In this document: piece after piece, positions 1-64,000 of the stretch
Numbering within the stretch: the stretch's first letter is position 1
Layout: each line of letters begins with the position of its first letter
Virus record (IMG/VR): IMGVR_UViG_3300044641_006190
Span: 1-64,000 of that record
Length of the DNA: 64,000 nucleotides
Origin: a virus
Reading direction: 5' to 3' (one strand)
Made by a program: the position numbers and the translations under genes
Notes under the pieces: generated by a model
What the model was told of the DNA's origin: nothing
Seen by the model: the letters and a program-made list of their open reading frames with translations, nothing else
Databases searched by the model: none

Positions 1-444
1 GACGGTGCCGTTGTTGGTATCAACCGAGCTGTCGTTGGACGTTACTGAGCCTGAGTTGGTGGTGACGGTGCCAAGGTTTGTGGTGATGGTTCCGCCGCTG
101 GCGTTGGTGGTGACAGTGCCGTTGTTGGTGGTGACGGTGCCGACGTTGGTGGTGACAGTGCCGTAATTGGTCGTCAAAACAGCCCCCGAAACAATATTCA
201 GCGACAAGCAAACTCCGTCCTGATCACAAGTCCCAGACTGAATTATTGCGTCATCCAGAGCCGTTGGCACGTCGCCCGCTGGCTGTGTCCCAGCGTCATC
301 GAGCCACCAGTTGTCGGGATTGCTCCAAAGCTGATCTGTGCCCTCGATGAAGTAGTGGGTGTTTGTTGGAGGTGGCGGTGATCCACCGCCCCCAGCTAAA
401 GCTGCGCTATTTGCACCACAAAACCAGGGGCGGAACGAAAGCAT
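1..444 (-). CDS. Heptapeptide-repeat fibre/spike protein, N-terminal part (cut by left window edge)
   Basis: Reading leftwards from the ATG at 444, seven bases after the stop of the upstream gene, the frame stays open to base 1. The product begins MLSFRPWFCGANSAALAGGGG, then a Pro stretch, then a segment with WSNPDNWW and PTALDDAII, a pattern like the start of beta-solenoid or autotransporter-type repeats. From about residue 91 it becomes heptads of the type TVTTNxG (TNYG, TNVG, TNNG, with TNASGG variants). A beta-helical fibre or spike used for host contact is inferred from the repeats and the position after the capsid genes. The C-terminal part probably lies at 63775-64000. The family is not recognised. 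Confidence 0.75.
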   Translation of the reverse strand, partial: MLSFRPWFCGANSAALAGGGGSPPPPTNTHYFIEGTDQLWSNPDNWWLDDAGTQPAGDVPTALDDAIIQSGTCDQDGVCLSLNIVSGAVLTTNYGTVTTNVGTVTTNNGTVTTNASGGTITTNLGTVTTNSGSVTSNDSSVDTNNGTV

Positions 445-451
445 GGTTGAA

Positions 452-886
452 TTAGGTAAAGTTGCCGACCGCGATAACCGACACGTCAGCGCCAGTGGTC
501 ACGCGCCAACCAGCATCAACCGCTTTAATGCCCAGGGGAACAAAGAACGGAATGAGAGTTGTGAGAGCCGTGGTCCCGCCGCCAGCAAAAACCTCGATGT
601 CGGTGCCGCCACTGCCGTCCTGGATGCTTACCGCACTTGCCGCTGTGGTGGCAGGGACAATGAGCAGGCCGGACAGATAATCGCCGATGGCTCCGGTTGC
701 GCCAAGGACTTGATCGCTTTGGCTCGCTGCGACAGTTTCATACCCCGAGCCAATGAGAGACCGAATTTCCTCCAGAACGGAGACTGTTTCAGGGCCAGAC
801 TGTGCAATTTCCTCCGCGCCTTCTGGGGTAGATGCGCCGGGGATGTATTTGAGGTGCTCGAAAGCGTCACGAATGGGAATAGACAT
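452..886 (-). CDS. Putative head decoration or head/tail accessory protein
   Basis: 144 residues, directly downstream of the capsid gene and upstream of the repeat fibre. The N-terminal half (MSIPIRDAFEHLKYIPGAS, EEIAQSG, VLEEIRSLIGSGYE) looks helical. The C-terminal half (SIQDGSGGTDIEVFAG, FVPLGIKAVDAGWRV) looks like a compact beta domain of the kind seen in small phage structural proteins. The role in decorating the head or joining fibres is inferred from position only. A terminator separates it from the capsid gene, so its dose may differ from that of the capsid protein. Confidence 0.55.
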   Translation of the reverse strand: MSIPIRDAFEHLKYIPGASTPEGAEEIAQSGPETVSVLEEIRSLIGSGYETVAASQSDQVLGATGAIGDYLSGLLIVPATTAASAVSIQDGSGGTDIEVFAGGGTTALTTLIPFFVPLGIKAVDAGWRVTTGADVSVIAVGNFT

Positions 887-891
887 GGCGG

Positions 892-936
892 TAAAAGGAA
901 AAGGGTGGGCGTCCTATTGAAAGGAACGCCCACCCT
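892..936 (-). terminator. Rho-independent terminator downstream of the capsid gene
   Basis: An 11-bp perfect stem (AGGGTGGGCGT at 902-912 with its complement at 926-936) can be extended by CCT/AGG. On the minus strand it is followed by TTTCCTTTT. It lies just after the capsid stop codon and immediately before the 144-residue gene, so it may be a partial terminator that keeps capsid mRNA abundant. Confidence 0.8.
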
Positions 937-968
937 GTTGAGGTTGTCAACCCGTGTGGGCTGTTAGA

Positions 969-2153
969 TTACGAGGTGGGGCAGGTGGTGGTGCCGAGGG
1001 AGCCTGGGCAACGCAGCACCATGATCTCGGTGCCATACTCGGGGATGAGCGGCTGGTAGGCGGCCCGCAGGCGTGCGCTCCAGTAGCCAGTGTCCTTGTA
1101 TTTGTTGCAGGTCTTGTCGTACTCGTTGATCCACTCGATCTGACCGGCGTAGTTCCAGGCCTTGACGGAGGCTCCGCTGCCCATGTCGGAGAGGGTCTTC
1201 TGCATGAGGCGCGTGCATACCTTCGGATGGTAGAAGATCACCTTCTCGTAGAGAGCTGCTTCATAGTCAGGATTGACGACGGCGACGCCATCTTCATCCG
1301 CGACGTAAAACGGAACTTCGATGTAGGTGTCGGTTTCCGCATCGTAGTCGTAACGGGGAGCCTTGTCGTCGATCAGGTGGTAGAGACCGCCATAGACGCG
1401 CTTCACACCAAAGGGCTTGAGCAGCGCTTTCGGATCAGCATAGCGGTAGTCCTGACGGATGTCCGCGTTGCCTTTGATGAGCTGGCGCTGTTGCTCCGAG
1501 GACATGATGACCACGAAGATCGGCTGGCCATCGACCATGCCGTAGGCACCTTCTTCACCGGCACCGTCATGGATCATCTTCCAGCGAACATGATCGAGCA
1601 CGTCCTGGTGGATGGCGCTGTCGGCCTGGACTCCGGCGAAATCTCCACCAGAACCGGCTGTGAGCGAGCCGCCGTTGAAGACGAGACGGTTGGCATCGGG
1701 AATGACCGCGCAGTATTCGCTGCGGTCACGGGCTTCCCAGATGTCGATGACGTTCTTCTCGAAGTTGTTTTTGATCTCGGCGACCTGCTGCTTGAACTTC
1801 ACAGCAGCGCGAGCGTCCGTAATGCACAGCGGATCGGAGTCCACCACATACTCGGCGAGCTGCGAGGTCTGCGTGGCAGTCCGGGAGCTGAGCGTGGCGG
1901 CGACCGGAGCACAGGCTTTCGAGGTGGCTTCGGAGGTAGAGCCCGCGACAGGATTCCAGCCAGCGCCTTCACCCACGGTGGGGATGGTGCGCTGATAGAC
2001 GACGCGGGAGACAGTGTGGCCCATTTCATCGGGGAAGAAATCCTTTTCGAGGACAGCGTTCCACGGAGAGGTGGTGCGACCGCGACGGGCGATGTCGCCG
2101 GTGATGCGGTTGGATTCTTTGGCCAGGTAGGCGTTTACGACTTCACAAGACAT
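969..2153 (-). CDS. Major capsid protein (putative)
   Basis: 394 residues starting MSCEVVNAYLAKESNR. It directly follows the scaffold gene in transcription order, the classic scaffold-capsid pair, and has the usual length for a HK97-fold capsid protein. Visible features are an N-terminal arm, a mid-region with FEKNVIDIWEARDRSEY, and a C-terminal region ending LGTTTCPTS. No Shine-Dalgarno sequence precedes the ATG. The 160-bp gap upstream holds only a weak promoter-like pair (TTGACG at 2312-2317, TATAGA at 2292-2297, spacing 14). The assignment rests on position, size and the absence of another candidate. Confidence 0.75.
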   Translation of the reverse strand: MSCEVVNAYLAKESNRITGDIARRGRTTSPWNAVLEKDFFPDEMGHTVSRVVYQRTIPTVGEGAGWNPVAGSTSEATSKACAPVAATLSSRTATQTSQLAEYVVDSDPLCITDARAAVKFKQQVAEIKNNFEKNVIDIWEARDRSEYCAVIPDANRLVFNGGSLTAGSGGDFAGVQADSAIHQDVLDHVRWKMIHDGAGEEGAYGMVDGQPIFVVIMSSEQQRQLIKGNADIRQDYRYADPKALLKPFGVKRVYGGLYHLIDDKAPRYDYDAETDTYIEVPFYVADEDGVAVVNPDYEAALYEKVIFYHPKVCTRLMQKTLSDMGSGASVKAWNYAGQIEWINEYDKTCNKYKDTGYWSARLRAAYQPLIPEYGTEIMVLRCPGSLGTTTCPTS

Positions 2154-2313
2154 GGCAGTGGGGGTGGATAAAGGTGGGGAAGTGGGCGATCTTGATTATG
2201 ATCGTCCGGGAATTGCCTGTGGAGTCGTGGTCAGGCAGAAGGAAACTCCGTGAATCGCCAATCAGAGAAGGGATGGGCTACCCACGGAAAGTCTATATTC
2301 CCTACCAAATTCG

Positions 2314-3456
2314 TCAAGAAAGAATTTTTTCGAGTCCTGCCATGAACGAATCCTCGCCATCACCGGCTGCCGGAGAGATTCCGCCGCTGCGAACTGCCGG
2401 GGAGACAGCTCCGCGTTTTGCCAGGGATTGTTTGAGGGTCGCCAGCTCCTTGGCCTGCGCCTCGATCTTGGAGGCGAGGGAGGGCAGAAGCACGGCGGCG
2501 TAGCGGGCGTAGGCCTGCGTCTCCGGCGCGGCCCCGGCCAGATCGGCCTCCTTGGCTTCGGACACCAAGCGGGTCACCTCGTCTCCGCCTTCCTTGAGGA
2601 AAGGCAGCTTTTCCTGGAGGCCAGTCCAGACCGAGTCGGCCACGCGGCCGAACTCCTCACGTTGCTTCTGGCGCAGGGTCTCCTGCTCCTTGGCCCGCGA
2701 CTCCTCCAAATACTTCTTGGACTCGTTGGCCTGGCGTTTCACCTGAACCGACCGCTCGTAGAGTGACTTGGCCTCGTCCACGACGCGCTTGAACTCATAC
2801 TTGTCGAAGTCGTTCATGCCGCCGACCAGCTCGGAAAGAAGCTGGTTGCGCTCAAGCACGTTGGGAGCTGTCGCCGCCTTGGCGATGTCCTTGAGGTCGA
2901 TCTGATACTTCTCGGCGAAGGACTGGATCAAATCCTCGGCACGGGATAGCGGCTCGGCGATGTTCATCTGATACTCGCGGCTCTGCTCCACATCGACAAG
3001 AGCCATCTTCTGATCGTACTCCTGCAACTGCTTCTTGGACATCTCCAGCTCGGCACGCAGGGACTCAATGTCTGCGGTGTTCGCGGCAGACGGCGGCTGC
3101 GATTTGAGCCTTGCCAGCTCGGCCTTGGCCTCGTCACGCTCGCGCTCGGCGTCGGCACGGAGCTTCTTCAACTCCTTCCAGCCAATCTTGTTGACCTCCT
3201 TCTTGAGAGGAGGCGCGGCATCCGCGAGATCGGGGTCTTGATTCTCGGGCTCCGGCGACGGCTCTTCAACCGCTGGCGACGGTTCCTCCTCTCCCGAGGG
3301 CTCCTCGTCGGAAGACGGAGGCGGCTCGGAAGATGGCTCTGCTCCGGCAGCCTCAAAAAGTCCGGCCATAAAGCCAGAATCTCCGTCATCGGAGACGGCA
3401 GGGTTATCTGTTTCCGGTGCGTATTCGGCGGCGTGCGGGTCGGTGTTGTCGTTCAT
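2314..3456 (-). CDS. Capsid scaffolding protein
   Basis: 380 residues. The first 130 are very acidic and rich in Ser, Pro and Glu; residues from about 140 to 320 are predicted coiled coil (ELKKLRADAERERDEAKAEL and following). This is the expected architecture of a podoviral scaffold, which organises capsid assembly and then leaves. The motif GFMAGLFEAAG near residue 30 recurs as SFMAGLEKILS at the extreme C-terminus, where scaffolds commonly bind the capsid protein. Its start overlaps the stop of the 97-residue gene by ATGA, implying translational coupling. Confidence 0.8.
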   Translation of the reverse strand: MNDNTDPHAAEYAPETDNPAVSDDGDSGFMAGLFEAAGAEPSSEPPPSSDEEPSGEEEPSPAVEEPSPEPENQDPDLADAAPPLKKEVNKIGWKELKKLRADAERERDEAKAELARLKSQPPSAANTADIESLRAELEMSKKQLQEYDQKMALVDVEQSREYQMNIAEPLSRAEDLIQSFAEKYQIDLKDIAKAATAPNVLERNQLLSELVGGMNDFDKYEFKRVVDEAKSLYERSVQVKRQANESKKYLEESRAKEQETLRQKQREEFGRVADSVWTGLQEKLPFLKEGGDEVTRLVSEAKEADLAGAAPETQAYARYAAVLLPSLASKIEAQAKELATLKQSLAKRGAVSPAVRSGGISPAAGDGEDSFMAGLEKILS

Positions 3457-3746
3457 GCGGAGGGGTCAGTTTGGGGCTCGGATTTGCGCCACTCTTGCGG
3501 CAATTTCTTGGTGATATGGACTTGAGGACGGGACAGTTTCAGGAAGGTGTCGATGGCCTTCTGAAATCCTGCCTGCTCGGCATGCAGCAGCGCGATGTGA
3601 ACCGGGTCGGTTCCGTAGTTGCCAGCAGGAGCGTTGGTGGTGCGCAAGACATCCAGCGCATCCTGGACGATCGGCTGGTTCTTGAGCAACGTGGCCAGCT
3701 CCTCGGCGTTCTGCGGGGTGGCATACCAATCTTGGATGGTCATCAT
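3453..3746 (-). CDS. Conserved small protein between portal and scaffold
   Basis: 97 residues starting MMTIQDWYATPQNAEELATL, mostly helical with no recognisable motif. It overlaps the scaffold start by four bases (ATGA) and the preceding 66-residue gene by four bases, so it belongs to the head-assembly operon. The function is unknown; a small assembly factor or head-interior protein is possible from position. Confidence 0.6.
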   Translation of the reverse strand: MMTIQDWYATPQNAEELATLLKNQPIVQDALDVLRTTNAPAGNYGTDPVHIALLHAEQAGFQKAIDTFLKLSRPQVHITKKLPQEWRKSEPQTDPSA

Positions 3747-3943
3747 GGCGTCAGAATGCGGGGGATGGCGTCGTCCTCGATGGCCTCACGAATGAGCTTG
3801 CCAGCGTCGAGGATGCCTTGCTTGAGGGTGGTGAACTCGACGATGACGGCGAGCCCGAGTCCGTCTCCCATGTGACGAAAAACGTGGAGGCTTTTGTCAT
3901 TGGGGAAGACTTTGATGGAGAAGAGGTATTCGTTTTCGATCAT
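3743..3943 (-). CDS. Small unknown protein downstream of portal
   Basis: 66 residues (MIENEYLFSIKVFPNDKSLH to AIPRILTP), overlapping both the portal stop and the next start by four bases. The alternating beta/helix pattern suggests a small folded domain. I do not recognise the family. Operon position implies a role in the head or packaging module. Confidence 0.55.
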   Translation of the reverse strand: MIENEYLFSIKVFPNDKSLHVFRHMGDGLGLAVIVEFTTLKQGILDAGKLIREAIEDDAIPRILTP

Positions 3944-6186
3944 TGGGAAAGTCGCTCCCGGGCGATTTTGGCGGCCGCCTCGGCATCCTTGATAAGCATG
4001 TCTTGTCGGGCGGTCTCGTCACGGATGCGAAGGTCTTGCTGGTGCTTCTCCTCCGCCATCCGCAAACGGGTGCTCGTCTCGATGAGCTGGCGTTGGAGCG
4101 TGTCCGGGAGATTGTTTGGGTTGGCGGCGTTGGCCTCCGCTTCCGGCTGCTGTTGCTGCTCCTCCATCACCTTCTGCATGTGTTTGGTGGCGTTGTATAG
4201 GATGCCGTCGATCTCCTGCAACCGCTTCTTGATTTGGTTGTAGTCCGGCTCGCTGACAAGGTATTGCGCGTGCTCGGAGGTGTGCTGGTGCAAAGCCGTG
4301 AGCGCCGGGGTGGCCTGCTCGACCGGAACCGTGCCTTCGTCCAATGCTTGAACAAGGGCTTCCTCCTCCGGCAGATGCGTGTCGAAGTGGACGCGGTGAA
4401 GCGTGTTCGGACGGACGGGAACTTGGTTGCCCTGCTTGAGCACGATGTTCTCAAGGGCGGCCACTTCAACCTCCATCGGCGGACGGAGATTTTCGGGAGC
4501 CGGAGTGTAGCGGTCTGCCGCCTCAACGCCGCCAAGAGTGCGGGTGAGGTCACGGATGACCTGCTGGCGTCCTTGCGGATCGAAGTTGGCGGCGAGGGAG
4601 TAGAGCTTCTCCATGAGCGCCGAGCGAGCGGCGGAGGAACCCCCACCAACTGCACGCACCGCCTCGACACGCCCGACATCCACAGCCAGGATGGCCTCGA
4701 TGGGCACTCCACGCGCCATGCACCGGTCGCGGAACTCCTGGACACTGCGACCGCCCGGGTCCTCGGGGAAGTAATCCTCGCGGACGGCGCGGCGGACAGT
4801 CTCGCGCAGCAGTCTTTCCCACGGGATGTAGAAGAGGTTCAACTGGGCAAGGCTGATGTTGGCCACCGACTCAAGCTGTGCTTGCGTCTCAAACTTGGTG
4901 CGCTGACGCGCCGAGTTGAAGATCGCCTCGGTGGTGTAGGTGCCCGCCTGCTGCTGGAGCAAGGTGGACAAGTCATTGAGTCCGGGGATCAAGGACTGGC
5001 TGAAATTGGGCTGGTCTTTCTGAATGACCTTGATGTTCGGCGGCTTGACCACGAACGGACCAAAGTGGACGAGGCTCATGTCCTGCATGGCATCCTCGTT
5101 GTCCGGCTCGATCATGAGCATCGAACTTGTCATCAAGCTGTCGTAGAACCGTCCGCGCAGACGGTTGAGCGCCTGCACCACGGAGAAAATCTTGCTGGCC
5201 ATGCCACGGATGCTGTGGAAGTAGCCGTTGGTTCCGATGCCAAAGACGAAGGTGTTGAACGCCTCGCTGGTGTTCGCATACCTGCCCTTGTTCTTGTAGA
5301 GGAAACCAACTTCGATGTCCGTGTCCTTCTCGGGGAAGATGTACTGGGAGATTTTCCCGTCCAGTTCCTTGGCCCACATGAACACCAGCTTCACCTCGGC
5401 GGCGGAAGCAGCGGAGGCGGCAAGGTCGTTGTTCTTGAACTCGCGCTGCAACTCCTCCCACGACTCGATCGTGTTGGTTGATCTGCTGTGCTGCATCGCG
5501 CCAAGCAGCGCCTTCTTCACGGCGGGCACGTTCCAATGCAGCTCGGTGGCAAGCGCCTCGTCCTCGATCTTCTGGAAGAGTTCGTGCGGAGGGACGCTGC
5601 GCACAATGCAGCAAAGCTCGATCTCCTCGTCGGAGGCGCGGGTGTTGCGCGGGATGAGGAAGTCTCCCAAAGGAGCCACCTGCCAGCGCCAGTCGATCTC
5701 ATCCTCGCGGAAACAAAGTCCGACGCCATGCACAAGGAACTGCTGGACCAGGAACAGGTAGCGGGGGAAGAACTCCGGCCAGTTGCGGACCATCCGGGTG
5801 AACTCGTCGGCCATGATGGACTCCCACTCGTGGCGCATCTGGGGGTCGCCATAGTTGGTGGGCATCGTGTTGAGCACGTCCACCGAGGTCACCAGGTCCA
5901 AATACGGGCTCGTCGCCATTGAGACCAACTGCTCGCCCTGGCCCCAGTTGACGTTGCAAATCTCGCCAAGGCCGTTCATGTCGAGCTTGCTCTGGTCATA
6001 CGGACTCTCGCCGTCGATCATCGACTGCACTTCTGCACGCCCGCGACGGGCATCCTCATCGGCCTTGAGCATCCGCTTGTAGGCGGCCTGCGCGGCCTTG
6101 GCATCCTTGATGCGGGATCGAAGCAACTGGCCGTCTTCCTGAACTGGAAGAAGGAGGTCTTGGGAAGTCGTCGGAGTTGGGTTCAT
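3940..6186 (-). CDS. Portal (head-tail connector) protein, podovirus type
   Basis: 748 residues, the largest protein of the packaging module, placed two genes after TerL. The N-terminal region shows portal-like helices followed by MATSPYLDLVTSVDVLN and FPRYLFLVQQFLVHGVGLC. The centre contains a stem-like region (RGMASKIFSVVQALNRLRGR), and the C-terminus is a long Gln/Glu-rich helical tail (EEQQQQPEAEANA and following). The length fits podoviral portals, which form the dodecameric DNA channel and TerL dock. The start overlaps the upstream gene's stop. Confidence 0.8.
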   Translation of the reverse strand: MNPTPTTSQDLLLPVQEDGQLLRSRIKDAKAAQAAYKRMLKADEDARRGRAEVQSMIDGESPYDQSKLDMNGLGEICNVNWGQGEQLVSMATSPYLDLVTSVDVLNTMPTNYGDPQMRHEWESIMADEFTRMVRNWPEFFPRYLFLVQQFLVHGVGLCFREDEIDWRWQVAPLGDFLIPRNTRASDEEIELCCIVRSVPPHELFQKIEDEALATELHWNVPAVKKALLGAMQHSRSTNTIESWEELQREFKNNDLAASAASAAEVKLVFMWAKELDGKISQYIFPEKDTDIEVGFLYKNKGRYANTSEAFNTFVFGIGTNGYFHSIRGMASKIFSVVQALNRLRGRFYDSLMTSSMLMIEPDNEDAMQDMSLVHFGPFVVKPPNIKVIQKDQPNFSQSLIPGLNDLSTLLQQQAGTYTTEAIFNSARQRTKFETQAQLESVANISLAQLNLFYIPWERLLRETVRRAVREDYFPEDPGGRSVQEFRDRCMARGVPIEAILAVDVGRVEAVRAVGGGSSAARSALMEKLYSLAANFDPQGRQQVIRDLTRTLGGVEAADRYTPAPENLRPPMEVEVAALENIVLKQGNQVPVRPNTLHRVHFDTHLPEEEALVQALDEGTVPVEQATPALTALHQHTSEHAQYLVSEPDYNQIKKRLQEIDGILYNATKHMQKVMEEQQQQPEAEANAANPNNLPDTLQRQLIETSTRLRMAEEKHQQDLRIRDETARQDMLIKDAEAAAKIARERLSQ

Positions 6187-6983
6187 GGCTGTGTGGGTTC
6201 CTTGCGCGGCCGTCCACGACCACGTTTGGGAGCCTCAAGCGTAGCCTCGTTCTGCGGAACGTCCAACACGTCCTCTCCAGCCTCCGGCTCATTGCCGAGA
6301 ATGTTGTCGGAGATGGAACTTCCCGCAAGCCGGGTGACCACCACATGACCGGCGCGAGGTCTGAAATCCTCCTGCCAGTTGGCATTGGCGATCTGCTCCG
6401 TGATGGCCGAGTTCTTGACCATCTCAAAACGGCGGAAGACCTCGTGGTGCGTGCCGTGATTGCGGGCGGTGTTCTTCTCCAGCTTGGTCACGTTGGCCGG
6501 ATAGACCGCCGCCTCCAGAATGTAGGGGTCGCCCAAATCAAGACGATCCACGCCGGACACGTCACGGAACCTGCGGGTCAGGTTCGACTGGCAGCCAAGG
6601 TAGCGGCGGAGAGATTCGCGGTAGTTGCGGTCCAGCACGTCCGCCCAGTTCGGAACCAGCGGCAGCGTGTCTGAGGTCAGGTAGAACCAATGTTCCGTGA
6701 GCATGTTGCGGGCCACGGCGTCGAACACCTCGTTGGATGATCTCGGCGGCTCACGATAGATGGTCGGCAGGACGGCCTTGAAAGTCACATCCCGGATGCC
6801 GTCGAAAATGCTCTGGACTTCGGTGAGCAACGAGCCGGTCGTGAAAACCGTGATCTTGTGGCGGGCGTCGAGAGGGCCAAAGTGGCGGAGAACTGCGGCC
6901 AGCGTCCGTGCGCGAGGCAGCGCCTTATTGGTAACAGGGATTGCAATATCCATTTTCGCTATTTTTGGGCGGATATTTACCAA
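6183..6983 (-). CDS. Glycosyltransferase-like protein with C-terminal AT-hook
   Basis: 266 residues lying between TerL and portal. It has a sugar-nucleotide-transferase-like core: a beta start (MDIAIPVTNKALPRART), WFYLTSDTLPLVPNWADVL as the candidate metal-binding strand, and EAAVYPANV. These blocks resemble WLLLETDVVPVVPDWL and MNGAAVYPPDV of the protein at 59047-59862, so the two look paralogous. The C-terminus ends in RGRGRPRKEPTQP, a textbook AT-hook. A TTG start at 6983 has AAGGG upstream; an ATG at 6953 is the alternative. Virion or DNA association is inferred from the hook and the neighbourhood. Confidence 0.6.
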   Translation of the reverse strand: MVNIRPKIAKMDIAIPVTNKALPRARTLAAVLRHFGPLDARHKITVFTTGSLLTEVQSIFDGIRDVTFKAVLPTIYREPPRSSNEVFDAVARNMLTEHWFYLTSDTLPLVPNWADVLDRNYRESLRRYLGCQSNLTRRFRDVSGVDRLDLGDPYILEAAVYPANVTKLEKNTARNHGTHHEVFRRFEMVKNSAITEQIANANWQEDFRPRAGHVVVTRLAGSSISDNILGNEPEAGEDVLDVPQNEATLEAPKRGRGRPRKEPTQP

Positions 6984-6991
6984 TGCAACCC

Positions 6992-9784
6992 TTAATTTGC
7001 CCGCATCCTGGCGAATTTCCGGGAAAATGCCTTGAAAGCGGACACCCTGGCCGGGGAATTTTCTTTTTCGTGCGGACGTGTGCGCAATTTACTGGAGAGT
7101 CCAAGACGGGAACGGCAAAGCTCAAGGCAGAGCAAGGCGGCGTCCGCACGGTCAGGGGATTTTCCAATCCTCGCCTTCATGTCTTTTTTCGGCTCCACCT
7201 GCACCTTGCCGCGCTGCTTGTTCTCAAATTTCCGGGCGCAGAGTTCCTTGGCCAGCGCCGGGTAGATACCCCTGATCTGGCCGGACTGGAGATATTCCCT
7301 GCCCGAAAACCAAATTTCTGACACGCGGTTGATATACCGGTCCTTGGAGGGAGTCGGGTCGGTGCCGCTGGCTGGCAGATTCGATGCCTGCCCGCTGAAA
7401 TTCACTTCCAGGAACTCGCCGCTCCACTCGGACCTGACCACATCGCAGAAAGGTTTGCCCGCGCCGGTGCCGTCGATCGCCAGCCGCTTCGGGTGGACAT
7501 TGCGGGCCTCGCAGGCCGCACGCAGCAGGCGGATGATCTGGTGGGTGCGCGGCTCGTCCTTGATGTCACGGTCTTCCTGCAACTCGGCAAAGTCTCCCCA
7601 CTCCAGAACTTTGTTGCCGTCCTTGTCCTCGCCGAACTTCCCGAACTGCACGAAACTGTCGTCGCCGCCGTTGGTGAACGCCGGGTCGAATCCGGCGACC
7701 GCGTCCGGCGGGGTTTTCCAAAAGGTCTTGGAGTCGCCGCGATATTTGATGATGTCCGCCTCGCTGAACACTCCTTCGTCAACGCCGGTCTCGTGGAACC
7801 AGCCTTTCACGAAGCGGGCATACCGCTGGGTGGTCTCGCCAAGCATGGATTTGAAGTCGGCCAGCTTGCGGGCGGTCATCATCCAAGGGTAGCGGTCTTC
7901 TCCCAGCAGGATGTTGGGGGATTTCTCCCCGTCGAACCGGATGCACTTGCCAAGGACTGTCTCCCACTCCTCGGAGTCTGAGTGGATCGAACCCCAACCG
8001 TTCTTCGGCGTGGAGAACACTCCAAAGGGATCGTAGTGGCTGTTCGGGTTCCCGATGCCGAGCATGCTGAAATCCGGGTTGGAATACAGGTTGGCCTCCG
8101 CCGCATTGAGGAGCTTCTCGGAAAGCTCCGGCAACTCATCGCAGATCAGGATCACGCGGGAGCCTTTGTAGCCGATCAGCTTGCCCATGGCCTCGTTGGC
8201 CTTGGACTTCTCACCGGCGATGAGAACCAGTCCTTGACGGTCGGATTTGAAGTTGCCCTGCCGGTAGCGGATCATCCCCGAGGCCGAGACCAGCTCTCCC
8301 GGGAGCACCTGCTCGCCCCCAAGCACGGCTGCGGCGGCCTGCCAATACTCCTCCACCGAGCCCCAAATACGCTGACGCGAGTCTTTGAGGGATGTGGAGG
8401 TTACCAGAACCTTGGTGCCGCTGGGGGCAGCCAGGAAGTTCACGATGCCCCAGATGGCCCCAAACTCACTCTTCCCAGAATTGTGGTGAATCGCCCCTTC
8501 TGCAAAATAATGGTGTTCAACAGGAACATTCAGGTCATAGAAATCGTGAACTCCGACACTTTGAATTGATTCGACCACAACAAGTGATACCTGTAAAGGC
8601 AATGAGTGCTTGGGCAAAGAATCTTCTGAGGAATCAAGAAGTTCTGGCTCTGTTCCAGACGACAGGCAGCACCCGCTTGGTTGCTGACCAAATGGGCCTT
8701 CCACTGAGGACAGTTTCTCACATCCTGAAATCGAATGGTGTAAATACACCTCGGGAGGGTCGCCGTCACAACCCGTACGCTTCCTGTGATCGAAATGCGG
8801 AACTGGTTCTCCAAATGAACCGGGAAGGCCGCTCTCTAGCTGAAATGGCAAAGGCGGTTGGCACCAAAGGGAGTGAGGTGAAGAAATTTCTTCGGCGTCA
8901 CGGGGAGACGCGAGAGTTTCCAAAAGCCGTGACGGGGCCTCGTCATTACGCGTGGAAGGGGCGGACAACAGATGCGGATGGGTATGTTCTGGTGCATGTG
9001 AAAGGTCATCCCAGACAAAGGAGACATGCCCCGTATATCTTTGAGCATCGTCTGGTGATGGAGCAGCACTTAGGGCGGCCGCTTGAGCGGCGCGAAGTTG
9101 TTCACCATAAAGATGGAAACAAGGCGAATAATCAGATCGAGAATCTGCAACTGTTCCAAAGCAATGCCGAGCATCTGGCTTTCGAGTTGAAAAGTCGGAC
9201 CCCAAAGTGGTCGCCGGAAGGTCGGGCGCGTATCCAAAAAGCTCGCTGGCCACAGTCACCGACTCTGCTCGAACCCACCCATGCGGAGTCAAAAGCCGAT
9301 GCGCCTTCGTACACTTGAATGACTCTCCGTTGGACAGCTTGAACTCGAAAAGCTCCTCCCGACCTTTCAGGTAGGGCACGTCTGCGAGAACCGGGCCGTT
9401 GAGGGTCTGCACAACTGGTTGAATTTTCGACTCACATAGCTCTCGGATAGTGGGCAAGTTTCCAGTTAGAGGGTCCAGCATCCGGGTATCTCCTGAAACG
9501 CAGGAGGAGCATCCGGCGATCGCGAGGAACTTGTTCGCGCAGGCGTTTTCCAACATCCGCTCGGCCCAAGGGTGGAAGACGAATTTCTTGGTCGAGGCCT
9601 TTGAGTTCCAAATGGCATTGACGATGTTTTTGAAGTGGGTCGGCTTCCCCGGGGAGGTTTTCGGCGGATTGAGGAAGGCTTCCAGTTCCAGGGTCAGGTC
9701 GTGCATCGGTTTTCCAGCAACCGGACGCCACCAGACCCCATACTTTTCGCGGTAGCCTTGAGCGATGAGATCGGATTTTTTCAT
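6992..9784 (-). CDS. terL: Terminase large subunit interrupted by an intein
   Basis: 930 residues, of which 341 (residues 95-435) are an intein, leaving 589 for the mature packaging ATPase-nuclease. The Walker A loop reads GCSS then SGKSE when the intein is removed. Walker B-like RVILICDELPE follows, and nuclease-type acidic strands (GFDPAFTNGGDDS, LAIDGTGAGKPF) lie downstream. A clear Shine-Dalgarno (AAGGAAGG) precedes the ATG at 9784, one of few in the window. Without protein splicing the ATPase site is destroyed, so TerL activity should depend on intein excision. Confidence 0.92.
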   Translation of the reverse strand: MKKSDLIAQGYREKYGVWWRPVAGKPMHDLTLELEAFLNPPKTSPGKPTHFKNIVNAIWNSKASTKKFVFHPWAERMLENACANKFLAIAGCSSCVSGDTRMLDPLTGNLPTIRELCESKIQPVVQTLNGPVLADVPYLKGREELFEFKLSNGESFKCTKAHRLLTPHGWVRAESVTVASELFGYAPDLPATTLGSDFSTRKPDARHCFGTVADSRSDYSPCFHLYGEQLRAAQAAALSAAPSPDDAQRYTGHVSFVWDDLSHAPEHTHPHLLSAPSTRNDEAPSRLLETLASPRDAEEISSPHSLWCQPPLPFQLESGLPGSFGEPVPHFDHRKRTGCDGDPPEVYLHHSISGCEKLSSVEGPFGQQPSGCCLSSGTEPELLDSSEDSLPKHSLPLQVSLVVVESIQSVGVHDFYDLNVPVEHHYFAEGAIHHNSGKSEFGAIWGIVNFLAAPSGTKVLVTSTSLKDSRQRIWGSVEEYWQAAAAVLGGEQVLPGELVSASGMIRYRQGNFKSDRQGLVLIAGEKSKANEAMGKLIGYKGSRVILICDELPELSEKLLNAAEANLYSNPDFSMLGIGNPNSHYDPFGVFSTPKNGWGSIHSDSEEWETVLGKCIRFDGEKSPNILLGEDRYPWMMTARKLADFKSMLGETTQRYARFVKGWFHETGVDEGVFSEADIIKYRGDSKTFWKTPPDAVAGFDPAFTNGGDDSFVQFGKFGEDKDGNKVLEWGDFAELQEDRDIKDEPRTHQIIRLLRAACEARNVHPKRLAIDGTGAGKPFCDVVRSEWSGEFLEVNFSGQASNLPASGTDPTPSKDRYINRVSEIWFSGREYLQSGQIRGIYPALAKELCARKFENKQRGKVQVEPKKDMKARIGKSPDRADAALLCLELCRSRLGLSSKLRTRPHEKENSPARVSAFKAFSRKFARMRAN
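8480..9502 (-). mobile_element. Intein in the TerL Walker A loop
   Basis: Block A begins at Cys (CVSGDTRML, codon 9500-9502). Block B is SFKCTKAHRLLTPHGW around intein residues 61-76. Blocks F and G are VHDFYDLNVP and EGAIHHN, ending in Asn at 8480-8482 followed by Ser as the first C-extein residue. The splicing parts total only about 120 residues. The roughly 220 residues between them are compositionally odd (rich in Ser, Pro, His) and are the antisense reading of the HNH gene at 8602-9318. Insertion between GCSS and SGKS is a typical intein site in phage ATPases. Confidence 0.93.
8602..9318 (+). CDS. HNH homing endonuclease encoded antisense inside the TerL intein
   Basis: 238 residues from an ATG at 8602 (AAAGG lies just upstream, rather close). 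Residues about 20-50 form a helix-turn-helix (STRLVADQMGLPLRTVSHIL). Residues about 110-195 form an HNH module with HAPYIFEHRLVMEQHLGR, REVVHHKDGNKANNQIENLQ, the His pair and the Asn-rich zinc/metal finger. The whole gene is on the strand opposite to TerL and lies within its intein. Its last roughly 15 codons are antisense to intein block B. It presumably cuts intein-less terL alleles to drive homing. The domain evidence is strong; the activity is inferred. Confidence 0.88.
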   Translation: MSAWAKNLLRNQEVLALFQTTGSTRLVADQMGLPLRTVSHILKSNGVNTPREGRRHNPYASCDRNAELVLQMNREGRSLAEMAKAVGTKGSEVKKFLRRHGETREFPKAVTGPRHYAWKGRTTDADGYVLVHVKGHPRQRRHAPYIFEHRLVMEQHLGRPLERREVVHHKDGNKANNQIENLQLFQSNAEHLAFELKSRTPKWSPEGRARIQKARWPQSPTLLEPTHAESKADAPSYT

Positions 9785-9916
9785 GGGCCTTCCTTAAAAC
9801 AATTATTAAACATTACCCTAGACGGGAAAAATTTTCCAGACACCGACGTAGAACCCCGGCGGCCCGGAATCTGGGGGTGGGGGAGGACCGGTGGTGGTCT
9901 GGTGGCGGGCGCTTGC

Positions 9917-10435
9917 TCATTTTCCGGCGGGGGGTAGCGGTTTGGGGGGCGGCACCAATTCTGGCGGGGCAGGCTGGATGGCGAAGGGCAAAGGCGTTTT
10001 TTCCTCGGATTTGTCCGAAAACTCGACGTAAGCCGGACACTGACTGGAGTTTATCTCTGGGAAGTGCAGCGAAACGAGCGGCGCGGCGGTCTTGTCGAGT
10101 CCAGCGGCACGCTCCGCGATCCGGGCGGCGCGTTCTATATCCTCCCACCTTTCGAGCTTTCGCGGGGTGGCGGTGCGTAGGGCGGTGTTGGCGAGGTCGT
10201 ACAGCGTGCCGCGCAGGCGTTCGCCCTTCTGCTCCCATGACTCGGCGACGACGGCGGCGGGGGGCTTGGGGACTGGCGGGGATGGGGCCGAGGCCGCAAG
10301 GCGGGCAGGTGTGGGCCATTGCTCCCGCTGTGCGCGTTTCTTCGCTGTTTCGTAGGCAAGCCCGTACTTCCCGGCGGCCTCCTTTATTGTGAGCCCGAGC
10401 GCAACTGCCTCCCTACATGCTGTCCAATCGTCCAT
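9917..10435 (-). CDS. terS: Terminase small subunit (putative)
   Basis: 172 residues from MDDWTACREAVALGLTIKEA. The N-terminus is a helix-turn-helix (ACREAVALGLTIKEAAGKYG, YETAKKRAQREQW), followed by a Pro/Ala linker and a helical centre (LYDLANTALR, IERAARIAERAAGL) suited to oligomerisation. Small size, HTH and position immediately before TerL identify it as the DNA-recognition subunit of the packaging motor. The ATG sits seven bases after the U-tract of a strong terminator and has no Shine-Dalgarno; the frame can be extended upstream into the terminator but this is unlikely to be coding. Confidence 0.75.
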   Translation of the reverse strand: MDDWTACREAVALGLTIKEAAGKYGLAYETAKKRAQREQWPTPARLAASAPSPPVPKPPAAVVAESWEQKGERLRGTLYDLANTALRTATPRKLERWEDIERAARIAERAAGLDKTAAPLVSLHFPEINSSQCPAYVEFSDKSEEKTPLPFAIQPAPPELVPPPKPLPPAGK

Positions 10436-10441
10436 GGGCGC

Positions 10442-10479
10442 AAAAAAAAGCCCGCCCCGGCGAAAATGCAAGGGCGGGC
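10442..10479 (-). terminator. Strong rho-independent terminator immediately upstream of terS
   Basis: An 8-bp GC stem (GCCCGCCC at 10450-10457 with GGGCGGGC at 10472-10479) is followed on the minus strand by eight U residues at 10449-10442. It ends the transcript of the peptidase pair. The terS start codon follows within seven bases, so either terS has a promoter overlapping this hairpin, initiates leaderlessly, or is reached by readthrough. Confidence 0.88.
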
Positions 10480-10498
10480 GGTGACGAGAGCGCGGGGG

Positions 10499-11542
10499 CT
10501 ATTTGTTGCCGTGCTTTCTCGTCCAGAATTCTACGCATTCGGAGCAAAGCCCCCCGGCCCCCGGCTCGGGAGAGTGCAGCGAGCCACAGCCGGGACACGT
10601 TACTGCATCCCAGGTGTCCCGCTCGTCCTGTTCCCACTCCCACGCGAGCCGAGAAACGCCAGCCGGGCGATGGCCTCGGCGTTTGCTCTCGATACGAGAG
10701 AAAAACGGCGCGGGCCGCTCTTGTTTGGGGAGCGTCCAGCGGCGGGTACCTAGCTGCTGGCATATGTCGAGCATCAGGGCCGCGCAGTTATCGAGTTGAT
10801 CCAGATCAACGTACTCGTGGCTCGTGTGCGGGTTGTGATACCCTGCCGACAAATTGGCCGCACAGACTCCCGCACCGCGATCAACCAATGCTTCAACATC
10901 GGTCATCATGCCGATGGATGGCGCATAGCCTCGCGCTTTTAGTAGTGGTTTCACCGCTGCTCGAAACTTCGCGCTTTGCAGATCGAGCGAGCCGATGCGA
11001 TGCACAAAGTCCGTGCTTCCGCGTCTGTCCGCTTGGAGGATTAGCGAGGCGTCCGCGACGTGTGCAAGGTCGATTTGTCGCGAGCCGTGGCAGCCTACCT
11101 CCTCATCCACCATAAACAGCAGCCGGAACGCGGGCAGCCGCTCGGCCACGGCGATGGCCGCAGCAATGCCACATTTGTCATCGCCCCCAACGCCGATTTG
11201 CTGACACTCGTCCGCGTCCATCGCGTAAAGCCTCCGCCCTAATCGGTGCAACGTGAGGCTCCCGGTGATCTCATGCACCGTGTCGAGATGTGCGACGAGC
11301 ACGGGCCGTACGTCTGCGGTGCCATGGCTCACAATCACGTTGCCGTGTTCATCTCGCTCAACGTCCCAGCCGCGAGCGGTGCAGAGATCCGCAACGTTCT
11401 GAGCTTGGGCCTCGCAATCGTAGCTCGCGGATTCAACGCGGAAAACAGCTTCTAGGAGGTCGGAGGAGATGCGGAATGGGGCTTTGGTCTTGTTCTTTTT
11501 CATGAATGCTTTCTGGTTTGGTGGTTTAGTTCCGGGGTTCAT
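10499..11542 (-). CDS. M20-type (peptidase T-like) zinc metallopeptidase with C-terminal zinc ribbon
   Basis: 347 residues. The catalytic fold shows VLVAHLDTVHE (His and Asp ligands, residues about 81-91), GVGGDDKCGIAAAIAVA (bridging Asp), MVDEEVGCHGSRQ (the Glu-Glu pair) and a late SHEYVDLDQ His. This is the metal-site order of M20/M28-family aminopeptidases. A separate CPGCGSLHS to LCSEC zinc ribbon closes the protein. The ATG at 11542 overlaps the stop of the upstream gene (ATGA). The cellular substrate is unknown; a role in peptide salvage or late proteolysis is speculation. This enzyme family is uncommon in phages. Confidence 0.8.
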   Translation of the reverse strand: MNPGTKPPNQKAFMKKNKTKAPFRISSDLLEAVFRVESASYDCEAQAQNVADLCTARGWDVERDEHGNVIVSHGTADVRPVLVAHLDTVHEITGSLTLHRLGRRLYAMDADECQQIGVGGDDKCGIAAAIAVAERLPAFRLLFMVDEEVGCHGSRQIDLAHVADASLILQADRRGSTDFVHRIGSLDLQSAKFRAAVKPLLKARGYAPSIGMMTDVEALVDRGAGVCAANLSAGYHNPHTSHEYVDLDQLDNCAALMLDICQQLGTRRWTLPKQERPAPFFSRIESKRRGHRPAGVSRLAWEWEQDERDTWDAVTCPGCGSLHSPEPGAGGLCSECVEFWTRKHGNK

Positions 11543-12849
11543 GCGCGGGAGACGTAGCGATCGTGCAGGTATATCGTGCCGATCCGCCCGCCTACTTCGA
11601 CTTCGTAAGCGTCAGCGCGTAGGATGTATTCGTCATCATTGTGACAATACACAACGCGGTCGTCGTGTGTTGCGTAGTAGTCACCGTCAATGCAGGTCGC
11701 GTCGCTCTCGTCGATCCACTCCCCATCGACATCCTGAACCTGCCCGGCATGGTTGTCGTCGCGGCCGCCGGTCGTGCAGCAGTACCGGTACTCCCAGCTC
11801 GAATCTTCGCGAGCGTAAAGTACGTCCCCGTCCTGATATTGGAAGGTGTCGATGTAGGGGAAGAATCGGCAGCCTTCGACACTTTTCGCAAGCTCCACCG
11901 AAACGCCGCGATGGTAGGCGGAGCCGTCGGGCATGAGCCAAGAGCTGTTTCCGCTCCGGTCGGCTTCTTTCTTAGCCCATCCCTGCGAAAAAACGTACTC
12001 GATCACCGCTTCCCGGATGTGAGGTTGTGCATACAGCCGGTCCACTACCGTCCCAAGTTCCTGCGTCTCCCAGATCACCGCCCGCGCTACAAATTTCCCG
12101 TTTTGCTTGCCTACTAGCAAGCGAGCGCCTGCTCGCTCGTAAAATGCGCCGACAGGTTCCCCCCACATGCAAGAGGTGATGCCGTGCGGCGTCGCGTCGC
12201 TCCTATCTGCCCCCCAATTCTCCGCGTTATATGCCTCATCGAAGCCCGCCGCCGTGGTGACGAGGTCCCACGCGATTTTCTCCCCGGCCTCTACGCCGCC
12301 GAAGGCTTCAGCGAAGGCCGCGTACTCGTCGTCCTTGAACCGCTCCGGGTGCCTCAAAACGCCGCGAGCGAATTTCGCGGGCTTGATTTCGACTCGGCCC
12401 GCTCGCTCCCATCTGCCATCGGCGGTGATGCCCTGTGTCCTGTTCGCGGGGCAGTAGCTGACAAGGCCCTCCCGTTCTCGAACTGAGAAGTGATTCCCGA
12501 AGGGAGCCACTGAATGAGAGACGCGGGACGACGCCGCAGAAAGCAGCGCCTCGGCCACGCGTGCCGCCTTCGCGTTCGGACCTGCCGCAATGCGTTGCAG
12601 CCAGTCGGAGAGAGTCCCCGACAAGCGAAGCCCCGAAGGGTACGCGGCCTTTCGCTGCGCAATCGTCGGCGGTTGCCAGTGATTGCGGAAGCTCACGCGG
12701 CCGCGTGCGTTGCGAATGTAGGGTATCGCGTACGAGTACCGGCCATCAACCGCCCAGTCTCTAGCGAGATCCAGCGGGTAATCAGGGGTCAGCCCAAGGC
12801 GATGAAACTCGCGAAGATTGCGCTCGATTTTTTGCTCTATTGTTTTCAT
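11539..12849 (-). CDS. Unknown 436-residue protein with Cys/Asp-rich C-terminal modules
   Basis: First gene of the leftward transcript. Residues 1-130 are basic and contain a core with PYIRNARGRVSFRNHW and LSDWLQRIAAGP. The middle is aromatic-rich (GITSCMWGEPVGAFYERAG). The last 110 residues are acidic with repeated short loops such as ATCIDGDYYATHDDRVVYC and HNDDEYILRADAYEVEVG, which resemble tandem small beta units found in uncharacterised large-phage proteins. I do not recognise a catalytic motif. It overlaps the peptidase gene by four bases, so the two are probably co-translated. Confidence 0.65.
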   Translation of the reverse strand: MKTIEQKIERNLREFHRLGLTPDYPLDLARDWAVDGRYSYAIPYIRNARGRVSFRNHWQPPTIAQRKAAYPSGLRLSGTLSDWLQRIAAGPNAKAARVAEALLSAASSRVSHSVAPFGNHFSVREREGLVSYCPANRTQGITADGRWERAGRVEIKPAKFARGVLRHPERFKDDEYAAFAEAFGGVEAGEKIAWDLVTTAAGFDEAYNAENWGADRSDATPHGITSCMWGEPVGAFYERAGARLLVGKQNGKFVARAVIWETQELGTVVDRLYAQPHIREAVIEYVFSQGWAKKEADRSGNSSWLMPDGSAYHRGVSVELAKSVEGCRFFPYIDTFQYQDGDVLYAREDSSWEYRYCCTTGGRDDNHAGQVQDVDGEWIDESDATCIDGDYYATHDDRVVYCHNDDEYILRADAYEVEVGGRIGTIYLHDRYVSRA

Positions 12850-12984
12850 GGTGTTCTATTGGTTTGGTTTGGTTTGTTGTCCGCGCCTTGTGACGCGGTG
12901 CCCTATATAACGCCACCCCGCCGCATTTTGCTATCAAAACTTTTCTGCGCCCCCCTTTTCTTTGTCATCCCTCACCAATCGCAC

Positions 12985-13032
12985 GAGCGCGTGAGCGCGT
13001 GAGCGCGTGAGCGCGTGAGCGCGTGAGCGCGA
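12985..13032. repeat. Six tandem copies of an octamer
   Basis: The unit gagcgcgt is repeated five times exactly and a sixth time with one change. It lies in the divergent control region. Period 8 does not match codon phase or a helical turn, so slippage-generated repeat DNA is possible; protein binding or a bent/structured spacer cannot be excluded. Confidence 0.9.
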
Positions 13033-13067
13033 GGCCGCGCCCGGTCGCCCGACCCATGACTCTTTCC

Positions 13068-13111
13068 GGCAATACGAAAGCCGCTCTGAAAATACGAAAG
13101 GTGCTCTGAAA
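13068..13111. repeat. Dispersed iteron-like repeat, copies 1 and 2
   Basis: Two direct copies with core AATACGAAAG followed by a GCTCTGAAA block start 22 bp apart, two helical turns. Two more copies with GCTCCGAAA lie at 14889-14945. All four are in noncoding DNA flanking the first early operon, which suggests operators or iterons for a phage DNA-binding protein. Confidence 0.75.
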
Positions 13112-13112
13112 A

Positions 13113-13142
13113 ATGTTGACAGCAAAAATAGCCTATGCAAAA
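13113..13142 (+). promoter_or_regulatory. Sigma70-like promoter for the first early operon
   Basis: TTGACA at 13115-13120 is separated by 16 bases from CAAAAT. Transcription would begin about 20 bases before the Shine-Dalgarno (GAAAGGAAA) and ATG of the 40-residue gene at 13167. The second iteron-like copy ends directly beside the -35 box, where a regulator would interfere with polymerase. Confidence 0.6.
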
Positions 13143-13166
13143 TGTCGGTCCCGAAAGGAAACCAAC

Positions 13167-13289
13167 ATGAGTAAAAAGCACTTCATCCAACTGGCGGACT
13201 TCTGCCGGAACCAGAACCCTCACTTCAACCGCGCCCGTTTCATTGACTACATCAATGGCAACTGCGGACCTTGTGGAGGCAAACGCTAA
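13167..13289 (+). CDS. 40-residue early protein of a widespread small phage family
   Basis: The sequence runs MSKKHFIQLADFCRNQNPHF to NGNCGPCGGKR. It matches the pattern of tiny phage and plasmid proteins with LADFCR, NPxFNRxRFxxYI and CGPxGG. The function is unknown. It has the best Shine-Dalgarno (GAAAGGAAA, seven bases from ATG) in the early region and is the first gene after the promoter. Confidence 0.7.
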   Translation: MSKKHFIQLADFCRNQNPHFNRARFIDYINGNCGPCGGKR

Positions 13290-13332
13290 CCACAACCAAA
13301 GGGGCCGCGCATCTTACACGCGGACACAACAA

Positions 13333-13407
13333 ATGGAAACCACACACCCGCAAGCCCTGCTTGTGATCGTCCTCGCCCTCATCTTAGCCGCCCTCCTCAA
13401 CCCATGA
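13333..13407 (+). CDS. 24-residue hydrophobic membrane peptide
   Basis: METTHPQALLVIVLALILAALLNP is followed by a stop that overlaps the next ATG (ATGA). The peptide is almost entirely one membrane segment. The overlap and hydrophobicity support real translation, but there is no Shine-Dalgarno, so it remains tentative. Confidence 0.4.
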   Translation: METTHPQALLVIVLALILAALLNP

Positions 13408-13631
13408 GCCGACCCCTCGATTTCATCTCCCTGCGCGACCCTCTCACAAACCGCACCACGTCGTTGGTGATCTACGGACGCCGCCCGGACCAAAACCAGC
13501 TTCTCGGAATCAGCGGAGGGCTTTCACATGGCTCCCTGGTGGAACCCAATTCCCACCAGGACGCCGACAAGCTCATCTACTGGCTCCAAGATTGGAAAAC
13601 CCGCAACTCGAACAAAAACCAGAACCCATGA
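13404..13631 (+). CDS. Small unknown early protein
   Basis: 75 residues (MSRPLDFISLRDPLTNRTTS onwards). A beta-rich first half is followed by DADKLIYWLQDWKTRN. It overlaps both neighbours by ATGA, showing tight operon structure. I do not recognise the family. Confidence 0.55.
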   Translation: MSRPLDFISLRDPLTNRTTSLVIYGRRPDQNQLLGISGGLSHGSLVEPNSHQDADKLIYWLQDWKTRNSNKNQNP

Positions 13632-14254
13632 AAGAGACCGAACTTCAAAAACTAGCGCGACAGCTCGAAGCAGAAAGACTTGTGCAGATCGGTGGGACAG
13701 GCGAAGAATCAGCGCCCGAAGCCGCCCCTGAAAGTGAGCTGTCCAAACCTGACACGAGTAAGGGCGCGGTGGAAGGCGCAACACCAACTCCAAATGCAGA
13801 ACAGGCTCAACAGAGTGGCAGTGTCAACCAAGGGCAAGACGGCGAAGCAAATCTCGCTGGAAATGCGCCTCAAGGCGTGCCTGCGCAAGCTGCCAAGGGG
13901 CTGTCACAGGTGGATCAAGGAAACATCGCCGCAGGTGGAGCTGCTGCCGCTGCGAGCGTGGTGGATCAGAAAGCTCACGCGGCAGCAACCTCGCTGAACA
14001 ACGACCTTCCTCCGCCAAGCGAAGCCCAGAAGCAGGCGGGCAACTACAAGATGGGCCATCTCAAAGTCGGTGGTGTTGCCATCACCGTCGAGAACCCGGA
14101 TGGCTCTCAGCGCACATGGAAGAACGAGGACACTGGCGAGGCTGGCCCCAGCACGATCCATGACCACTATGGCTACATGAAGAACACTGTCGGCGCTGAT
14201 GGTGATCACATCGACGTGAACACCAAGACCGGCAGACACCCAAACACACTATGA
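13628..14254 (+). CDS. Protein with inorganic-pyrophosphatase-like polyvalent-protein domain
   Basis: 208 residues. The first 125 are low-complexity, Ala/Gln/Pro-rich. Residues about 130-200 contain SEAQKQAGNYKMGHLKVGG, ITVENPDGSQRTWKN and DHYGYMKNTVGADGDHIDV. This block is known from large polyvalent phage proteins, where it resembles inorganic pyrophosphatase. Here it stands alone with a disordered leader and ends soon after the DHIDV motif, so the domain may be truncated. It may be a remnant or a separately encoded module. Start and stop overlap neighbours by four bases. Confidence 0.65.
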   Translation: MKETELQKLARQLEAERLVQIGGTGEESAPEAAPESELSKPDTSKGAVEGATPTPNAEQAQQSGSVNQGQDGEANLAGNAPQGVPAQAAKGLSQVDQGNIAAGGAAAAASVVDQKAHAAATSLNNDLPPPSEAQKQAGNYKMGHLKVGGVAITVENPDGSQRTWKNEDTGEAGPSTIHDHYGYMKNTVGADGDHIDVNTKTGRHPNTL

Positions 14255-14697
14255 CCTACCCATACCCAACCAACAAAATGGAGGCGCTGGCCTATGCCGC
14301 GCACCTCGGCCCCAACCTCGTGGCCATCTACCGTGTGACGCCGGTCCTTGGCGGCATCAACTTCGCCGCCGTGCCCACGGAGGACTTGCCGGACTTCCTC
14401 GGCGGGAACTGGCAGGTAGTCCCACCGCCCAAGGTCACCAACCTGACCCCGGCCCCGGTGATCATCGACAACCACGTCTTTCCGCCCTCCGGGCAGGTTG
14501 CGAGCGTGCGGAGGCTGTTTCTAGACCACCCGCTGCCGCTGCCGGTGATGATCCAAACCTACGGCCCCGTGACCGGACTGCCGCCACCCTCGGAAGGTCA
14601 GTTCTTCATCGTCAGCGAGGACGTGGCCCGCGCCTCCCACCGTGCCGACTGCCTCTTCCCTGCCGACCAAACCCTCATCCAACTCCCCGCGCTATGA
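14251..14697 (+). CDS. Unknown early protein
   Basis: 148 residues starting MTYPYPTNKMEALAYAAHLG. It is rich in Pro and beta-prone segments (VAIYRVTPVLGGINF, PVMIQTYGPVTG). It overlaps the preceding stop (ATGA) and is itself overlapped by the 33-residue membrane gene. No motif is recognised. Confidence 0.55.
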   Translation: MTYPYPTNKMEALAYAAHLGPNLVAIYRVTPVLGGINFAAVPTEDLPDFLGGNWQVVPPPKVTNLTPAPVIIDNHVFPPSGQVASVRRLFLDHPLPLPVMIQTYGPVTGLPPPSEGQFFIVSEDVARASHRADCLFPADQTLIQLPAL

Positions 14698-14795
14698 ACT
14701 ACGACCCCCACGAAGGCATGGGACTGGTGACCCTCGCGGCCGTCTGGACGCTGATCTTGATCACCATCTACATCTTGACCAGCTTCCCCCGCTGA
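14694..14795 (+). CDS. 33-residue single-pass membrane peptide
   Basis: A short polar start (MNYDPHEGMG) is followed by one strongly hydrophobic segment (LVTLAAVWTLILITIYILT). The ATGA overlap with the preceding gene supports translation. It is last in this operon, followed 18 bases later by a terminator hairpin. Confidence 0.5.
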   Translation: MNYDPHEGMGLVTLAAVWTLILITIYILTSFPR

Positions 14796-14813
14796 ACCGC
14801 CACCCCTACCAAA

Positions 14814-14835
14814 GGCCGCCCACAAGGCGGCTTTT
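14814..14835 (+). terminator. Terminator of the first early operon
   Basis: GCCGCC (14815-14820), a CACAA loop, GGCGGC (14826-14831) and TTTT. The stem is short but GC-rich and placed right after the last gene of the operon. Confidence 0.65.
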
Positions 14836-14888
14836 GCGTGTCCAGGCCCGCACCGCCGATCCCGACCCAATGACCCAAAACGAGACCC

Positions 14889-14945
14889 GCCAATACGAAG
14901 GCCGCTCCGAAATCCAGCCCCGCCAATACGAAAGCCGCTCCGAAA
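14889..14945. repeat. Dispersed iteron-like repeat, copies 3 and 4
   Basis: Two direct copies of CAATACGAARGCCGCTCC extended by GAAA start 32 bp apart (three helical turns). They match copies 1 and 2 at 13068-13111. Confidence 0.75.
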
Positions 14946-15334
14946 AGTTGGTGATCGGTGACGCGTCACAGCACCCGGAATCGGAAATCCTCCTGGACCG
15001 GGCGTTTGCATACATATCCGTGCCACGGTTCCATAGCCCCCGGCCCCCTATATTTTTTTATTTATCGCCATAGAAATAAGGATTCCAGAGTTGTCTGCTG
15101 TGACGTTTTGCTAACAATTTCTCGGCTTCGCCTCTAACCCCGTTGGAAATCAAGGCGTTACGCCAAAGTTGGTGACGTGTGACGCCCTTCCTTTCCCTCA
15201 AATCCCCTACCCTTCCATCTCCGATCTCCTACACCACTTTCGGAGCTTTCTTTCACGATGCTTAACACATCCTCTATTCTTTTTGCGACTCATTTCTGAT
15301 TCTCTTCTCACTTTTGCGAAAACCCGAATCCGTC

Positions 15335-15364
15335 TTGACACAGCCCCCTCCTTTTTGCTAACAC
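15335..15364 (+). promoter_or_regulatory. Sigma70-like promoter with extended -10
   Basis: TTGACA at 15335-15340, an 18-base spacer, and TAACAC at 15359-15364 preceded by TGC. The predicted +1 falls on or next to the ATG at 15370, so the mRNA would be leaderless or nearly so. Confidence 0.6.
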
Positions 15365-15369
15365 TCGCC

Positions 15370-15810
15370 ATGCCCTACATCCCGAACCGATTCCTCTCCG
15401 CCGATCAGATCGAGCAGCGCCGATTGGCTGACCGCGACCGCCGTTGGCGCAAACGCGGCGTGCCGAAGCTCCGCGACCCCACCAAACCCTTGGCCGACTC
15501 CACCCTGCGCACCCGCGCCTACCGGGCACGTCAAAAAGAGCTGCGCAGCAACCGGCTGGCCGCAGGTGTCTCACCGGCGTCCCCTGTGACACTCCCACCT
15601 GTCCCACGCGTCCCCGTCGAGCCCATCGACCTCCCTCCTTTGGACCCGCGCCTGATCAAGTTGAAGTCCCTGTCCAAGGCAATCTTGACCAACCACCCGC
15701 GCACCCAGACCCCCGAGTTCCTTTTGGCTCTCACGGCGCTGGAAGCTGGAATCTGGAACACTGATCTGGAACCGGAACCTTTAATGCCTGCGGTTGTGGA
15801 CTTGGGATAA
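15370..15810 (+). CDS. Basic unknown protein, possible nucleic-acid binder
   Basis: 146 residues starting MPYIPNRFLSADQIEQRRLA. The first 60 residues are highly basic (DRDRRWRKRG, RAYRARQKELR), followed by a Pro-rich linker and a helical end (KLKSLSKAILTNHP, EFLLALTALEAG). The start was chosen because the promoter lies directly upstream. The gene converges on the HNH gene and their 3' ends overlap by 80 bp on opposite strands. Confidence 0.6.
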   Translation: MPYIPNRFLSADQIEQRRLADRDRRWRKRGVPKLRDPTKPLADSTLRTRAYRARQKELRSNRLAAGVSPASPVTLPPVPRVPVEPIDLPPLDPRLIKLKSLSKAILTNHPRTQTPEFLLALTALEAGIWNTDLEPEPLMPAVVDLG

Positions 15811-16453
15811 ACCTCCTCAGCCGCTCCGGCACCTCCTCCGGCGAGGGCATCGAGTTCGACTTCCTCAGATTGTCGCGTTCCCAGATCGGCCGCAGGTTTG
15901 AATAGTGGGACAGCTCAAGCACGTCCTCCATGGTTTTGGCGCAGGACAACGGGACAATGTGGTCAATGTGCCACTTCCCCCGGTTCCCCCACCCCATGCC
16001 CTCCGGGAACTGCTTCTCGATGTGCTCCCGCAGCTCGCGCCAGGAGCACCCGATCATGGCGGAGACCCCCCGCTGCTTCACCAGTCCGCGCCGCGAGAGG
16101 AACTTGCCCAACCGGCACCTGACACGTCCGATGAGCAGGTAGATGGGATCGGTGGCCCGTCTGCGTCTGGCATACTTGTTCATGGACGCCCTGACCTTGT
16201 CGGGGTTGGCCTTTGACCAGCGGCGGCGGTGCTCCTTGTCCCGCTCGGGATTGGCCTCCCGCCACGCTTTCCGGTAGTGCCTTGGCTTGTCAGGATTGGC
16301 CTCCTTCCATTGCCGGGTCAGCTCCTGGGCAGACTCCCGGAGCCGCTCGAAGTGCTCTGCCGTCACCCAGTATTCGAGGCCCCGGCAGGAGTAGTGCCAG
16401 AACCTCTTGCCGTCTTCTCGTGTGTCTCCCCTGCGGAACCGTTTGGAGCGCAT
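15731..16453 (-). CDS. Free-standing HNH endonuclease
   Basis: 240 residues. An N-terminal domain (FWHYSCRGLEYWVTAEHFER) is followed by about three imperfect repeats of the type ANPDKxRxYxKxWREANPE, which are common in this HNH class. The HNH core is RELREHIEKQF, KWHIDHIVPLS and HYSNLRPIWERDNLRK. It is the only minus-strand gene in the early region, consistent with a mobile homing gene that inserted independently. The C-terminal 26 residues lie antisense to the preceding gene. Confidence 0.85.
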   Translation of the reverse strand: MRSKRFRRGDTREDGKRFWHYSCRGLEYWVTAEHFERLRESAQELTRQWKEANPDKPRHYRKAWREANPERDKEHRRRWSKANPDKVRASMNKYARRRRATDPIYLLIGRVRCRLGKFLSRRGLVKQRGVSAMIGCSWRELREHIEKQFPEGMGWGNRGKWHIDHIVPLSCAKTMEDVLELSHYSNLRPIWERDNLRKSNSMPSPEEVPERLRRFIPSPQPQALKVPVPDQCSRFQLPAP

Positions 16454-16515
16454 CTGGAAAGGTTAACCCAAAACCCGCCTCCCGCGAACAAAATACTTTC
16501 CCGGCAAAATAGTTG

Positions 16516-16543
16516 TTGCCATGACTTTCCTTTTTGCTTATAC
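16516..16543 (+). promoter_or_regulatory. Promoter for the DUF932 operon
   Basis: TTGCCA at 16516-16521, a 16-base spacer, and TTATAC at 16538-16543 preceded by TGC, in the context CCTTTTTGCTTATAC. The promoter at 15335 has the similar context CCTTTTTGCTAACAC, which supports a shared promoter style. The leader to the ATG at 16581 would be about 30 bases. Confidence 0.55.
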
Positions 16544-16580
16544 CTCCAACGTCAGTCTAAACCTAATACCACTAAACACC

Positions 16581-17378
16581 ATGTCCAATATCACCCTACC
16601 TCCGGCCGCCGTTGCCACACGCAGCGCCCCCTGTCTCTCCGACCGCTACAACTTCATCTCCTCGCAGGAGATCGCGGAAGAGTTCGCCAGCAATGACTGG
16701 CATCTGGTCGGTGCCTCGCAGTCCCGCTGCCGCAAGCCCGGACGCGACGGCTTCCAGAAGCACCTCATGCGTTTCGCCCACGCCTCGCAGCTTCACCAGT
16801 CCAGCTCCGAGCGCGTCGAGACCGTTGTCTTCAACAGCCACGACGGCGCGAGCAGCCTCCAGATCGGCGCGGGCGTGTTCCGCTTCATCTGCGCCAACGG
16901 CCTCGTTGTCGCCGACAGCACGGTTGCCACCGTCCGTCTCCCCCACACCTACCTGGAAATGGACCGCGTGGTCGAGGCATCTCATTCCATCCTTGGTGCC
17001 GCCTCGAAGGTCCGCGACACCATCACGGAGTGGAAGCAGCTCGAAGTCACCAAGGACGAGGCCCTCCATCTGGCCGAGCAGGGCATCAAGCTGCGCTGGG
17101 GCGGCGACCTGCCAGCAGACCAGTATCCGGTCACCCCGACCACGCTCCTCCAGCGCCAGCGTCTTGATGATTGTCCGCGAGACCTTTGGACGACCTTCAA
17201 CGTGGTTCAGGAAAATCTGATCCGTGGCGGCGTCCGCGACGCCCTTGCCCGCGTCAATCCGCGCTCCACCACCAACCGCTTCTTTGGCAGTGTCCGCGGG
17301 CTCAAGGCCCTGGATGAATCCCTGCGCGTCAACCGTGGCCTTTGGGATGCCGCCTCCACCATCGCACTCTCCGCCTGA
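16581..17378 (+). CDS. DUF932 family protein
   Basis: 265 residues from MSNITLPPAAV, chosen because the promoter overlaps the alternative ATG at 16521. Features typical of DUF932 phage/plasmid proteins are DGFQKHLMRFAHAS, an ERVETVVFNSHDGASSLQIG core, GVFRFICANGLVVAD and the C-terminal NRFFGSVRGLKALDESLRVN. The family is widespread in phages and plasmids with no established function, often near replication genes. It is first in a rightward operon of small genes. Confidence 0.85.
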   Translation: MSNITLPPAAVATRSAPCLSDRYNFISSQEIAEEFASNDWHLVGASQSRCRKPGRDGFQKHLMRFAHASQLHQSSSERVETVVFNSHDGASSLQIGAGVFRFICANGLVVADSTVATVRLPHTYLEMDRVVEASHSILGAASKVRDTITEWKQLEVTKDEALHLAEQGIKLRWGGDLPADQYPVTPTTLLQRQRLDDCPRDLWTTFNVVQENLIRGGVRDALARVNPRSTTNRFFGSVRGLKALDESLRVNRGLWDAASTIALSA

Positions 17379-17383
17379 CCCCT

Positions 17384-17587
17384 ATGACCACCGCGTCCTC
17401 CGATTCTGCCCACCGTGGCAAAGATGTCCGTGAAGTTATCTCCGAAGTCCAGCGCGTGCTGGAGCAGATTGGCAATCCAGCCTACTGCCCGCTCGTGGCC
17501 GCGCTCTCCCCGAACAACGGCATGGATGTCTGGCCCTCCTTCAACCCCTATGTCCACATCAATGTCGTCATCCCTGTCGCCGGTTGA
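17384..17587 (+). CDS. Small unknown protein
   Basis: 67 residues (MTTASSDSAHRGKDVREVIS to INVVIPVAG). A helical first half and a beta second half (CPLVAALSPNNGMDVWPSF) suggest a small alpha/beta fold. The gene starts five bases after the DUF932 stop and overlaps the next gene by 26 bases. Confidence 0.5.
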   Translation: MTTASSDSAHRGKDVREVISEVQRVLEQIGNPAYCPLVAALSPNNGMDVWPSFNPYVHINVVIPVAG

Positions 17588-17858
17588 GCAGGACGTTAAC
17601 TGGATTCTGGCTTACGCGCTTCTGGATTCTCTGGCCAGCGACCTGAAAATCCGGCGCAAGCAAGGATTCTGGGAGCAGCACCCCGATGAGATGGAGGGCA
17701 AGGTTGCCTATCCGGTCAACGAGGTGCCGCAGCCAAACGACCTTCTGCGCGAGCTGCGCTCCGCCTGGTTCACCCGCCTGTGCGACATCATCTTCCACGA
17801 CACCCGTGGCACCGTCCGTGTGGGACGTTCCGACATCCTGCGACGGGCAAGAGCCTGA
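17562..17858 (+). CDS. Small unknown helical protein
   Basis: 98 residues from ATG 17562 (MSSSLSPVEQDVNWILAYAL). The remainder is largely helical (DLKIRRKQGFWEQHP, DLLRELRSAWFTRLCDIIF). The 26-base overlap with the upstream gene in another frame suggests translational coupling. The family is unknown. Confidence 0.5.
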   Translation: MSSSLSPVEQDVNWILAYALLDSLASDLKIRRKQGFWEQHPDEMEGKVAYPVNEVPQPNDLLRELRSAWFTRLCDIIFHDTRGTVRVGRSDILRRARA

Positions 17859-17876
17859 TTCGCCCCCCATACCCAA

Positions 17877-18134
17877 ATGAAACACACCGCATCCATCCAC
17901 GACCTCATGTTCCACAACCTCTACCCGACCGTTCAGCAGATCGCCAAACGGACGGAGAGCCTCCTCCAATCACGCCAGCGCCGTGGCATCAAATTCACCC
18001 GCTCCGAGGCCATCCAACTGGCCGAGAAGCAGCTCATCTCCGAGCGGATTGCCACCCGCGAACACAACCACCGCAAGGCCACCCACACCGCACGCCTCGC
18101 CTTCCGCGCAGCCAACGCCATTCCCGCCCGATGA
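17877..18134 (+). CDS. Small basic unknown protein
   Basis: 85 residues (MKHTASIHDLMFHNLYPTVQ onwards), basic and helical with SRQRRGIKFTRSEAIQLAEK. It overlaps the following start by four bases. It could bind nucleic acid; no family is recognised. Confidence 0.55.
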   Translation: MKHTASIHDLMFHNLYPTVQQIAKRTESLLQSRQRRGIKFTRSEAIQLAEKQLISERIATREHNHRKATHTARLAFRAANAIPAR

Positions 18135-18433
18135 GCACGCCCTTCCCCGAAATCCACGAGTTCGAGTCCGCCATGTCCGCCCTTGAGCAGATTCAAGAGC
18201 TGGCCGTCACCCAGCGCCAGCGCGTTGACGACGCCAGCCTCCGGCTTGGCCGCGCCATCCGCAAACAGATGCGCGACAAACAAATCCGCTACCGGCCCTT
18301 GCAGAAGATTCTCAAAACCAGCCCCTCCCTCATGTCGCAGAAGCTCCTTGGCTTCACCGCCTTTGTCTCGGTCACCGAGGCAACAGCTTATGCCGACGCA
18401 GTCCACCACCTCTCCAACCAGAAAAACCCATGA
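18131..18433 (+). CDS. Small helical protein, HTH-like C-terminus
   Basis: 100 residues starting MSTPFPEIHEFESAMSALEQ. The second half (YRPLQKILKTSPSLMSQKLL, FTAFVSVTEATAYADAVHHL) has the spacing of a helix-turn-helix, but the match is weak. Both ends overlap neighbours by ATGA. A regulator is possible but not shown. Confidence 0.5.
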   Translation: MSTPFPEIHEFESAMSALEQIQELAVTQRQRVDDASLRLGRAIRKQMRDKQIRYRPLQKILKTSPSLMSQKLLGFTAFVSVTEATAYADAVHHLSNQKNP

Positions 18434-18666
18434 GTTTCCCCACAGCACCCCCAAAAGATGACCTCCCCGGCTTCGGCCTGTCCCTTGCCATGGAGCACCT
18501 GAAAACCGAGATGACTTTCTTTGTCATCATCGGCAGCAAGACCGGTCACCCGGACGACATGACCTACGTCGAGGCCCATGTCCCGGACAACCGCATGCTG
18601 GAGCACTTCTGCGACCAGTTCTCCGCCGTGTGCCAGAAGATCAACTCAACCGGAAGCCTGGACTAA
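18430..18666 (+). CDS. Small unknown protein
   Basis: 78 residues (MSFPTAPPKDDLPGFGLSLA onwards), containing a beta strand MTFFVIIGSK and a C-terminal helix (NRMLEHFCDQFSAVCQKI). It is in an operon with its neighbours, with no recognisable motif. Confidence 0.5.
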   Translation: MSFPTAPPKDDLPGFGLSLAMEHLKTEMTFFVIIGSKTGHPDDMTYVEAHVPDNRMLEHFCDQFSAVCQKINSTGSLD

Positions 18667-18670
18667 GATC

Positions 18671-19039
18671 ATGCCGCTCGCCGATTTTGAAGCAGCCTGG
18701 GAGAGACGCCGGAGGGAGCCCGCCCCGCTTGCCCCACGCCCATTGACAGTGGCGATCGACTTCGACCACACATGGACAGCCGACCCGCACGGATGGCGGG
18801 ACTGGTATGACTTCATGCTGGCGCGTGGGCATGTCGTGATCCTCGCAACCGGCCGGAGCGGCTGGAGCGAGGACATGGGAAGGGCGCACCTTCCTGCGCA
18901 CATGCCAATCGTGTATTGCGGGCGTGAACTCAAAGAGCACGCGACACGAAAGGCGGGCTGGAACGTGGACATCTGGATCGACGACATGCCCGGAATGATT
19001 CAACACTGCCACGTTCTTGACGACCAGGAGGTTCTGTAA
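18671..19039 (+). CDS. HAD-superfamily phosphatase-like protein
   Basis: 122 residues. Motif I is AIDFDHTW (nucleophile Asp and acid/base Asp, residues about 28-35), motif II-like VVILATGRS lies near residue 57, and motif III/IV-like VDIWIDDMPG near residue 102. The small size and layout resemble phage HAD hydrolases and polynucleotide 3'-phosphatase-type domains, so a nucleotide or nucleic-acid phosphate substrate is likely. The start at 18671 follows the previous stop by four bases. Confidence 0.75.
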   Translation: MPLADFEAAWERRRREPAPLAPRPLTVAIDFDHTWTADPHGWRDWYDFMLARGHVVILATGRSGWSEDMGRAHLPAHMPIVYCGRELKEHATRKAGWNVDIWIDDMPGMIQHCHVLDDQEVL

Positions 19040-19084
19040 TCTTTGTGCCATAAAGATCAAACCAACACCAACTATCTGAACTCT

Positions 19085-19966
19085 ATGAACCACCCCGACA
19101 ATCTCCAGCAAATCGCAGACGACGCTTTCCTTGCGCTTCCAAAAGGAATTGGCTCTCTCGAATCAGACCCATCTGATTACCCTTATTGGGACAATGAAGC
19201 CCCTCACAGGCTGGCGATTGCCAAGCATATTCTGGATGCTGTTGGCAAGAAGTCTGAGTCCACACCAAAGAATGAGTTCAAACTTCCAACTCCGCCACCG
19301 GGCATGAAGTGGCACCGTGAAGATGGATGGACTGAGGATATGCTTCCGCAGGGGCGGAGGCCGTTGATCTTGGAGGAAAAAATCATCTACGGGGTGGACG
19401 AGTATTCTTACCGCACTAACACCTGCGGGATATTTTGGTACACCCCCCGCCCTCTCACCTTCACTCACGAAGGCCACGAATGGACATGGCACCGTCCGGG
19501 CGATCCAATGCCGTGCGATGGGGGGCGCGAGGTATGGGTGATCGGAGAAGATCACCGTGTCTGCCACCACGCTTGCCACCGTCCTTCCAAGGCAAAAACG
19601 TGGGCGTGGAAAAATACCACAAAACCCTACATCATCGGATGGCGCTACGCTGATGAGTCTCCAAAAGAAACCACACCAACCTCCATCTCCGACACCGCCA
19701 AGTCCATCGTTGCTGGCGACAGGGCCAAAGACTACGGTGACGCATCAGAGTCGTTTGCCCGCATTGCCGCCCTGTGGAGCGCGTGGAAGGGTGTCGAGTT
19801 CACCTCTTGGGATGTGGCCATGATGATGATCCTCCTCAAAGTCAGCCGCGCAAAGACCGGCAAGAAGCAGGACACGCTGATTGACATCATCGGGTATGCG
19901 GAATGCGCGGAGAAGGTTGGAGGGAGCGCCTCGGATCAGACACCGCGAACCCAAGACCATGAATAA
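19085..19966 (+). CDS. Two-part phage protein with conserved C-terminal DRAKDYGD domain
   Basis: 293 residues. The N-terminal 210 carry a helical segment and a Trp/Pro/His-rich part (PPPGMKWHREDGWTEDMLP, GHEWTWHRPGDPMPCDGG, HRVCHHACHRP). The last 80 residues (SIVAGDRAKDYGDASESFAR, VEFTSWDVAMMMILLKVSR, KQDTLIDIIGYAECAEK) match a domain frequent in phages and sometimes compared with MazG-like pyrophosphatase helices (my recollection, not verified). The N-terminal half may be a separate metal-binding or substrate-binding module. Confidence 0.65.
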   Translation: MNHPDNLQQIADDAFLALPKGIGSLESDPSDYPYWDNEAPHRLAIAKHILDAVGKKSESTPKNEFKLPTPPPGMKWHREDGWTEDMLPQGRRPLILEEKIIYGVDEYSYRTNTCGIFWYTPRPLTFTHEGHEWTWHRPGDPMPCDGGREVWVIGEDHRVCHHACHRPSKAKTWAWKNTTKPYIIGWRYADESPKETTPTSISDTAKSIVAGDRAKDYGDASESFARIAALWSAWKGVEFTSWDVAMMMILLKVSRAKTGKKQDTLIDIIGYAECAEKVGGSASDQTPRTQDHE

Positions 19967-20378
19967 CACGACCAGCGCACCAGAGCGGTTGTCCTGCATC
20001 CGATTTGTTCGGCTTTCGGTGCTTGATTTCATTGCGGTCATTCGTCGTTCGCGCCAAGACAGCGAGCGATTCTTTATGCGCGGCGGGTGCTGGGAAATGT
20101 TCTGCCTTCTGCGTAATGTCTGGCCAGAGGCTCAACCTTACCACTCATGGACTGACGACGTGACTCTTGGTGTTGGGCAACATGTGGCGACGAAAATAGG
20201 AGATCATCTTTACGATATTCGAGGGCGCATCCGCAGGCCGTCATTGTATCAGCCCATGACGCTGACATCGTGGCCGTCACTGCGTGGCGGTGATCGTCCG
20301 CATCGTTGGGCAAAGCACTACCGCAGTGAGCCGAACGCAGAGGTGAGGCACGGCGCGAAGGACGCCGACCTCGACTAG
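19959..20378 (+). CDS. Unknown early protein
   Basis: 139 residues from ATG 19959, overlapping the previous gene by eight bases. It includes an aromatic core (RFFMRGGCWEMFCLLRNVWP, AQPYHSWTDDVTLGVGQHV, IGDHLYDIRGR), suggesting a compact alpha/beta domain. The C-terminus is polar and basic. The family is not recognised. Confidence 0.55.
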   Translation: MNNTTSAPERLSCIRFVRLSVLDFIAVIRRSRQDSERFFMRGGCWEMFCLLRNVWPEAQPYHSWTDDVTLGVGQHVATKIGDHLYDIRGRIRRPSLYQPMTLTSWPSLRGGDRPHRWAKHYRSEPNAEVRHGAKDADLD

Positions 20379-20453
20379 AGACTTTATCGCCGTTGCCTCG
20401 ACCGTCTTGTTAGCGGTTGGGAGCGGCAGGAAACCACAAGAAAACACCGAAAT

Positions 20454-20816
20454 ATGAAAGACACCGAAATCAAAAACGCCGTGATCGAATCGGCAGAAAT
20501 CACCATGGCAGAGCGCGGCATCTTGGATTGCTGGCTGCATCTCGACTTCGGAGGAATGGGGCAAGGCTTTGGAGGCTACGCGCTGTATCTGCCAAAATCG
20601 TTCAGCCATCACCAAGTCTTGAGCGTGGCTGGACATCACATCTTCCGCATCTTGGAAATCGCTGGTGTGGAAAAGTGGTCGCAACTGAAAGGACGCACCA
20701 TCCGAGTGGAAGGATCGTGGTCGGAAATCAAGCGCATCGGCCACATCGTGAAAGATGACTGGTATTGCCCCAGCGAGGATTTCAAGGCGGCTCTGGATTC
20801 TTCCGCTAACCAATAG
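20454..20816 (+). CDS. Unknown conserved-looking small protein
   Basis: 120 residues starting MKDTEIKNAVIESAEITMAE. It alternates beta strands (GILDCWLHLDFGGMGQGFGG, LKGRTIRVEGSWSEIKRIGH) and resembles small single-domain phage proteins that occur with DUF932 and nucleases. It contains the segment HHIFRILEIAGVEKWSQLKG. The function is unknown. An imperfect hairpin without a U-tract lies after its stop (20821-20842). Confidence 0.55.
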   Translation: MKDTEIKNAVIESAEITMAERGILDCWLHLDFGGMGQGFGGYALYLPKSFSHHQVLSVAGHHIFRILEIAGVEKWSQLKGRTIRVEGSWSEIKRIGHIVKDDWYCPSEDFKAALDSSANQ

Positions 20817-20879
20817 CTCACCGACGCGAAGCGTTCGGTGCAGCGCAAGTTCTACGCTGCTTAATCCCACCCATTTCTC

Positions 20880-21329
20880 ATGAAACTGCTCGCCATTGAC
20901 CCAGGAAAACACGGAGGTTTCGCTTTTGGCCCCACCGGCTCCATACCACAACTGTTCAACATGTCGGAAACCCCGCACGACATCTCGGAATGGTTCGAGG
21001 TCCACCGGCCGGAACGGCTTTTCATCGAGGAGGTCGGCGGCTATATCGGCGGCATGGGCGCACCCGGAAGCGCGATGTTCAACTTCGGACGTAACTTCGG
21101 GATTCTCCTCGGGGTCGCCGCCGCGTTCAAAGTGCCCACCGTGCTGGTACGTCCGCAGAAGTGGCAGAAAGCCCTCGGACTTGGAACCTCGACCGGTATG
21201 AGCAAAACAGAGTGGAAAAATAAGTTGAAAGCAAAAGCTCAGCAGCTATATCCGTCATTGAAGATCACCCTGGACACGTCCGACGCCTGCCTCATCTGGC
21301 ATGCCGCCGCGTTCAGACAAATCCAATGA
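20880..21329 (+). CDS. RuvC-like Holliday junction resolvase
   Basis: 149 residues with an RNase H-fold signature: LLAIDPGKHGGFAF (Asp7), LFIEEVGGYIGGMGAPGSAM (Glu), a long helix (NFGRNFGILLGVAAAF), VRPQKWQKAL, and a C-terminal DTSDACLIWHAA (final Asp pair). These are the metal-binding positions of RuvC-type resolvases, so the protein probably cleaves branched DNA before packaging or during recombination. Its neighbours are a helicase and a PD-(D/E)XK nuclease. Confidence 0.85.
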   Translation: MKLLAIDPGKHGGFAFGPTGSIPQLFNMSETPHDISEWFEVHRPERLFIEEVGGYIGGMGAPGSAMFNFGRNFGILLGVAAAFKVPTVLVRPQKWQKALGLGTSTGMSKTEWKNKLKAKAQQLYPSLKITLDTSDACLIWHAAAFRQIQ

Positions 21330-21332
21330 CCT

Positions 21333-21488
21333 ATGTTTTCCACCAGCCCTAAACCCGCACGTTTCCGCGTCACTTACCGGATTCAGAGCCGCGAATACTG
21401 GTTCACGATTCCGGCAATTTCAGCCAGCGCAATCTGGCGTTCGTGGGATCGTCTCGGTTCCACGCTAGTTGATGTCAGTGAAGTATGA
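21333..21488 (+). CDS. 51-residue unknown protein
   Basis: MFSTSPKPARFRVTYRIQSR is followed by a beta-type core (EYWFTIPAISASAIWRSWDR) and LGSTLVDVSEV. It lies between the resolvase and the 64-residue gene with short gaps, so it is probably a real operon member. Very little can be said about function. Confidence 0.4.
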   Translation: MFSTSPKPARFRVTYRIQSREYWFTIPAISASAIWRSWDRLGSTLVDVSEV

Positions 21489-21500
21489 CTCGTAAAAGCC

Positions 21501-21695
21501 ATGACCAATAAACAACAACGAATCGCCATGCGCGAGGCGATCCGGGAGGCTGCAAAGGTGCTGTATGCTACCGAGTTTAACAGTGGTAGAAACGGTGTGA
21601 TCTGCCAAGTGTGTTTTGCTCACGTCTCGCAGGGCCATAAAGACGGTTGTGTGTTTGCCGCAGCCCTCGCCAAGCTCCAACCCTTCCTTCAATGA
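21501..21695 (+). CDS. 64-residue protein with two Cys-pair positions
   Basis: The sequence opens MTNKQQRIAMREAIREAAKV and contains CQVCFAHVSQGHKDGC. The CxxC, His and Cys spacing resembles a minimal zinc finger. It is a small early protein in the replication operon; the function is unknown. Confidence 0.5.
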   Translation: MTNKQQRIAMREAIREAAKVLYATEFNSGRNGVICQVCFAHVSQGHKDGCVFAAALAKLQPFLQ

Positions 21696-21713
21696 CCCAC
21701 GAAGCCCAATACC

Positions 21714-22313
21714 ATGCCCTACATTCTCTCCGATACTCCATCCATCGTCCGCTGCCTCGTCCGCAGGGAGTTCACCCAGAACCACCTGACCGGAAAAGGC
21801 CGGTATCTCAAAGCCCACATCCTCGGCGTTCGCTGCCAGGAAGCGGCGAGCCTCCAGTTCCAGGTTCGCTTCGAGGATCCCGACTGCGCGGGGGCCATGT
21901 TCTGCCTGCCGATCCAAGCCCTGTGCTGGAAGGAGTGTGCGATACCCGATGCGGAGCTGATCCAGCCTTGGGATACGTTCAGCAGCCACTTCACCGTGCA
22001 TGAGTTCGGCCTGTGGAAACGCGGCAACGCTCAACTGCTCAACGTGCGCAAGATCAAAGGCCACCCAGCCCGGCTGGACGCCCGATACTTGTTCACCATC
22101 GACTTCGAGGGCAACGCTTTGTCGGATTGCCCGCAACAACATAAGCAGTTGCATCTTTTACAGGTTGATGCCGGGTGGTTTGCCGCCGTGCCGAACAACC
22201 GAGTGTTGAGCGTGGACACGGCATTTGAGAAGCCTTGCGAACAGCTCCCGCGCTTCGAGTCCCTTGAACATCTTTACACGGCTGAATGCCGGATTGGAGA
22301 ACCCACACCATGA
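21714..22313 (+). CDS. Unknown 199-residue protein upstream of the helicase
   Basis: It starts MPYILSDTPSIVRCLVRREF and is beta-rich with several Cys residues (GVRCQEAASLQFQVRF, AMFCLPIQALCWKECAIP). The C-terminal part (RYLFTIDFEGNALSDCPQQH, KQLHLLQVDAGWFAAVPNNR) looks like a second strand-rich unit. It overlaps the following short HTH-like gene by ATGA. The family is unknown. Confidence 0.6.
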   Translation: MPYILSDTPSIVRCLVRREFTQNHLTGKGRYLKAHILGVRCQEAASLQFQVRFEDPDCAGAMFCLPIQALCWKECAIPDAELIQPWDTFSSHFTVHEFGLWKRGNAQLLNVRKIKGHPARLDARYLFTIDFEGNALSDCPQQHKQLHLLQVDAGWFAAVPNNRVLSVDTAFEKPCEQLPRFESLEHLYTAECRIGEPTP

Positions 22314-22477
22314 GCAAAGCACTAGCAGACATCCCCGAAGAAGAACGCCGCATGAAAATCCGCCGAGCCCTGTCCATGCACAAGGACGGCTGGTCAAAGC
22401 ACACCATCGAACGCCGACTCAGAACCCAGTGGAGTTCGATCATGAAATGCGGCAAGGAACTTGGACTCATCAAATGA
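22310..22477 (+). CDS. 55-residue HTH-like protein
   Basis: MSKALADIPEEERRMKIRRA is followed by a helix-turn-helix-like pattern (GWSKHTIERRLRTQWSSIMK). It sits between two genes with four-base overlaps on both sides. It may be a small DNA-binding regulator or a helicase partner. Confidence 0.5.
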   Translation: MSKALADIPEEERRMKIRRALSMHKDGWSKHTIERRLRTQWSSIMKCGKELGLIK

Positions 22478-23727
22478 CACCCCGCCCCTACCAGATCGAA
22501 GCGGCGTCACGGCACGCGGCCAACTTGAAGCGCTTTGGTGTGACGGTTGACGGCTCCGACACTGGAACAGGCAAGACCTTTGTGGCCGCGCTGACCGCCA
22601 AGAGTCTTGGCTGGCCGGTTGCCGTTGTCTGCCCGAAGTCCGTGATCCCTTCCTGGAAGGAGACGCTGGCAGTCATGGGCATCACGCCGCTGTTCGTGGA
22701 GAACCTGGAACGCATTCGTTGGGATCAGAAGCACGCCCGCAGGACCAAAAAGGGATGGGAGTGGAATCTCCCTTGCCGGTGCCTGCTGATCTTTGACGAG
22801 GCGCACCGTTGCACCGGCTCGGACAGCCAGAACGCGATGCTGCTCATGTCCGCACCAAAACCGGTCATGATCGTCTCGGCCACGCTGGCGGACTCTCCGC
22901 TCAAAATGCGGGCGGTCGGCCACCAGCTTGGCATCGTGCATTGGGACGAATGGTATCGCTGGTGCTTCGCCCAGGGCTGCCAGAAGAACCTGCCTTTCCA
23001 AGGCCTCAAGTTCACGGGCGGAGAGGGTGTCCTGCTCAACCTGCACCAGAAAGTATTCGGGGAGAAAGGCGTCCGCATCCGGGTGGCCGATCTCGGTGAT
23101 GCGTTCCCGGAGAACCAGGTGGTGACCGTAGCCGTGCCCGTGGACGAGACCGACGCCCTCGACCAGGAATACTACTCCGCGCTGGAGGCGCTGGAGCAGG
23201 ATGCCAAATCGGCCGGGGAGATGCTCCTGCGTGCCCGCCAGAAGTCCGAGCATTTGAAGCTCCCGGCGGTCATCGAGATGATTGACGACGCCATGGACCA
23301 AGGAGCCAGCGTCGCCGTGTTCATGAACTTCACCGACACGCTTGACCGTCTGCGGCAGGCGTTCCCGGACGCTGGCACCATTCATGGCGGCCAGACGGCG
23401 GACGAGCGTGAGGAGGCGATCAGGAAGTTCCAGTCCAATGAAAGCCGGGTGATTCTCGCCATGGTTCAGGCCGGAGGAGTCGGCGTCTCGCTGCACGACC
23501 TGCATGGCGGGCATCCGCGTGTCTCCCTGATCTTCCCCACATGGAGCGCCGTGGAGATGCGCCAGGCTCTTGGCCGCATCCATCGCAACGGCGGGAAAAC
23601 TCCCTGCCTCCAGAAAATTCTCTTCGCCGCCGACACGGTGGAGGAGCGCGTCCGCAGAAAAGTTGACAAAAAACTGGACAACATTGACCTCATTAACGAT
23701 GGGGATATGACGCTTACTGAACTATGA
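22474..23727 (+). CDS. SF2 (DEAD/SNF2-like) DNA helicase
   Basis: 417 residues from MTPRPYQIEAASRHAANLKR. Motifs in order are the Q-like PYQ start, Walker A DTGTGKT (about 28-35), VVCPKSVIPSWKE (Ia), LLIFDEAHRC (II), MIVSATLADSP (III), VAVFMNFTDTLDRL (IV), VILAMVQAGGVGVSLHD (V) and QALGRIHRNG (VI). This complete set marks a compact SF2 helicase or translocase. The adjacent PD-(D/E)XK nuclease overlaps by four bases, so the two may act as a helicase-nuclease pair in replication or recombination. Confidence 0.9.
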   Translation: MTPRPYQIEAASRHAANLKRFGVTVDGSDTGTGKTFVAALTAKSLGWPVAVVCPKSVIPSWKETLAVMGITPLFVENLERIRWDQKHARRTKKGWEWNLPCRCLLIFDEAHRCTGSDSQNAMLLMSAPKPVMIVSATLADSPLKMRAVGHQLGIVHWDEWYRWCFAQGCQKNLPFQGLKFTGGEGVLLNLHQKVFGEKGVRIRVADLGDAFPENQVVTVAVPVDETDALDQEYYSALEALEQDAKSAGEMLLRARQKSEHLKLPAVIEMIDDAMDQGASVAVFMNFTDTLDRLRQAFPDAGTIHGGQTADEREEAIRKFQSNESRVILAMVQAGGVGVSLHDLHGGHPRVSLIFPTWSAVEMRQALGRIHRNGGKTPCLQKILFAADTVEERVRRKVDKKLDNIDLINDGDMTLTEL

Positions 23728-24860
23728 CAAACAGCAATCAGCCCCACTCCGGACGTGCGCACGCCAAGCGCAGCCCGTCTTCCCTCGGCAACTACGCCGT
23801 CTGCCCTCATTACCTGCCTGACAACGACCGTCCGCTGCATCCGGTGACGGTTGAGGGCACCGCCATCCACGAGGCCATCGAGAAGCGAGACCTCGGCGGG
23901 CTTTCTCCTGACGCCAGGCAGATCGCGCAGACCGGCATCCGATACTGGGACGGCCTTCTGGCCACCCGTAAAAACTGGCGTCAGTATGTGGAAATCCGCA
24001 TCGACATTCCCCACATGGGCTTCGGTCACGCCGACCTTGTCATGCTTTCTCCTGACGAGACACAGGGAGTTTTGGTGGACTGGAAGACCGGATACAACGC
24101 ACAGGCCGCGGTGGAGAACAACATCCAGCAACGTGCTTACGCATCCGGGCTTTTCCGCCGGTTCCCCAAGCTCCGGGCGCTGGAAATCCACGTCGTCTAT
24201 GTGCGCCTGCTGGAGGCCGACATCAATTTGGTGACCCTGGAAGACTGCCCGCAGATCGAGCTGGAGCTTATTGCCATCGACCGAAGGGCCGAGGAGGCGG
24301 AGCAGAACGCGATTTCCGCCCACAACCCCGACCCTGCCGTCTGCACCTACTGCGTCAAAGCAGGTGTCTGCCCTGCGCTCAACAAGCTCGCCCTGCCGGT
24401 GGCCGAAGCCTATGCCAAGGCCCGCCCCGAGGCGCTGACCGTGCCGGAGGCTTACGATCCGGCGTTGATCACCGACCCGGCCGTCATGGCCAAGGCTCTG
24501 GTCGTGGCCGACATCATGGAGCGCTGGTCGGAGAGCGTCCGCAAACACGCGGTTGATCTGCGCCTTGATTCCGGCGTTGAGATTCCAGGCTACACCCTGG
24601 TCAACCGCAAAGGCAGCACTTCCGTTATCGACCCGCAGCTTGTTTACTCCTTGGCACAGGAAGCCGGACTCGATCACGCGGCCATCATGGGGTCAGTGAA
24701 CATGTCGGTGCCCAAGCTGCTGGATGCCATCCGCGATACCGCCCCCAAAGGGCAGAAGAAGCACGTTGCGCAGGAGTTCGAGGACACGCTCCGGGATTCC
24801 GGGGCTGTGATGATCGCGCAGGATACCTACCATCTCCGTAAATCGAGGGCCGCGTCATGA
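23724..24860 (+). CDS. PD-(D/E)XK nuclease, RecB/Cas4-like, with Cys cluster
   Basis: 378 residues. The nuclease core is EGTAIHEAIEKR (His), FGHADLVML (Asp, about residue 102), VLVDWKTG (Glu-equivalent Asp and Lys, about residues 118-121) and NNIQQRAYA. Cysteines in the N-terminal SSLGNYAVCPHYLP and in CTYCVKAGVCPAL could ligate an Fe-S cluster, as in Cas4 and AddB-type enzymes. The C-terminal 150 residues add a helical domain (ITDPAVMAKALVVADIMERW). It is likely a DNA end-processing exonuclease working with the helicase encoded just before it. Confidence 0.85.
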   Translation: MTNSNQPHSGRAHAKRSPSSLGNYAVCPHYLPDNDRPLHPVTVEGTAIHEAIEKRDLGGLSPDARQIAQTGIRYWDGLLATRKNWRQYVEIRIDIPHMGFGHADLVMLSPDETQGVLVDWKTGYNAQAAVENNIQQRAYASGLFRRFPKLRALEIHVVYVRLLEADINLVTLEDCPQIELELIAIDRRAEEAEQNAISAHNPDPAVCTYCVKAGVCPALNKLALPVAEAYAKARPEALTVPEAYDPALITDPAVMAKALVVADIMERWSESVRKHAVDLRLDSGVEIPGYTLVNRKGSTSVIDPQLVYSLAQEAGLDHAAIMGSVNMSVPKLLDAIRDTAPKGQKKHVAQEFEDTLRDSGAVMIAQDTYHLRKSRAAS

Positions 24861-25057
24861 AGAACGTTCGTCTCACCCCCAACAGAAAAGCATTCCTGGC
24901 CATGCTTGACCTGTTTTGTGCCGTCACCGAAACCCGCCTCCTGCCTGCGGTAAACTCTCCGCTGCATCACACGTTGCGCTGGCTGGTGGACGATGCCGGA
25001 CACAAATCCCGTCGCCGCAAGACCCGGCTCAAACACCGCAAACCACGCCGCCGATGA
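24857..25057 (+). CDS. Small basic protein
   Basis: 66 residues starting MKNVRLTPNRKAFLAMLDLF. A short helical part (LHHTLRWLVDDA) is followed by a very basic tail (KSRRRKTRLKHRKPRRR). It overlaps the nuclease and oxygenase genes by four bases each. It probably binds nucleic acid; the family is unknown. Confidence 0.5.
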   Translation: MKNVRLTPNRKAFLAMLDLFCAVTETRLLPAVNSPLHHTLRWLVDDAGHKSRRRKTRLKHRKPRRR

Positions 25058-25572
25058 ACGAACTGTTTTACCCCCACTCCGAGGAACAGGAGACCTATCC
25101 GATCTACGAACTCCCGGGCTTCCTGACCGACGAGGAGATCAAGTTTTTCCGCGACTACATCGACCAGGTGAACTTCCGCCAGAAAATTCTCGCGGACTCG
25201 AAGATCGCCAAGGTCATCGAGGCCAAAGTACGTCAGCACAATTTCCCGGATGCCGGGACTTTCTACGGGTGCTCCAAGGAGATCACCGTCTCCAAGCACG
25301 TCGCGCCTTTCCATATCGCCACCCACAAGGACAACCGCAAGGACGAGGGGCGCAAAAAGAACCTCAAGAAACTCTTCGTCTATCTCGACGAGGACGAGGA
25401 AACCCCCGACAGCGGCGGAACCATCTTCCTGGACAAGAACCGGAAGCCGGTGGCCACCATCAAACGGGAGCGCGGAAAAGCGTGCTTGTTTGACATCCGG
25501 CAGCTCCACAAAGGACAGAAACTTGTCAAAGGCACCAAGTACCTCATTGGCACACGCCTGCTCTACTCCTAA
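25054..25572 (+). CDS. 2-oxoglutarate/Fe(II)-dependent oxygenase, P4H-like
   Basis: 172 residues. It opens with YPIYELPGFLTDEEIKFFRD, typical of the prolyl-4-hydroxylase-like fold. The HxD pair is in HIATHKDN (about residues 87-94), LKKLFVYLDEDEETPDSGGT is the central strand block, and the distal His is in FDIRQLHKGQKL, with a basic residue of KGTKYLIGTRL for 2-oxoglutarate. It hydroxylates an unknown substrate. Its place between a nuclease and a DNA methyltransferase makes a DNA base or a replication protein plausible, but the sequence does not decide this. Confidence 0.8.
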   Translation: MNELFYPHSEEQETYPIYELPGFLTDEEIKFFRDYIDQVNFRQKILADSKIAKVIEAKVRQHNFPDAGTFYGCSKEITVSKHVAPFHIATHKDNRKDEGRKKNLKKLFVYLDEDEETPDSGGTIFLDKNRKPVATIKRERGKACLFDIRQLHKGQKLVKGTKYLIGTRLLYS

Positions 25573-25577
25573 TCGCT

Positions 25578-26090
25578 ATGCCCAGACCACTTGCACCCAA
25601 AGGCGGCAATGATCGCGTTTATACTCCGCCCGCGCTGGCCAAGGCCATCGTGGACCACTTCAATCCCGCGACTTCCGCCTGCGTTCTTGAGCCGTGCGCC
25701 GGTCCCATTGGCAAACAGGCATTCGTGGACGCTCTGATCGACTACGACCTTGGTTGGTGCGAACTCGATGAAGGGACAGACTTCTTCACAAGAAGTCCAA
25801 CGTCGTTTCGCTACGACTGGGTTATCACCAACCCGCCGTGGTCCAAGCTCCGGGCCTTCCTCAAGAAATCCATGGAGTGCTCAAACAACGTCGTGTTCCT
25901 CTGCTTGGTGAACGCCTTCTTCATGAAGGCCCGCCTCAAGGACATGGCAGACGCGGGCTTCGGCATGAAGGAGATTCTCTTTGTACCAACCCCACCAAAG
26001 CCTTGGCCACAGACCGGATTCGCTCTCGGGGCGGTTCATATCCAGCGCGGATACACTGGAAATGTGACGCTCAGCAAATTGAATGAATAA
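25578..26090 (+). CDS. SAM-dependent DNA methyltransferase-like protein
   Basis: 170 residues. PLAPKGGNDRVYTPPALAKA is the usual N-terminus of phage adenine methyltransferases of the type that acts on a TPP-containing fold. VLEPCAGPIGKQAFVDALID is the SAM-binding motif and DWVITNPPWSKLRAFL carries the catalytic NPPW (about residues 85-88). It is short for a full methyltransferase with a target-recognition domain, so specificity is unknown. It may protect phage DNA from restriction. Confidence 0.8.
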   Translation: MPRPLAPKGGNDRVYTPPALAKAIVDHFNPATSACVLEPCAGPIGKQAFVDALIDYDLGWCELDEGTDFFTRSPTSFRYDWVITNPPWSKLRAFLKKSMECSNNVVFLCLVNAFFMKARLKDMADAGFGMKEILFVPTPPKPWPQTGFALGAVHIQRGYTGNVTLSKLNE

Positions 26091-26176
26091 AACCACTTGC
26101 GCTTCCCTAGCATCTCTTTATCTCACCACTGTTCGCTAACCACGCGACGTTCAACATAACCAACACCCAATACACC

Positions 26177-26848
26177 ATGGCTAAAATTGCTATCAACCCT
26201 GCGGCACCTGCCACCTCCCCCTCCTCCCAAGAACTCACTGCTCCGGCTTCCTCGCATGAACTTGCGGTGGGCATCCCCGGCCAGTTTGAAGGAGAGTTCA
26301 CCTCCCGTGACTTCGCCATCCCGTCTCTGGTCGTCTGCCAGAAATCCGGCAAGCTCATGGATGACAACCCCGCATGGCTCGGCCACTTGATCTACGACAA
26401 GTGCCTTGACCTCGGCGCGTCGGCCAAAGCCGTCTTCTTCCGTGTGAAGCGTTACTTCATCGAAGACCTGCCCTTCGGCAGCGACGGTATTCCCCGCAAG
26501 TTCGACACCGTTGCCGAGGCCCGCGAGGCTGGCGTTGACGTGGCGGACATCGCGGAACTCGACTGCCTCATCCAGGTTCCTGCCGACTTTGACGGCGGTG
26601 AGCAGATCGGTGACGCCCACTACGCGCCTGCCCGTTACACGGTTCGCAGCACCGCGTTCCGCGCCACGGTTCCGATCCTGCGCAAGGATGTGAGCCTCCG
26701 TCTCAAGGGCAACCTTGCCGCAGGGGTCTATACCATCTCGGCGGTCAAGAAAACCTACGGGCCGAACTCCTGGTTTGCTCCGCAGCTCGCGGCAGCCGGA
26801 GCCACCCCGGACGTTGTCCTCCAATACATCGCGGAAAAGCTCGCCTGA
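26177..26848 (+). CDS. Candidate single-stranded DNA-binding protein
   Basis: 223 residues with a Pro/Ser-rich start (MAKIAINPAAPATSPSSQEL). The core has beta-rich segments (DFAIPSLVVCQKSGKLMDDN, AKAVFFRVKRYFIEDLPFG, STAFRATVPILRKDVSLRLK, GVYTISAVKKTYGPNSWF). It is the last gene before the polymerase operon and is followed by its own terminator, suggesting high expression. Position and strand pattern fit an SSB-like role as in T7 gp2.5, but I see no diagnostic motif, so the function is an inference. Confidence 0.45.
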   Translation: MAKIAINPAAPATSPSSQELTAPASSHELAVGIPGQFEGEFTSRDFAIPSLVVCQKSGKLMDDNPAWLGHLIYDKCLDLGASAKAVFFRVKRYFIEDLPFGSDGIPRKFDTVAEAREAGVDVADIAELDCLIQVPADFDGGEQIGDAHYAPARYTVRSTAFRATVPILRKDVSLRLKGNLAAGVYTISAVKKTYGPNSWFAPQLAAAGATPDVVLQYIAEKLA

Positions 26849-26862
26849 TTCGCATGCCCATT

Positions 26863-26892
26863 GGCCGCCCTCTTAACCGGGGGCGGCCTTTT
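26863..26892 (+). terminator. Rho-independent terminator after the SSB-like gene
   Basis: GGCCGCCC (26863-26870), a 10-base loop, GGGCGGCC (26881-26888) and TTTT. The perfect 8-bp GC stem ends the preceding operon or attenuates transcription into the polymerase genes 25 bases later. Confidence 0.85.
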
Positions 26893-26916
26893 CCAACCCA
26901 TACACCCGACCCACCT

Positions 26917-27186
26917 ATGAAAATCTCCTCCCCCAAGTCCTTCCGCCGACTGCCCCCTCCCATCGCGGATTTTCCGCGCTCCGGCCGCCCCAAATCTCCG
27001 CTTTTGCTGACCCTTGAGGCTCTTGATGTCGGGCGTTACATCGACGTTCACCTCGTCCGTGGCCAGAAGCCGACACTCAGGACGATCCGTTCCAGCCTTC
27101 CGCGCTGGGGCAACCGTCTTGGCAAGACGTTCAGCATCCGCAAGCATGCCGGTGAGGAAAGAGTCTCAATCTACCGCGTCAAATGA
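26917..27186 (+). CDS. Small basic unknown protein upstream of DNA polymerase
   Basis: 89 residues from ATG 26917, chosen because the longer reading would run through the terminator. It is basic, with PPPIADFPRSGRPKSPLLLT and a beta-rich end (GRYIDVHLVRGQKPTLRTIR, GKTFSIRKHAGEERVSIYRV). It overlaps the polymerase ATG by four bases and may be a polymerase-associated factor. Confidence 0.55.
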   Translation: MKISSPKSFRRLPPPIADFPRSGRPKSPLLLTLEALDVGRYIDVHLVRGQKPTLRTIRSSLPRWGNRLGKTFSIRKHAGEERVSIYRVK

Positions 27187-28883
27187 TCGCCGTTGACACA
27201 GAAGCCACCTATTCCAAAGACCGCTCCATCGGTCCTTTGGGTGTTCACGGCTACGTCTCCCACCCGGAGACGGACCACTTCATGTGCTCCATCTATGACG
27301 GAGACACAGGACTTGCGTTTGTCGGACACCCCAAGGACGCCCCCTGGGAGGCCATTCGCGGGCAGGATGTCTGCGCCCACAACTACTCCTACGACCGCGC
27401 CGTTTTGCGCGAGTACGAGCGTCGTGGCTACATCCCGTTTGCGTTGGAGGAGCGGGGCTTCTGCACGTCGAACCTTGTGGCCTACCTGCAATCTCCGAGA
27501 TCGCTGCTGGACTCCAGCCGCGAGCTGCTGGGCATCGGCCTCGACAAGACCACCCGCGACAAATTCAAGAACAAGGACTATTACTCTCTTCCCGACGAGG
27601 TGAAGGAGGAGATTGCCCGCTATGCTCTTGGGGACGCCAAGGCATGCTGGCTTCTGTGGAAGCAGTTCGCCCACTTGATGCCCGACCATGAGAAATGGCT
27701 GTCCATGCACACGACCCTCATGGGAGACCGTGGCGTGGCTGTGAACACTGCCGCCGTCGAGAGCGGCATTGACCGCTATAAGACGCGGTTGTGGGAGATC
27801 GAGCAGGAAATCCCCTGGGCAAAGGAGCACCCGGTCACCTCGCCCATCCAGTTGAAGAATGCCTGCCGTGCCGCCGGAATCCCGGTGCCGGACTCCACCG
27901 CCATGAAGGACGAGCTGTTCCAGGCGTGGAGCAAGAAGTATGCGGAGGCGGTGCCTTTCGTGGCAGCGGTTCAGAAATACCGCTCGGTCAACCGCTCGCT
28001 CAAGGTTTTGGAATCCATCCAGACACGCACCCATGGCGGGCGTGTCCGCTACGGGCTGAAATACTTTGGAGCCAATCACACGGGCCGCTGGTCCGGCGAT
28101 TCCGGGCTCAACATGCAGAACCTTCCCCGCGACGAGGTGGATGGCGTGAACATCCGCAACTGCTTTGTGGCAGGGCCGGGTCGCAAGCTGTTCATCGCGG
28201 ACTACTCGCAGATCGAGGCCCGCGTGTCCTTGTGGCTGTGCGGCGACCACGAGCAGTTGGAACTCGTCCGCAACGGCATGTGCGTCTATGAGGCCCACGC
28301 CCGCAAGACGATGGGGTATGATTTGGGCATGCCGCTCAAGCAGGCAGCCAAAGAGGACCCAAAGTTCTTCGATCTGCGTCAATATGCCAAAGCCCGGTGC
28401 CTATCCGGCGACACACTGGTACTTACCCATCGAGGGTATGTTCCCATATCGAAGGTAAAACTTGACGACCGCCTTTGGGATGGGGTAGAGTGGGTCAATC
28501 ATGGAGGAGTCATTCAATCAGGGCACAAGCAAACTGTCGCTTTCCACGGAGATCGGTTTACGCCGGAACACCAGTTGTTTACCGACGACTCCCAAACAGA
28601 AGCTACCTCCGACGTTTTACGGAGCGGATCACCCGCAGTGGACCGGTTCCGTGAGCGAGTATCCAGTTGGTCAGATGTTTGGGCATTGGCGATTGCTATC
28701 CAACGAGTTTATTCGCGTACGTGGATACAAGCGGCTTCGCTGTCTTTGCACTTCTTGCGGGACCGAGCACGACGTGTCTTTCGATACGCTCAGAAACGGT
28801 ATATCAACTCGGTGCGGACCGTGCGGTATTCGCAAGTCACGTCAGACACGGGACTTACAAAAGTGGGGGAGAGTTCTGGATGA
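27183..28883 (+). CDS. Family A DNA polymerase, N-extein plus intein N-part
   Basis: 566 codons. Residues 1-405 are the N-extein: exonuclease motifs AVDTEAT (Asp5, Glu7), CAHNYSYDRA and YALGDAKA, then polymerase motif A FIADYSQIEARVSLWL (about residues 335-350) and the start of motif B FDLRQYAKAR. From codon 28398 the intein begins (CLSGDTLVLT, then LWDGVEWVNHGGV, then block B GDRFTPEHQLFTDD). The roughly 95 residues after block B have no domain character because this frame then runs through the HNH gene. The remainder of the polymerase is in a different frame at 29312-29956. Confidence 0.88.
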   Translation: MIAVDTEATYSKDRSIGPLGVHGYVSHPETDHFMCSIYDGDTGLAFVGHPKDAPWEAIRGQDVCAHNYSYDRAVLREYERRGYIPFALEERGFCTSNLVAYLQSPRSLLDSSRELLGIGLDKTTRDKFKNKDYYSLPDEVKEEIARYALGDAKACWLLWKQFAHLMPDHEKWLSMHTTLMGDRGVAVNTAAVESGIDRYKTRLWEIEQEIPWAKEHPVTSPIQLKNACRAAGIPVPDSTAMKDELFQAWSKKYAEAVPFVAAVQKYRSVNRSLKVLESIQTRTHGGRVRYGLKYFGANHTGRWSGDSGLNMQNLPRDEVDGVNIRNCFVAGPGRKLFIADYSQIEARVSLWLCGDHEQLELVRNGMCVYEAHARKTMGYDLGMPLKQAAKEDPKFFDLRQYAKARCLSGDTLVLTHRGYVPISKVKLDDRLWDGVEWVNHGGVIQSGHKQTVAFHGDRFTPEHQLFTDDSQTEATSDVLRSGSPAVDRFRERVSSWSDVWALAIAIQRVYSRTWIQAASLSLHFLRDRARRVFRYAQKRYINSVRTVRYSQVTSDTGLTKVGESSG

Positions 28884-29404
28884 TAAGGATCGAGTTTTGC
28901 AACAGCGGTGGAACGCCATAGTCCATAGATGTTGCAACCCTTCCAGTAAGCATTACCCCAATTACGGGGGGCGCGGAATACGAATTTCCGAGGAGTTTTT
29001 GTGTGACGTTACTTTTGTCAACTACGTCAAAGAACTGCCCGACTGCCCCCAGATAATAACCCAAACTCACACCATAGATAGGATTGACGTAAATAAGCAC
29101 TATGAAAGAGGAAACCTCCGCTTCGCAACGCATCAGGAACAGATGCGGAATTTACAGTCCACGGCGCACGTCGAATTTAAGGGCACGATTTGGGATGCTC
29201 GTTCGTTCTGCGAACAATTTTGCAAAAACTACCGCCCGCATGTGGTTGCTCGCCTCATTAAAAAGGGCGTGTCGGCTGAGCAGATACTTTTCAAGGACCG
29301 GAACGACCGCCATGTCGGGCGTCGATGGATGCGAACCCGTCTATGATATCCTAGACTGCGGGCCTCGGCACCGTTTCTGCACGCCTTGGGCGGTGGCCCA
29401 CAAC
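28398..29404 (+). mobile_element. Split or frame-disrupted intein in DNA polymerase motif B
   Basis: The insert runs from Cys1 (28398-28400) to the terminal Asn (29402-29404), which is followed by Cys as C-extein residue 1. The exteins rejoin as QYAKAR then CLGLGFGLGAARF, the O-helix motif of family A polymerases. The insert is 1007 bases, not a multiple of three. Block A/B DNA is in phase 0, the HNH gene in phase 1, and block F/G (VYDILDC to WAVAHN) in phase 2. The splicing parts total about 100 residues. Trans-splicing of two polypeptides, or two frame changes, is needed to make the polymerase. Confidence 0.88.
28501..29346 (+). CDS. HNH endonuclease nested in the DNA polymerase intein
   Basis: 281 codons from ATG 28501; the functional start may be later, for example GTG near 28650, because the first about 50 residues overlap intein block B. 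The N-terminal zinc-binding domain is VGQMFGHWRLLSNEF with RCLCTSCGTEHDV and TRCGPCGIRKS. The HNH core is RWNAIVHRCCNP, YPNYGGRGIRISEEF, THTIDRIDVNKHYERGNLRF and ATHQEQMRN. A NUMOD-like C-terminal helix domain follows (WDARSFCEQFCKNYRPHVVA, KKGVSAEQIL). It presumably promotes homing of the insert. It belongs to a different HNH subfamily from the TerL-intein enzyme. Confidence 0.87.
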   Translation: MEESFNQGTSKLSLSTEIGLRRNTSCLPTTPKQKLPPTFYGADHPQWTGSVSEYPVGQMFGHWRLLSNEFIRVRGYKRLRCLCTSCGTEHDVSFDTLRNGISTRCGPCGIRKSRQTRDLQKWGRVLDDKDRVLQQRWNAIVHRCCNPSSKHYPNYGGRGIRISEEFLCDVTFVNYVKELPDCPQIITQTHTIDRIDVNKHYERGNLRFATHQEQMRNLQSTAHVEFKGTIWDARSFCEQFCKNYRPHVVARLIKKGVSAEQILFKDRNDRHVGRRWMRTRL

Positions 29405-29956
29405 TGTTTGGGCCTTGGCTTCGGTCTTGGCGCGGCACGTTTCCAATCCTACGCCAAAACCATCGCAGGTCTCGATCTCACCGCCGAGGAGTCCGAGCGC
29501 ACCGTCAACCAGTTCCGGGCGTCGAACCCAAAGATCGTCGCCGTGTGGAACAACCTCGGCCGCGCCCTTGCGGTTGCCAGCCGCGAGAAGGACCGGACTT
29601 TCGAGATGGAACTGCCCTCCGGCAGAACCATCCGGTATTGGGACGTGGTCCAGACCCGTGACGGCATGTTTGTTCGCCGTGAGCGCGGCGGCGAACGCGT
29701 GAAGATGTTCCCTGGCAAGCTGTTCGAGAATCTCGTTCAGGCCACCGCCCGTGAAGTCTTCGCCCTCGCCATCCAGCGCATCGAGCAGGCCGGGGTCGCG
29801 GTTGTCATGCACACCCACGATGAAATCATCTGCGAGATTCCCGATGACATGGACGGAGCGGCGGTGATCCCGCCGTTGATGACGGAAATCCCGCCGTGGG
29901 CCGCAGGTCTGCCCGTGGGTGTCGAGTTCACCACCAGCCAGTATTATGAAAAGTAG
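29312..29956 (+). CDS. Family A DNA polymerase, intein C-part plus C-extein
   Basis: 214 codons from ATG 29312; the frame is open upstream to 29102 but that part is the shadow of the HNH gene. It begins MSGVDGCEPVYDILDCGPRH with the intein end AVAHN, then C-extein CLGLGFGLGAARFQSYAKT (rest of motif B), EKDRTFEMELPSGRTIRYWD, LVQATAREVFALAIQRI and motif C VVMHTHDEIICEIP. The ATG overlaps the HNH 3' end by 35 bases; AAGGA lies 14 bases upstream. A 31-residue C-intein with its own start matches known split-intein C fragments. Mature polymerase would total about 588 residues. Confidence 0.85.
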   Translation: MSGVDGCEPVYDILDCGPRHRFCTPWAVAHNCLGLGFGLGAARFQSYAKTIAGLDLTAEESERTVNQFRASNPKIVAVWNNLGRALAVASREKDRTFEMELPSGRTIRYWDVVQTRDGMFVRRERGGERVKMFPGKLFENLVQATAREVFALAIQRIEQAGVAVVMHTHDEIICEIPDDMDGAAVIPPLMTEIPPWAAGLPVGVEFTTSQYYEK

Positions 29957-30119
29957 TGTAGAAACTATCGCCACAGCACAATCCGTGCTTGACACGTTTG
30001 ACTTGCTTGTTCCTTTGCTGGAGAAGGCCGCCGACAAATGCGAGGACTTGTCCGATGAAGTGGACGAGGCTCTCGATTCGATCGGCGATTGCCGGACTCT
30101 CCTGAAAAAGATCAAGTAG
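29946..30119 (+). CDS. 57-residue coiled-coil protein
   Basis: MKSSVETIATAQSVLDTFDL is followed by an acidic heptad region (LLEKAADKCEDLSDEVDEAL) and CRTLLKKIK. It overlaps the polymerase 3' end by 11 bases. It could be a small polymerase or helicase accessory protein; no family is recognised. Confidence 0.5.
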   Translation: MKSSVETIATAQSVLDTFDLLVPLLEKAADKCEDLSDEVDEALDSIGDCRTLLKKIK

Positions 30120-30148
30120 CTCCACCATCTCCTCATAGCCATCTAACC

Positions 30149-32323
30149 ATGTTCAAATTTTTAAGAAATCTTTCCGCAGCTTCCGTTGAGGATTTCCCGC
30201 TTCCTCCGAACTCCCCCATCACACGTCCATCTTTCGACTCGAAGGACGCTTTCCGTCGCTGGTGCCTCCAGCCTGACACCGACCACTTCTTCGTTTCCGC
30301 CATGTCCGGACTGGCCGAAGTCCAGCGGGTTTCCCAAACCAACCAGCCGTTGAAGATGTTTGGCTACGTCGCCGACTTCGACACGCGTTATGCGGGCGAC
30401 CCGGTTGCGCAGGTGGTGGCCAACACCGACCCTGAGTTCCGGCCGCGCTGGCTTTCCCGGACGTTCTCCGGCGGCATCCGTGCATGGTATGTCTTTGAGG
30501 CACCCATGCTGTTCCACGATGACAAGGTGGGGGTAAAGTTCATTGAGCGTGTGATCCGGGGCCTTGGAGTCCGGGCGCTGTTCCCCGGTTTCGACACCCA
30601 GGCCACGAAGCAGTATTGGCAGTACTTTGAGGCGGGCACCGACTGGGTGGAAGTCCCCGATTCCGGCACCATTCCGCTTGTCCATCTGGAAGGATGGATG
30701 TCGGACTCCATCCTCCTCTCCGCCCGCAACGCGAAACGTGGCCGCATCGCCGTGCCGTTCGACAAGGTGAAGGAGGCGCTCATCGCCCGCTATCCTGGAG
30801 TCTGGCCGGGCGGGTGGGACAACTTCGTTGTCGGGGCTCGCGGCACTCGTTTCTGGGACAATGGAAACGCGCAATCCTGCCTTGTGCGAGAGGATGGGAT
30901 CACCTGCTTCACGGGCGACCGTGGCTTTGTCTCGTGGGCCGACCTGCTTGGCCGCGAGTGGGAGCAGCGCAACACTGACGAGGTTGTCGGAGCCGCCATC
31001 GAAGGCATCTACTTTGAGTGCGCCGCCAACAAGTACTGGCGCAAGGTCGCGGGCATCGGCTGGCAGCCTTTGCAGAAGGAGGACCTCAAGCTGCACTTTC
31101 GCATCTCCGGCATCTCTGACGAACGTGCGCGGGGCGAGACGCTCTCCCCCGTTGACCGCCTCATTCACCAAGTCCAGATCACGCATCCAGTGGCCGGGAC
31201 GTTCCCCTTCCACTACAAGCAGGCGGACGTGGTTTATGTGAACAACCAGCCGTTCCTCAACACCTCCCGCGCCGTGCTTGCCCAGCCGGACGGCTCCGCC
31301 AGCGGACGTTGGGGAGACGGATTCCCGAAGCTGGCCGCCTACTTCGAGGGGCTCTACGACCGGGCCGACAACGAGGAGCAGTTTGCGCATGCCATGGGGG
31401 CGCTCATGCACTTCTACCAGACCGCCTACGCCGGAGATGTCCAGCGCGGACGTGTCCAGATGCACGCCGGACCTCCGGGAGCGGGCAAGACCTACCTCTT
31501 GATGGTCAAAGGGAACATCTTTGGCGCGGTGGAGGATGCCGCCCGGTATCTCTTCGGGCAGGACAGCTTCAACGGCACCCTCTGCCACGCGCCTCTTTGG
31601 GGTGTGGACGATCCGGTGTCCGCCGCCAACACCAAACTTGGCATGGTCTTCTCGCAGATGCTCAAAGCCGTCGCGGCGTGCGACAACATCCCGGTGCGCG
31701 GCATGTATCGAGAAGTCCAGCGCCTCCCCTGGCTCGGGCGCGTGATCGTCAACATGAACGACGATCCCGAGTCCATCCGCATGCTGCCTTCCACGGAGAT
31801 CAACTTGATGGACAAGGTTGACCTCTATGCCATCCAGCGTCCGTTCACCGGCAAGTTCCCAAGCAACGCGGAGATTCAGGCGGAGATACCTGCGTTCTGC
31901 ACCTTCCTGCTTGAAGGCCGGGCATGGCTGGAAAGTCTGGTTCCCGACCTGTTCAGCGATCCTCGTTGGGGCACCAAAAAATACCACCACCCACGGCTCG
32001 TGGCCATCGCACAGGGAGCACAAACCTCCACGGCGGTTGAGGAGCTGCTGCGCCTGTGGCGCAAGATGTGGTTCGCGGTCGCCCAGGACGATGTGTGGAC
32101 GGGAAACCCCACCGAGCTTCTGGATGCGATCAGCCAGATGGAGTCTCTGCGGGACATCTACCGCACCGTCGTCAACAGCCCGCAGGCTCTCGGACGTTCA
32201 CTGGCACAGCTCTGCAACCGCGAGGCTCCTCCTTCGTGGCTGCGGTCGCTCAACAACTCACAGCGCGAGTATTCCATCTACCGGAACGAGATGGGCGCGG
32301 TTATCAACGCAGACCCCTACTGA
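30149..32323 (+). CDS. Primase-helicase (AEP/prim-pol plus SF3-type helicase)
   Basis: 724 residues from MFKFLRNLSAASVEDFPLPP. The N-terminal half has KMFGYVADFDTRY (candidate DxD of archaeo-eukaryotic primase) and SRTFSGGIRAWYVFEAP. The C-terminal half has GRVQMHAGPPGAGKTYLL (Walker A, about residues 440-450), HAPLWGVDDPVSAAN (Walker B-like), GMYREVQRLPWLGRVIVNMN and a sensor/Arg region (LMDKVDLYAIQRPF). This matches phage replicative primase-helicases of the D5/VirE type. It probably supplies both primer synthesis and DNA unwinding for the polymerase encoded upstream. Confidence 0.83.
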   Translation: MFKFLRNLSAASVEDFPLPPNSPITRPSFDSKDAFRRWCLQPDTDHFFVSAMSGLAEVQRVSQTNQPLKMFGYVADFDTRYAGDPVAQVVANTDPEFRPRWLSRTFSGGIRAWYVFEAPMLFHDDKVGVKFIERVIRGLGVRALFPGFDTQATKQYWQYFEAGTDWVEVPDSGTIPLVHLEGWMSDSILLSARNAKRGRIAVPFDKVKEALIARYPGVWPGGWDNFVVGARGTRFWDNGNAQSCLVREDGITCFTGDRGFVSWADLLGREWEQRNTDEVVGAAIEGIYFECAANKYWRKVAGIGWQPLQKEDLKLHFRISGISDERARGETLSPVDRLIHQVQITHPVAGTFPFHYKQADVVYVNNQPFLNTSRAVLAQPDGSASGRWGDGFPKLAAYFEGLYDRADNEEQFAHAMGALMHFYQTAYAGDVQRGRVQMHAGPPGAGKTYLLMVKGNIFGAVEDAARYLFGQDSFNGTLCHAPLWGVDDPVSAANTKLGMVFSQMLKAVAACDNIPVRGMYREVQRLPWLGRVIVNMNDDPESIRMLPSTEINLMDKVDLYAIQRPFTGKFPSNAEIQAEIPAFCTFLLEGRAWLESLVPDLFSDPRWGTKKYHHPRLVAIAQGAQTSTAVEELLRLWRKMWFAVAQDDVWTGNPTELLDAISQMESLRDIYRTVVNSPQALGRSLAQLCNREAPPSWLRSLNNSQREYSIYRNEMGAVINADPY

Positions 32324-32328
32324 CGACC

Positions 32329-32568
32329 ATGCCGCGTATCTCCTCAGTCCTGCCCACCACCCCCGAGGGTCTTGTCTCCCGCAGGGGGCCGAAGCCCAAG
32401 TACCCGATTCTCGAACTGGAGGTCGGGCAGTCCTTCCTCGCCTCCACAGACCTGCGCAATTCTTTGGCCGCGCTGGCCAGCTACCATGGACGCCGCACCG
32501 GGCGGGTGTTCCGTGTGGTAACCATGACCTCGGTGGCAAATACCATCGTATTCTACCGTGAACGCTAA
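32329..32568 (+). CDS. Small basic protein of a recurrent phage family
   Basis: 79 residues from ATG 32329. The core (RRGPKPKYPILELEVGQSFL, NSLAALASYHGRRTGRVFRV) resembles a short family repeatedly seen near phage replication genes, with the pattern KYP..L..G.SF followed by S..SYH..RTG..F. DNA binding is plausible from its charge. The function is not established. Confidence 0.55.
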   Translation: MPRISSVLPTTPEGLVSRRGPKPKYPILELEVGQSFLASTDLRNSLAALASYHGRRTGRVFRVVTMTSVANTIVFYRER

Positions 32569-32572
32569 TCCT

Positions 32573-32779
32573 ATGACCTATACCCTTCTCACTATTAGTG
32601 CTGCTCTGGCTTTGCTGGCTTTTGTCGATCTCATCATCTCTTTTTTCGCCATGAAAAAGGCACAGCGAACTTTGCGAAACAGGGACTTTGACCGGGCGGA
32701 ACTGTGTGCCACTTTCTCCTTCGTCTGCTCGGCGCTGGCTTTGAGCTGTCTCATAGCCTGGTTCATTTTCCAGCCGTGA
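32573..32779 (+). CDS. Two-pass membrane protein
   Basis: 68 residues from ATG 32573 (a GTG at 32558 is possible). Two hydrophobic segments (LLTISAALALLAFVDLIISF and FVCSALALSCLIAWFIF) flank a basic loop (MKKAQRTLRNRDFDRAELC). It is an early membrane protein of unknown role and could act in superinfection exclusion or host membrane takeover. Confidence 0.5.
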   Translation: MTYTLLTISAALALLAFVDLIISFFAMKKAQRTLRNRDFDRAELCATFSFVCSALALSCLIAWFIFQP

Positions 32780-32800
32780 TAACAAAGTATCATTTCGGTA

Positions 32801-32828
32801 TTGACTTAACTCTTATCTGCTTTATCTC
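32801..32828 (+). promoter_or_regulatory. Sigma70-like promoter with start at or near the ATG
   Basis: TTGACT at 32801-32806, a 16-base spacer and TATCTC at 32823-32828. The predicted transcription start coincides with the ATG at 32835, another likely leaderless or very-short-leader mRNA. Confidence 0.45.
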
Positions 32829-32834
32829 CACGAC

Positions 32835-33122
32835 ATGACTTCAAAAATCAAATCCCAGCTCAGCCGTCTCGGCCTTGAGGCCGTCAACAGGCCCAAGCGC
32901 ACCCCAAGCCATCCGACCAAATCTCATGTCGTCCTGGCCAAGGAAGGCGACAAGGTGAAGACCATCCGTTTTGGCCAGCAGGGCGTTTCGGGCTCGCCCA
33001 GGAAAGAGGGAGAGTCCAAGGCATACCGGGAGCGGCGGGAGTCCTTCAAAGCCCGCCACGCCGCCAACATCAAAAAAGGCAAAATGTCGGCCGCCTATTG
33101 GGCTGATAAAACCAAGTGGTGA
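32835..33122 (+). CDS. Widespread phage protein (DUF6321-like, from memory)
   Basis: 95 residues. The sequence MTSKIKSQLSRLGLEAVNRP, HPTKSHVVLAKEGDKVKTIR, FGQQGVSGSPRKEGESKAYR and RRESFKARHAANIKKGKMSA, ending AYWADKTKW, is the hallmark of a highly conserved small family found in many unrelated tailed phages. It is strongly basic with invariant-looking IRFGQQG and SFKARH blocks. The function is unknown; nucleic-acid or virion association is commonly guessed. The family number is recalled, not checked. Confidence 0.8.
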   Translation: MTSKIKSQLSRLGLEAVNRPKRTPSHPTKSHVVLAKEGDKVKTIRFGQQGVSGSPRKEGESKAYRERRESFKARHAANIKKGKMSAAYWADKTKW

Positions 33123-33127
33123 CCCCT

Positions 33128-33244
33128 ATGAGCAGCGAAGAAAAAACAGAAGTCTTCTGGCTTAGCTTCATCATTATCGCAATTTTTGTGGTCAAGATTT
33201 TAACTGACCTCGGAAAATACAACCTCAACCTGCCAAACCCATGA
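33128..33244 (+). CDS. 38-residue single-pass membrane peptide
   Basis: MSSEEKTEVFWLSFIIIAIF followed by VVKILTDLGKYNLNLPNP. One membrane helix follows an acidic start. Its stop overlaps the next ATG (ATGA), supporting translation. Confidence 0.5.
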   Translation: MSSEEKTEVFWLSFIIIAIFVVKILTDLGKYNLNLPNP

Positions 33245-33498
33245 AATCCTACTCCACCGCCCCGCTCAACACCCGCCAGCATCCGCTCGACCTCCTGAAC
33301 GACATCCGCGCAGCCCTCGACGAGACGGCCCGCATCAACAGCCTCGGCATCAGTTTCGACCTCTCGGTTGAACCGGCTTCCGGCCTCCCGTTGGATGTTG
33401 ATCCTCCGACCTATCTTACGATCTATGACGAACGCAGCAACGATCTCCTCGGGGAGCCTGCTTGCGATGTCGGCGGCCCCTGCGAGAGCTGCCAGTAA
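33241..33498 (+). CDS. Small unknown protein before the structured RNA
   Basis: 85 residues (MKSYSTAPLNTRQHPLDLLN onwards), with a helix (DIRAALDETARINSLG), a beta-rich part and a Cys-containing end (ACDVGGPCESCQ) that could bind metal. It is the last protein gene before the 0.9 kb noncoding RNA block. Confidence 0.5.
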   Translation: MKSYSTAPLNTRQHPLDLLNDIRAALDETARINSLGISFDLSVEPASGLPLDVDPPTYLTIYDERSNDLLGEPACDVGGPCESCQ

Positions 33499-33511
33499 AA
33501 TCATGCCGGAG

Positions 33512-33564
33512 TCGGGTGTTCGAGCCACCCCAAGTTAGCCTTCTTGTAGTGTAGCGGAAACATA
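33512..33564 (+). ncRNA. tRNA-like T-arm followed by a D-arm-like segment (permuted order)
   Basis: GGGTG TTCGAGC CACCC is a perfect T-arm at about 33514-33530. It is followed by CAAGTTAGCC and then CTTGTAGTGTAGCGGAAACA, which looks like the end of an acceptor strand plus a D-arm. The 3'-type part precedes the 5'-type part and only four acceptor pairs (CTTG/CAAG) form. This may be part of the larger RNA rather than a tRNA. Confidence 0.35.
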
Positions 33565-33607
33565 GCCGGGGCGGAAGATAAAAAGGCACCTTGATCTTTG
33601 ACAACTT

Positions 33608-33775
33608 GAAAACAGAATCCAGCGGTAGCTAAATCTGGTCTAAGCCCTTCCGAGCTTAGCGGCTCAATGGAAGATGGTGTAAAGTAGCTCTGAGTAACGT
33701 TCCAGAGTGAAATACAACATAAGCCTCGCAGAGGTGATGCAGGGTTCAAATCCCCGCCCGCTGGATTCTGTTTTC
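33608..33775 (+). ncRNA. Structured module 1 with T-arm and D-arm-like elements
   Basis: The module is enclosed by a perfect 18-bp stem GAAAACAGAATCCAGCGG and its complement. Inside are a D-arm-like stretch (GCTAAATCTGGTCTAAGC), a CTAAGC/GCTTAG hairpin, a CTCTG/CAGAG hairpin, a CCTC-GCA-GAGG hairpin and a T-loop GGGTTCAAATCCC. At 168 bases it is about twice tRNA size and no canonical 7-base anticodon loop can be drawn. Confidence 0.5.
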
Positions 33776-33782
33776 CATCAAT

Positions 33783-33928
33783 TTGCCTGCCGTGCCTGTG
33801 CTGGCGGAAGTATGTCGCCAAAGTAGATTGGAAATATCCAACGAACGAGTAGGGGCAGAAAAGCGTGAGAGAGCACAAAACCGAAGACAGGGAGCAATCC
33901 CAAGTAGGACTCTCGCGGCGGCAGGCAA
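33783..33928 (+). ncRNA. Structured module 2
   Basis: It is closed by TTGCCTGCCG/CGGCAGGCAA. Internal helices include GGCG-GAAGTATGT-CGCC, TTGGA-AATA-TCCAA and TGTGCT pairing with AGCACA. There is no T-loop. AGTA sequences occur at 33809, 33822, 33848 and 33904, suggesting E-loop-like bulges. Confidence 0.45.
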
Positions 33929-33935
33929 CCAATTT

Positions 33936-34078
33936 GAGCGCGTGGCGGAATGTAAAGACGCCGACACAAGGCAAATGTTGACCCGAGTTTGCGGAAGAAC
34001 GGACCATCGGGTCCACCAACGAAAGTGGACAATTCAAAAATCCACAGGTTGCAGGTTCAAATCCTGCCGCGCTCGCCA
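33936..34078 (+). ncRNA. Structured module 3: tRNA-like with encoded CCA and a 60-base insert
   Basis: The 7-bp acceptor GAGCGCG/CGCGCTC is followed by discriminator G and encoded CCA. The D-arm-like GGCG-GAATGTAAAGA-CGCC and the perfect T-arm GCAGG-TTCAAAT-CCTGC are in tRNA positions. The anticodon-like stem GTGGA/TCCAC encloses 11 instead of 7 bases. About 60 extra bases between D-arm and anticodon arm form a GACCCGA/TCGGGTC hairpin. This is not a normal tRNA gene, but the 3' end is fully tRNA-like. Confidence 0.55.
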
Positions 34079-34356
34079 AATTTCTCCCATACTAGGCGCA
34101 CCCGAGGCGAAAGCCACGAGAGGGCGTGAGGGATGGCCGCAACACCTAGTAGAAGGCACGGCCCCTAACCCCGTTCAGGTAAATGCGGAGGCGAACGTCG
34201 CCTATCCAATAGCGGGTATCAACGAATGACGTGACAGCCGGAGAGACGGCCTTTGTTTGTTATGATGACCCCGACTGGAGAGTGGGGGCTGCGAGATGCT
34301 CGCGGCGCTATTGACGACTTGACCGGGCAGGCGCAACTTTCCAGCCCCGGAAACAG

Positions 34357-34395
34357 CCTCCTCCGTTTCAGCGATGAAGCGGGGGAGGTTTTTTT
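34357..34395 (+). terminator. Very strong terminator after the structured RNA
   Basis: A 14-bp stem (34357-34370 with 34375-34388, two G-U pairs), a GCGA tetraloop and seven T residues. It ends the upstream RNA before the recombinase gene. Confidence 0.93.
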
Positions 34396-34450
34396 GTCTT
34401 ATAGAGCGAAAACACTTGCTAACAAAAGTCTAATAGATAAATACTCCGGC

Positions 34451-35605
34451 ATGACCCACGACACCATCACAGTCAAAGGGCGGGAATTTCCGCTCTACAA
34501 AGAACCTTCCACCGGATACTGGCGCGTGCGCAAACGGACACGCGATGTGTCCATCAACAAATCCACCCGCATCTCCGATCTCGCCGAGGCCCGTAAATGG
34601 GCGCGTGTGTTCATCGAGCGGGAGCTGAACAACAGCTATCGTCTGGCCACCGGAGGACACACGCTTGAGGAGGTTGCCGCCGCGTATCTATCTTTCCCAA
34701 AGGCCGCCCGCGAATACGTCGCCGAGGCCAACGTGGCCCGCCTGCGCACCGTGGTCAGGGAAGCCCTTGGCAAGGAGCTGTGTGAAGTCCGCGTCAAGGA
34801 CATCGGCCCGCGTCTGTGGGAGCAATACGCCGCCTCCAGACACGGCGGCAGGCTCGATCTGTCCACCCCGCGCCGGGAGAACATTGGCATCATGTCGGCC
34901 CTGCGCAGCGCGGCCAGCGTCTTCGCCCGCAAGCTCGACCGCCGCTACAAGGACGCGGGCATCTTCCTTGACTTCGCCAACATGCGCGAGCTTCCATTCC
35001 TGCCGGTTCTACACGTTCACCGCCAGCCGGTTTCCGCTGACGCCATCCAGTCGCTCACAATGGCCTGGAAGTCGCTCCGGCAGGACAATCCGCTGCTCTA
35101 CACCACCATCGGGCTGGCCCTCCATGCGGGGCTCCGCGCCTCGGAGATCGCCGCCGCCCGCCGCAACTGGATCGAGACTGACGGCAGCGCCGTCCGTGTG
35201 ATCCTGCGTGACCGGCCGGAGGAAGGTTTCCGCACCAAAGGCAAGGTGGACAGCTCGGCATGGGTGAGCGGCTTGGTGCTCGACATCGAGTTCGCCGCGC
35301 ACCTGCTTTCACTGCCGGACGGCCTCCTGGTTCCGGTTGAAGGAAGCAAGGCATGGTTCTTCAAGACCATCGTCAATCAATGGGTGCGCCAGTTCATCCC
35401 ACGAGAACTCGACGGTAAAGGATTGCACCGCCTGCGCGGACTCTACGGTGACGCCGTGAAGTCCCGTTTCGAGGCCCAGATTCTTGCCCGCACTGCGTCG
35501 ATCGACGCCGCACGCCTGGCTCTTGGCCACACCTCTGCCGCGATCACTTTGCGGAACTATCTGACGCCGGACGCTGCCAGCACCACTCCGGGTAATCTAG
35601 GCTAG
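34451..35605 (+). CDS. int: Tyrosine recombinase (phage integrase)
   Basis: 384 residues from ATG 34451 (MTHDTITVKGREFPLYKEPS). The N-terminal arm/core-binding region has GYWRVRKRTRDVSINKSTRI, then a SAM-like helical domain. The catalytic domain shows HAGLRASEIAAARRNWI (first Arg), GKGLHRLRGLYGDAVKSRF (His-x-x-Arg) and LALGHTSAAITLRNYL (His and nucleophile Tyr). It either integrates the phage or resolves genome multimers; no repressor or excisionase is obvious. The 3' end overlaps the convergent Cys-rich gene by 62 bp. A TTGCTAACA box lies 40 bases upstream of the start. Confidence 0.87.
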   Translation: MTHDTITVKGREFPLYKEPSTGYWRVRKRTRDVSINKSTRISDLAEARKWARVFIERELNNSYRLATGGHTLEEVAAAYLSFPKAAREYVAEANVARLRTVVREALGKELCEVRVKDIGPRLWEQYAASRHGGRLDLSTPRRENIGIMSALRSAASVFARKLDRRYKDAGIFLDFANMRELPFLPVLHVHRQPVSADAIQSLTMAWKSLRQDNPLLYTTIGLALHAGLRASEIAAARRNWIETDGSAVRVILRDRPEEGFRTKGKVDSSAWVSGLVLDIEFAAHLLSLPDGLLVPVEGSKAWFFKTIVNQWVRQFIPRELDGKGLHRLRGLYGDAVKSRFEAQILARTASIDAARLALGHTSAAITLRNYLTPDAASTTPGNLG

Positions 35606-36137
35606 TTCTGATCTCGAAATCCTGGATGACATCCAAAGGCAGATGAACCTTGGCCCGTAGGACGCACCCGCAAACGCGGCAGGACTCCAAAGCCCTGTCC
35701 CGTTGGGTGGTCCTACCGGCCAGGAACTTCGTCACCTGCGTAAGGATTCCACCACAGCCCCAGCAACCAGTCACGTCCCCGTTGAAGGGGCAAGTGGAGC
35801 AGATTGCCGCACGTCGCTCGGCCTCCTCTTGCGGCACGAACTTGCCGCCAAACTTGAGGACGGTGTTCATGAACCGGCGAAGGTCTGCAATCGTCAGGGA
35901 CCGCTTTGATACATCCACCGGCCTGTCCGAGCATGGCACCTGCAAGTTCTGACGGCACAGGTCGTCTTGGAAACGCTCCTCCCACCCTTCGGCCAGATCG
36001 TAGCCCATGGCTTTGCGGTGGAGGCGAACCTGATCAATGATGCCCCAGTAGGACAACCCGTGGAAGACGGCACCGGATTCCGGCTGCACATACTTCCACT
36101 GGTTCGAGGTTCCACGGGACTTGTTGGTCACTCTCAT
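35544..36137 (-). CDS. Cys-rich zinc-binding phage protein
   Basis: 197 residues. The first 100 contain LSYWGIIDQVRLHRKAMGYD and SKRSLTIADLRRFMNTVLKF. The second half holds two Cys clusters, CSTCPFNGDVTGCWGCGG and CRVCGCVLRAKVHLPLDVI, ending PEWCWQ. The pattern CxxCxxN..GCxGC with a later CxxCGC..KVHLP is a recurrent phage zinc-ribbon family without known function. It is the last gene of the late transcript, overlaps the giant gene by four bases, and converges on the integrase. Confidence 0.65.
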   Translation of the reverse strand: MRVTNKSRGTSNQWKYVQPESGAVFHGLSYWGIIDQVRLHRKAMGYDLAEGWEERFQDDLCRQNLQVPCSDRPVDVSKRSLTIADLRRFMNTVLKFGGKFVPQEEAERRAAICSTCPFNGDVTGCWGCGGILTQVTKFLAGRTTQRDRALESCRVCGCVLRAKVHLPLDVIQDFEIRTSLDYPEWCWQRPASDSSAK

Positions 36138-39100
36138 TTGAGTCGGTATTTGGATTTGGCTTTTTCGGTGGCATCCGAGGCGATCTGGCCCATCGCACGA
36201 GAGAGCTGGGTGTCATCCATCCTGCGCAGGCGGGGCAGTTCGCGGATCATGACGCGCTTCACCTCCTTGCCGCGATAGGTGACATAGTCAATCCACTGAT
36301 CGTCGGTGAGCAGCCCGTTGCGGGCTTCGATGGCACCGCGTTGCGGGAGACCGGGCCCGGTTCCGCGCTCCATGATGAACTCATAGACCGCCTTGTCAGG
36401 GCCGGACGGAGGTGTGAGAACAGCCAGCGGAAGCAGGCCGCTGAGATACAGGCGGTTGCCAACTGTGGCCAGGGTGTCTCCGGTCGGGAACCCACGCGGA
36501 TCACCGAGGGCGTTCACGTCGCGGCGTGTCAGCAAGGAGCGGGCAACCGGCAAGTTTGACCAGATCGCGCCCATGCGGCCACGGCTTTGGTCAGGTCCGA
36601 TGAACAGCCGCTCCACAGACCCGATGAGTCCGCTGAACGGAATGACCGGGTTTGCCTTGTAGAGCACGCTGCCAAGCATGTTGGTATCCGGGCCTTTCCC
36701 GGCGATGAAGCCGACAGTGGATTTGGCTCCAAGGAAAGTGGCCTGCTCGTGCCAGCCTGCCATCACAGCCCCAAGGTATTCACCCATGGATGAGGCGTTG
36801 AGCGGATGTCCAAGTTTGCGGTTGAGGCGCATATCATCCACGGCTCCCGCCATGATCATATTGATCTTCCAGGGCTCCAGAACTCCACGCGCCCAGGACA
36901 GGCTGGCGCGTTTGCCGCCGACGTTCATCTCCAAAGACCCTTGGTGGTGGCCTTGCTTGATCCAGGCATCGCGCTCGGTTTTGTTGGCGGGACCGGCGAG
37001 AGTGACCTTGAAAAGAGGTTCGTCATCGTCGCCCGTCAGGGTTTGCAGCAGCATGACCACAACCAGCGCGGACGAGCCGACGATGGCTTCGGTCAACCGC
37101 TGGCGAAGCTGCATGTCTGTGGCGGCGGACTGGCGGTAGAACTCCACGTCAGATTTGACGCCAAAGGCTTCTTTCTTGCCCGCGTATTTCTTGGCCAGAT
37201 GCCAGCGAAGCAGCCCGTAAGGAGTAAGCCACGCGCCACGGTTCAGGAGATTCAAAGGAACCCCGAAATACCCGAGGAACACACGGCCAAGGATGGGATG
37301 CTTGCGCAGGATGCCATTGCCGACCGAACGCACGGCCATGGAGAAAGTGTTGAGCACGTCCGCAATCGGAGACTCTTCACCGCGATGGTTACCCGTCTCC
37401 AGTTCCGACTCCTTGGAGGCAAACTCGGCGAGTTCTTTTTCGACACGCTTCTGGGTGTCCTGGTCGCCGGAGACCATCTCGGCAATCTCGCGGCCAAGAC
37501 GATGGCGGGCGAGGTCTTGCATGCGGATGGGGACGGACAGGTATTGAATCCGCAGCTCGCGCAGGGCTTCCTTCACACGGCGTTGCGGATTCCACTCAGG
37601 AACGCGCAGAGCCCGGAGAGTGCCGCGAATATCCTGGTCAAGCAGGCGCAGGCTTTCGTTGTTCGGATCGAGGCTCGGGTCGGCATCATTGACGAGCTTG
37701 TCCAGCTCATTGGTGACCGTCTGGTCATCCTTGCCGACCAAATTCTGAACGCGCTGCGTCATGGCGGCAATCATTGACTGCTCGGCCTGCATTCTGACGG
37801 TGAGGTCAGTGGAGGTGCGCGTGACCATGACGTAGGCGTCCGCAGGAGCGATGCCGTTCTTGACCAGTGTCAGGTACCCGGCGGACTTGAGGAAGTAGTT
37901 CTGCATGGTGACATACCACGCCTGATCGCTGGAGGACAGCAGCCTGCGGGTGATGTCGGTCATCGCGGAAAGCGCCCTGGCGGCACCGGAGAGACGACGC
38001 CACAAAGTCTGCTTGCTGTCACGGAACGCCGCCAGTCCGTCGCGGAAGTCGCGGTTGAGGCGGGTGACCTGCAAGACCTGCTGCTGCATCGCATTGGTGT
38101 AGGCGTCCGATTTGATCGAGAAGCGCAGGTTCTTGATGTAGCTGTTGACCACTTCCTCGAAGGACTTGGTGATCAGCTCCACGCGGGACATGTCGCGCTT
38201 GATGGTGGCGGAGCCAAGATCGAGCAGCATGCGGTTGACCATGGAGCCGAGCGGGGCAACGACATTGATCGCCATGGTGGAGAGTCCGCCAAGGGCATTG
38301 TTGTTGTAGCTGATCGCCAGCACTTCCAAAGCGGTCTTCGGCGGCCTGCGCAGCTCGAACAACTGGAACATCTCGCGCAGAGCGCGGGCAACGTCCGTGT
38401 CGCGTCCTTCTGCGGACGCACGCTGGATCATCTCGTCCAGCCGGACGAGCTTGCGGTTGTCGGCGGTGGAGAAGGCGGAGAAGCCCATCTCTTCCGCGAG
38501 CGCCTGGCTGGCACGCAGCGAAGGATCGGCCATGCCAAGACGGATCAGCTCGCGCATGCGGGCGATGTGCTTCTCGGCGAGTGTCGCGGTCTCCTGCTGG
38601 CTGGCGAGCGTGGATTTGCGGTAGTCCTGCTGCTTCTTGACCGCTCTTTCGAGAGCCTTCTCCTTGGCCTTCACGATGTAATCGACAAGGTTCTTCTCCA
38701 CCCAGGAGGCGGCCGCGTCCACTTGGGGAGGACTGAAACCGTTGGCCTCAAGGAAGGTGCGGACAAGCTGCTGACGGATGAGCGGATTGCGGATGGTTCC
38801 GGCGGCTCCGCTTGGGTCAGTGGTGACTCCTGCCGTGTTCTCCTTGATGAACTCGATCAGAGCGGAGAGACGTGTCGGACTCTTGTTCACCAGCTCCTTG
38901 ACCCGGCGCTCGGTGTTGGCGAGGTCAAACAAAGCCTGCGCCTCGACGGTCGTGGCTCCGAACGCGGCGGCCTGCTTCTCGAAGTCGGCAAAGTTGTCCA
39001 TCGGGACAAGGACTTGCTGGCGGTAGAGGGCGCGGATGTTCATCTGGCGGACCTTCTGGTCTGCCGCGATGTTCTTGTAGGTGCCGTCAGGCTGCTTGAC

Positions 39101-42100
39101 GATCTGGATGTTGCGATTGCGTGCCGCCACACGGGAGCGGATGAGAGTCTCCACAGACTTGCGCATGCGGTCCTCGGCCTGCTGGGTGCCACGGACACCG
39201 GCGGTGCTGAACAGCCCGGGGAACTTGCCCTCCATGTAGGCACGCCGGGTCATGAGTTCAGCGTCGTCCTTGGACAGCCCGTTCTTGACGAAGAACTCGG
39301 TCACGACCGCCGTCTGCCAGCCGATGTCGCTGATATCCTTGCCCTCGGCGTCTTTGAACGCCTTGATGATCGAGGCGTAGTTGCCTTTGCCGGGGGAGAG
39401 CACGCGCTCATAGACGCGGGCCATGCGTGCCGCACGCTCGCGGACGGCAGCTCCGTGCGCGGCAAGCGCCAGCATCGGAGCGGTCTTTTTGTCCACGCCA
39501 AGACTGGTCAGGACCGGAACAAGTTGAGCGATTGCCTCGTCCTCGGTGATCCTGGCATTTGCCGGAGTGCGGATGAATTTCTTCACCGTGCTGCGGACTT
39601 TGCCGGACTTGTCGCTCTCGAACGCCTCCTTGACCGCCGGGACGCTGTTGAGGCGGGCGGTAAGACGCTGTGCCTCTTTCTCAGGCATCGCCAAGTAGGT
39701 GGCCCAGGCCAGATCAACCAGCTTCTCGACCAGCTCGTCAGAGATTCCCTCGCCAGACAGCTCGGCGGTCAGGTTGGCCGTGAGTGTGTCGCGGTTGAGG
39801 TTCTGCTCGTTGTTTGCCGCCGCGACCACCATGTCACGGATTCTGTCGAAAAGGGACTGCGTCCACTTCGTCGCCTTGAACTCCTTGTCGAGGAAGCGTT
39901 TGATGACCACCGCGACACGACGCGCAGCGGCGTCGGCCTCGGATTCGTCTTCCGCAGCCTCGCCCTCATCCTCCGCCTCGTCGATCTCCGTGCCGACCTC
40001 ATCGACAGGAGCGGGCGGCGGCGTCGGCTTTGGCTTCGGCCTGCCCTTCGGCGCGGCGGGAGTTTCGATGGTCGGGATTTCACCCTCAACATCAACACCG
40101 GGAGTATCCAAGGAACCTGTGAGTCCGTCTGCCAGATCGGCGATCTCGTCCATGACCTCGTCGCGGAGCTTGGTCAGCTCGCCCAGATCGGTCGGAAGAT
40201 CGGCAAAGTCGTCATCTGAGGACAAGGCATCGTCCACCCAGCTCTGGCGGGAGGCCGCGTTGCGGGAGAGGATTTCCTGACGACGGCGTTCGATCTCGTT
40301 GAGGAGCTTGATCTTGCGCAGCAGAACGGCCATGCTCTCCTTGGCACGTCCGGTGAGGGCTTCCAGACCACGGCGGAAAATATCCATGCTGTCAGCAGGA
40401 GGCTTGGCGTTGTTGATCGTCTTGCCAGAAGCGGAATTGCCATCCAGGGCGTCATCCTTGAGTTCACCGGCGGCCTCAACCTCGCTGTCGAGGTCGCCCG
40501 GGTTCATGCCAAATTTCTTGCCGCCCGCGTCCGTCGCGTCATCAAGCAGCTTCTTCATCTCGTCGAAGACCCTGTTCACTTCGCTGGAATACTGGCCGCG
40601 CATCTGGAGCGCACGTCCGGCTTCCGCCAATGTCAGGAAGGAGCCGAGAATGGCCTGGTTGTAGTTGCCTTTCCATGAGTTGAATACGCTCATGTCGCCC
40701 TGCTTGGCCCCGAGAAGGATGCCGTAGCGGATCAGCTCGGCTTGCAAAGCGATGCCAGCCGCGCTGGCGTTTGGGCCTGCGAGCTTGAGGTAGGAAAGGA
40801 TAAACGCTCCCGGTCCTGCGTTCGGGTCAGTCTTCGTCTTGACCGTGTCCTCCAAGATACGGGCGGTGGCTTCCTTGACCTTGGCCGTGGTTTCCGGGGT
40901 GATCTTCGGCATCCCGTTGTCGTCAAAGGTGAGTCCAAGGAACCTGGCTGCTGCGGCACGGGATTCCGCCACGCTGCGGGTGTAATACGCCTCGCCGCGC
41001 TTTCTGCCAAACACCTGTGCGAACTGCTGCTCGGCCTGGGTGACTGGAGTGGCTTCGAGAATCTGCGAACGAACGGTTTCCGCGTCCCTCTCAGGCTCCA
41101 TGCCGGAGTCGATTGGCGACTGGCGGGCACCGCTGTTATACAGGCGATCCATCGCCTGCGGGTAGGCCACGTTGAACGCCGGGACTCCCGACGACATGCG
41201 GACCAGGTATTTCTTGTCCTGCTCGGACAAGTCCTGCGGACGCTCAAGCGGCTCAAGGAAAGCGACGCCGTTGAGGTCATCCTCCTGGACGCGAGCCATG
41301 AACACGTCAAACGGCAGACCGCTGGCGCGGTGAAGCTCCGGCAGCGAGATAAACGCGCTGGAGGATTTGACGGCCAGCGAGATGTATGCCTGCGTGAGGG
41401 GATCGGAGCGCATGTTGCGCAGCATGGCCGACGCACGTTCCAGCTCGTCCTTGAGGGACGCCTCCTCGGTGACCACCGGGCCTTCGGGAATCTCGCCGGA
41501 GACGAGCGCGAGCGACTGTGCGATGGCCTTGCCAAGCATGGTGCTGCGACCGAACTCGCCGGTGTAGAACAACCTGGCCAGAAGCTCGGATACCCTGCGC
41601 AGGGCGGACTTCACGAAACTAGAGACACGGCCTTCCGGTTTGAATGAGTCGGGCACGCGGTCAAGGAACGCGACGAACGCACGTTCATGCGGGCGGTTCG
41701 GGAACAGCGCGGCGATGAACTCTTCGAGGGTTTTCAGCTCATAATCGAACCGGCCGTAGTTGCCGGTCTGCTTTGCGTAGCTGCGGATTTTCTCCAGCAG
41801 CTCATTGAGGGAGGCCACCACGGCGCGTTCCTGCGCATTGGATGGATTGACGATCTTGCGAACCGTGGCGTGATGAATCATCTCATGCAGCACAAGGCCG
41901 TTGAGGCTGATCCTGCCGCGACCACGCGCCCGCAGATTGATGGAGATTGTGGCAGGGCTGCCGTCGATCCATTCACCGGCGTTCCGCAAGCGTCCGTCCG
42001 AACGGATCATGAAGTTCAGCCCCGACCAGTCCAGCTTGAGCATGGCCTCAATGAGAACCTTCTCCAGATTGGTGGTGAGCTTGTCGTCACGAATGGTCTC

Positions 42101-45100
42101 CAAAACCGCTTTCCAGTTCTGCTGGCCGTGCGATCCAAGCTCGGTCGGAAGGCCAAGCCTTTCGAGAGCCTCCTTGTTCTTTTTCTCAAGGTAGTCGAGG
42201 CGGCGTTCGGAAGTTTCGCGCTCGGCTGGGGATTGACGGGCGTCTGTTCGTACGCTGCCCTGTAACGTCTGGACAGTTGTGCGGTTGACCACCACATCCT
42301 TGAACGCAGATTTCGGCAAAAACTCCTCGAACAGAACTTCGTGAAGTTCTGCCTTGGCCAGGTTGTCAGACACTTTGTCCGCCGTCTCGCCGAGCACAAA
42401 CTGGTCCCGGTTCGCATCGGAGATGACCATCTGCCGTGCCTGCTCAGGCGATCCAATGGCAACGAGGAAATACTTGGATGGCAGACCGTCATCGTCGAGA
42501 TCAACCTTGTCTTCCAATGTCACAACGGTGATCTCTTGGGGAATCAGCGACCGGAGAGCCGCCTCGTCTCCCGCGTCGAGAGCAGTCTCGACATTTGCTT
42601 TCAGCGCAATCAGATCGACTGGCGACGGAGCCGCTCCCTGCGAGGCTCGCATCATACCATTACCGGGCTCCGGGGCGTGTTGCGAGGCTTCAAGAATGCG
42701 CTTGGACCAGTAGAGGTAATACTCGTCGGTTCCGCGCTTCGGGCCTAGACGGCCAAGCACGCGGTTGAGGAACATCTTCACCCAGTCCATGAACTTGCGA
42801 ACGATCGGACGGTTGATCGCCTCGACTCCTTCGCGGTTCAGGATGGTAACGAGTTTGCGGACATACACTTCCTCACGTGCTTCGCGCTCAAGCGAGCGGT
42901 CTGCCCGCCATCCGGCGTATTGGTCGTATCCGCGTGTGACAAGGGCGTCGATCTCCTGCGGAGTCACCACCGCACGCATCTCGGGCTCAAGATAGAGGAC
43001 CAGATCGGCAAACTTCGGAAGCGTGCGAATGGACTCGATCCCACGGTGCATGACCTCATGGACAGTGGCGTCGGCGATTGCCGCCGCAGGACTGCCGTGC
43101 TCGTCAAGCTGGGTAATCTGGTCAACCACCACGAACGCACGGCCTGTTCTGGAGTTGAAGAACCCCTCGTTGCCGTCGCGGATGGCCGCACGGTCGGCAT
43201 TCGTCAGATCGGTGCGCTTGAGCAAATTCTCTGCGGTGTCCACCGTCACAACGTCGTTGATAAACGGCAGCGTCCTGGCCAGAACAGCCAAAGCCTCACG
43301 CGCAGCGGGCAGATCATTGCGGGTCAGAGGACGAATCTCCTTGGCAGGAACCGAGGCGCGGAGCATCGCCCGTTTCTCGCGGATCACCACGTTGATCGCT
43401 TCCGCTGTGGAGGTTTCCACAGGGTTCTCGACATCCAGGATTTCCCCGGTCGGCAGAACACGGAAGTCCGTCAGCGCGGATTGCACGCGCTGGGAAATAT
43501 CCGTGCTGACGCCTTTGACGATGGCTCCCATGTTTGCCATGCGGGCACCAACGCGGACGGAAAGTTTGCGCTCGAACTCGATCTGCGATGTGAACAGCCA
43601 GTTGATGCGGGCTGGCGTCTTCATGCCATAGCGGGCGATGCGTTTCGAGGTCTGCTCGACCTCGGTGCCGCGCCATGGAAGGGTGACCACGATCTGAGTG
43701 CGTGGGTCATTGCCCTTTTGGTCATGCAAAGACAGGCCGGTGCCCCCACGGGCGATGGTGGCGACAAGAACTTTGACATCGCCGGACTCCCATCGACCAA
43801 GCGAATCCTGGCCGGTGACCCCCGACTCGTCGCTGGTGTAGAAGGCCACGTTGTCCCCAAATGCCTTCTTGAACCTCTCCTGCGCGGAGGGGAAGCGGAT
43901 GGTGGTGACCCCTTCGTTGACGAGGGCACGGAAGAACTTGATCGCCCCGTCAAACAGGACGCCAGCCGCCTTGCGGGCGTCGGAGCTTTGATCGACGCCC
44001 GTCTCTTCAAACGCCTCGGCCTTGGCGATCTCCTCAAGCAGATCGTAGTCGCGTTCAGACTTGGTCTCCACAAAGATGGCGACCTTGCGGGAGTTGTTGA
44101 GTTCCTTCTCGGCCATCTCAATGGCGGCCTTGATCTTGGCCGCCTCAAGCACGCGCTTCTGCATGTTGAAGACATACCTGATGGCATTGGAGTCCAGGTT
44201 CTTGGCCTCCTTGACCACCTTGGCCATCTTGTTGTAGAGGTCCACCCATTCGGCCTCTCCCTCGACCAGCGAGTAGTCGAAGGAAGCCATGCCTTCCCCC
44301 AGTCGTGCGGCACGCTGCGAGAACAGTCCGCGCTTTCGCAGGTATTCACGAGCGGCGGATTGCGCGGCAAGCGCGGCAGGCCCCGTGATCTCCCAGTTGA
44401 CCCCGGAGGGCTTGCCTTGCGTGTTGAGCACGACACGTCCGCCAAACACGGCGGCGAAGCCGTAGAAGCCCTGCTTGCCTTCGTAAAGATTCGGAACGTC
44501 AAACTCCTTGAAGATGCCGGTGGGAGCGAGGAACTCCATCTGTGACAAGTCCTCGTAAGGTGTCGCCGAGGCCATGAGGACAAAGCCTGACTTCTTCATC
44601 CACTTCTCCGCATGCGCGGAGCGTGGCGACTGTCCTTCGCGGGAGTAGCGGACATTGTGCGCCTCATCCAAAACAAGCATGTCCGAATCCCTTGGGGGAT
44701 TGGTGGAGTCGCTCTTGTCGAGGCTGGCGTAGGTAATGAAATCAATTTCGTCACCAATGCCGAAATCAGCAATGTCTTCCTTGACCTGATCTATGTGAGT
44801 CTGGCTCTGGGTGACGAAAATGATTTTCGGATTCTTCTTCCCGGATGCCTTGAGCTTGGAGATGATCGACTGGATGGCGGCGGCCATCACGAAAGTCTTT
44901 CCGGTGCCAGGATCGGAGGCGAGCATGAACATGCCATCACCACGGGCATGGGCATTGCGGATGAGCGCCGCGTCGGTGAGCTGTTCGGCAACAACCTCGG
45001 CAAGCATTCCGGCCTTCTGCCCTCCCTTGATGAGGATGTTACGCGCAGATTTGTCGATGGAATTGTTGATCTCGTTGGCGGTGAGCCTCGAAGAATCCGG

Positions 45101-48100
45101 CATCGAGGCTACTCCATCTCTTCGCTCTGCGATGGCGTCTCGTCGTTCTCTGGGGACGAAAGTTCTTCGTCCTCCGACTCGTCCTCCGGCGGAGTCAGCC
45201 TCAAAGACATCATTCCCAAACTGAACAAAGCTCCCATGGTCGCGTATGGTGAAACTGTTGGTGTTCGGGTTGAAGACGAATCCGTTTTTGGTGAGTAGCG
45301 TTCCATAAGTGCGTGTGGTCTCCGAGCGTGGGATGGTAATGGCCCCGTTGGGCTGTAAAGTGGCTTCGATGCCGACACCGGCAAGGTTGCTGATCGTCTC
45401 GTCGAGCTGATCAGCATACTGCTCGTTCATTCCGGCGTAGTCTTCGTCGGACAAACTCTGCGCCTGCTGGAAGTCCCTATATTGGGGAAGGCGGCGAACC
45501 AAGTTGCGCACCTCGTCGAGCTTGGTGCGATTGGTGATGCCTTTGGTGGCTTCTTCGTTGAAGAGAGTGTTGAACAGGTAGATCGGGTCTTCCTCAAGAA
45601 GCTGGTTGATCGACCGGCGTTTCTTCTGACCAAAACCGAGTGGTGCATCCATCTCGGAGGCAGTCGGAGCTTCGCCCACAATGGGCTCAGGGGAGGTAAC
45701 GGAAGCGGCAGCCGGATCGAAACGAGACAGAATTGTGTCGATCTGGGCCTGGTCTGGGAGGGCCTCGATCTGTGGGTAGAAGATTCGCAGTGACCTCCAG
45801 GCGGAGGCAAGCATGTCACGCACCTGCTGCCATAGATCAGGCACCAGTTCCTTCATGGTGGAGACAAAATCCTCGAAGCGCACGACGCCTTCCTGAACAG
45901 CGGCTTTGCCGATGCGAATGAGAATTTGCGCGGCAACATCGGGCCTTCCACCAACAGTGGCGCTCTTTCCAAGTTCTTTGCGAAGCGCGGCGAGGTCTTT
46001 CACTGCGGAGGCGCGGATCGCGTCAATGGCGCTCTTGGTCTTTTCTTTGCGGGCCTGGCGTTCGGAAGTTTTAGGGCGTGGCTTGGCCGCAGGTTTGGCT
46101 GGGGCAGTTTCAGCCGCAGCAGGAGCAGGAGCAGTTTCAGTAGCAGCAGTGGCAGGCTCGGCGACGGGAGCTGTCTCCATTTCCATGACTCGGGTGCGAA
46201 TCTGGTCGCGCTCCGTGTCGTTTTTGGCGGCGGGAAACTTCTCCCATTCCTTGATCGCTTCGGGTGAAGTCAGTTGATCCCGAACCCGCTGCCACTCGGC
46301 GTCAGGAGTCTCCAGATTCATCTTCTGCTGCGCACGCTCGGCTTCCCCGGCGGCTTTGGCGGAAGCAAGCTCGGCAAGCGGATTCTCCGCCTGCGGCTTT
46401 TTCGTCTCTCCACGAACAGTCGGGCGTCGGGATTCCGGCACGTCGAGAAGCATCTCCTCATCTGCTGGTGGAGCGAACCCGGTATCATCCGGGGCACGGT
46501 TGGACTCATCCACCGGAAGCGTCGAGTAGATCGTGCCAGTCGGGTCGATCTTCTGCTGGCCGAACTCACCTCCGGTGAGCACGACAGCGGTGACATTGCC
46601 GTCCTCGTCAGACTCTTGAGTGACGCGCATCTTCTGTCCGGCCACGTCCACCACGTCGCCAACTTCGAGGCTGCTGACCTGAATGGCCTCCGGCAACGCC
46701 TCATTGAACGCGGCGTTCTCGAAATCCACGCGCTGAGCCTCGTCCCTGCGTAGGTTCTGCTCCTGCTTGGTCTGCTGCTTGTTCTGGGTGGTAGAGGATG
46801 CGGAAATCTCACCGATCATGCGCCACATGTCGGAAACGTAAACTCCAAGAGCCTCCGCCGCCTTGTCGGGGGAGAGTCCCGGTCCTGCGGAGGCATAGAT
46901 TTTCTGGTGAGCCGGAGGAAGCGTCGGAGCATCGTCCCACAGGGACTTGTTCTTCTCCCAAAAGTCTCCGCCCATTTTCTGAGCTTTGCTTTTGCTCATC
47001 AAACGACCCAGACTGACCAGTTTCCGAATGGTCGGGTGATCGAGGAAGCTGAGAGATGCAGCCTTCCTCTTGGGGGCTGGGGCGGTGCCAACGTCTCCCG
47101 ACGTGGGCTGTCCTCCAGGTAGCGATGCTGTCGGCACTTCCCCCGCAGGGGTGATTACTTGCGTTTGGACTTGCCCGCTTTCGAGAGGGCGATTGCGACC
47201 GCCTGCTTCTGCGGTCGGCCTTCCTTCATCAACTGGCGGACGTTCTTCGACACGGTTTTCTGAGACGATCCTTTGGCTAGGGGCATTGGTAGGGGTGGGT
47301 GTGGGTTGCGTTGCTGCCGCAGCCGGAGTGACGGCGGTAGTCTGCCCGGTCATACGTTGGATATACTCGTTCGCAGACGGGGTGACTGGTTGCTCGCCAG
47401 CGTTGATACGGGCGGCTTTCGCGGCGAGATCGGTGATCGCCGGATTTGGAGCTTTGCCTCCACGAGGCGACGGCTGCATGATCGAAGCCAATCGCTGCTC
47501 TGTCGGCGATGCCGCTCCCTGAGGAGCAGGCTGGCCCGGAGTAAGCTGCTGGCGCATGGCCTCGGTAACCGTTGCCTCGACGGCCGCCTCCTTGGCTTTC
47601 TCCACGTTGGCGGCACCTTTGCCTGCCAGATCATTGGCGGATTGCCTGAGAGCGTTGGCCGTGGCCGGGGCCACACTTTCCACGTTATCCGCAGCGTTGA
47701 ACACGGCGGCAACAGCGGCGTCGGCGTCCATTGCCACTTGCTCGACCCGGGCAGATTCCTGAGCGGCTGTGTCCGCCACGGGATCAACGGGGGTTGTGGC
47801 AGGTTTGCCAATCCTCATGTTGAACATCTCAGCGGCGGCATTGGCGTCGCCTTTCTCCATGAGCTTGGCCGCATCACGGATGGACTGGAGCCGCTGGTAT
47901 GCCTCAGAAGCCTTGCCGTAGTTCCGATTATCGGAGGCTTCCGCAAGCTGCTTCCGGGCTTCGATTTCCGACCCCACCAAGCTCAACGCAAATTGCTCGG
48001 GAGAGACCGTCGTCGGCTCCGCCTTCTTGGGGCCAAGAGCCGATGCGCCAGCCTTGATGACGCCCCCGGCTCCGAGCATGAATCCAGTTCCGTAGAGCGC

Positions 48101-49237
48101 GGCAGGGGCGACCTCCTTGGCCCCACGGATAACCCCCTCCACTCCGGCATAAGGGTTGGCGACCTTGGACGGGTCTTCGCCTCGCAGGACTGCTTCCATC
48201 TTGGCTTGGTCCCATCCCTGGCCACCGACCTGCGTGGCAGTTTCTCCGGCTACTTCCAGAGCGGCGTCGGCAGCAAGCAAGCTGCCCTTGCCCAGAGCGG
48301 ACTTTGCGATCTTAGAGAGCGCATTTTTCCCGAGCCCAAACACTGCCTGACCGACGCCAAAAGTCAGCGCGTTGGAGATACCTTCCGGTCCGGCCTCCCA
48401 CATGCCAGTATTCTGGGCGATAGGAAGCAGTTGCTTGTAAAGATCGTCCTTTTCCTCCCTGGAGAGGGAGCGTCCGGCGTTCTTCTCCGCCAAGGAGAAG
48501 GCATCACGAAGGAACTGGTTCCCCGCCATGGTGTAGGCGGCCCCGCCGGAGGCCAGCGCCCCGCCGAGGAATCCGCCGATCTGCTGACCAAGGAAAGAGC
48601 CAAGACCGACAGCGGCCGGAGTAGCCACAGCTCCCGCGCCAGTGGAGACGGCTCCGGCTCCGCCAAGCCATCCACCGATAGCTCCGCCAGCCATTCGGCC
48701 TGGAACACTGCCCGCCGCAGCAGATGCCATGGCGGCAGTAGAGAAGCCGGAGCTGGGGGCGAACTCACGAGCGGCAGAGCCAAACGAAGTGGCCTCTCCC
48801 TTGGCTTCGAGATCGGCCTGCTTCGTCCGAATCTCCTCATCGAAGGCGTCTTTCTCGGCCATCGCCTGCTTGTATTCAGGCGTCCATTCGTCTGGATGTG
48901 TGAGTCCTTGCCGGAGCTGGTAGTATGCTGCTTTGGTGCTGACCGGAATACCGCGCAGCACATCCCAAGTTGAAGATAGTGCATCGCTGGCGCTGATGAA
49001 CGGGCGATCTTTGGGTGCTTCTGGTGTCGGGACAGAATACTGACTGCTCTTGCTGGTGACAAACTCGTCGAGCGTCGTGACTTCCTCGGGAGACAGGTTT
49101 TGTCCGGCCTCGAAGTCCGCCCTCCATTTCAGCAGAGACGTGGTTTTCTGTTCGGGAGTGAGCGTCGAAAAGTCAGGGAGACTTTCGACCTCATCCCATC
49201 GCGGAAGGGAAGTCGGCATCCCGGAAGATTTCCCCAC
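36134..49237 (-). CDS. Giant large polyvalent protein (4367 residues): helicase, metallopeptidase motifs, injected virion protein
   Basis: A single 13.1 kb gene, one fifth of the window. Residues about 150-390 are Gly/Ala-rich hydrophobic segments that could cross membranes during DNA ejection. Residues about 1400-1900 are an SF2 helicase: [16 protein letters not shown] (near 1440), [13 protein letters not shown] (near 1520), [31 protein letters not shown] and [11 protein letters not shown]. Two HExxH sites follow, HEVMH near 2059 and HEMIH near 2450, typical of zinc peptidases. The region near 3060 is acidic. The C-terminus ([40 protein letters not shown]) looks like the LPD38 domain of polyvalent proteins. 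A role as an injected multifunctional effector is inferred. Confidence 0.82.
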
Positions 49238-49262
49238 CTCGGAAATAAATCAAGCCAAGTCC

Positions 49263-50165
49263 TTACGGTTGTTTGGCCCGCTTGACCTCTTCGATGTATC
49301 GCTTCATGGCGTCGATCTGCATGTTCTTGCTGCCCCTGACCATCTCCGCCTCCCCAAGGATGTTCTTAATGGTGGTATCGGGGACCATGTCCGGCGCGTC
49401 GAGGAGAGAGGTGATGTCTTCCGCCACGGCGTTGCGCTCGTCCGCCTTGTCAGCGGAAATCGAGTTCCATTTCTGGGCGAGATCAACCAGACGGTTGCGC
49501 GTTTGCAGATTCGGGACCTTGCGGAGCGGGCCTTGGAACGCCTCGTTGAACTCTTTGTACCTCTCCTCAATCTTGGCCGGGATGGGCACTTGGTTCTCGT
49601 CCACAAGCCCGTCGCGCAGATGCTCCGGCAACTGCGAAAGCTGTGTGCGGGCTTTGACCAACGACTCGAACCGGCGGTCAAGAACCGGAGCCAGTTCACG
49701 AGCGGCGTCAGGAAACTCCTGCACAAACTTCTCCATCTGGTTCTCGTCCGCCGAGCGCAGGAACTTGAAGGACTCGTCCAGCATGCCTTTCTGCATCGCC
49801 TTCTGCTGCTGTTCCTGCATCCTGGATGTCGCCGTGCGCTGGCGGTCGGCCAGGGAGAGCACATGCTGCACCGGAGAGGACGAGAACGTGTCCGCGCCAA
49901 ATTGCATGGCCACAGCCCGGACTTTGTTGTCGTAGTCCGGGTCGAGAGGGCTGATCTGGTTGATGGCCGAGGCGGCCTGTCCTTGCAGCTCCGCCCGTTG
50001 CCGCTCCTGCTGCATCTTGCTGATCTGCTGGATGAACTTCGCCGAGGAACCGAACATGCCTGTGGTAGGGAACTCCGCCGGGGCGGTCAGGGATGGCGGC
50101 GGAGGCGCGTTGAGAGCTTCCGCAATCGAGGCGCGTTCTTCGGGAGTGATGTCGGAGAAGGGCAT
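49263..50165 (-). CDS. Virion-associated helical protein
   Basis: 300 residues starting MPFSDITPEERASIAEALNA. It is largely helical and Gln/Lys/Glu-rich (FIQQISKMQQERQRAELQGQ, QQQKAMQKGMLDESF), typical of internal virion proteins. It directly precedes the giant polyvalent gene in transcription order, the position held by ejection proteins in podoviruses. No enzymatic motif is visible. Confidence 0.55.
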   Translation of the reverse strand: MPFSDITPEERASIAEALNAPPPPSLTAPAEFPTTGMFGSSAKFIQQISKMQQERQRAELQGQAASAINQISPLDPDYDNKVRAVAMQFGADTFSSSPVQHVLSLADRQRTATSRMQEQQQKAMQKGMLDESFKFLRSADENQMEKFVQEFPDAARELAPVLDRRFESLVKARTQLSQLPEHLRDGLVDENQVPIPAKIEERYKEFNEAFQGPLRKVPNLQTRNRLVDLAQKWNSISADKADERNAVAEDITSLLDAPDMVPDTTIKNILGEAEMVRGSKNMQIDAMKRYIEEVKRAKQP

Positions 50166-50174
50166 GGTGAATTT

Positions 50175-51260
50175 TTAGCGGCGGGCGTTCAACTTGGTCC
50201 ACTCGTCAATCGCCTCGGCAGGAGTTTGCTGCGCAGTACCCATGGCCTTCCATTGCTTCACATTTTCAGCAAGAAGGCGGTTAAGCTCGTTGACACGCGC
50301 AGCAGTTTTGGCGGCTTCCTCTGGGGTCAACGGAGTTCGTGACTGGAAGTCATTTTGACCTTGAGGCTCGTCCGACCATGTGTAGCTCATCAGATTGCCC
50401 TTACCAAGATCACGAGCTTGTTGAAGACGTTGAAGTTCTCGAACTAGATTGCCTCGCTGTTCTCCCAGTAGTTTCAGCTCCTTGGACGGCAACCCCTGCA
50501 CGCCGTATTCGGCTTCCATCTGTGAAAGCCGTTCTTTCTCTTGGGGAGATAGCGGGACTTTGGTTGGGGTCGGGGCTGGAGTTTGGGTTGCCGCTGGGGA
50601 CGGGGATTCCGCCGTATCAAAAGGGTTACTGTACGGAATGTCCGCCAAAGAGACCTGCGGAACATCGGGTCCATAAAACTGATCCATTTGTTCGCGGAAG
50701 GTGGTCGGAGCCGGAGCTGGAGCTGGAGCTGGAGCCTCTGGCGTCCGCTTCGGGCCGTCCTGATAGATCGACTGCTGGAGCAAATCAGACAGGCGTTGAC
50801 GGTCGGCAACAGTTCCTTCGCCGCGATTGATCGCCGCCCGTGCCTCGGTTCCCGTTTCTCCGGCATACGGAGTAGGAGCAGCCAACGGCTTATTGGTGCC
50901 GATCACCCGGCCCTGTTTGTCCACGATGGTCTGGTAGCCGTTGTCGGAAGTCACCATCTGCGAACCGCCAGGGAGCTGACGTTGGGAGCCGATGAGTTTG
51001 GCATTTTGCTCCACCCATTGCTTCTCCGCATCGTTCATGAATCCGTCTGCGGCGGAGCGTTCTCCGGTCATCCATTGCTGCTTGCGGGCGTCGAGAACTG
51101 CCTGCTGTCCTTCCCGAGCCGCGAGGCGGCGGCGGGCTTCGGCAAGAATCTCGGCTTGGTAGGCTTGATTGGCTCCGGGTGAATTGATCGGAGTGTTGCC
51201 ACCCGTCATGATGGCAAAGTTCAAGGACTGCTCTGGGGTGAATACTTGGGGAGTGGCCAT
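50175..51260 (-). CDS. Virion-associated protein with Pro/Ala linker
   Basis: 361 residues starting MATPQVFTPEQSLNFAIMTG. It has an N-terminal helical part (YQAEILAEARRRLAAREGQQ), a centre with TSDNGYQTIVDKQGRVIGTN, an alternating Ala-Pro linker (PEAPAPAPAPAPTTF) and a helical C-terminus (LLGEQRGNLVRELQRLQQA). Grouping with neighbours suggests a minor structural or ejection protein. The family is unknown. Confidence 0.55.
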   Translation of the reverse strand: MATPQVFTPEQSLNFAIMTGGNTPINSPGANQAYQAEILAEARRRLAAREGQQAVLDARKQQWMTGERSAADGFMNDAEKQWVEQNAKLIGSQRQLPGGSQMVTSDNGYQTIVDKQGRVIGTNKPLAAPTPYAGETGTEARAAINRGEGTVADRQRLSDLLQQSIYQDGPKRTPEAPAPAPAPAPTTFREQMDQFYGPDVPQVSLADIPYSNPFDTAESPSPAATQTPAPTPTKVPLSPQEKERLSQMEAEYGVQGLPSKELKLLGEQRGNLVRELQRLQQARDLGKGNLMSYTWSDEPQGQNDFQSRTPLTPEEAAKTAARVNELNRLLAENVKQWKAMGTAQQTPAEAIDEWTKLNARR

Positions 51261-51263
51261 AAA

Positions 51264-52001
51264 TTAGAAGGTGAGAGGTCCAGCCCCGAGATTGAGAGGT
51301 CCAGCTCCAACATTGAGGGGGTTCAACGGGTTTTTCTTGGCAGTCCCCGTGGCTTGCGACTGCGACATGTTGAAGGTGGCAGGGATATTCATGGGGGATG
51401 CCGCGAGGTTGATCGGTGGCGTTGTTCCTGGAACTCCAAGCCCCATGGGATTCAGGACATTCGGCTTGGGAGAGTCGCTCTGCCCTTGGACTGTGCCCGG
51501 AACTCCTTGCGTCATGGCGTTGAACGCCTGCTTGCCCTGCTCCGTCGGAGACAGAACTGTCGGAGCGGGCGCGGTGGGAGGAGGTGCGGAAGGGGACGCA
51601 GGCGCGGTCGCCAAATTCTGAGATTCCTGCTCCTTCTGCTGGTCTTTACCCATGAACTTGTTGTAGATTTCGTCCATCTGGGACATGCCTTTTTTCTCCG
51701 CCTCCAAACGAGCGCGATAGACATCGCCAGACAACTGCGCATTGGCGAGACTCGCCTGCTGACCGGCCATAGCTGCCCCAAATTTGGCTGCTTCGACTTG
51801 CCCCGGACGTGCGGTGCCTCGGGAGATCATGCCCACAAGTCGTCCTGGATCGGTGGTGCTGCGGCCCACAGGAGTCGCGGCACGGTTGGCCAAACTGTTG
51901 GCCCCGAACGGCTGCTGTTGGAGCTGCTGAAACTGAGAGGGCTGGGATTTGTCCCACGGGTTTGAGGCGTATGACCGATTGAATTGCGAAGGAGTAGCCA
52001 T
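51264..52001 (-). CDS. Virion-associated protein with Asn/Pro/Gly-rich tail
   Basis: 245 residues from ATG 52001 (MATPSQFNRSYASNPWDKSQ). The middle (FGAAMAGQQASLANAQLSGD, VYRARLEAEKKGMSQMDEIY) is helical. The last 60 residues are low complexity with repeated motifs (LNPMGLGVPG, NPLNPLNVGAGPLNLGAGPL). It overlaps the neighbouring gene region only slightly; the longer upstream reading is excluded because it lies inside the tail-adaptor gene. A minor virion or ejection protein is the best guess. Confidence 0.5.
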   Translation of the reverse strand: MATPSQFNRSYASNPWDKSQPSQFQQLQQQPFGANSLANRAATPVGRSTTDPGRLVGMISRGTARPGQVEAAKFGAAMAGQQASLANAQLSGDVYRARLEAEKKGMSQMDEIYNKFMGKDQQKEQESQNLATAPASPSAPPPTAPAPTVLSPTEQGKQAFNAMTQGVPGTVQGQSDSPKPNVLNPMGLGVPGTTPPINLAASPMNIPATFNMSQSQATGTAKKNPLNPLNVGAGPLNLGAGPLTF

Positions 52002-52009
52002 GGAAAAAG

Positions 52010-52957
52010 TCAACGGGTGGTAGGTATCGCACGGAGGCCAGCCGCAGCAAACGAGCCATTGAACACATGTCGCGCCATTCCACGGGTCTCTTTCAACTGC
52101 TGATTGAGGAGGGAGTAGCACCGTCCCCAATAAGCGTCGGCAGAGGCCGGATCGTTGGCGTCCTCATAAACTAGAGCCAAAATTCCCATCTTCAAGGCTC
52201 CAATATTGGCTGGAACCACCGGCTCGTCCTCCAGGACAAGCGGAAGATACTTGAGCTTGCACAGCCCGGTCACGACTTTGGTCGTGTTGGCGAGGCGGTA
52301 GCGGCGGTATTGCGGACGTGTTTCGCCGGGGGCGTATTCCGCCAGCAGGGTCTCATCATCGCCGTTGACCACATAAAGCTGCACGACGCCTTTCGTCACA
52401 GGTTTGACGACGGACGTGACCCGGAAAAAGCTCTGCGCGGTGTCCACCGGAGTCTCGGCCAGCTCAACTTCCTCGCCGAGGGAGCCTTCGTTGTAAACGT
52501 CGCTGCCATACTCGTCAGAGTGGCCGAACACACGGAGCGTGATCTCCGCGTCCTCCGGGTCAAGAATCTTCCAACGGAGCACCCCGGCGGTGGTCGGGTC
52601 GATGGTAGTGGCAAAATTGTCGCCGAGGTCGATGGCGCTGCCGATGTCCGGGAGCGGAGAGGGAATGGAGCCCGGGCCGGAGACGAGATACTCATACCAA
52701 CGGGACTGGATGCCCTGGACGCCGTGGTTGACATGCAGACCAAGCAGAGACTCGGCATCACGCGGCAGCGAAATGTAGTCCCGGTCGCCCATGTTGAAGT
52801 TGACCTTGAAAGTCATGCCTTTCCACTTGCCGGAATTGATCACGCGCTCGCGCACCTGATTGAGGTAGGACAGGAATTTCTCGGAATTGACATCCTCCGG
52901 GGTAACGTAGGAATACAAATTGGTCCGGGCGTCGGCGACGATCAGGTTCGAGGTCAT
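52010..52957 (-). CDS. Tail tubular protein A / head-tail adaptor (T7 gp11-like)
   Basis: 315 residues. SEKFLSYLNQVRERVINSGK and WKGMTFKVNFNMGDRDYISL at the N-terminus, a beta-rich centre with RYRLANTTKVVTGLCKLKYL and the end GALKMGILALVYEDAND, YWGRCYSLLNQQLKETRGMA resemble the adaptor that sits under podoviral portals. The length is larger than T7 gp11, with inserted beta domains. Its place among the virion genes supports a connector role. Confidence 0.65.
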   Translation of the reverse strand: MTSNLIVADARTNLYSYVTPEDVNSEKFLSYLNQVRERVINSGKWKGMTFKVNFNMGDRDYISLPRDAESLLGLHVNHGVQGIQSRWYEYLVSGPGSIPSPLPDIGSAIDLGDNFATTIDPTTAGVLRWKILDPEDAEITLRVFGHSDEYGSDVYNEGSLGEEVELAETPVDTAQSFFRVTSVVKPVTKGVVQLYVVNGDDETLLAEYAPGETRPQYRRYRLANTTKVVTGLCKLKYLPLVLEDEPVVPANIGALKMGILALVYEDANDPASADAYWGRCYSLLNQQLKETRGMARHVFNGSFAAAGLRAIPTTR

Positions 52958-52986
52958 GGAAAACCATAAGCCTCATCCTCCTAAGC

Positions 52987-53784
52987 TCAAGGGGGAGGAT
53001 AGGAGCCAGCCAGATAGCCGGAAGTGCCTGACATATCCCCGGCGCTCGTGTTGCCAAAATTGAAGACTTTGGAGTAGATTGCCCACTGGGAAAAACAGGC
53101 GACCTCTTTGCCGTTTCCGCCGTTGGTTACCATTTCCCGTGCCCCCTCATTTTTCACAAGGTCTTCGGCAAGGATGGCGGCATTTTCTGACTCGGTTGGG
53201 TTTCCCCAAAGACGCAGCTCGGAGGCTTGGCCCCCATCGGTGCCTTGGAACCGCTCGATCAAGAAATAGAGGGTGTAAGTTCCTGGGTCGTACAAGAACC
53301 CTCCTCCCGCCGGAGAAGGATAAACGGATTCTGGGATTTCCTCGGGGGAGAAAAGTTCAAAGGACGCGGGACCAGGAGTAATCGACTGCCGTTCAACGTA
53401 GGAACCGCCGGTGTAGGAATTGACACTGAAAGTCTGCCTTAGGTAGAGGAGCCGTTCTTGATTTTTTGGGATAAACAAGAAGGGGCGCGGAGAAGAGTAG
53501 CAGCCTTCTCCGTCGATCGTAGAGGACGGATCAAGAGGCAGCACGAACAGATTTGAGCCGCCTTCCCCTCCTTGTGAATAGTAGGGGAGCGGGGGAAACC
53601 ACGGCGCGACCTGTTCGTCAGCCGAGGGCGTTATGGGTTCTGCAAAGGAGCCAACTACCGTGAACGGAAATCCTGGAACCACTTTTGTTGTCGGACTTCC
53701 CGGTTTGAACTCGATCTGCTTGATGGCCTCAGAGACCAGCCCGCCAACTTTACTGATGATTACGTCTGCGCCTTCGGAGGTCAT
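52987..53784 (-). CDS. Structural protein, probable tail or fibre-associated
   Basis: 265 residues starting MTSEGADVIISKVGGLVSEA. It is beta-rich and aromatic (VPGFPFTVVGSFAEP, PSPAGGGFLYDPGTYTLYFL). It occurs between the adaptor and the Ig-fibre genes and overlaps the next gene by four bases. No homologous family is recognised; a tail or baseplate-like component is inferred. Confidence 0.5.
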   Translation of the reverse strand: MTSEGADVIISKVGGLVSEAIKQIEFKPGSPTTKVVPGFPFTVVGSFAEPITPSADEQVAPWFPPLPYYSQGGEGGSNLFVLPLDPSSTIDGEGCYSSPRPFLFIPKNQERLLYLRQTFSVNSYTGGSYVERQSITPGPASFELFSPEEIPESVYPSPAGGGFLYDPGTYTLYFLIERFQGTDGGQASELRLWGNPTESENAAILAEDLVKNEGAREMVTNGGNGKEVACFSQWAIYSKVFNFGNTSAGDMSGTSGYLAGSYPPP

Positions 53785-54485
53785 GGATTGATGGCGGTTG
53801 CGATTCGGGTAAAGGGAGCGGCAGTCACCGACGACAGGCCCGCTCCGGTTAGAGAGTCAGTGAAGGAAGTTACTTTAATCGGGAAATAAACATACCCCGG
53901 GATAGCTTTCCCCTCTTCGGTGTAAACACCAATCAAAGTGTAGGATTTGCTCACGGAATTAGTGATCGAAACTTCCGAGATGTCCGTCGCGTCAACCGGC
54001 CAGACAACCTCCCCGGGAGATCGGGGGTAAGGGTCATCCAAACCCTGCTGGAAGATTTGATTGGAGACTAAATCCGCCCGGATTTCCCATGTTCCTCCTC
54101 CAAGATCATGCTTGTAAAGCGACCAAACTTTCTCCAGAAAGACCGCTCCGCCGTTCGTTTGCCGGATCAACGATGGTCTGTTCTCGGAAAAAAGGGATCG
54201 ACCCTGCAACTCCGGCTCAAGAAACACTCCGTCGTTTTGGCGGGAGCCGTCATAGCTGTCGGTGACGAACGGAACGATAAACACCCGGTCATTCATCACC
54301 TGCAACTGACCGGCATATTTCCACTCGTAGGTGGTGCCGGTGCCAAGCAAGCCTTGTTGCGGCTGAACCGTGATGTATTCGCCGACACGTTTTACCTGCG
54401 GTCCCGAAGGAGCGTCCATGATCTGCGCAACGCGCTGGTCAATCAGCTCGGATGCTTTCGCCAAAAGTCTTTCCTCCATGCTCAT
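53781..54485 (-). CDS. Structural protein upstream of tail-adaptor genes
   Basis: 234 residues starting MSMEERLLAKASELIDQRVA. A short helical N-terminus is followed by a beta-rich body (TTYEWKYAGQLQVMNDRVFI, VSKSYTLIGVYTEEGKAIPG). Both ends overlap neighbouring genes by four bases. It is probably a virion protein with an N-terminal oligomerisation helix. Confidence 0.5.
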   Translation of the reverse strand: MSMEERLLAKASELIDQRVAQIMDAPSGPQVKRVGEYITVQPQQGLLGTGTTYEWKYAGQLQVMNDRVFIVPFVTDSYDGSRQNDGVFLEPELQGRSLFSENRPSLIRQTNGGAVFLEKVWSLYKHDLGGGTWEIRADLVSNQIFQQGLDDPYPRSPGEVVWPVDATDISEVSITNSVSKSYTLIGVYTEEGKAIPGYVYFPIKVTSFTDSLTGAGLSSVTAAPFTRIATAINP

Positions 54486-54673
54486 GCTAGAAACTCTCCA
54501 TTGTTTACCCGGACGCTGCCGTCAGACACAAACGAGAACGTATCGAACACCATGTTGATCTGCGTCTCAAGCAGATGCCACAGGGCGGCCTCCTGCGCCT
54601 CCTCGCCCAACGAACCGTCGAGCGCGGCGACATCAGGGTCAGGTGAGGATGATGGTGACGTTGACTGATCCAC
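54482..54673 (-). CDS. 63-residue small protein in the tail module
   Basis: MDQSTSPSSSPDPDVAALDG is followed by a helical part (GEEAQEAALWHLLETQINMV) and SFVSDGSVRVNNGEFLA. It overlaps the end of the fibre gene by 35 bases and the next gene by four. It may be a chaperone or a small virion protein; the family is unknown. Confidence 0.5.
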   Translation of the reverse strand: MDQSTSPSSSPDPDVAALDGSLGEEAQEAALWHLLETQINMVFDTFSFVSDGSVRVNNGEFLA

Positions 54674-56921
54674 GGTCTCCGGCGTCGTTGTATGCGGTGA
54701 ATTGAAGGACCCAAGTCCCGATGTTCTGCGAGTGGTTGCCTGCGGACCCGGAGATTACCCCGGTGTCCGTGTCGAACACAAGTCCGGTCTCCGCAAGGAA
54801 GAAGTTAGGATTAATTGGGTGGGCAGGTCTCGATACTGTGCCGTCGTATGTCCAATACGTTGGGGAGTTGGACGCGGCGATTGTGATGTCGGCAATCGGG
54901 GCCGCGTTGTGTGCCCTCGAAAAACTCTGCGCGGCCGTGATGGTCGGCTTGGCCGTGTAGTTGATCGTGATCGGAACCGCGCCACGGTTGCCAGCGGCGT
55001 TGCCTGCCGTGATGTTGAGCACCCAGACGCGGCTGAGAAGATCGGTGCCGGAAGCGCCCCCCGAAATAAGGCCGGTGGAGGCGTTGAACGACAGCCCAGT
55101 CTGGATCGTGAAGAACGGGCTTCCGGCGTCCGGGGTGCTGGACACCGTGCTCTGGCTCCAAGTCGTTGGCGAATTGGTGGCAACTGGCTGGAAGGAAATC
55201 CCAAGCTCTCCTTCCTCGAAGGAGAACACCTGCGACGGAGACACAGTGGGCTTGGCGGCGTAGTTGAGGGTCAAGGTTTGCTCGACCGAGCCCGCGTCGT
55301 TGGCCACGGTCACCGTTGCGAGAATCGTCTCGCTCAGGTCTGGTGTCGGCGTGCCGGAAACAACCCCTGTGGTGGCGTTGATGCTGACCCCGGCCGGGAG
55401 CCCGTCAGCAGAGAATGTCAGCGATCCACCGGTGGCGTTGTAGTCGATGGCGCTCATCGCCGCGTCCTCAAGGATGGTGGCGGAGAAAGGCCCGTTCGAG
55501 AATACCGGAACCGCCAGGATGGTGGACATCTCCAAGACATTGGAAGTCAGAGCCCCGACCACCACTTTGATGTCATAGGCCGTCCCTGCTGTGAGGCCGG
55601 TGAACGTGTAGTCGTTGCCGGTCAGTCCCGTTGCTGTGGGGCTGCCCCACGATCCACCGTGCGCCCGGATGTAAACACTGGCGGTGCCGGAGGCCCCCGT
55701 GACCCAGGTAACGTGTGCGGTAGTGGCGGTGACCTCCAAAACCGAGGCCAAAAGGATCAGGGAGAGATCGGTGTAGTAGGGGTTGTAGATACGGATGCGG
55801 CGAGAGAAGTACCCGCCAAAACTAGGCCGGATGTCGAGCTTGCTGTCGATGTATTGAGGCCAGTCCGCCGGATAGGTCGGCGAGATGTATTGCCGGTAAT
55901 CGTACCATTTATAGACCGGATGGTTCGTGCCTGAGTTCTCGAAAATCTCGAACCCTTGATGGAGAGTGGGGGGAATAGACACTTGAAGCAACGCCCCGTC
56001 CCAAGTGATCGGGGCGGGGATCATCACCTGTCCAACGGTAGTCACGTTCGGAACGGTCTTCGTCCATTGCTCATAGACGATGCCCACACAGGGACCATCA
56101 TACGCCTGTCGCAGGTAGTTTGGCATGGTGATGGCCTTGCCGTAGCCTCCCTCCTGTAAAGGCGGACGAAACTGGCTGAACGGATTGGAGGCATTCAACA
56201 CCGCAGGCCATGAATAGTTGACGATGATCGGGTATGGATCGCGGGTAGCCACTCCGCCCGATGCCGCACCGGCCAGTCCTTGCGCCTGCTTGACGGTTTT
56301 GATAGACCAAAGCGAGTTGACCGGCTGCACTTCCGCATACTCGCCCGAGTTGTCGATCTGTTGGCCTGGGGTTCCTGCGGGAACTTTTTCTTTGGAGTAG
56401 GTGTAGAGATTTCCGGTGTCCGGGTCGAACTCCTGCCCGGACAGGATCGCAGTCACGTCCTCCCACACCACCTGGACAACCACATAAAGGTTGTCGAGCT
56501 TGGCGATGTCCGACCTCGATTGCGTGGTGGCAACGATCTGGTAGTCGTCCGTGTCGATAAATTCCGGTGCCGTGTAAACGACGCCGCCCGCCGCGTACTC
56601 GTCACGGGGGATCAAGAAGGTCTGCTTGACTGTCGGGCGCTCCGCCGAGTCGTCGATTTCCCAGTTGTAGAGGTGCTGGTTTTCGCGGTCGGCCACATAG
56701 ACCCACCGCTGAACTCCCTTGTCCCCGGGCTCGGCCCAGCAAAACTTGTGGTTCGGCCATTTGGCGGAGTTCGGATGGGGCGTCCCAAACTCCGGGTGAG
56801 TCGCATTGACCGCGACTTTGGTGTCCACGGTTTCAGAAACCAGCAAATCCCCGATCAGCGGGGTCACCGGCAGTTTTTGAACCGGTGTTGGGATCGGTGC
56901 GATGGGAAGTGGTGACGGCAT
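54639..56921 (-). CDS. Tail fibre/tubular protein with Fn3 and Ig-like repeats
   Basis: 760 residues from MPSPLPIAPIPTPVQKLPVT, six bases after the dNMP kinase stop. Residues 1-400 form a large beta domain rich in Tyr and Trp. Residues about 425-490 look like fibronectin type III (VLEVTATTAHVTWVTGASGT, YTFTGLTAGTAYDIKVVVG). Three putative Ig (cadherin-like) repeats follow with LPAGVSINATTGVVSGTPTP, LSFNASTGLISGGASGT and LVFDTDTGVISGSAGNH. Such modules are used for carbohydrate or envelope contact. The stop lies inside the 63-residue gene. Confidence 0.75.
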   Translation of the reverse strand: MPSPLPIAPIPTPVQKLPVTPLIGDLLVSETVDTKVAVNATHPEFGTPHPNSAKWPNHKFCWAEPGDKGVQRWVYVADRENQHLYNWEIDDSAERPTVKQTFLIPRDEYAAGGVVYTAPEFIDTDDYQIVATTQSRSDIAKLDNLYVVVQVVWEDVTAILSGQEFDPDTGNLYTYSKEKVPAGTPGQQIDNSGEYAEVQPVNSLWSIKTVKQAQGLAGAASGGVATRDPYPIIVNYSWPAVLNASNPFSQFRPPLQEGGYGKAITMPNYLRQAYDGPCVGIVYEQWTKTVPNVTTVGQVMIPAPITWDGALLQVSIPPTLHQGFEIFENSGTNHPVYKWYDYRQYISPTYPADWPQYIDSKLDIRPSFGGYFSRRIRIYNPYYTDLSLILLASVLEVTATTAHVTWVTGASGTASVYIRAHGGSWGSPTATGLTGNDYTFTGLTAGTAYDIKVVVGALTSNVLEMSTILAVPVFSNGPFSATILEDAAMSAIDYNATGGSLTFSADGLPAGVSINATTGVVSGTPTPDLSETILATVTVANDAGSVEQTLTLNYAAKPTVSPSQVFSFEEGELGISFQPVATNSPTTWSQSTVSSTPDAGSPFFTIQTGLSFNASTGLISGGASGTDLLSRVWVLNITAGNAAGNRGAVPITINYTAKPTITAAQSFSRAHNAAPIADITIAASNSPTYWTYDGTVSRPAHPINPNFFLAETGLVFDTDTGVISGSAGNHSQNIGTWVLQFTAYNDAGDRGSVNVTIILT

Positions 56922-56926
56922 GCTGG

Positions 56927-57445
56927 CTAGTCTAGCCGGATACCCATCCGCAAGCAAGTCTCCTTGAGCTTGGTCCGGAGGTCGTCCACGGTTCCGTCAT
57001 TGAGGATCGAGGCATCCAAAACCAGCGGACTCACCCCTGCTTCGGATGCGTGCTCCATCTGCTCAAGGTTGGGACGCCCGATCTCGATAACGACACCTCC
57101 GAGCCGGTGGATAAGCTCCGCCTCATTATCAAAGCGGACATCATCACACACCACGTTGCCGCCTGCCCTGGTGATCGAGACCATCTGGCGGCGGGCCGCC
57201 CGGAGCCAGATGTCCGTGCCGACCATATTGCGGCCCCAGTCAGTCCCAAGGCTCTGGTAGCATTCCCGAACCGACTTGCCGCAAAGCTCGGGCGGTCGGG
57301 CATTCTTGTCAGTCTCATCGGTGAGAACCGCCAGCATCCGCTTCAACGGGGCTGCGAAGCTGCTTTTTGTCCATCCAGAGTTGGTGAGAATCTCTGCGGC
57401 GGTAGTTTTACCCGCTTGGGCCAGTCCGGTGAATGCGATAATCAT
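56927..57445 (-). CDS. Deoxynucleoside monophosphate kinase-like protein
   Basis: 172 residues. A P-loop opens the protein (IIAFTGLAQAGKTTAAEIL), and CGKSVRECYQSLGTDWGRNM plus DIWLRAARRQM match T4 gp1-type dNMP kinases. NVVCDDVRFDNEAELIHRLG provides the nucleotide lid/Walker B region. It would phosphorylate dNMPs to supply replication. Its place in the late tail block rather than with the replication genes is odd and may reflect gene transfer. It overlaps the upstream gene by four bases. Confidence 0.82.
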   Translation of the reverse strand: MIIAFTGLAQAGKTTAAEILTNSGWTKSSFAAPLKRMLAVLTDETDKNARPPELCGKSVRECYQSLGTDWGRNMVGTDIWLRAARRQMVSITRAGGNVVCDDVRFDNEAELIHRLGGVVIEIGRPNLEQMEHASEAGVSPLVLDASILNDGTVDDLRTKLKETCLRMGIRLD

Positions 57446-57642
57446 GAGGGGCAGGTGGTTTGACGTTTCTCAGGCAGGGCGAGGCGTTTCGGTCGGCGCT
57501 TTCGGTAGCGAAAAGTGGCAGGGAGTTTGATGCAGCGCAACAAAGATGCGCTGAGAAAAGTCACAGGTTTCTCAAACGACACGCTTTGCTCAAGGCAGTA
57601 GCGAGTTGCGGCATCAACCATGATGGAGGGGCGGAGAGTCAT
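57442..57642 (-). CDS. Small basic unknown protein
   Basis: 66 residues (MTLRPSIMVDAATRYCLEQS onwards) with a basic C-terminal stretch (CIKLPATFRYRKRRPKRLA). The ATGA overlap with the kinase gene supports translation. The function is unknown. Confidence 0.45.
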   Translation of the reverse strand: MTLRPSIMVDAATRYCLEQSVSFEKPVTFLSASLLRCIKLPATFRYRKRRPKRLALPEKRQTTCPS

Positions 57643-57643
57643 A

Positions 57644-57958
57644 CTACCAAAGGTTAAGAGTTAGTCCGAGTGCTTCGGCGCGTTGGGTTGCGGTTGCTTG
57701 CAGTGCATCACTAACTGTAAAACCTCTATAACCATGCACAGGGTCAATGATTAAAGCCAAATGATCGCAAAACTTGTCTCTAAGATTCCATTCTTTAGAC
57801 CATGTTTGTTGCTCCAACTCATGCACCGCGTTGAGATCGTTGAAGTAGTCGGGTGGTGGAGCATAATAACCGTGCGGAGATAACCAGCCTAAACCACGTT
57901 TGTCAGGTTTCCACCTAGCAGCCTCCGCTAGCTTGATTCGTTTTTCTTCTTGTGTCAT
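57644..57958 (-). CDS. Phage ABA-sandwich-like small protein
   Basis: 104 residues from MTQEEKRIKLAEAARWKPDK (an ATG at 57979 would add seven residues). GWLSPHGYYAPPPDYFNDLN followed by AVHELEQQTWSKEWNL, and GFTVSDALQATATQRAEALG at the end, match the pattern of the phage ABA sandwich domain (PDYxxDLNAVHELE). The family is common in phages without a known activity. A gap of about 50 bases separates it from the glycosyltransferase stop. Confidence 0.65.
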   Translation of the reverse strand: MTQEEKRIKLAEAARWKPDKRGLGWLSPHGYYAPPPDYFNDLNAVHELEQQTWSKEWNLRDKFCDHLALIIDPVHGYRGFTVSDALQATATQRAEALGLTLNLW

Positions 57959-58008
57959 AGTGGTTGGTCGTCTATCCATACTACCACATAAACAGCTAAT
58001 TAATGCTG

Positions 58009-58869
58009 TCAACCGTCTTCCTGGCGGCTCTTGAAGTAGGCGGCAACCTCCTGGACGATCTCCGCCGGAGCTTGTGCTGACCACGCCAGCAACTTGTTGG
58101 GGGCGATCTCGATGTCTTTGGTGACATCCACCCTGGCCACTCGCAGACAACGACCGGCATAATCCCTGTCCTCCATGCTCCCGTGCCATTCGTGGATGAT
58201 CTTGCCGGGGATGTATCCGGTGGAGATTCCTTTGAAGTTCGATGCCCATTGATCGAACAGCGACCTGTCGGCCCCGAGATGGTTTTCCACCGACCTCCAC
58301 ATCGGCAGGTTGAGCATGGCCAGCGCCATAACGGTGTCCCCTCCCCCGGAGAGCGTGCGAGGAAACAGCCCACCGGCCTTGTCCCAGAGCGGCTTGCGCA
58401 TAGCCCAGGCAAACCCTGGATGCGACTGCCATCGGTGGTCGAGACCTGCCATTGCCGAGCCTTGACGGTTGATCTCAACATCCCCGTCCGGGCCTACCCA
58501 ACAGGCTGTGGTAAAAAGCTGCACGACATCATGCGTCTGGAGCCCCTGCTCCGTGGCCTTCACCCAATCAGGATTGGCGAACCAAATATCCGTGTCCAGC
58601 CATGCGATGTTATCGTACTCCGGCGGCACCATGGATGCCGCGAGGTTTATCGCCGCCTCCTTCTGCCACAACTTCTGTGTTTTTGGGTCGATCACGACGC
58701 GAGACCACTTCGGGTAGTCTTTGGTGGCGGGAGTTTGTCCGGGGAGCAGAAGTTCCACACCAAATACGGGGACTCCATCTCTGCGCATCTGCCGTAGGAA
58801 CCGGAGAAGATTGGCCCGTGGGCGGGTGAACCCGGAAAAATTGAAATAGCAAGAGACCGCTGCAATCAT
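58009..58869 (-). CDS. Glycosyltransferase-like protein
   Basis: 286 residues from ATG 58869 (AAAAGG upstream), chosen because a 59-residue gene ends at 58878. The fold has MIAAVSCYFNFSGFTRPRAN at the start, NIAWLDTDIWFANPDWVKAT (DxD-type metal site), PGFAWAMRKPLWDKAGGLFP and GGGDTVMALAMLNLPMWRSV, resembling galactosyltransferase-type GT-A enzymes (WLDTDxxF, GGxDxxMA). It ends in a variable tail. It probably adds a sugar to host or virion glycan. Neighbouring genes include two more glycosyltransferase-like proteins and a methyltransferase. Confidence 0.75.
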   Translation of the reverse strand: MIAAVSCYFNFSGFTRPRANLLRFLRQMRRDGVPVFGVELLLPGQTPATKDYPKWSRVVIDPKTQKLWQKEAAINLAASMVPPEYDNIAWLDTDIWFANPDWVKATEQGLQTHDVVQLFTTACWVGPDGDVEINRQGSAMAGLDHRWQSHPGFAWAMRKPLWDKAGGLFPRTLSGGGDTVMALAMLNLPMWRSVENHLGADRSLFDQWASNFKGISTGYIPGKIIHEWHGSMEDRDYAGRCLRVARVDVTKDIEIAPNKLLAWSAQAPAEIVQEVAAYFKSRQEDG

Positions 58870-58877
58870 GCCTTTTG

Positions 58878-59057
58878 TTACCGGGAACTCTGGCACATGG
58901 CAAGCAGGTCTTGCTTGACGAGTTCCAAGACTCCAAGGACTTCTGCAATGGTCACATCCGACTCCTGTCCGTAGCGTCGAAGGACGGCATGGATTTCAAC
59001 CCGCAGCGCCTCGCTGCCGGAATGTGAGAAATTTTCCTGATCCAGATTATTGGGCAC
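58878..59057 (-). CDS. 59-residue small protein with GTG start
   Basis: Reading from GTG at 59057-59055 the frame gives NNLDQENFSHSGSEALRVEI, HAVLRRYGQESDVTIAEVLG and VLELVKQDLLAMCQSSR before a stop at 58878-58880. It overlaps the upstream glycosyltransferase gene by 11 bases. The helical GxLELxKxxL motif is seen in many tiny phage proteins. No ATG is available, which makes it easy to miss in annotation. Confidence 0.55.
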   Translation of the reverse strand: MPNNLDQENFSHSGSEALRVEIHAVLRRYGQESDVTIAEVLGVLELVKQDLLAMCQSSR

Positions 59058-59862
59058 GGGAGCGCAGGTATTCGATGAGTTTGCCGTCTTTGCACCGGTG
59101 GGCGAGCACCGCGTTGTGGGTGAGCACCCAGGCCGCCATGCGAGGCGTCCAGTCCGGTATTTTGGGCACCAACCCTCCCGGTCGGCTATTGGCCCTGCTG
59201 AACCAGATGTGCGGCATCATGTGGGTGGCATTATGCACGAACCACATAATGTCTGGCGCGATGAAACAGTCGTAGGCAATCGCTTTCGTGACATCGGACG
59301 CGAAGAAATCAGGGCTCCATGAAAGCACATCGGGCGGATATACCGCCGCTCCGTTCATGATGTCGTAATACTCCACCCAGGCTCCCATGAAGGGTTGCGC
59401 AGCCTTGGTGTATTCCTCCTCCAGACGGGGAAGCCAGTCAGGAACCACGGGCACCACATCCGTTTCGAGAAGCAGCCAAGGACGAGGTTCTGCCATCCGG
59501 GCCATGTGGCGGGCGATGAACGCGAACACCCAGTTGTTGCTTCCGGGCCATTTGGCGGAGGTTTTCGGGATGAACTGATCGGTGGTGTTGGGGAACACTT
59601 TCCGGGCCAGCGCGAGCAAGTTCGCGTGGTTCAAAGGCAACGCCCCCTCATCAGTGAACAGGATCAGCTCATTGTCGAATGTGCGCCCCATCTCGCCCAT
59701 CCAACGAAGCAGGTCTTCGCAGCGGTCGCGGTCGCGATCACAGTAAGCCAGGGCCAGCCGGAAAGGCGGGGGTGTCCAGACATACCCGTGCGGCGATGCT
59801 TTACGGCATGGCGGGTTGCGCTTGATGAGGTCCTGGCTTGGTGGTGGTGGTTTAGTAGGCAT
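59047..59862 (-). CDS. Glycosyltransferase-like protein 2
   Basis: 271 residues. LALAYCDRDRDRCEDLLRWM at the N-terminus, PWLLLETDVVPVVPDWLPRL (metal-binding TD) and YDIMNGAAVYPPDVLSWSPD are shared in pattern with the gene at 6183-6983. GT-A-like order suggests sugar transfer. The first 25 residues are Pro/Lys-rich and may be disordered. It belongs to a cassette of at least three such enzymes next to the FkbM methyltransferase. Confidence 0.7.
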   Translation of the reverse strand: MPTKPPPPSQDLIKRNPPCRKASPHGYVWTPPPFRLALAYCDRDRDRCEDLLRWMGEMGRTFDNELILFTDEGALPLNHANLLALARKVFPNTTDQFIPKTSAKWPGSNNWVFAFIARHMARMAEPRPWLLLETDVVPVVPDWLPRLEEEYTKAAQPFMGAWVEYYDIMNGAAVYPPDVLSWSPDFFASDVTKAIAYDCFIAPDIMWFVHNATHMMPHIWFSRANSRPGGLVPKIPDWTPRMAAWVLTHNAVLAHRCKDGKLIEYLRSRAQ

Positions 59863-60568
59863 TGCCGGAAACGAGTTGATCCCACTCCTTGCGAACCTTG
59901 ACCAGACCGCCCCAAGACCACCCTTGGCGGGCTACTTGAGCAGGCAGCGGGTCAGTGGCGGTATTGACCCAATGGAACGACTCGGGAAGGAAAGCGTGGC
60001 AAAACGCGCCCAAAGCATTGAACTCGCTGAACCGGCGGCCGGATAGTCCGGCGAACCATTTGGCCAGGTTCCCGCCGTGGTTGGAACTCAGATAGGCCCG
60101 GAACAGGGCATAGACGCTTCGTGGATAGACAAGCGGCTGGCGGCGCATGAACTCGAAGGGTGGGTCAAACCCGACCACTTCTCTCGTTATGTCACGCCAC
60201 ACCGCATCCGGCCCCAAATCCTCCCAAGGAGTCTTGATCATGGTAGGAAGACCGTTGAAAAACAGGTCGGCGGCGGGACGCAGCATCACGCAATCGGAAT
60301 CCAGATGCACCACATACTCCGTATGCACCCACTGGTCGGCATGGAGCTTGGTGTATTGCTGGTCCATGTAGCCATCCTCATGCAAAGGGTTCAGCGTGTC
60401 GTAGGCCGCGCCAAACTCCTGTGCCAGGGGGTGAATTGCTTCGTGGCTGTCTTTCGGGCAGACCACAATGATAGGACTTTCCGGGGAAACCCTGCGGCAG
60501 GAGGTGAGGCAGTAATGCAGCCAGTCGGCGTCTTTGGCATAAGTGCGGATGAATATGGTGTGGCTCAT
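59852..60568 (-). CDS. Glycosyltransferase-like protein 3 (DUF6492-like pattern)
   Basis: 238 residues from ATG 60568, which overlaps the methyltransferase stop by ATGA. HTIFIRTYAKDADWLHYCLT and VVCPKDSHEAIHPLAQEF start the fold; EYVVHLDSDCVMLRPAADLF carries a DSD metal site; FHWVNTATDPLPAQVARQGW lies near the end. This pattern is found in phage and bacterial capsule-type glycosyltransferases. The family name is from memory. The substrate is unknown; surface glycan or virion glycosylation is plausible. Confidence 0.72.
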   Translation of the reverse strand: MSHTIFIRTYAKDADWLHYCLTSCRRVSPESPIIVVCPKDSHEAIHPLAQEFGAAYDTLNPLHEDGYMDQQYTKLHADQWVHTEYVVHLDSDCVMLRPAADLFFNGLPTMIKTPWEDLGPDAVWRDITREVVGFDPPFEFMRRQPLVYPRSVYALFRAYLSSNHGGNLAKWFAGLSGRRFSEFNALGAFCHAFLPESFHWVNTATDPLPAQVARQGWSWGGLVKVRKEWDQLVSGNAY

Positions 60569-61218
60569 TTCCTCACCAGCCAATCATATTGAGGGTCTGT
60601 TGACAAGCAATATGATGGGTGTCGCTGCATTGATGAGTAGCCGACATCCCGGAGGAACTTGCGAATTTCCTCCTTGGAAGTGGAGTTTGCGGCCAAAGCC
60701 CCCGAGTTGATCTCGATGAACAGCATGGGGAGCCTTTCCTCCAAGGTCTTGCGCATCCCCTTGAGGGCTTCAAGTTCCCACCCTTCCACGTCGATCTTGA
60801 CGAAGTCCGGCTCCGGGAGACTCAGATCGTCGAGACGGGCGGCCCGGACTTTGATCTCCCCGGAAGCAGAGATGCGCGAAGCGCCGACATTGGGTGCCGG
60901 AGCAAAGGAAAGCTCCCCTTCGGAGGAAGATGCCGCCAGATTGAGGCACCTGGCCTCTGGGCAGTTGCGGGAAAGGCACTCGAAAGCCTCCGGGTTGGGC
61001 TCGATTGCCACCACACCAAAGCCTTCGTTGAGGTAGAACCTGGTGTGATCTCCGATGTTGGCCCCAACATCCCAAACGGTGTTGACTCCTTTGAGCCAGC
61101 CACGCATCAAATCGAAGAGCGCCACATCACAATCCAGACGGCCGTGCTCTTGCACCCATTTTGAGATGTGGGTGTCCTCGGCAATGATCCAGACTCCGAA
61201 TGGTGTTTGCTCGATCAT
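60565..61218 (-). CDS. FkbM-family SAM-dependent methyltransferase
   Basis: 217 residues from ATG 61218, overlapping the endolysin stop by ATGA. The SAM site is TVWDVGANIGDHTRFYLNEG (residues about 50-70), GVVAIEPNPEAFECLSRNC follows, and the FkbM hallmark FVKIDVEGWELEALKGM lies near residue 150, then LFIEINSG. FkbM enzymes O-methylate sugars and natural products. Together with the adjacent glycosyltransferases it suggests synthesis of a methylated sugar. Confidence 0.87.
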   Translation of the reverse strand: MIEQTPFGVWIIAEDTHISKWVQEHGRLDCDVALFDLMRGWLKGVNTVWDVGANIGDHTRFYLNEGFGVVAIEPNPEAFECLSRNCPEARCLNLAASSSEGELSFAPAPNVGASRISASGEIKVRAARLDDLSLPEPDFVKIDVEGWELEALKGMRKTLEERLPMLFIEINSGALAANSTSKEEIRKFLRDVGYSSMQRHPSYCLSTDPQYDWLVRK

Positions 61219-61790
61219 ATTTTGGCGGGGAAGCCGCAAGCCACTCGCAGGTCTCCCATCGGGAAAGCGGGGCCGGGATCGTTTTTCCTGTCGGGAGCGA
61301 TGTCATCATGCCCGACCACGTCGTCCAGATTGTATCGCTGGCAAAGTGCCTTCGCCACAGCAGCGCACGCGGCAATTTGGGCTTGCGTGTATGCTTCCCA
61401 CTCGCACTCGGGGCCGCCGTTCTTATGACGGGCTTTGACCAAAGGCAGCTTGGACCACCGCTTTGCCAGGGAGGCGTTGTCTCCGGCGTTCGCCAGTTCG
61501 ATACCGATGGAACAGGAGTTCAGGCCGGAAAATCCCTTCCATCTGGACTTCCCGGCATGTCCGCAGGTCTTGTTGAACGGGCGGCACTGAAAAACAGTTC
61601 CGTCGCGGTCAATGACAAGGTGGGCAGACGCGCCTTTGGCGGCGGGCGTTTGCCAGAAATTGATGCTGCTCTCCGCCGAAGCACCGGAGCTGAAGTGGAT
61701 CACGAGAAACCGACGCACCGGCATCGCCGATCCGCCAAATATCTCGCGTCTCTTGGCTTCTTCGAGCCAGTGGTCCTTGGTGATGGTCAT
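61215..61790 (-). CDS. N-acetylmuramoyl-L-alanine amidase endolysin (Amidase_2/AmpD-like)
   Basis: 191 residues. RRFLVIHFSSGASAESSINF (zinc His), ASAHLVIDRDGTVFQC, SCSIGIELANAG and VVGHDDIAPDRKNDPGPAF (second zinc His, Asp/Lys and DPG) are the AmpD/T7 lysozyme signature. It cleaves the lactyl-amide bond of peptidoglycan. There is no signal peptide, so it depends on a holin. It overlaps the methyltransferase and a tiny membrane peptide by four bases each. Confidence 0.9.
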   Translation of the reverse strand: MTITKDHWLEEAKRREIFGGSAMPVRRFLVIHFSSGASAESSINFWQTPAAKGASAHLVIDRDGTVFQCRPFNKTCGHAGKSRWKGFSGLNSCSIGIELANAGDNASLAKRWSKLPLVKARHKNGGPECEWEAYTQAQIAACAAVAKALCQRYNLDDVVGHDDIAPDRKNDPGPAFPMGDLRVACGFPAKI

Positions 61791-61873
61791 AAATTGCGGA
61801 TGGAATAGAACACTCCGAACACTATGAGAGCAAAGCCGAGCATATACAGACCTGCAAGTGCCAGTCCGGTCAT
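61787..61873 (-). CDS. 28-residue membrane peptide coupled to the endolysin
   Basis: MTGLALAGLYMLGFALIVFG followed by VFYSIRNL is a single membrane helix. The start overlaps the lipoprotein stop and the stop overlaps the endolysin ATG (both ATGA), so it is embedded in the lysis operon. It could be a pinholin-like peptide or an inner-membrane spanin fragment; the evidence is only context and hydrophobicity. Confidence 0.5.
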   Translation of the reverse strand: MTGLALAGLYMLGFALIVFGVFYSIRNL

Positions 61874-62052
61874 GGCGTCACTCCTTCTCGTGGTTGTTTG
61901 GCATCAAGCCGCCTGCCGATGGCAGCCAGCGGAACACCGATCTCAGGGTGTCCGGCAATGTCGGCAACCGCACCGTAAAGTTGCAGCCGCTCGCCGCGTG
62001 TGGTGCCGCAGGCGGTCAGGAGCAACGAGAGGAGTACGCAGAGTGACTTCAT
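61870..62052 (-). CDS. Lipoprotein, o-spanin-like
   Basis: 60 residues with a signal peptide MKSLCVLLSLLLTACGTTRG carrying the lipobox LTAC. The mature part is about 45 residues. Length, lipobox and position next to the amidase fit the outer-membrane spanin subunit of Gram-negative phages. The matching inner-membrane partner is not clear; the 28-residue peptide is shorter than usual. Confidence 0.7.
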   Translation of the reverse strand: MKSLCVLLSLLLTACGTTRGERLQLYGAVADIAGHPEIGVPLAAIGRRLDAKQPREGVTP

Positions 62053-62561
62053 GGGTTTTCGGCGGCGTTTGGATTCAAAAGCATGAACTTGGGGATGTCC
62101 GCCGTCGTGCCGATGAGCAGCGGCGAAACAGCCAAGTCGCCGGGGGAAACCTCGGCAGAGGGGATGCGCAGGAGCAGGCGCAGCCCGCCAGCCGCGAGGG
62201 CTTTATGGACGAGTTCGGAGCAGAACCACTTCCCATTGTCACGGGCAGGGCGTTTGGAGACAAACCGGGCGACGCTCCAGTAGTCGTAGGGCATGCCGAG
62301 TTGAGCATGGGCGAAATCGAGCGCGATGCGCCACGTTAGAGGGTCAGCGCCGACCACATCGAACAAATCGACGTTTGCCCATTCTTCTGGCGAATACTCA
62401 TGCACGCGCACGCCCTTGAACTCGCGGCTTTCGATCACCGTTCGCTCGGTGTGTGGTAGCAGGATGGCCGCATGCGAGTAGATGGAGCGGGTTTGCCACT
62501 GGATGAGTTTGGAGACGGCCCCCGAACCGCGAAACAAGGCTACTTTGGGGGTGGGAGTCAT
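62049..62561 (-). CDS. NlpC/P60-like (YiiX/YebB-type) cysteine peptidase
   Basis: 170 residues from ATG 62561 (ATGA overlap upstream). VALFRGSGAVSKLIQWQTRS, IYSHAAILLPHTE (catalytic His position) and NGKWFCSELVHKALAAGGLR (Cys-Ser-Glu) are the permuted NlpC/P60 signature, with PYDYWSVARFV between. These enzymes act on peptide or lipid amide bonds; a cell-wall or lipoprotein target during lysis or ejection is possible. It shares the operon with the spanin. Confidence 0.75.
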   Translation of the reverse strand: MTPTPKVALFRGSGAVSKLIQWQTRSIYSHAAILLPHTERTVIESREFKGVRVHEYSPEEWANVDLFDVVGADPLTWRIALDFAHAQLGMPYDYWSVARFVSKRPARDNGKWFCSELVHKALAAGGLRLLLRIPSAEVSPGDLAVSPLLIGTTADIPKFMLLNPNAAENP

Positions 62562-63001
62562 AGCAGGGAAAAGTAGATGTTTTGCGGGCATTCGCACCAA
62601 CGCCGCGCCGTAGGATCGTAGAAATCAATACCTTGTCCAGAAACAATCCAGACATAAACGTGGCGTTCAGCCTCTTGGAATCTGCTGGGAGGGTCTGCAA
62701 ACACGATGCCTAGGGCGAGAGAGCAGCCCTCGTTAGCTGCCTTGCGTTGGGCTGAATCAATCAGACTGCGTGCTTCGTCTTCGCATTCCCACCGGTCCTT
62801 TTGCCAAGGAGAAAAGCTCTTTTCGCTGGCCTCCTCCACATCCTTGACTGTCGCCAAGGCCATTGTCTGCTTTGTCCAATATGCCTTGAAGTTGCTTTGC
62901 TTGTTCTCAGCAATCCGCTTGTCTAGCAGCATCCTCACCGTCTCCACATCGAGCTTCCGACGCGGGACAGGCGGCTGCTTTTTGCGGAAGGGCCAGATCA
63001 T
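62558..63001 (-). CDS. Transglutaminase-like fold protein (tentative)
   Basis: 147 residues from ATG 63001. A basic N-terminus (MIWPFRKKQPPVPRRKLDVE) precedes a domain with WECEDEARSLIDSAQRKAAN, RHVYVWIVSGQGIDFYDPTA and RRWCECPQNIYF. The order Cys, then His in RHVYVW and Asp in DFYDP, is the triad order of transglutaminase-like phage proteins. Catalytic competence is not proven. It is tightly coupled to the PAS-domain gene upstream. Confidence 0.5.
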   Translation of the reverse strand: MIWPFRKKQPPVPRRKLDVETVRMLLDKRIAENKQSNFKAYWTKQTMALATVKDVEEASEKSFSPWQKDRWECEDEARSLIDSAQRKAANEGCSLALGIVFADPPSRFQEAERHVYVWIVSGQGIDFYDPTARRWCECPQNIYFSLL

Positions 63002-63501
63002 CAAGCAGCAACGCGTGAACGAAGATGAATGCGCGTCGTCTCGTTTCGCGGGATGTCGTCGGGAAACTGCGCGTTCACAGCGGCCCTCGGCATCTTCGGA
63101 CAATCATCGCAGGCACCATATCCGGCGTCAACATTTATGCCGTGCATGACCCCGTTCTCCATGCGGCCAATCCCAAGAATCGTGCGGCCGTTACGGGCGC
63201 GGAAGATCAGCCGGAAATGCTCGCCCTTGGTGTTCGCCTCGGTGACACATCGCCGGACACGCTCGATCTCCTCGGGAGCGAGAGCATTCTCAAAATCGGA
63301 ATAACGGCCGCGAAAAGTTTTGGGGTTGACTCCGTAGAGGTCAAACAGCGACGGCTGCCACCACAGTTCATCGGTGGCCTCGACCCATTCCCACGCGCCC
63401 GCGCCGGACAAGGCCAAGGCTTGTGTAAGACGGAATCGCTCGCGCCGGAGTATCTGCTCCAGCTCTGCAATGCGGGCATCGTAGGGGGGAGGAGGTGTCA
63501 T
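63001..63501 (-). CDS. PAS-domain protein in the lysis module
   Basis: 166 residues from ATG 63501 (overlap with holin stop). After a short coiled coil (ARIAELEQILRRERFRLTQA) comes a PAS-like domain: GAGAWEWVEATDELWWQPSL, FDLYGVNPKTFRGRYSDFEN, LAPEEIERVRRCVTEANTKG and EHFRLIFRARNGRTILGIGR. A Cys-containing tail follows (GYGACDDCPK). PAS folds sense ligands or redox state and rarely occur in phages. Its place between holin-like and peptidase genes suggests regulation of lysis timing, which is speculation. Confidence 0.75.
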   Translation of the reverse strand: MTPPPPYDARIAELEQILRRERFRLTQALALSGAGAWEWVEATDELWWQPSLFDLYGVNPKTFRGRYSDFENALAPEEIERVRRCVTEANTKGEHFRLIFRARNGRTILGIGRMENGVMHGINVDAGYGACDDCPKMPRAAVNAQFPDDIPRNETTRIHLRSRVAA

Positions 63502-63770
63502 GGCTTCGGGTTGGATAAGAACCATGACAGAAACGCCTGGACAGCCTGGAGAGACGCGACGGCAGTGAACCCGCCGATGATTGCCCATTTGTAGCTTTCC
63601 AGCTTGGTGACTCGCTCGCCGAGTTTTTCCACTTCGCTGATCGGGGCCAGCACCGAAACACGGGCTGCCAGATGGTCGATGGACGACGACAGCTTGGCAA
63701 GGTCGGCATGCAGCCGGTTGTCCCTCTCGCGGCGAAGTCGTTCAAGTTCGTCTTCTATGCTCTCTCCCAT
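63498..63770 (-). CDS. Holin-like protein (XhlA-type architecture)
   Basis: 90 residues: an N-terminal coiled coil (MGESIEDELERLRRERDNRL, ISEVEKLGERVTKLESYKW) followed by one membrane segment (AIIGGFTAVASLQAVQAFLS) and a short tail (WFLSNPKP). This coil-plus-terminal-helix layout is that of XhlA/hemolysin-type holins. It is first gene of the lysis block, four bases after the fibre stop. Confidence 0.72.
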   Translation of the reverse strand: MGESIEDELERLRRERDNRLHADLAKLSSSIDHLAARVSVLAPISEVEKLGERVTKLESYKWAIIGGFTAVASLQAVQAFLSWFLSNPKP

Positions 63771-63774
63771 GGCT

Positions 63775-64000
63775 TTAGCGGTTGTCGTAAGTGATGGTGC
63801 CGTTTTGGTTCGTGATCGTCGAGCCTGAGTGGGCGGTCACGATGAGGCCGTCGTTTGTGACCATGACGAGGTAATGGTCCGTGACGATGCCTCCGCTGGC
63901 GTTGGTGGTGACGGTTCCGTTGTTGGAGTCGATCGTGCCGTTGTTGGTGGTGACGGTGCCGACGTTGGTGGTGACAGTGCCGTTGTTGGAGTCGATCGTG
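63775..64000 (-). CDS. Heptapeptide-repeat fibre/spike protein, C-terminal part (cut by right window edge)
   Basis: In the minus frame ending at the TAA (63775-63777) the product is made of the same heptads (TVTTNVGTVTTNNG, TIDSNNG, TVTTNASGG). It then ends with IVTDHYLVMVTNDGLIVTAH, SGSTITNQNGTITYDNR. The repeat type matches the N-terminal piece at 1-444. The two edges do not join in frame directly, so the missing segment must have a length of 2 modulo 3. Confidence 0.8.
   Translation of the reverse strand, partial: TIDSNNGTVTTNVGTVTTNNGTIDSNNGTVTTNASGGIVTDHYLVMVTNDGLIVTAHSGSTITNQNGTITYDNR

What the first reader, a model, noticed from the sequence alone, without database searches (positions are those of the whole stretch)
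27183..29956. DNA polymerase fractured by an intein with an HNH gene in the third frame
The N-extein plus intein block A/B is in phase 0, the HNH gene in phase 1 and block F/G plus C-extein in phase 2. The insert (28398-29404) is 1007 bases. The C half has its own ATG at 29312 giving a 31-residue C-intein, very like known split inteins. Insertion is in polymerase motif B, so no active polymerase can form without ligation of the halves. This matches the published 'fractured gene' arrangement of split inteins with free-standing endonucleases, but here in a family A polymerase with a zinc-finger/HNH/NUMOD enzyme.
Basis: partly seen in the sequence, partly recalled or inferred. Interest (0 to 1): 0.9.

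Follow-up and report, generated by a model that had tools for sequence, protein, structure and literature searches.

The report
Phage DNA polymerase on two genes
A phage's DNA polymerase is encoded as two separate halves with a homing-nuclease gene wedged between and overlapping them, and the halves very probably join as proteins through a split intein; the same three-gene layout recurs in at least 17 distinct phage loci.

Summary
A family A polymerase is broken at motif B by a 1007-base insert: N-half plus intein blocks A/B in frame 0, an HNH-type nuclease gene in +1, blocks F/G plus C-half in +2. Both non-HNH frames carry several stops inside the insert, so no single frameshift bridges the halves. 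Two ~87%-identical relatives have the intact, intein-free gene. Two divergent loci (L028, L106) share the insertion site and the 0/+1/+2 layout. Some 15 more fractured loci lie at a second polymerase site; most give a 26-residue C-intein with its own Shine-Dalgarno and ATG, and one has lost the nuclease. In the wider family (149 non-redundant inteins) the nuclease is never in frame: in 117 the intein frame runs uninterrupted through the out-of-frame nuclease gene (about 3 expected by chance). Fractured loci look like derivatives in which that read-through constraint was released. Best reading: a functional split intein that rebuilds the polymerase by trans-splicing. Fractured genes are a known class, so this is a new variant. 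Trans-splicing was not shown.

The parts
27183..28397 (+). polymerase N-extein, 405 codons, family A motif A (DYSQIEARV) and first part of motif B (RQYAKAR)
   Evidence: PF00476 6.4e-15, phrog_17 1.4e-51; intact homolog in L003/L004
28398..28650 (+). N-intein (blocks A CLSGDTLVLT and B FTPEHQLF), frame 0, about 84 residues
   Evidence: own intein profile 1.4e-29; 43-56% identity to inteins of EBPR siphovirus 2, Vibrio 97.13, Pseudomonas MR14, L106
28651..28883 (+). frame-0 tail of the N-half overlapping the nuclease gene; ends TGA TAA; probably dispensable
28651..29346 (+). HNH-type homing endonuclease gene, frame +1, GTG start (alternatives ATG 28501, ATG 28675); zinc ribbon CxxC...CxxC, YPNYGGRGI...IDRI...NLRF core, helical C-terminal domain; its TGA stop lies in the VYD codons of intein block F
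   Evidence: phrog_374 1.7e-37; model pLDDT 92.7; stop position
29312..29404 (+). C-intein, 31 residues MSGVDGCEPVYDILDCGPRHRFCTPWAVAHN (blocks F and G), frame +2, own ATG
   Evidence: own C-intein profile 3.5e-12; invariant motif in L028 and L106
29405..29956 (+). polymerase C-extein, 183 codons, +1 Cys, rest of motif B (LGLGFG) and motif C (HTHDEI)
   Evidence: phrog_7766 2e-29, phrog_17 4.3e-29; 86% identity to L003 and L004
28398..29404 (+). whole insert, 1007 bases, G+C 52% against 61-62% in the exteins
   Evidence: empty site in L003 and L004; composition

Best explanation
The polA gene of a phage has been fractured by a split intein together with an overlapping, separately translated HNH-type homing endonuclease gene. 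Three overlapping cistrons in frames 0, +1 and +2 are translated separately: polymerase N-half with N-intein, nuclease, and 31-residue C-intein with polymerase C-half. The intein halves find each other and trans-splice, removing themselves and joining Arg405 to Cys+1, giving the full 588-residue polymerase. The nuclease cuts intein-free alleles at motif B and spreads the insert by homing. Shown: anatomy, exact empty site, a second identical record, conserved layout and splicing residues in divergent relatives, and that no one frame bridges the halves. Inferred: separate translation, trans-splicing, cutting, homing, and origin from an intein that carried the HNH gene hidden at +1.
For: Exact empty site in L003/L004. 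Identical second record. Same site and phases in L028 and L106 with invariant PVYDI, GPRHRFCTP and NCLGL although C-halves are only 41-44% identical. Second fractured clade with own ATG and Shine-Dalgarno for a 26-residue C-intein. All splicing residues kept. Both polymerase halves under purifying selection (pN/pS 0.10-0.15, as between intein-free relatives). No second polA. Stops in non-HNH frames at neutral level in all fractured loci, against none in 117 continuous relatives. Nearest continuous relatives in the intein tree (L197, L198) have HNH at +1.
Against: No experimental or read-level evidence. The Shine-Dalgarno before ATG 29312 is weak. L106 has no ATG near its C-intein (nearest TTG about 43 residues before the splice site). 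The insert may be a recent arrival (lower G+C), so the purifying selection on the exteins may predate it. The nuclease is called HNH on PHROG profiles only.
Confidence: 0.85

Rival explanations
1. Two programmed +1 frameshifts (0 to +1 in the long N/HNH overlap, +1 to +2 near the HNH stop) produce one conventional intein with an embedded HNH domain, which splices in cis.
For: The order 0/+1/+2 is constant in all 17 non-redundant fractured HNH loci, and in 14 of 17 the HNH stop is a TGA at the same codon of block F, which would also allow a shift at a fixed place.
Against: In the second clade the C-half has its own strong start signal, and in L176 and L178 its frame opens 3 bases before the ATG. 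L161 keeps the split with no nuclease between. In 117 relatives the HNH is never in frame with the intein. Such a shift at the TGA would also remove the VY of block F.
Confidence: 0.06
2. The polymerase is dead or its halves work as two unspliced chains, as reported for a reductase split by a homing nuclease; the intein parts are relics.
For: A nuclease-split reductase that works as two peptides is described in the literature (cited in PMC10448857). No splicing data here.
Against: All intein catalytic residues are kept in the window, L028 and L106 although the exteins have diverged widely. The break is inside the motif B helix. Both halves are open and constrained.
Confidence: 0.06
3. Assembly or sequencing indels in a normal one-frame intein, or a group I intron mistaken for an intein.
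For: Metagenomic origin; two indels could formally put N-intein, HNH and C-intein in one frame.
Against: A second record is identical over 3301 bases. The same phases occur in L028, L106 and about 15 other loci. No Rfam match in 28200-29600 at E up to 1. In-frame HNH was found nowhere in the family.
Confidence: 0.03

Closest known systems
'Fractured genes' with split inteins and free-standing endonucleases (Dassa et al. 2009, Nucleic Acids Res 37:2560; cited in held papers, its text not held, content from memory)
   Same: Conserved phage DNA-metabolism enzyme broken by a split intein with an endonuclease gene between the halves
   Different: Here a family A polymerase, an HNH-type rather than Vsr-like nuclease, and three mutually overlapping reading frames derived from an overprinted intein; whether polA cases were listed could not be checked
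Split intein with HNH gene in PolB of jumbo phage MIJ3 (PMC6892783)
   Same: Phage DNA polymerase on two ORFs with an HNH gene between and intein blocks on both sides
   Different: Family B polymerase, N-terminal nucleophile Ser in block A as printed, different intein sequence; overlap of frames not described
DNA polymerase intein of Hamiltonella phage APSE-1 (P45) with nested HNH gene P46 (NC_000935) and relatives such as EBPR siphovirus 2 gp51
   Same: Homologous intein (37-52% identity in the N-intein) and related HNH gene in another frame, in a family A polymerase
   Different: The intein frame is continuous through the HNH gene, so splicing is in cis
ShiLan domain, hidden out-of-frame HNH in a phage methylase (PMC11855218)
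   Same: HNH gene hidden out of frame inside an uninterrupted host ORF; GTG start; mobile
   Different: No intein splicing domains; a methylase, not a polymerase; not fractured

Membership tests
Fractured gene / natural split intein | Host enzyme gene broken into two ORFs by intein halves | tested here: met
   intact gene in L003 and L004
Fractured gene / natural split intein | Intein blocks A, B on the N-half and F, G on the C-half with catalytic Cys1, block B His, penultimate His, terminal Asn and +1 nucleophile | tested here: met
Fractured gene / natural split intein | Separate endonuclease gene between the halves | tested here: met
   overlaps both halves
Fractured gene / natural split intein | Protein trans-splicing | not testable with these tools
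   needs co-expression
Continuous intein with hidden out-of-frame HNH gene (APSE-1 type) | HNH gene in a frame other than that of the intein | tested here: met
   offset +1
Continuous intein with hidden out-of-frame HNH gene (APSE-1 type) | Intein frame open from block A to block G | tested here: not met
   13 and 7 stops in the two non-HNH frames; C-part in +2
HNH homing endonuclease | HNH sequence family or fold | tested here: inconclusive
   PHROG HNH families 1.7e-37, but no significant Pfam family, PDB sequence or PDB fold match
HNH homing endonuclease | Cuts the intein-free allele | not testable with these tools
   needs a cleavage assay; disjunct presence against L003 and L004 is consistent
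Group I intron with HNH gene | Conserved intron RNA structure in the insert | tested here: not met
   no Rfam match at E up to 1

The most novel reading that the evidence does not exclude
A large phage intein family carries its homing nuclease only out of frame, so that one DNA stretch is read both as intein linker and as nuclease. Release of this double-coding constraint gave a class of three-cistron fractured polymerase genes with natural C-inteins as short as 26 residues; some later lost the nuclease and kept only the gene break. This would be an observable route by which split inteins arise.
Probability: 0.6. Interest if true: 0.8.

Novelty: new variant of a known kind. Interest (0 to 1): 0.66.

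Why it matters
It gives a testable series of states for how split inteins and broken genes arise: empty site, mini-intein, continuous intein with a hidden out-of-frame nuclease, three overlapping cistrons, and a bare two-part gene (L161). It adds natural split inteins with short C-fragments (26-31 residues) in a replicative polymerase, useful as protein-ligation tools if they splice well. Annotation pipelines are likely to call such polymerases truncated or broken.

Tried and rejected
Assembly error (identical second record; same phases in relatives). Group I intron (no Rfam match). A second polymerase (none found). DNA-level phage homologs of the region (none) and plasmid homologs of the N-intein (none). 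Relatives through the EBPR2 polymerase in viral contigs (none). PDB sequence matches for N-intein or nuclease (none significant). PDB fold search with the nuclease model (nothing below E=0.001). The pN/pS value for the helicase against L003 is a codon-mapping artefact and was discarded. The C-intein pairing for L172, L173 and L175 mixed two different inteins of one gene; corrected. The FastTree trees are quick, with few columns for the intein tree, so the sister relation to L197 and L198 is only a lead.

Full report
Observation. The window is most of a 65,464-base IMG/VR virus record. ORF 27183-28883 encodes the N-terminal part of a family A DNA polymerase followed by intein blocks A and B. 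An HNH-type nuclease ORF lies in the +1 frame (open 28489-29346, likely GTG start 28651). ORF 29312-29956 in the +2 frame encodes blocks F and G and the rest of the polymerase. Leaving out 28398-29404 joins the flanks into one 588-codon polymerase.

Reality. IMG/VR record 3300042350_004941 (L002) is 100% identical over 26900-30200 and 99.975% over 12.2 kb. L003 and L004 (86-87% identical in the C-half) carry the uninterrupted gene, AKAR-V/T-LGLGFG, which fixes the insertion point to the base. Both non-HNH frames hold several stops inside the insert: 13 in frame 0 and 7 in +2. No single shift therefore joins the two intein halves directly.

Wider family. A tblastn search of phages, three IMG/VR scans with intein or C-half alignments and one scan of GTDB genomes gave 194 intein records, 149 after removing near-copies. 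Of these, 117 have one continuous host-intein ORF and an HNH-type gene inside it in another frame: 71 at +1, 46 at +2, none in frame. Shuffling the synonymous codons of each HNH gene predicts that only about 3 of 117 intein frames would stay open by chance. Loci were picked by intein motifs, not by continuity, so this excess is not built in, although the class 'continuous' has zero stops by definition. APSE-1 is annotated in this way (P45 and nested P46). Thirteen more are continuous without a detected HNH gene.

Fractured members at the same site. Three divergent loci share site and layout: the window, L028, and L106 (a contig of a Phycisphaerales MAG). In each the N-intein is in frame 0, HNH in +1 and C-intein in +2, with stops in both other frames. 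The C-halves are 41-44% identical, yet PVYDI, GPRHRFCTP and NCLGL are invariant. They form one clade with support 98 in both the HNH and the intein tree. In the intein tree their neighbours are L197 and L198 (support 87), which are continuous, have HNH at +1 and sit at another polymerase site. The simplest history is that an overprinted intein with HNH at +1 suffered a frame change on the C-side, after which stops accumulated at the neutral rate.

Fractured members at a second site. Another clade is fractured at GRWGG|S-DxxNLQNLP. Thirteen members start the C-half at an ATG 12 bases before VYD, with a purine-rich Shine-Dalgarno, giving a 26-residue C-intein of the form MLVPVYDIxNCGPRHRFVANGKLVHN. 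In L176 and L178 the frame is closed until 3 bases before this ATG, so initiation there is close to forced. In 14 of 17 fractured HNH loci, the window included, the HNH stop codon is the TGA formed by the TAT GAY codons of block F. L161 keeps the split without a detected HNH gene. L172, L173 and L175 carry this fractured intein plus a second, overprinted intein at motif B. L195 is a further fractured case with no detected HNH.

Function. pN/pS is 0.10-0.15 for both halves of the window polymerase against L003 and L004, as between the two intein-free relatives. Catalytic motifs A, B and C are intact once joined (by inspection). No second polA-like sequence was found. The insert's G+C is 52% against 61-62% in the exteins, suggesting horizontal arrival. 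An integrase-like gene at 34253-35605 suggests a temperate phage.

Mechanism. The break lies in the motif B helix, so two unjoined halves are unlikely to polymerise (established knowledge of family A polymerases). With all splicing residues kept, trans-splicing is the natural way to a whole enzyme. The nuclease, read from its own start, would cut the intein-free motif B sequence and drive homing; the disjunct presence against L003 and L004 fits this.

Limits. Trans-splicing, separate translation, cutting and homing are inferred. The nuclease is called HNH on PHROG profiles alone; a confident AlphaFold model (pLDDT 92.7) found no PDB match. The 2009 fractured-gene paper was not held, so whether polA cases were listed could not be checked. 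The nearest held descriptions are a split intein with HNH in PolB of phage MIJ3 (PMC6892783) and an out-of-frame HNH in a phage methylase without splicing domains (PMC11855218). The literature searches found no description of the overprinted intein family as such, but most subscription papers are not held.

Noticed in passing
L010, L011, L015-L019, L021, L024, L025 and about 107 further loci: Phage inteins, mostly in family A polymerases, whose continuous reading frame runs through an out-of-frame HNH gene; the HNH is never in frame with the intein.
   Followed up: yes
L161:2700-4939: Polymerase split by the second-site intein with no detected nuclease: the N-half stop lies 9 bases before the C-half ATG, a bare two-cistron split polymerase.
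   Followed up: partly
L172:1953-4081, L173:1944-4081, L175:1125-2995: Polymerases with two inteins, one fractured at GRWGG and one overprinted at motif B, each with its own HNH gene.
   Followed up: partly
L195:2026-3295: Another fractured polymerase locus with C-part in frame +1 and no HNH detected; what lies in the roughly 900 bases between was not identified.
   Followed up: no
L186:2108-2986: A continuous HNH-carrying intein that falls inside the fractured second-site clade in the HNH tree; perhaps a reversal or a long-branch error.
   Followed up: no
window 36134-49237 (-): ORF of 4367 codons with a ResIII/DEAD helicase domain in its middle (PF04851, 1e-08).
   Followed up: no
window 24916-25572 (+): 2OG-Fe(II) oxygenase-like ORF (PF13640, 7.5e-07) inside the replication module.
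   Followed up: no
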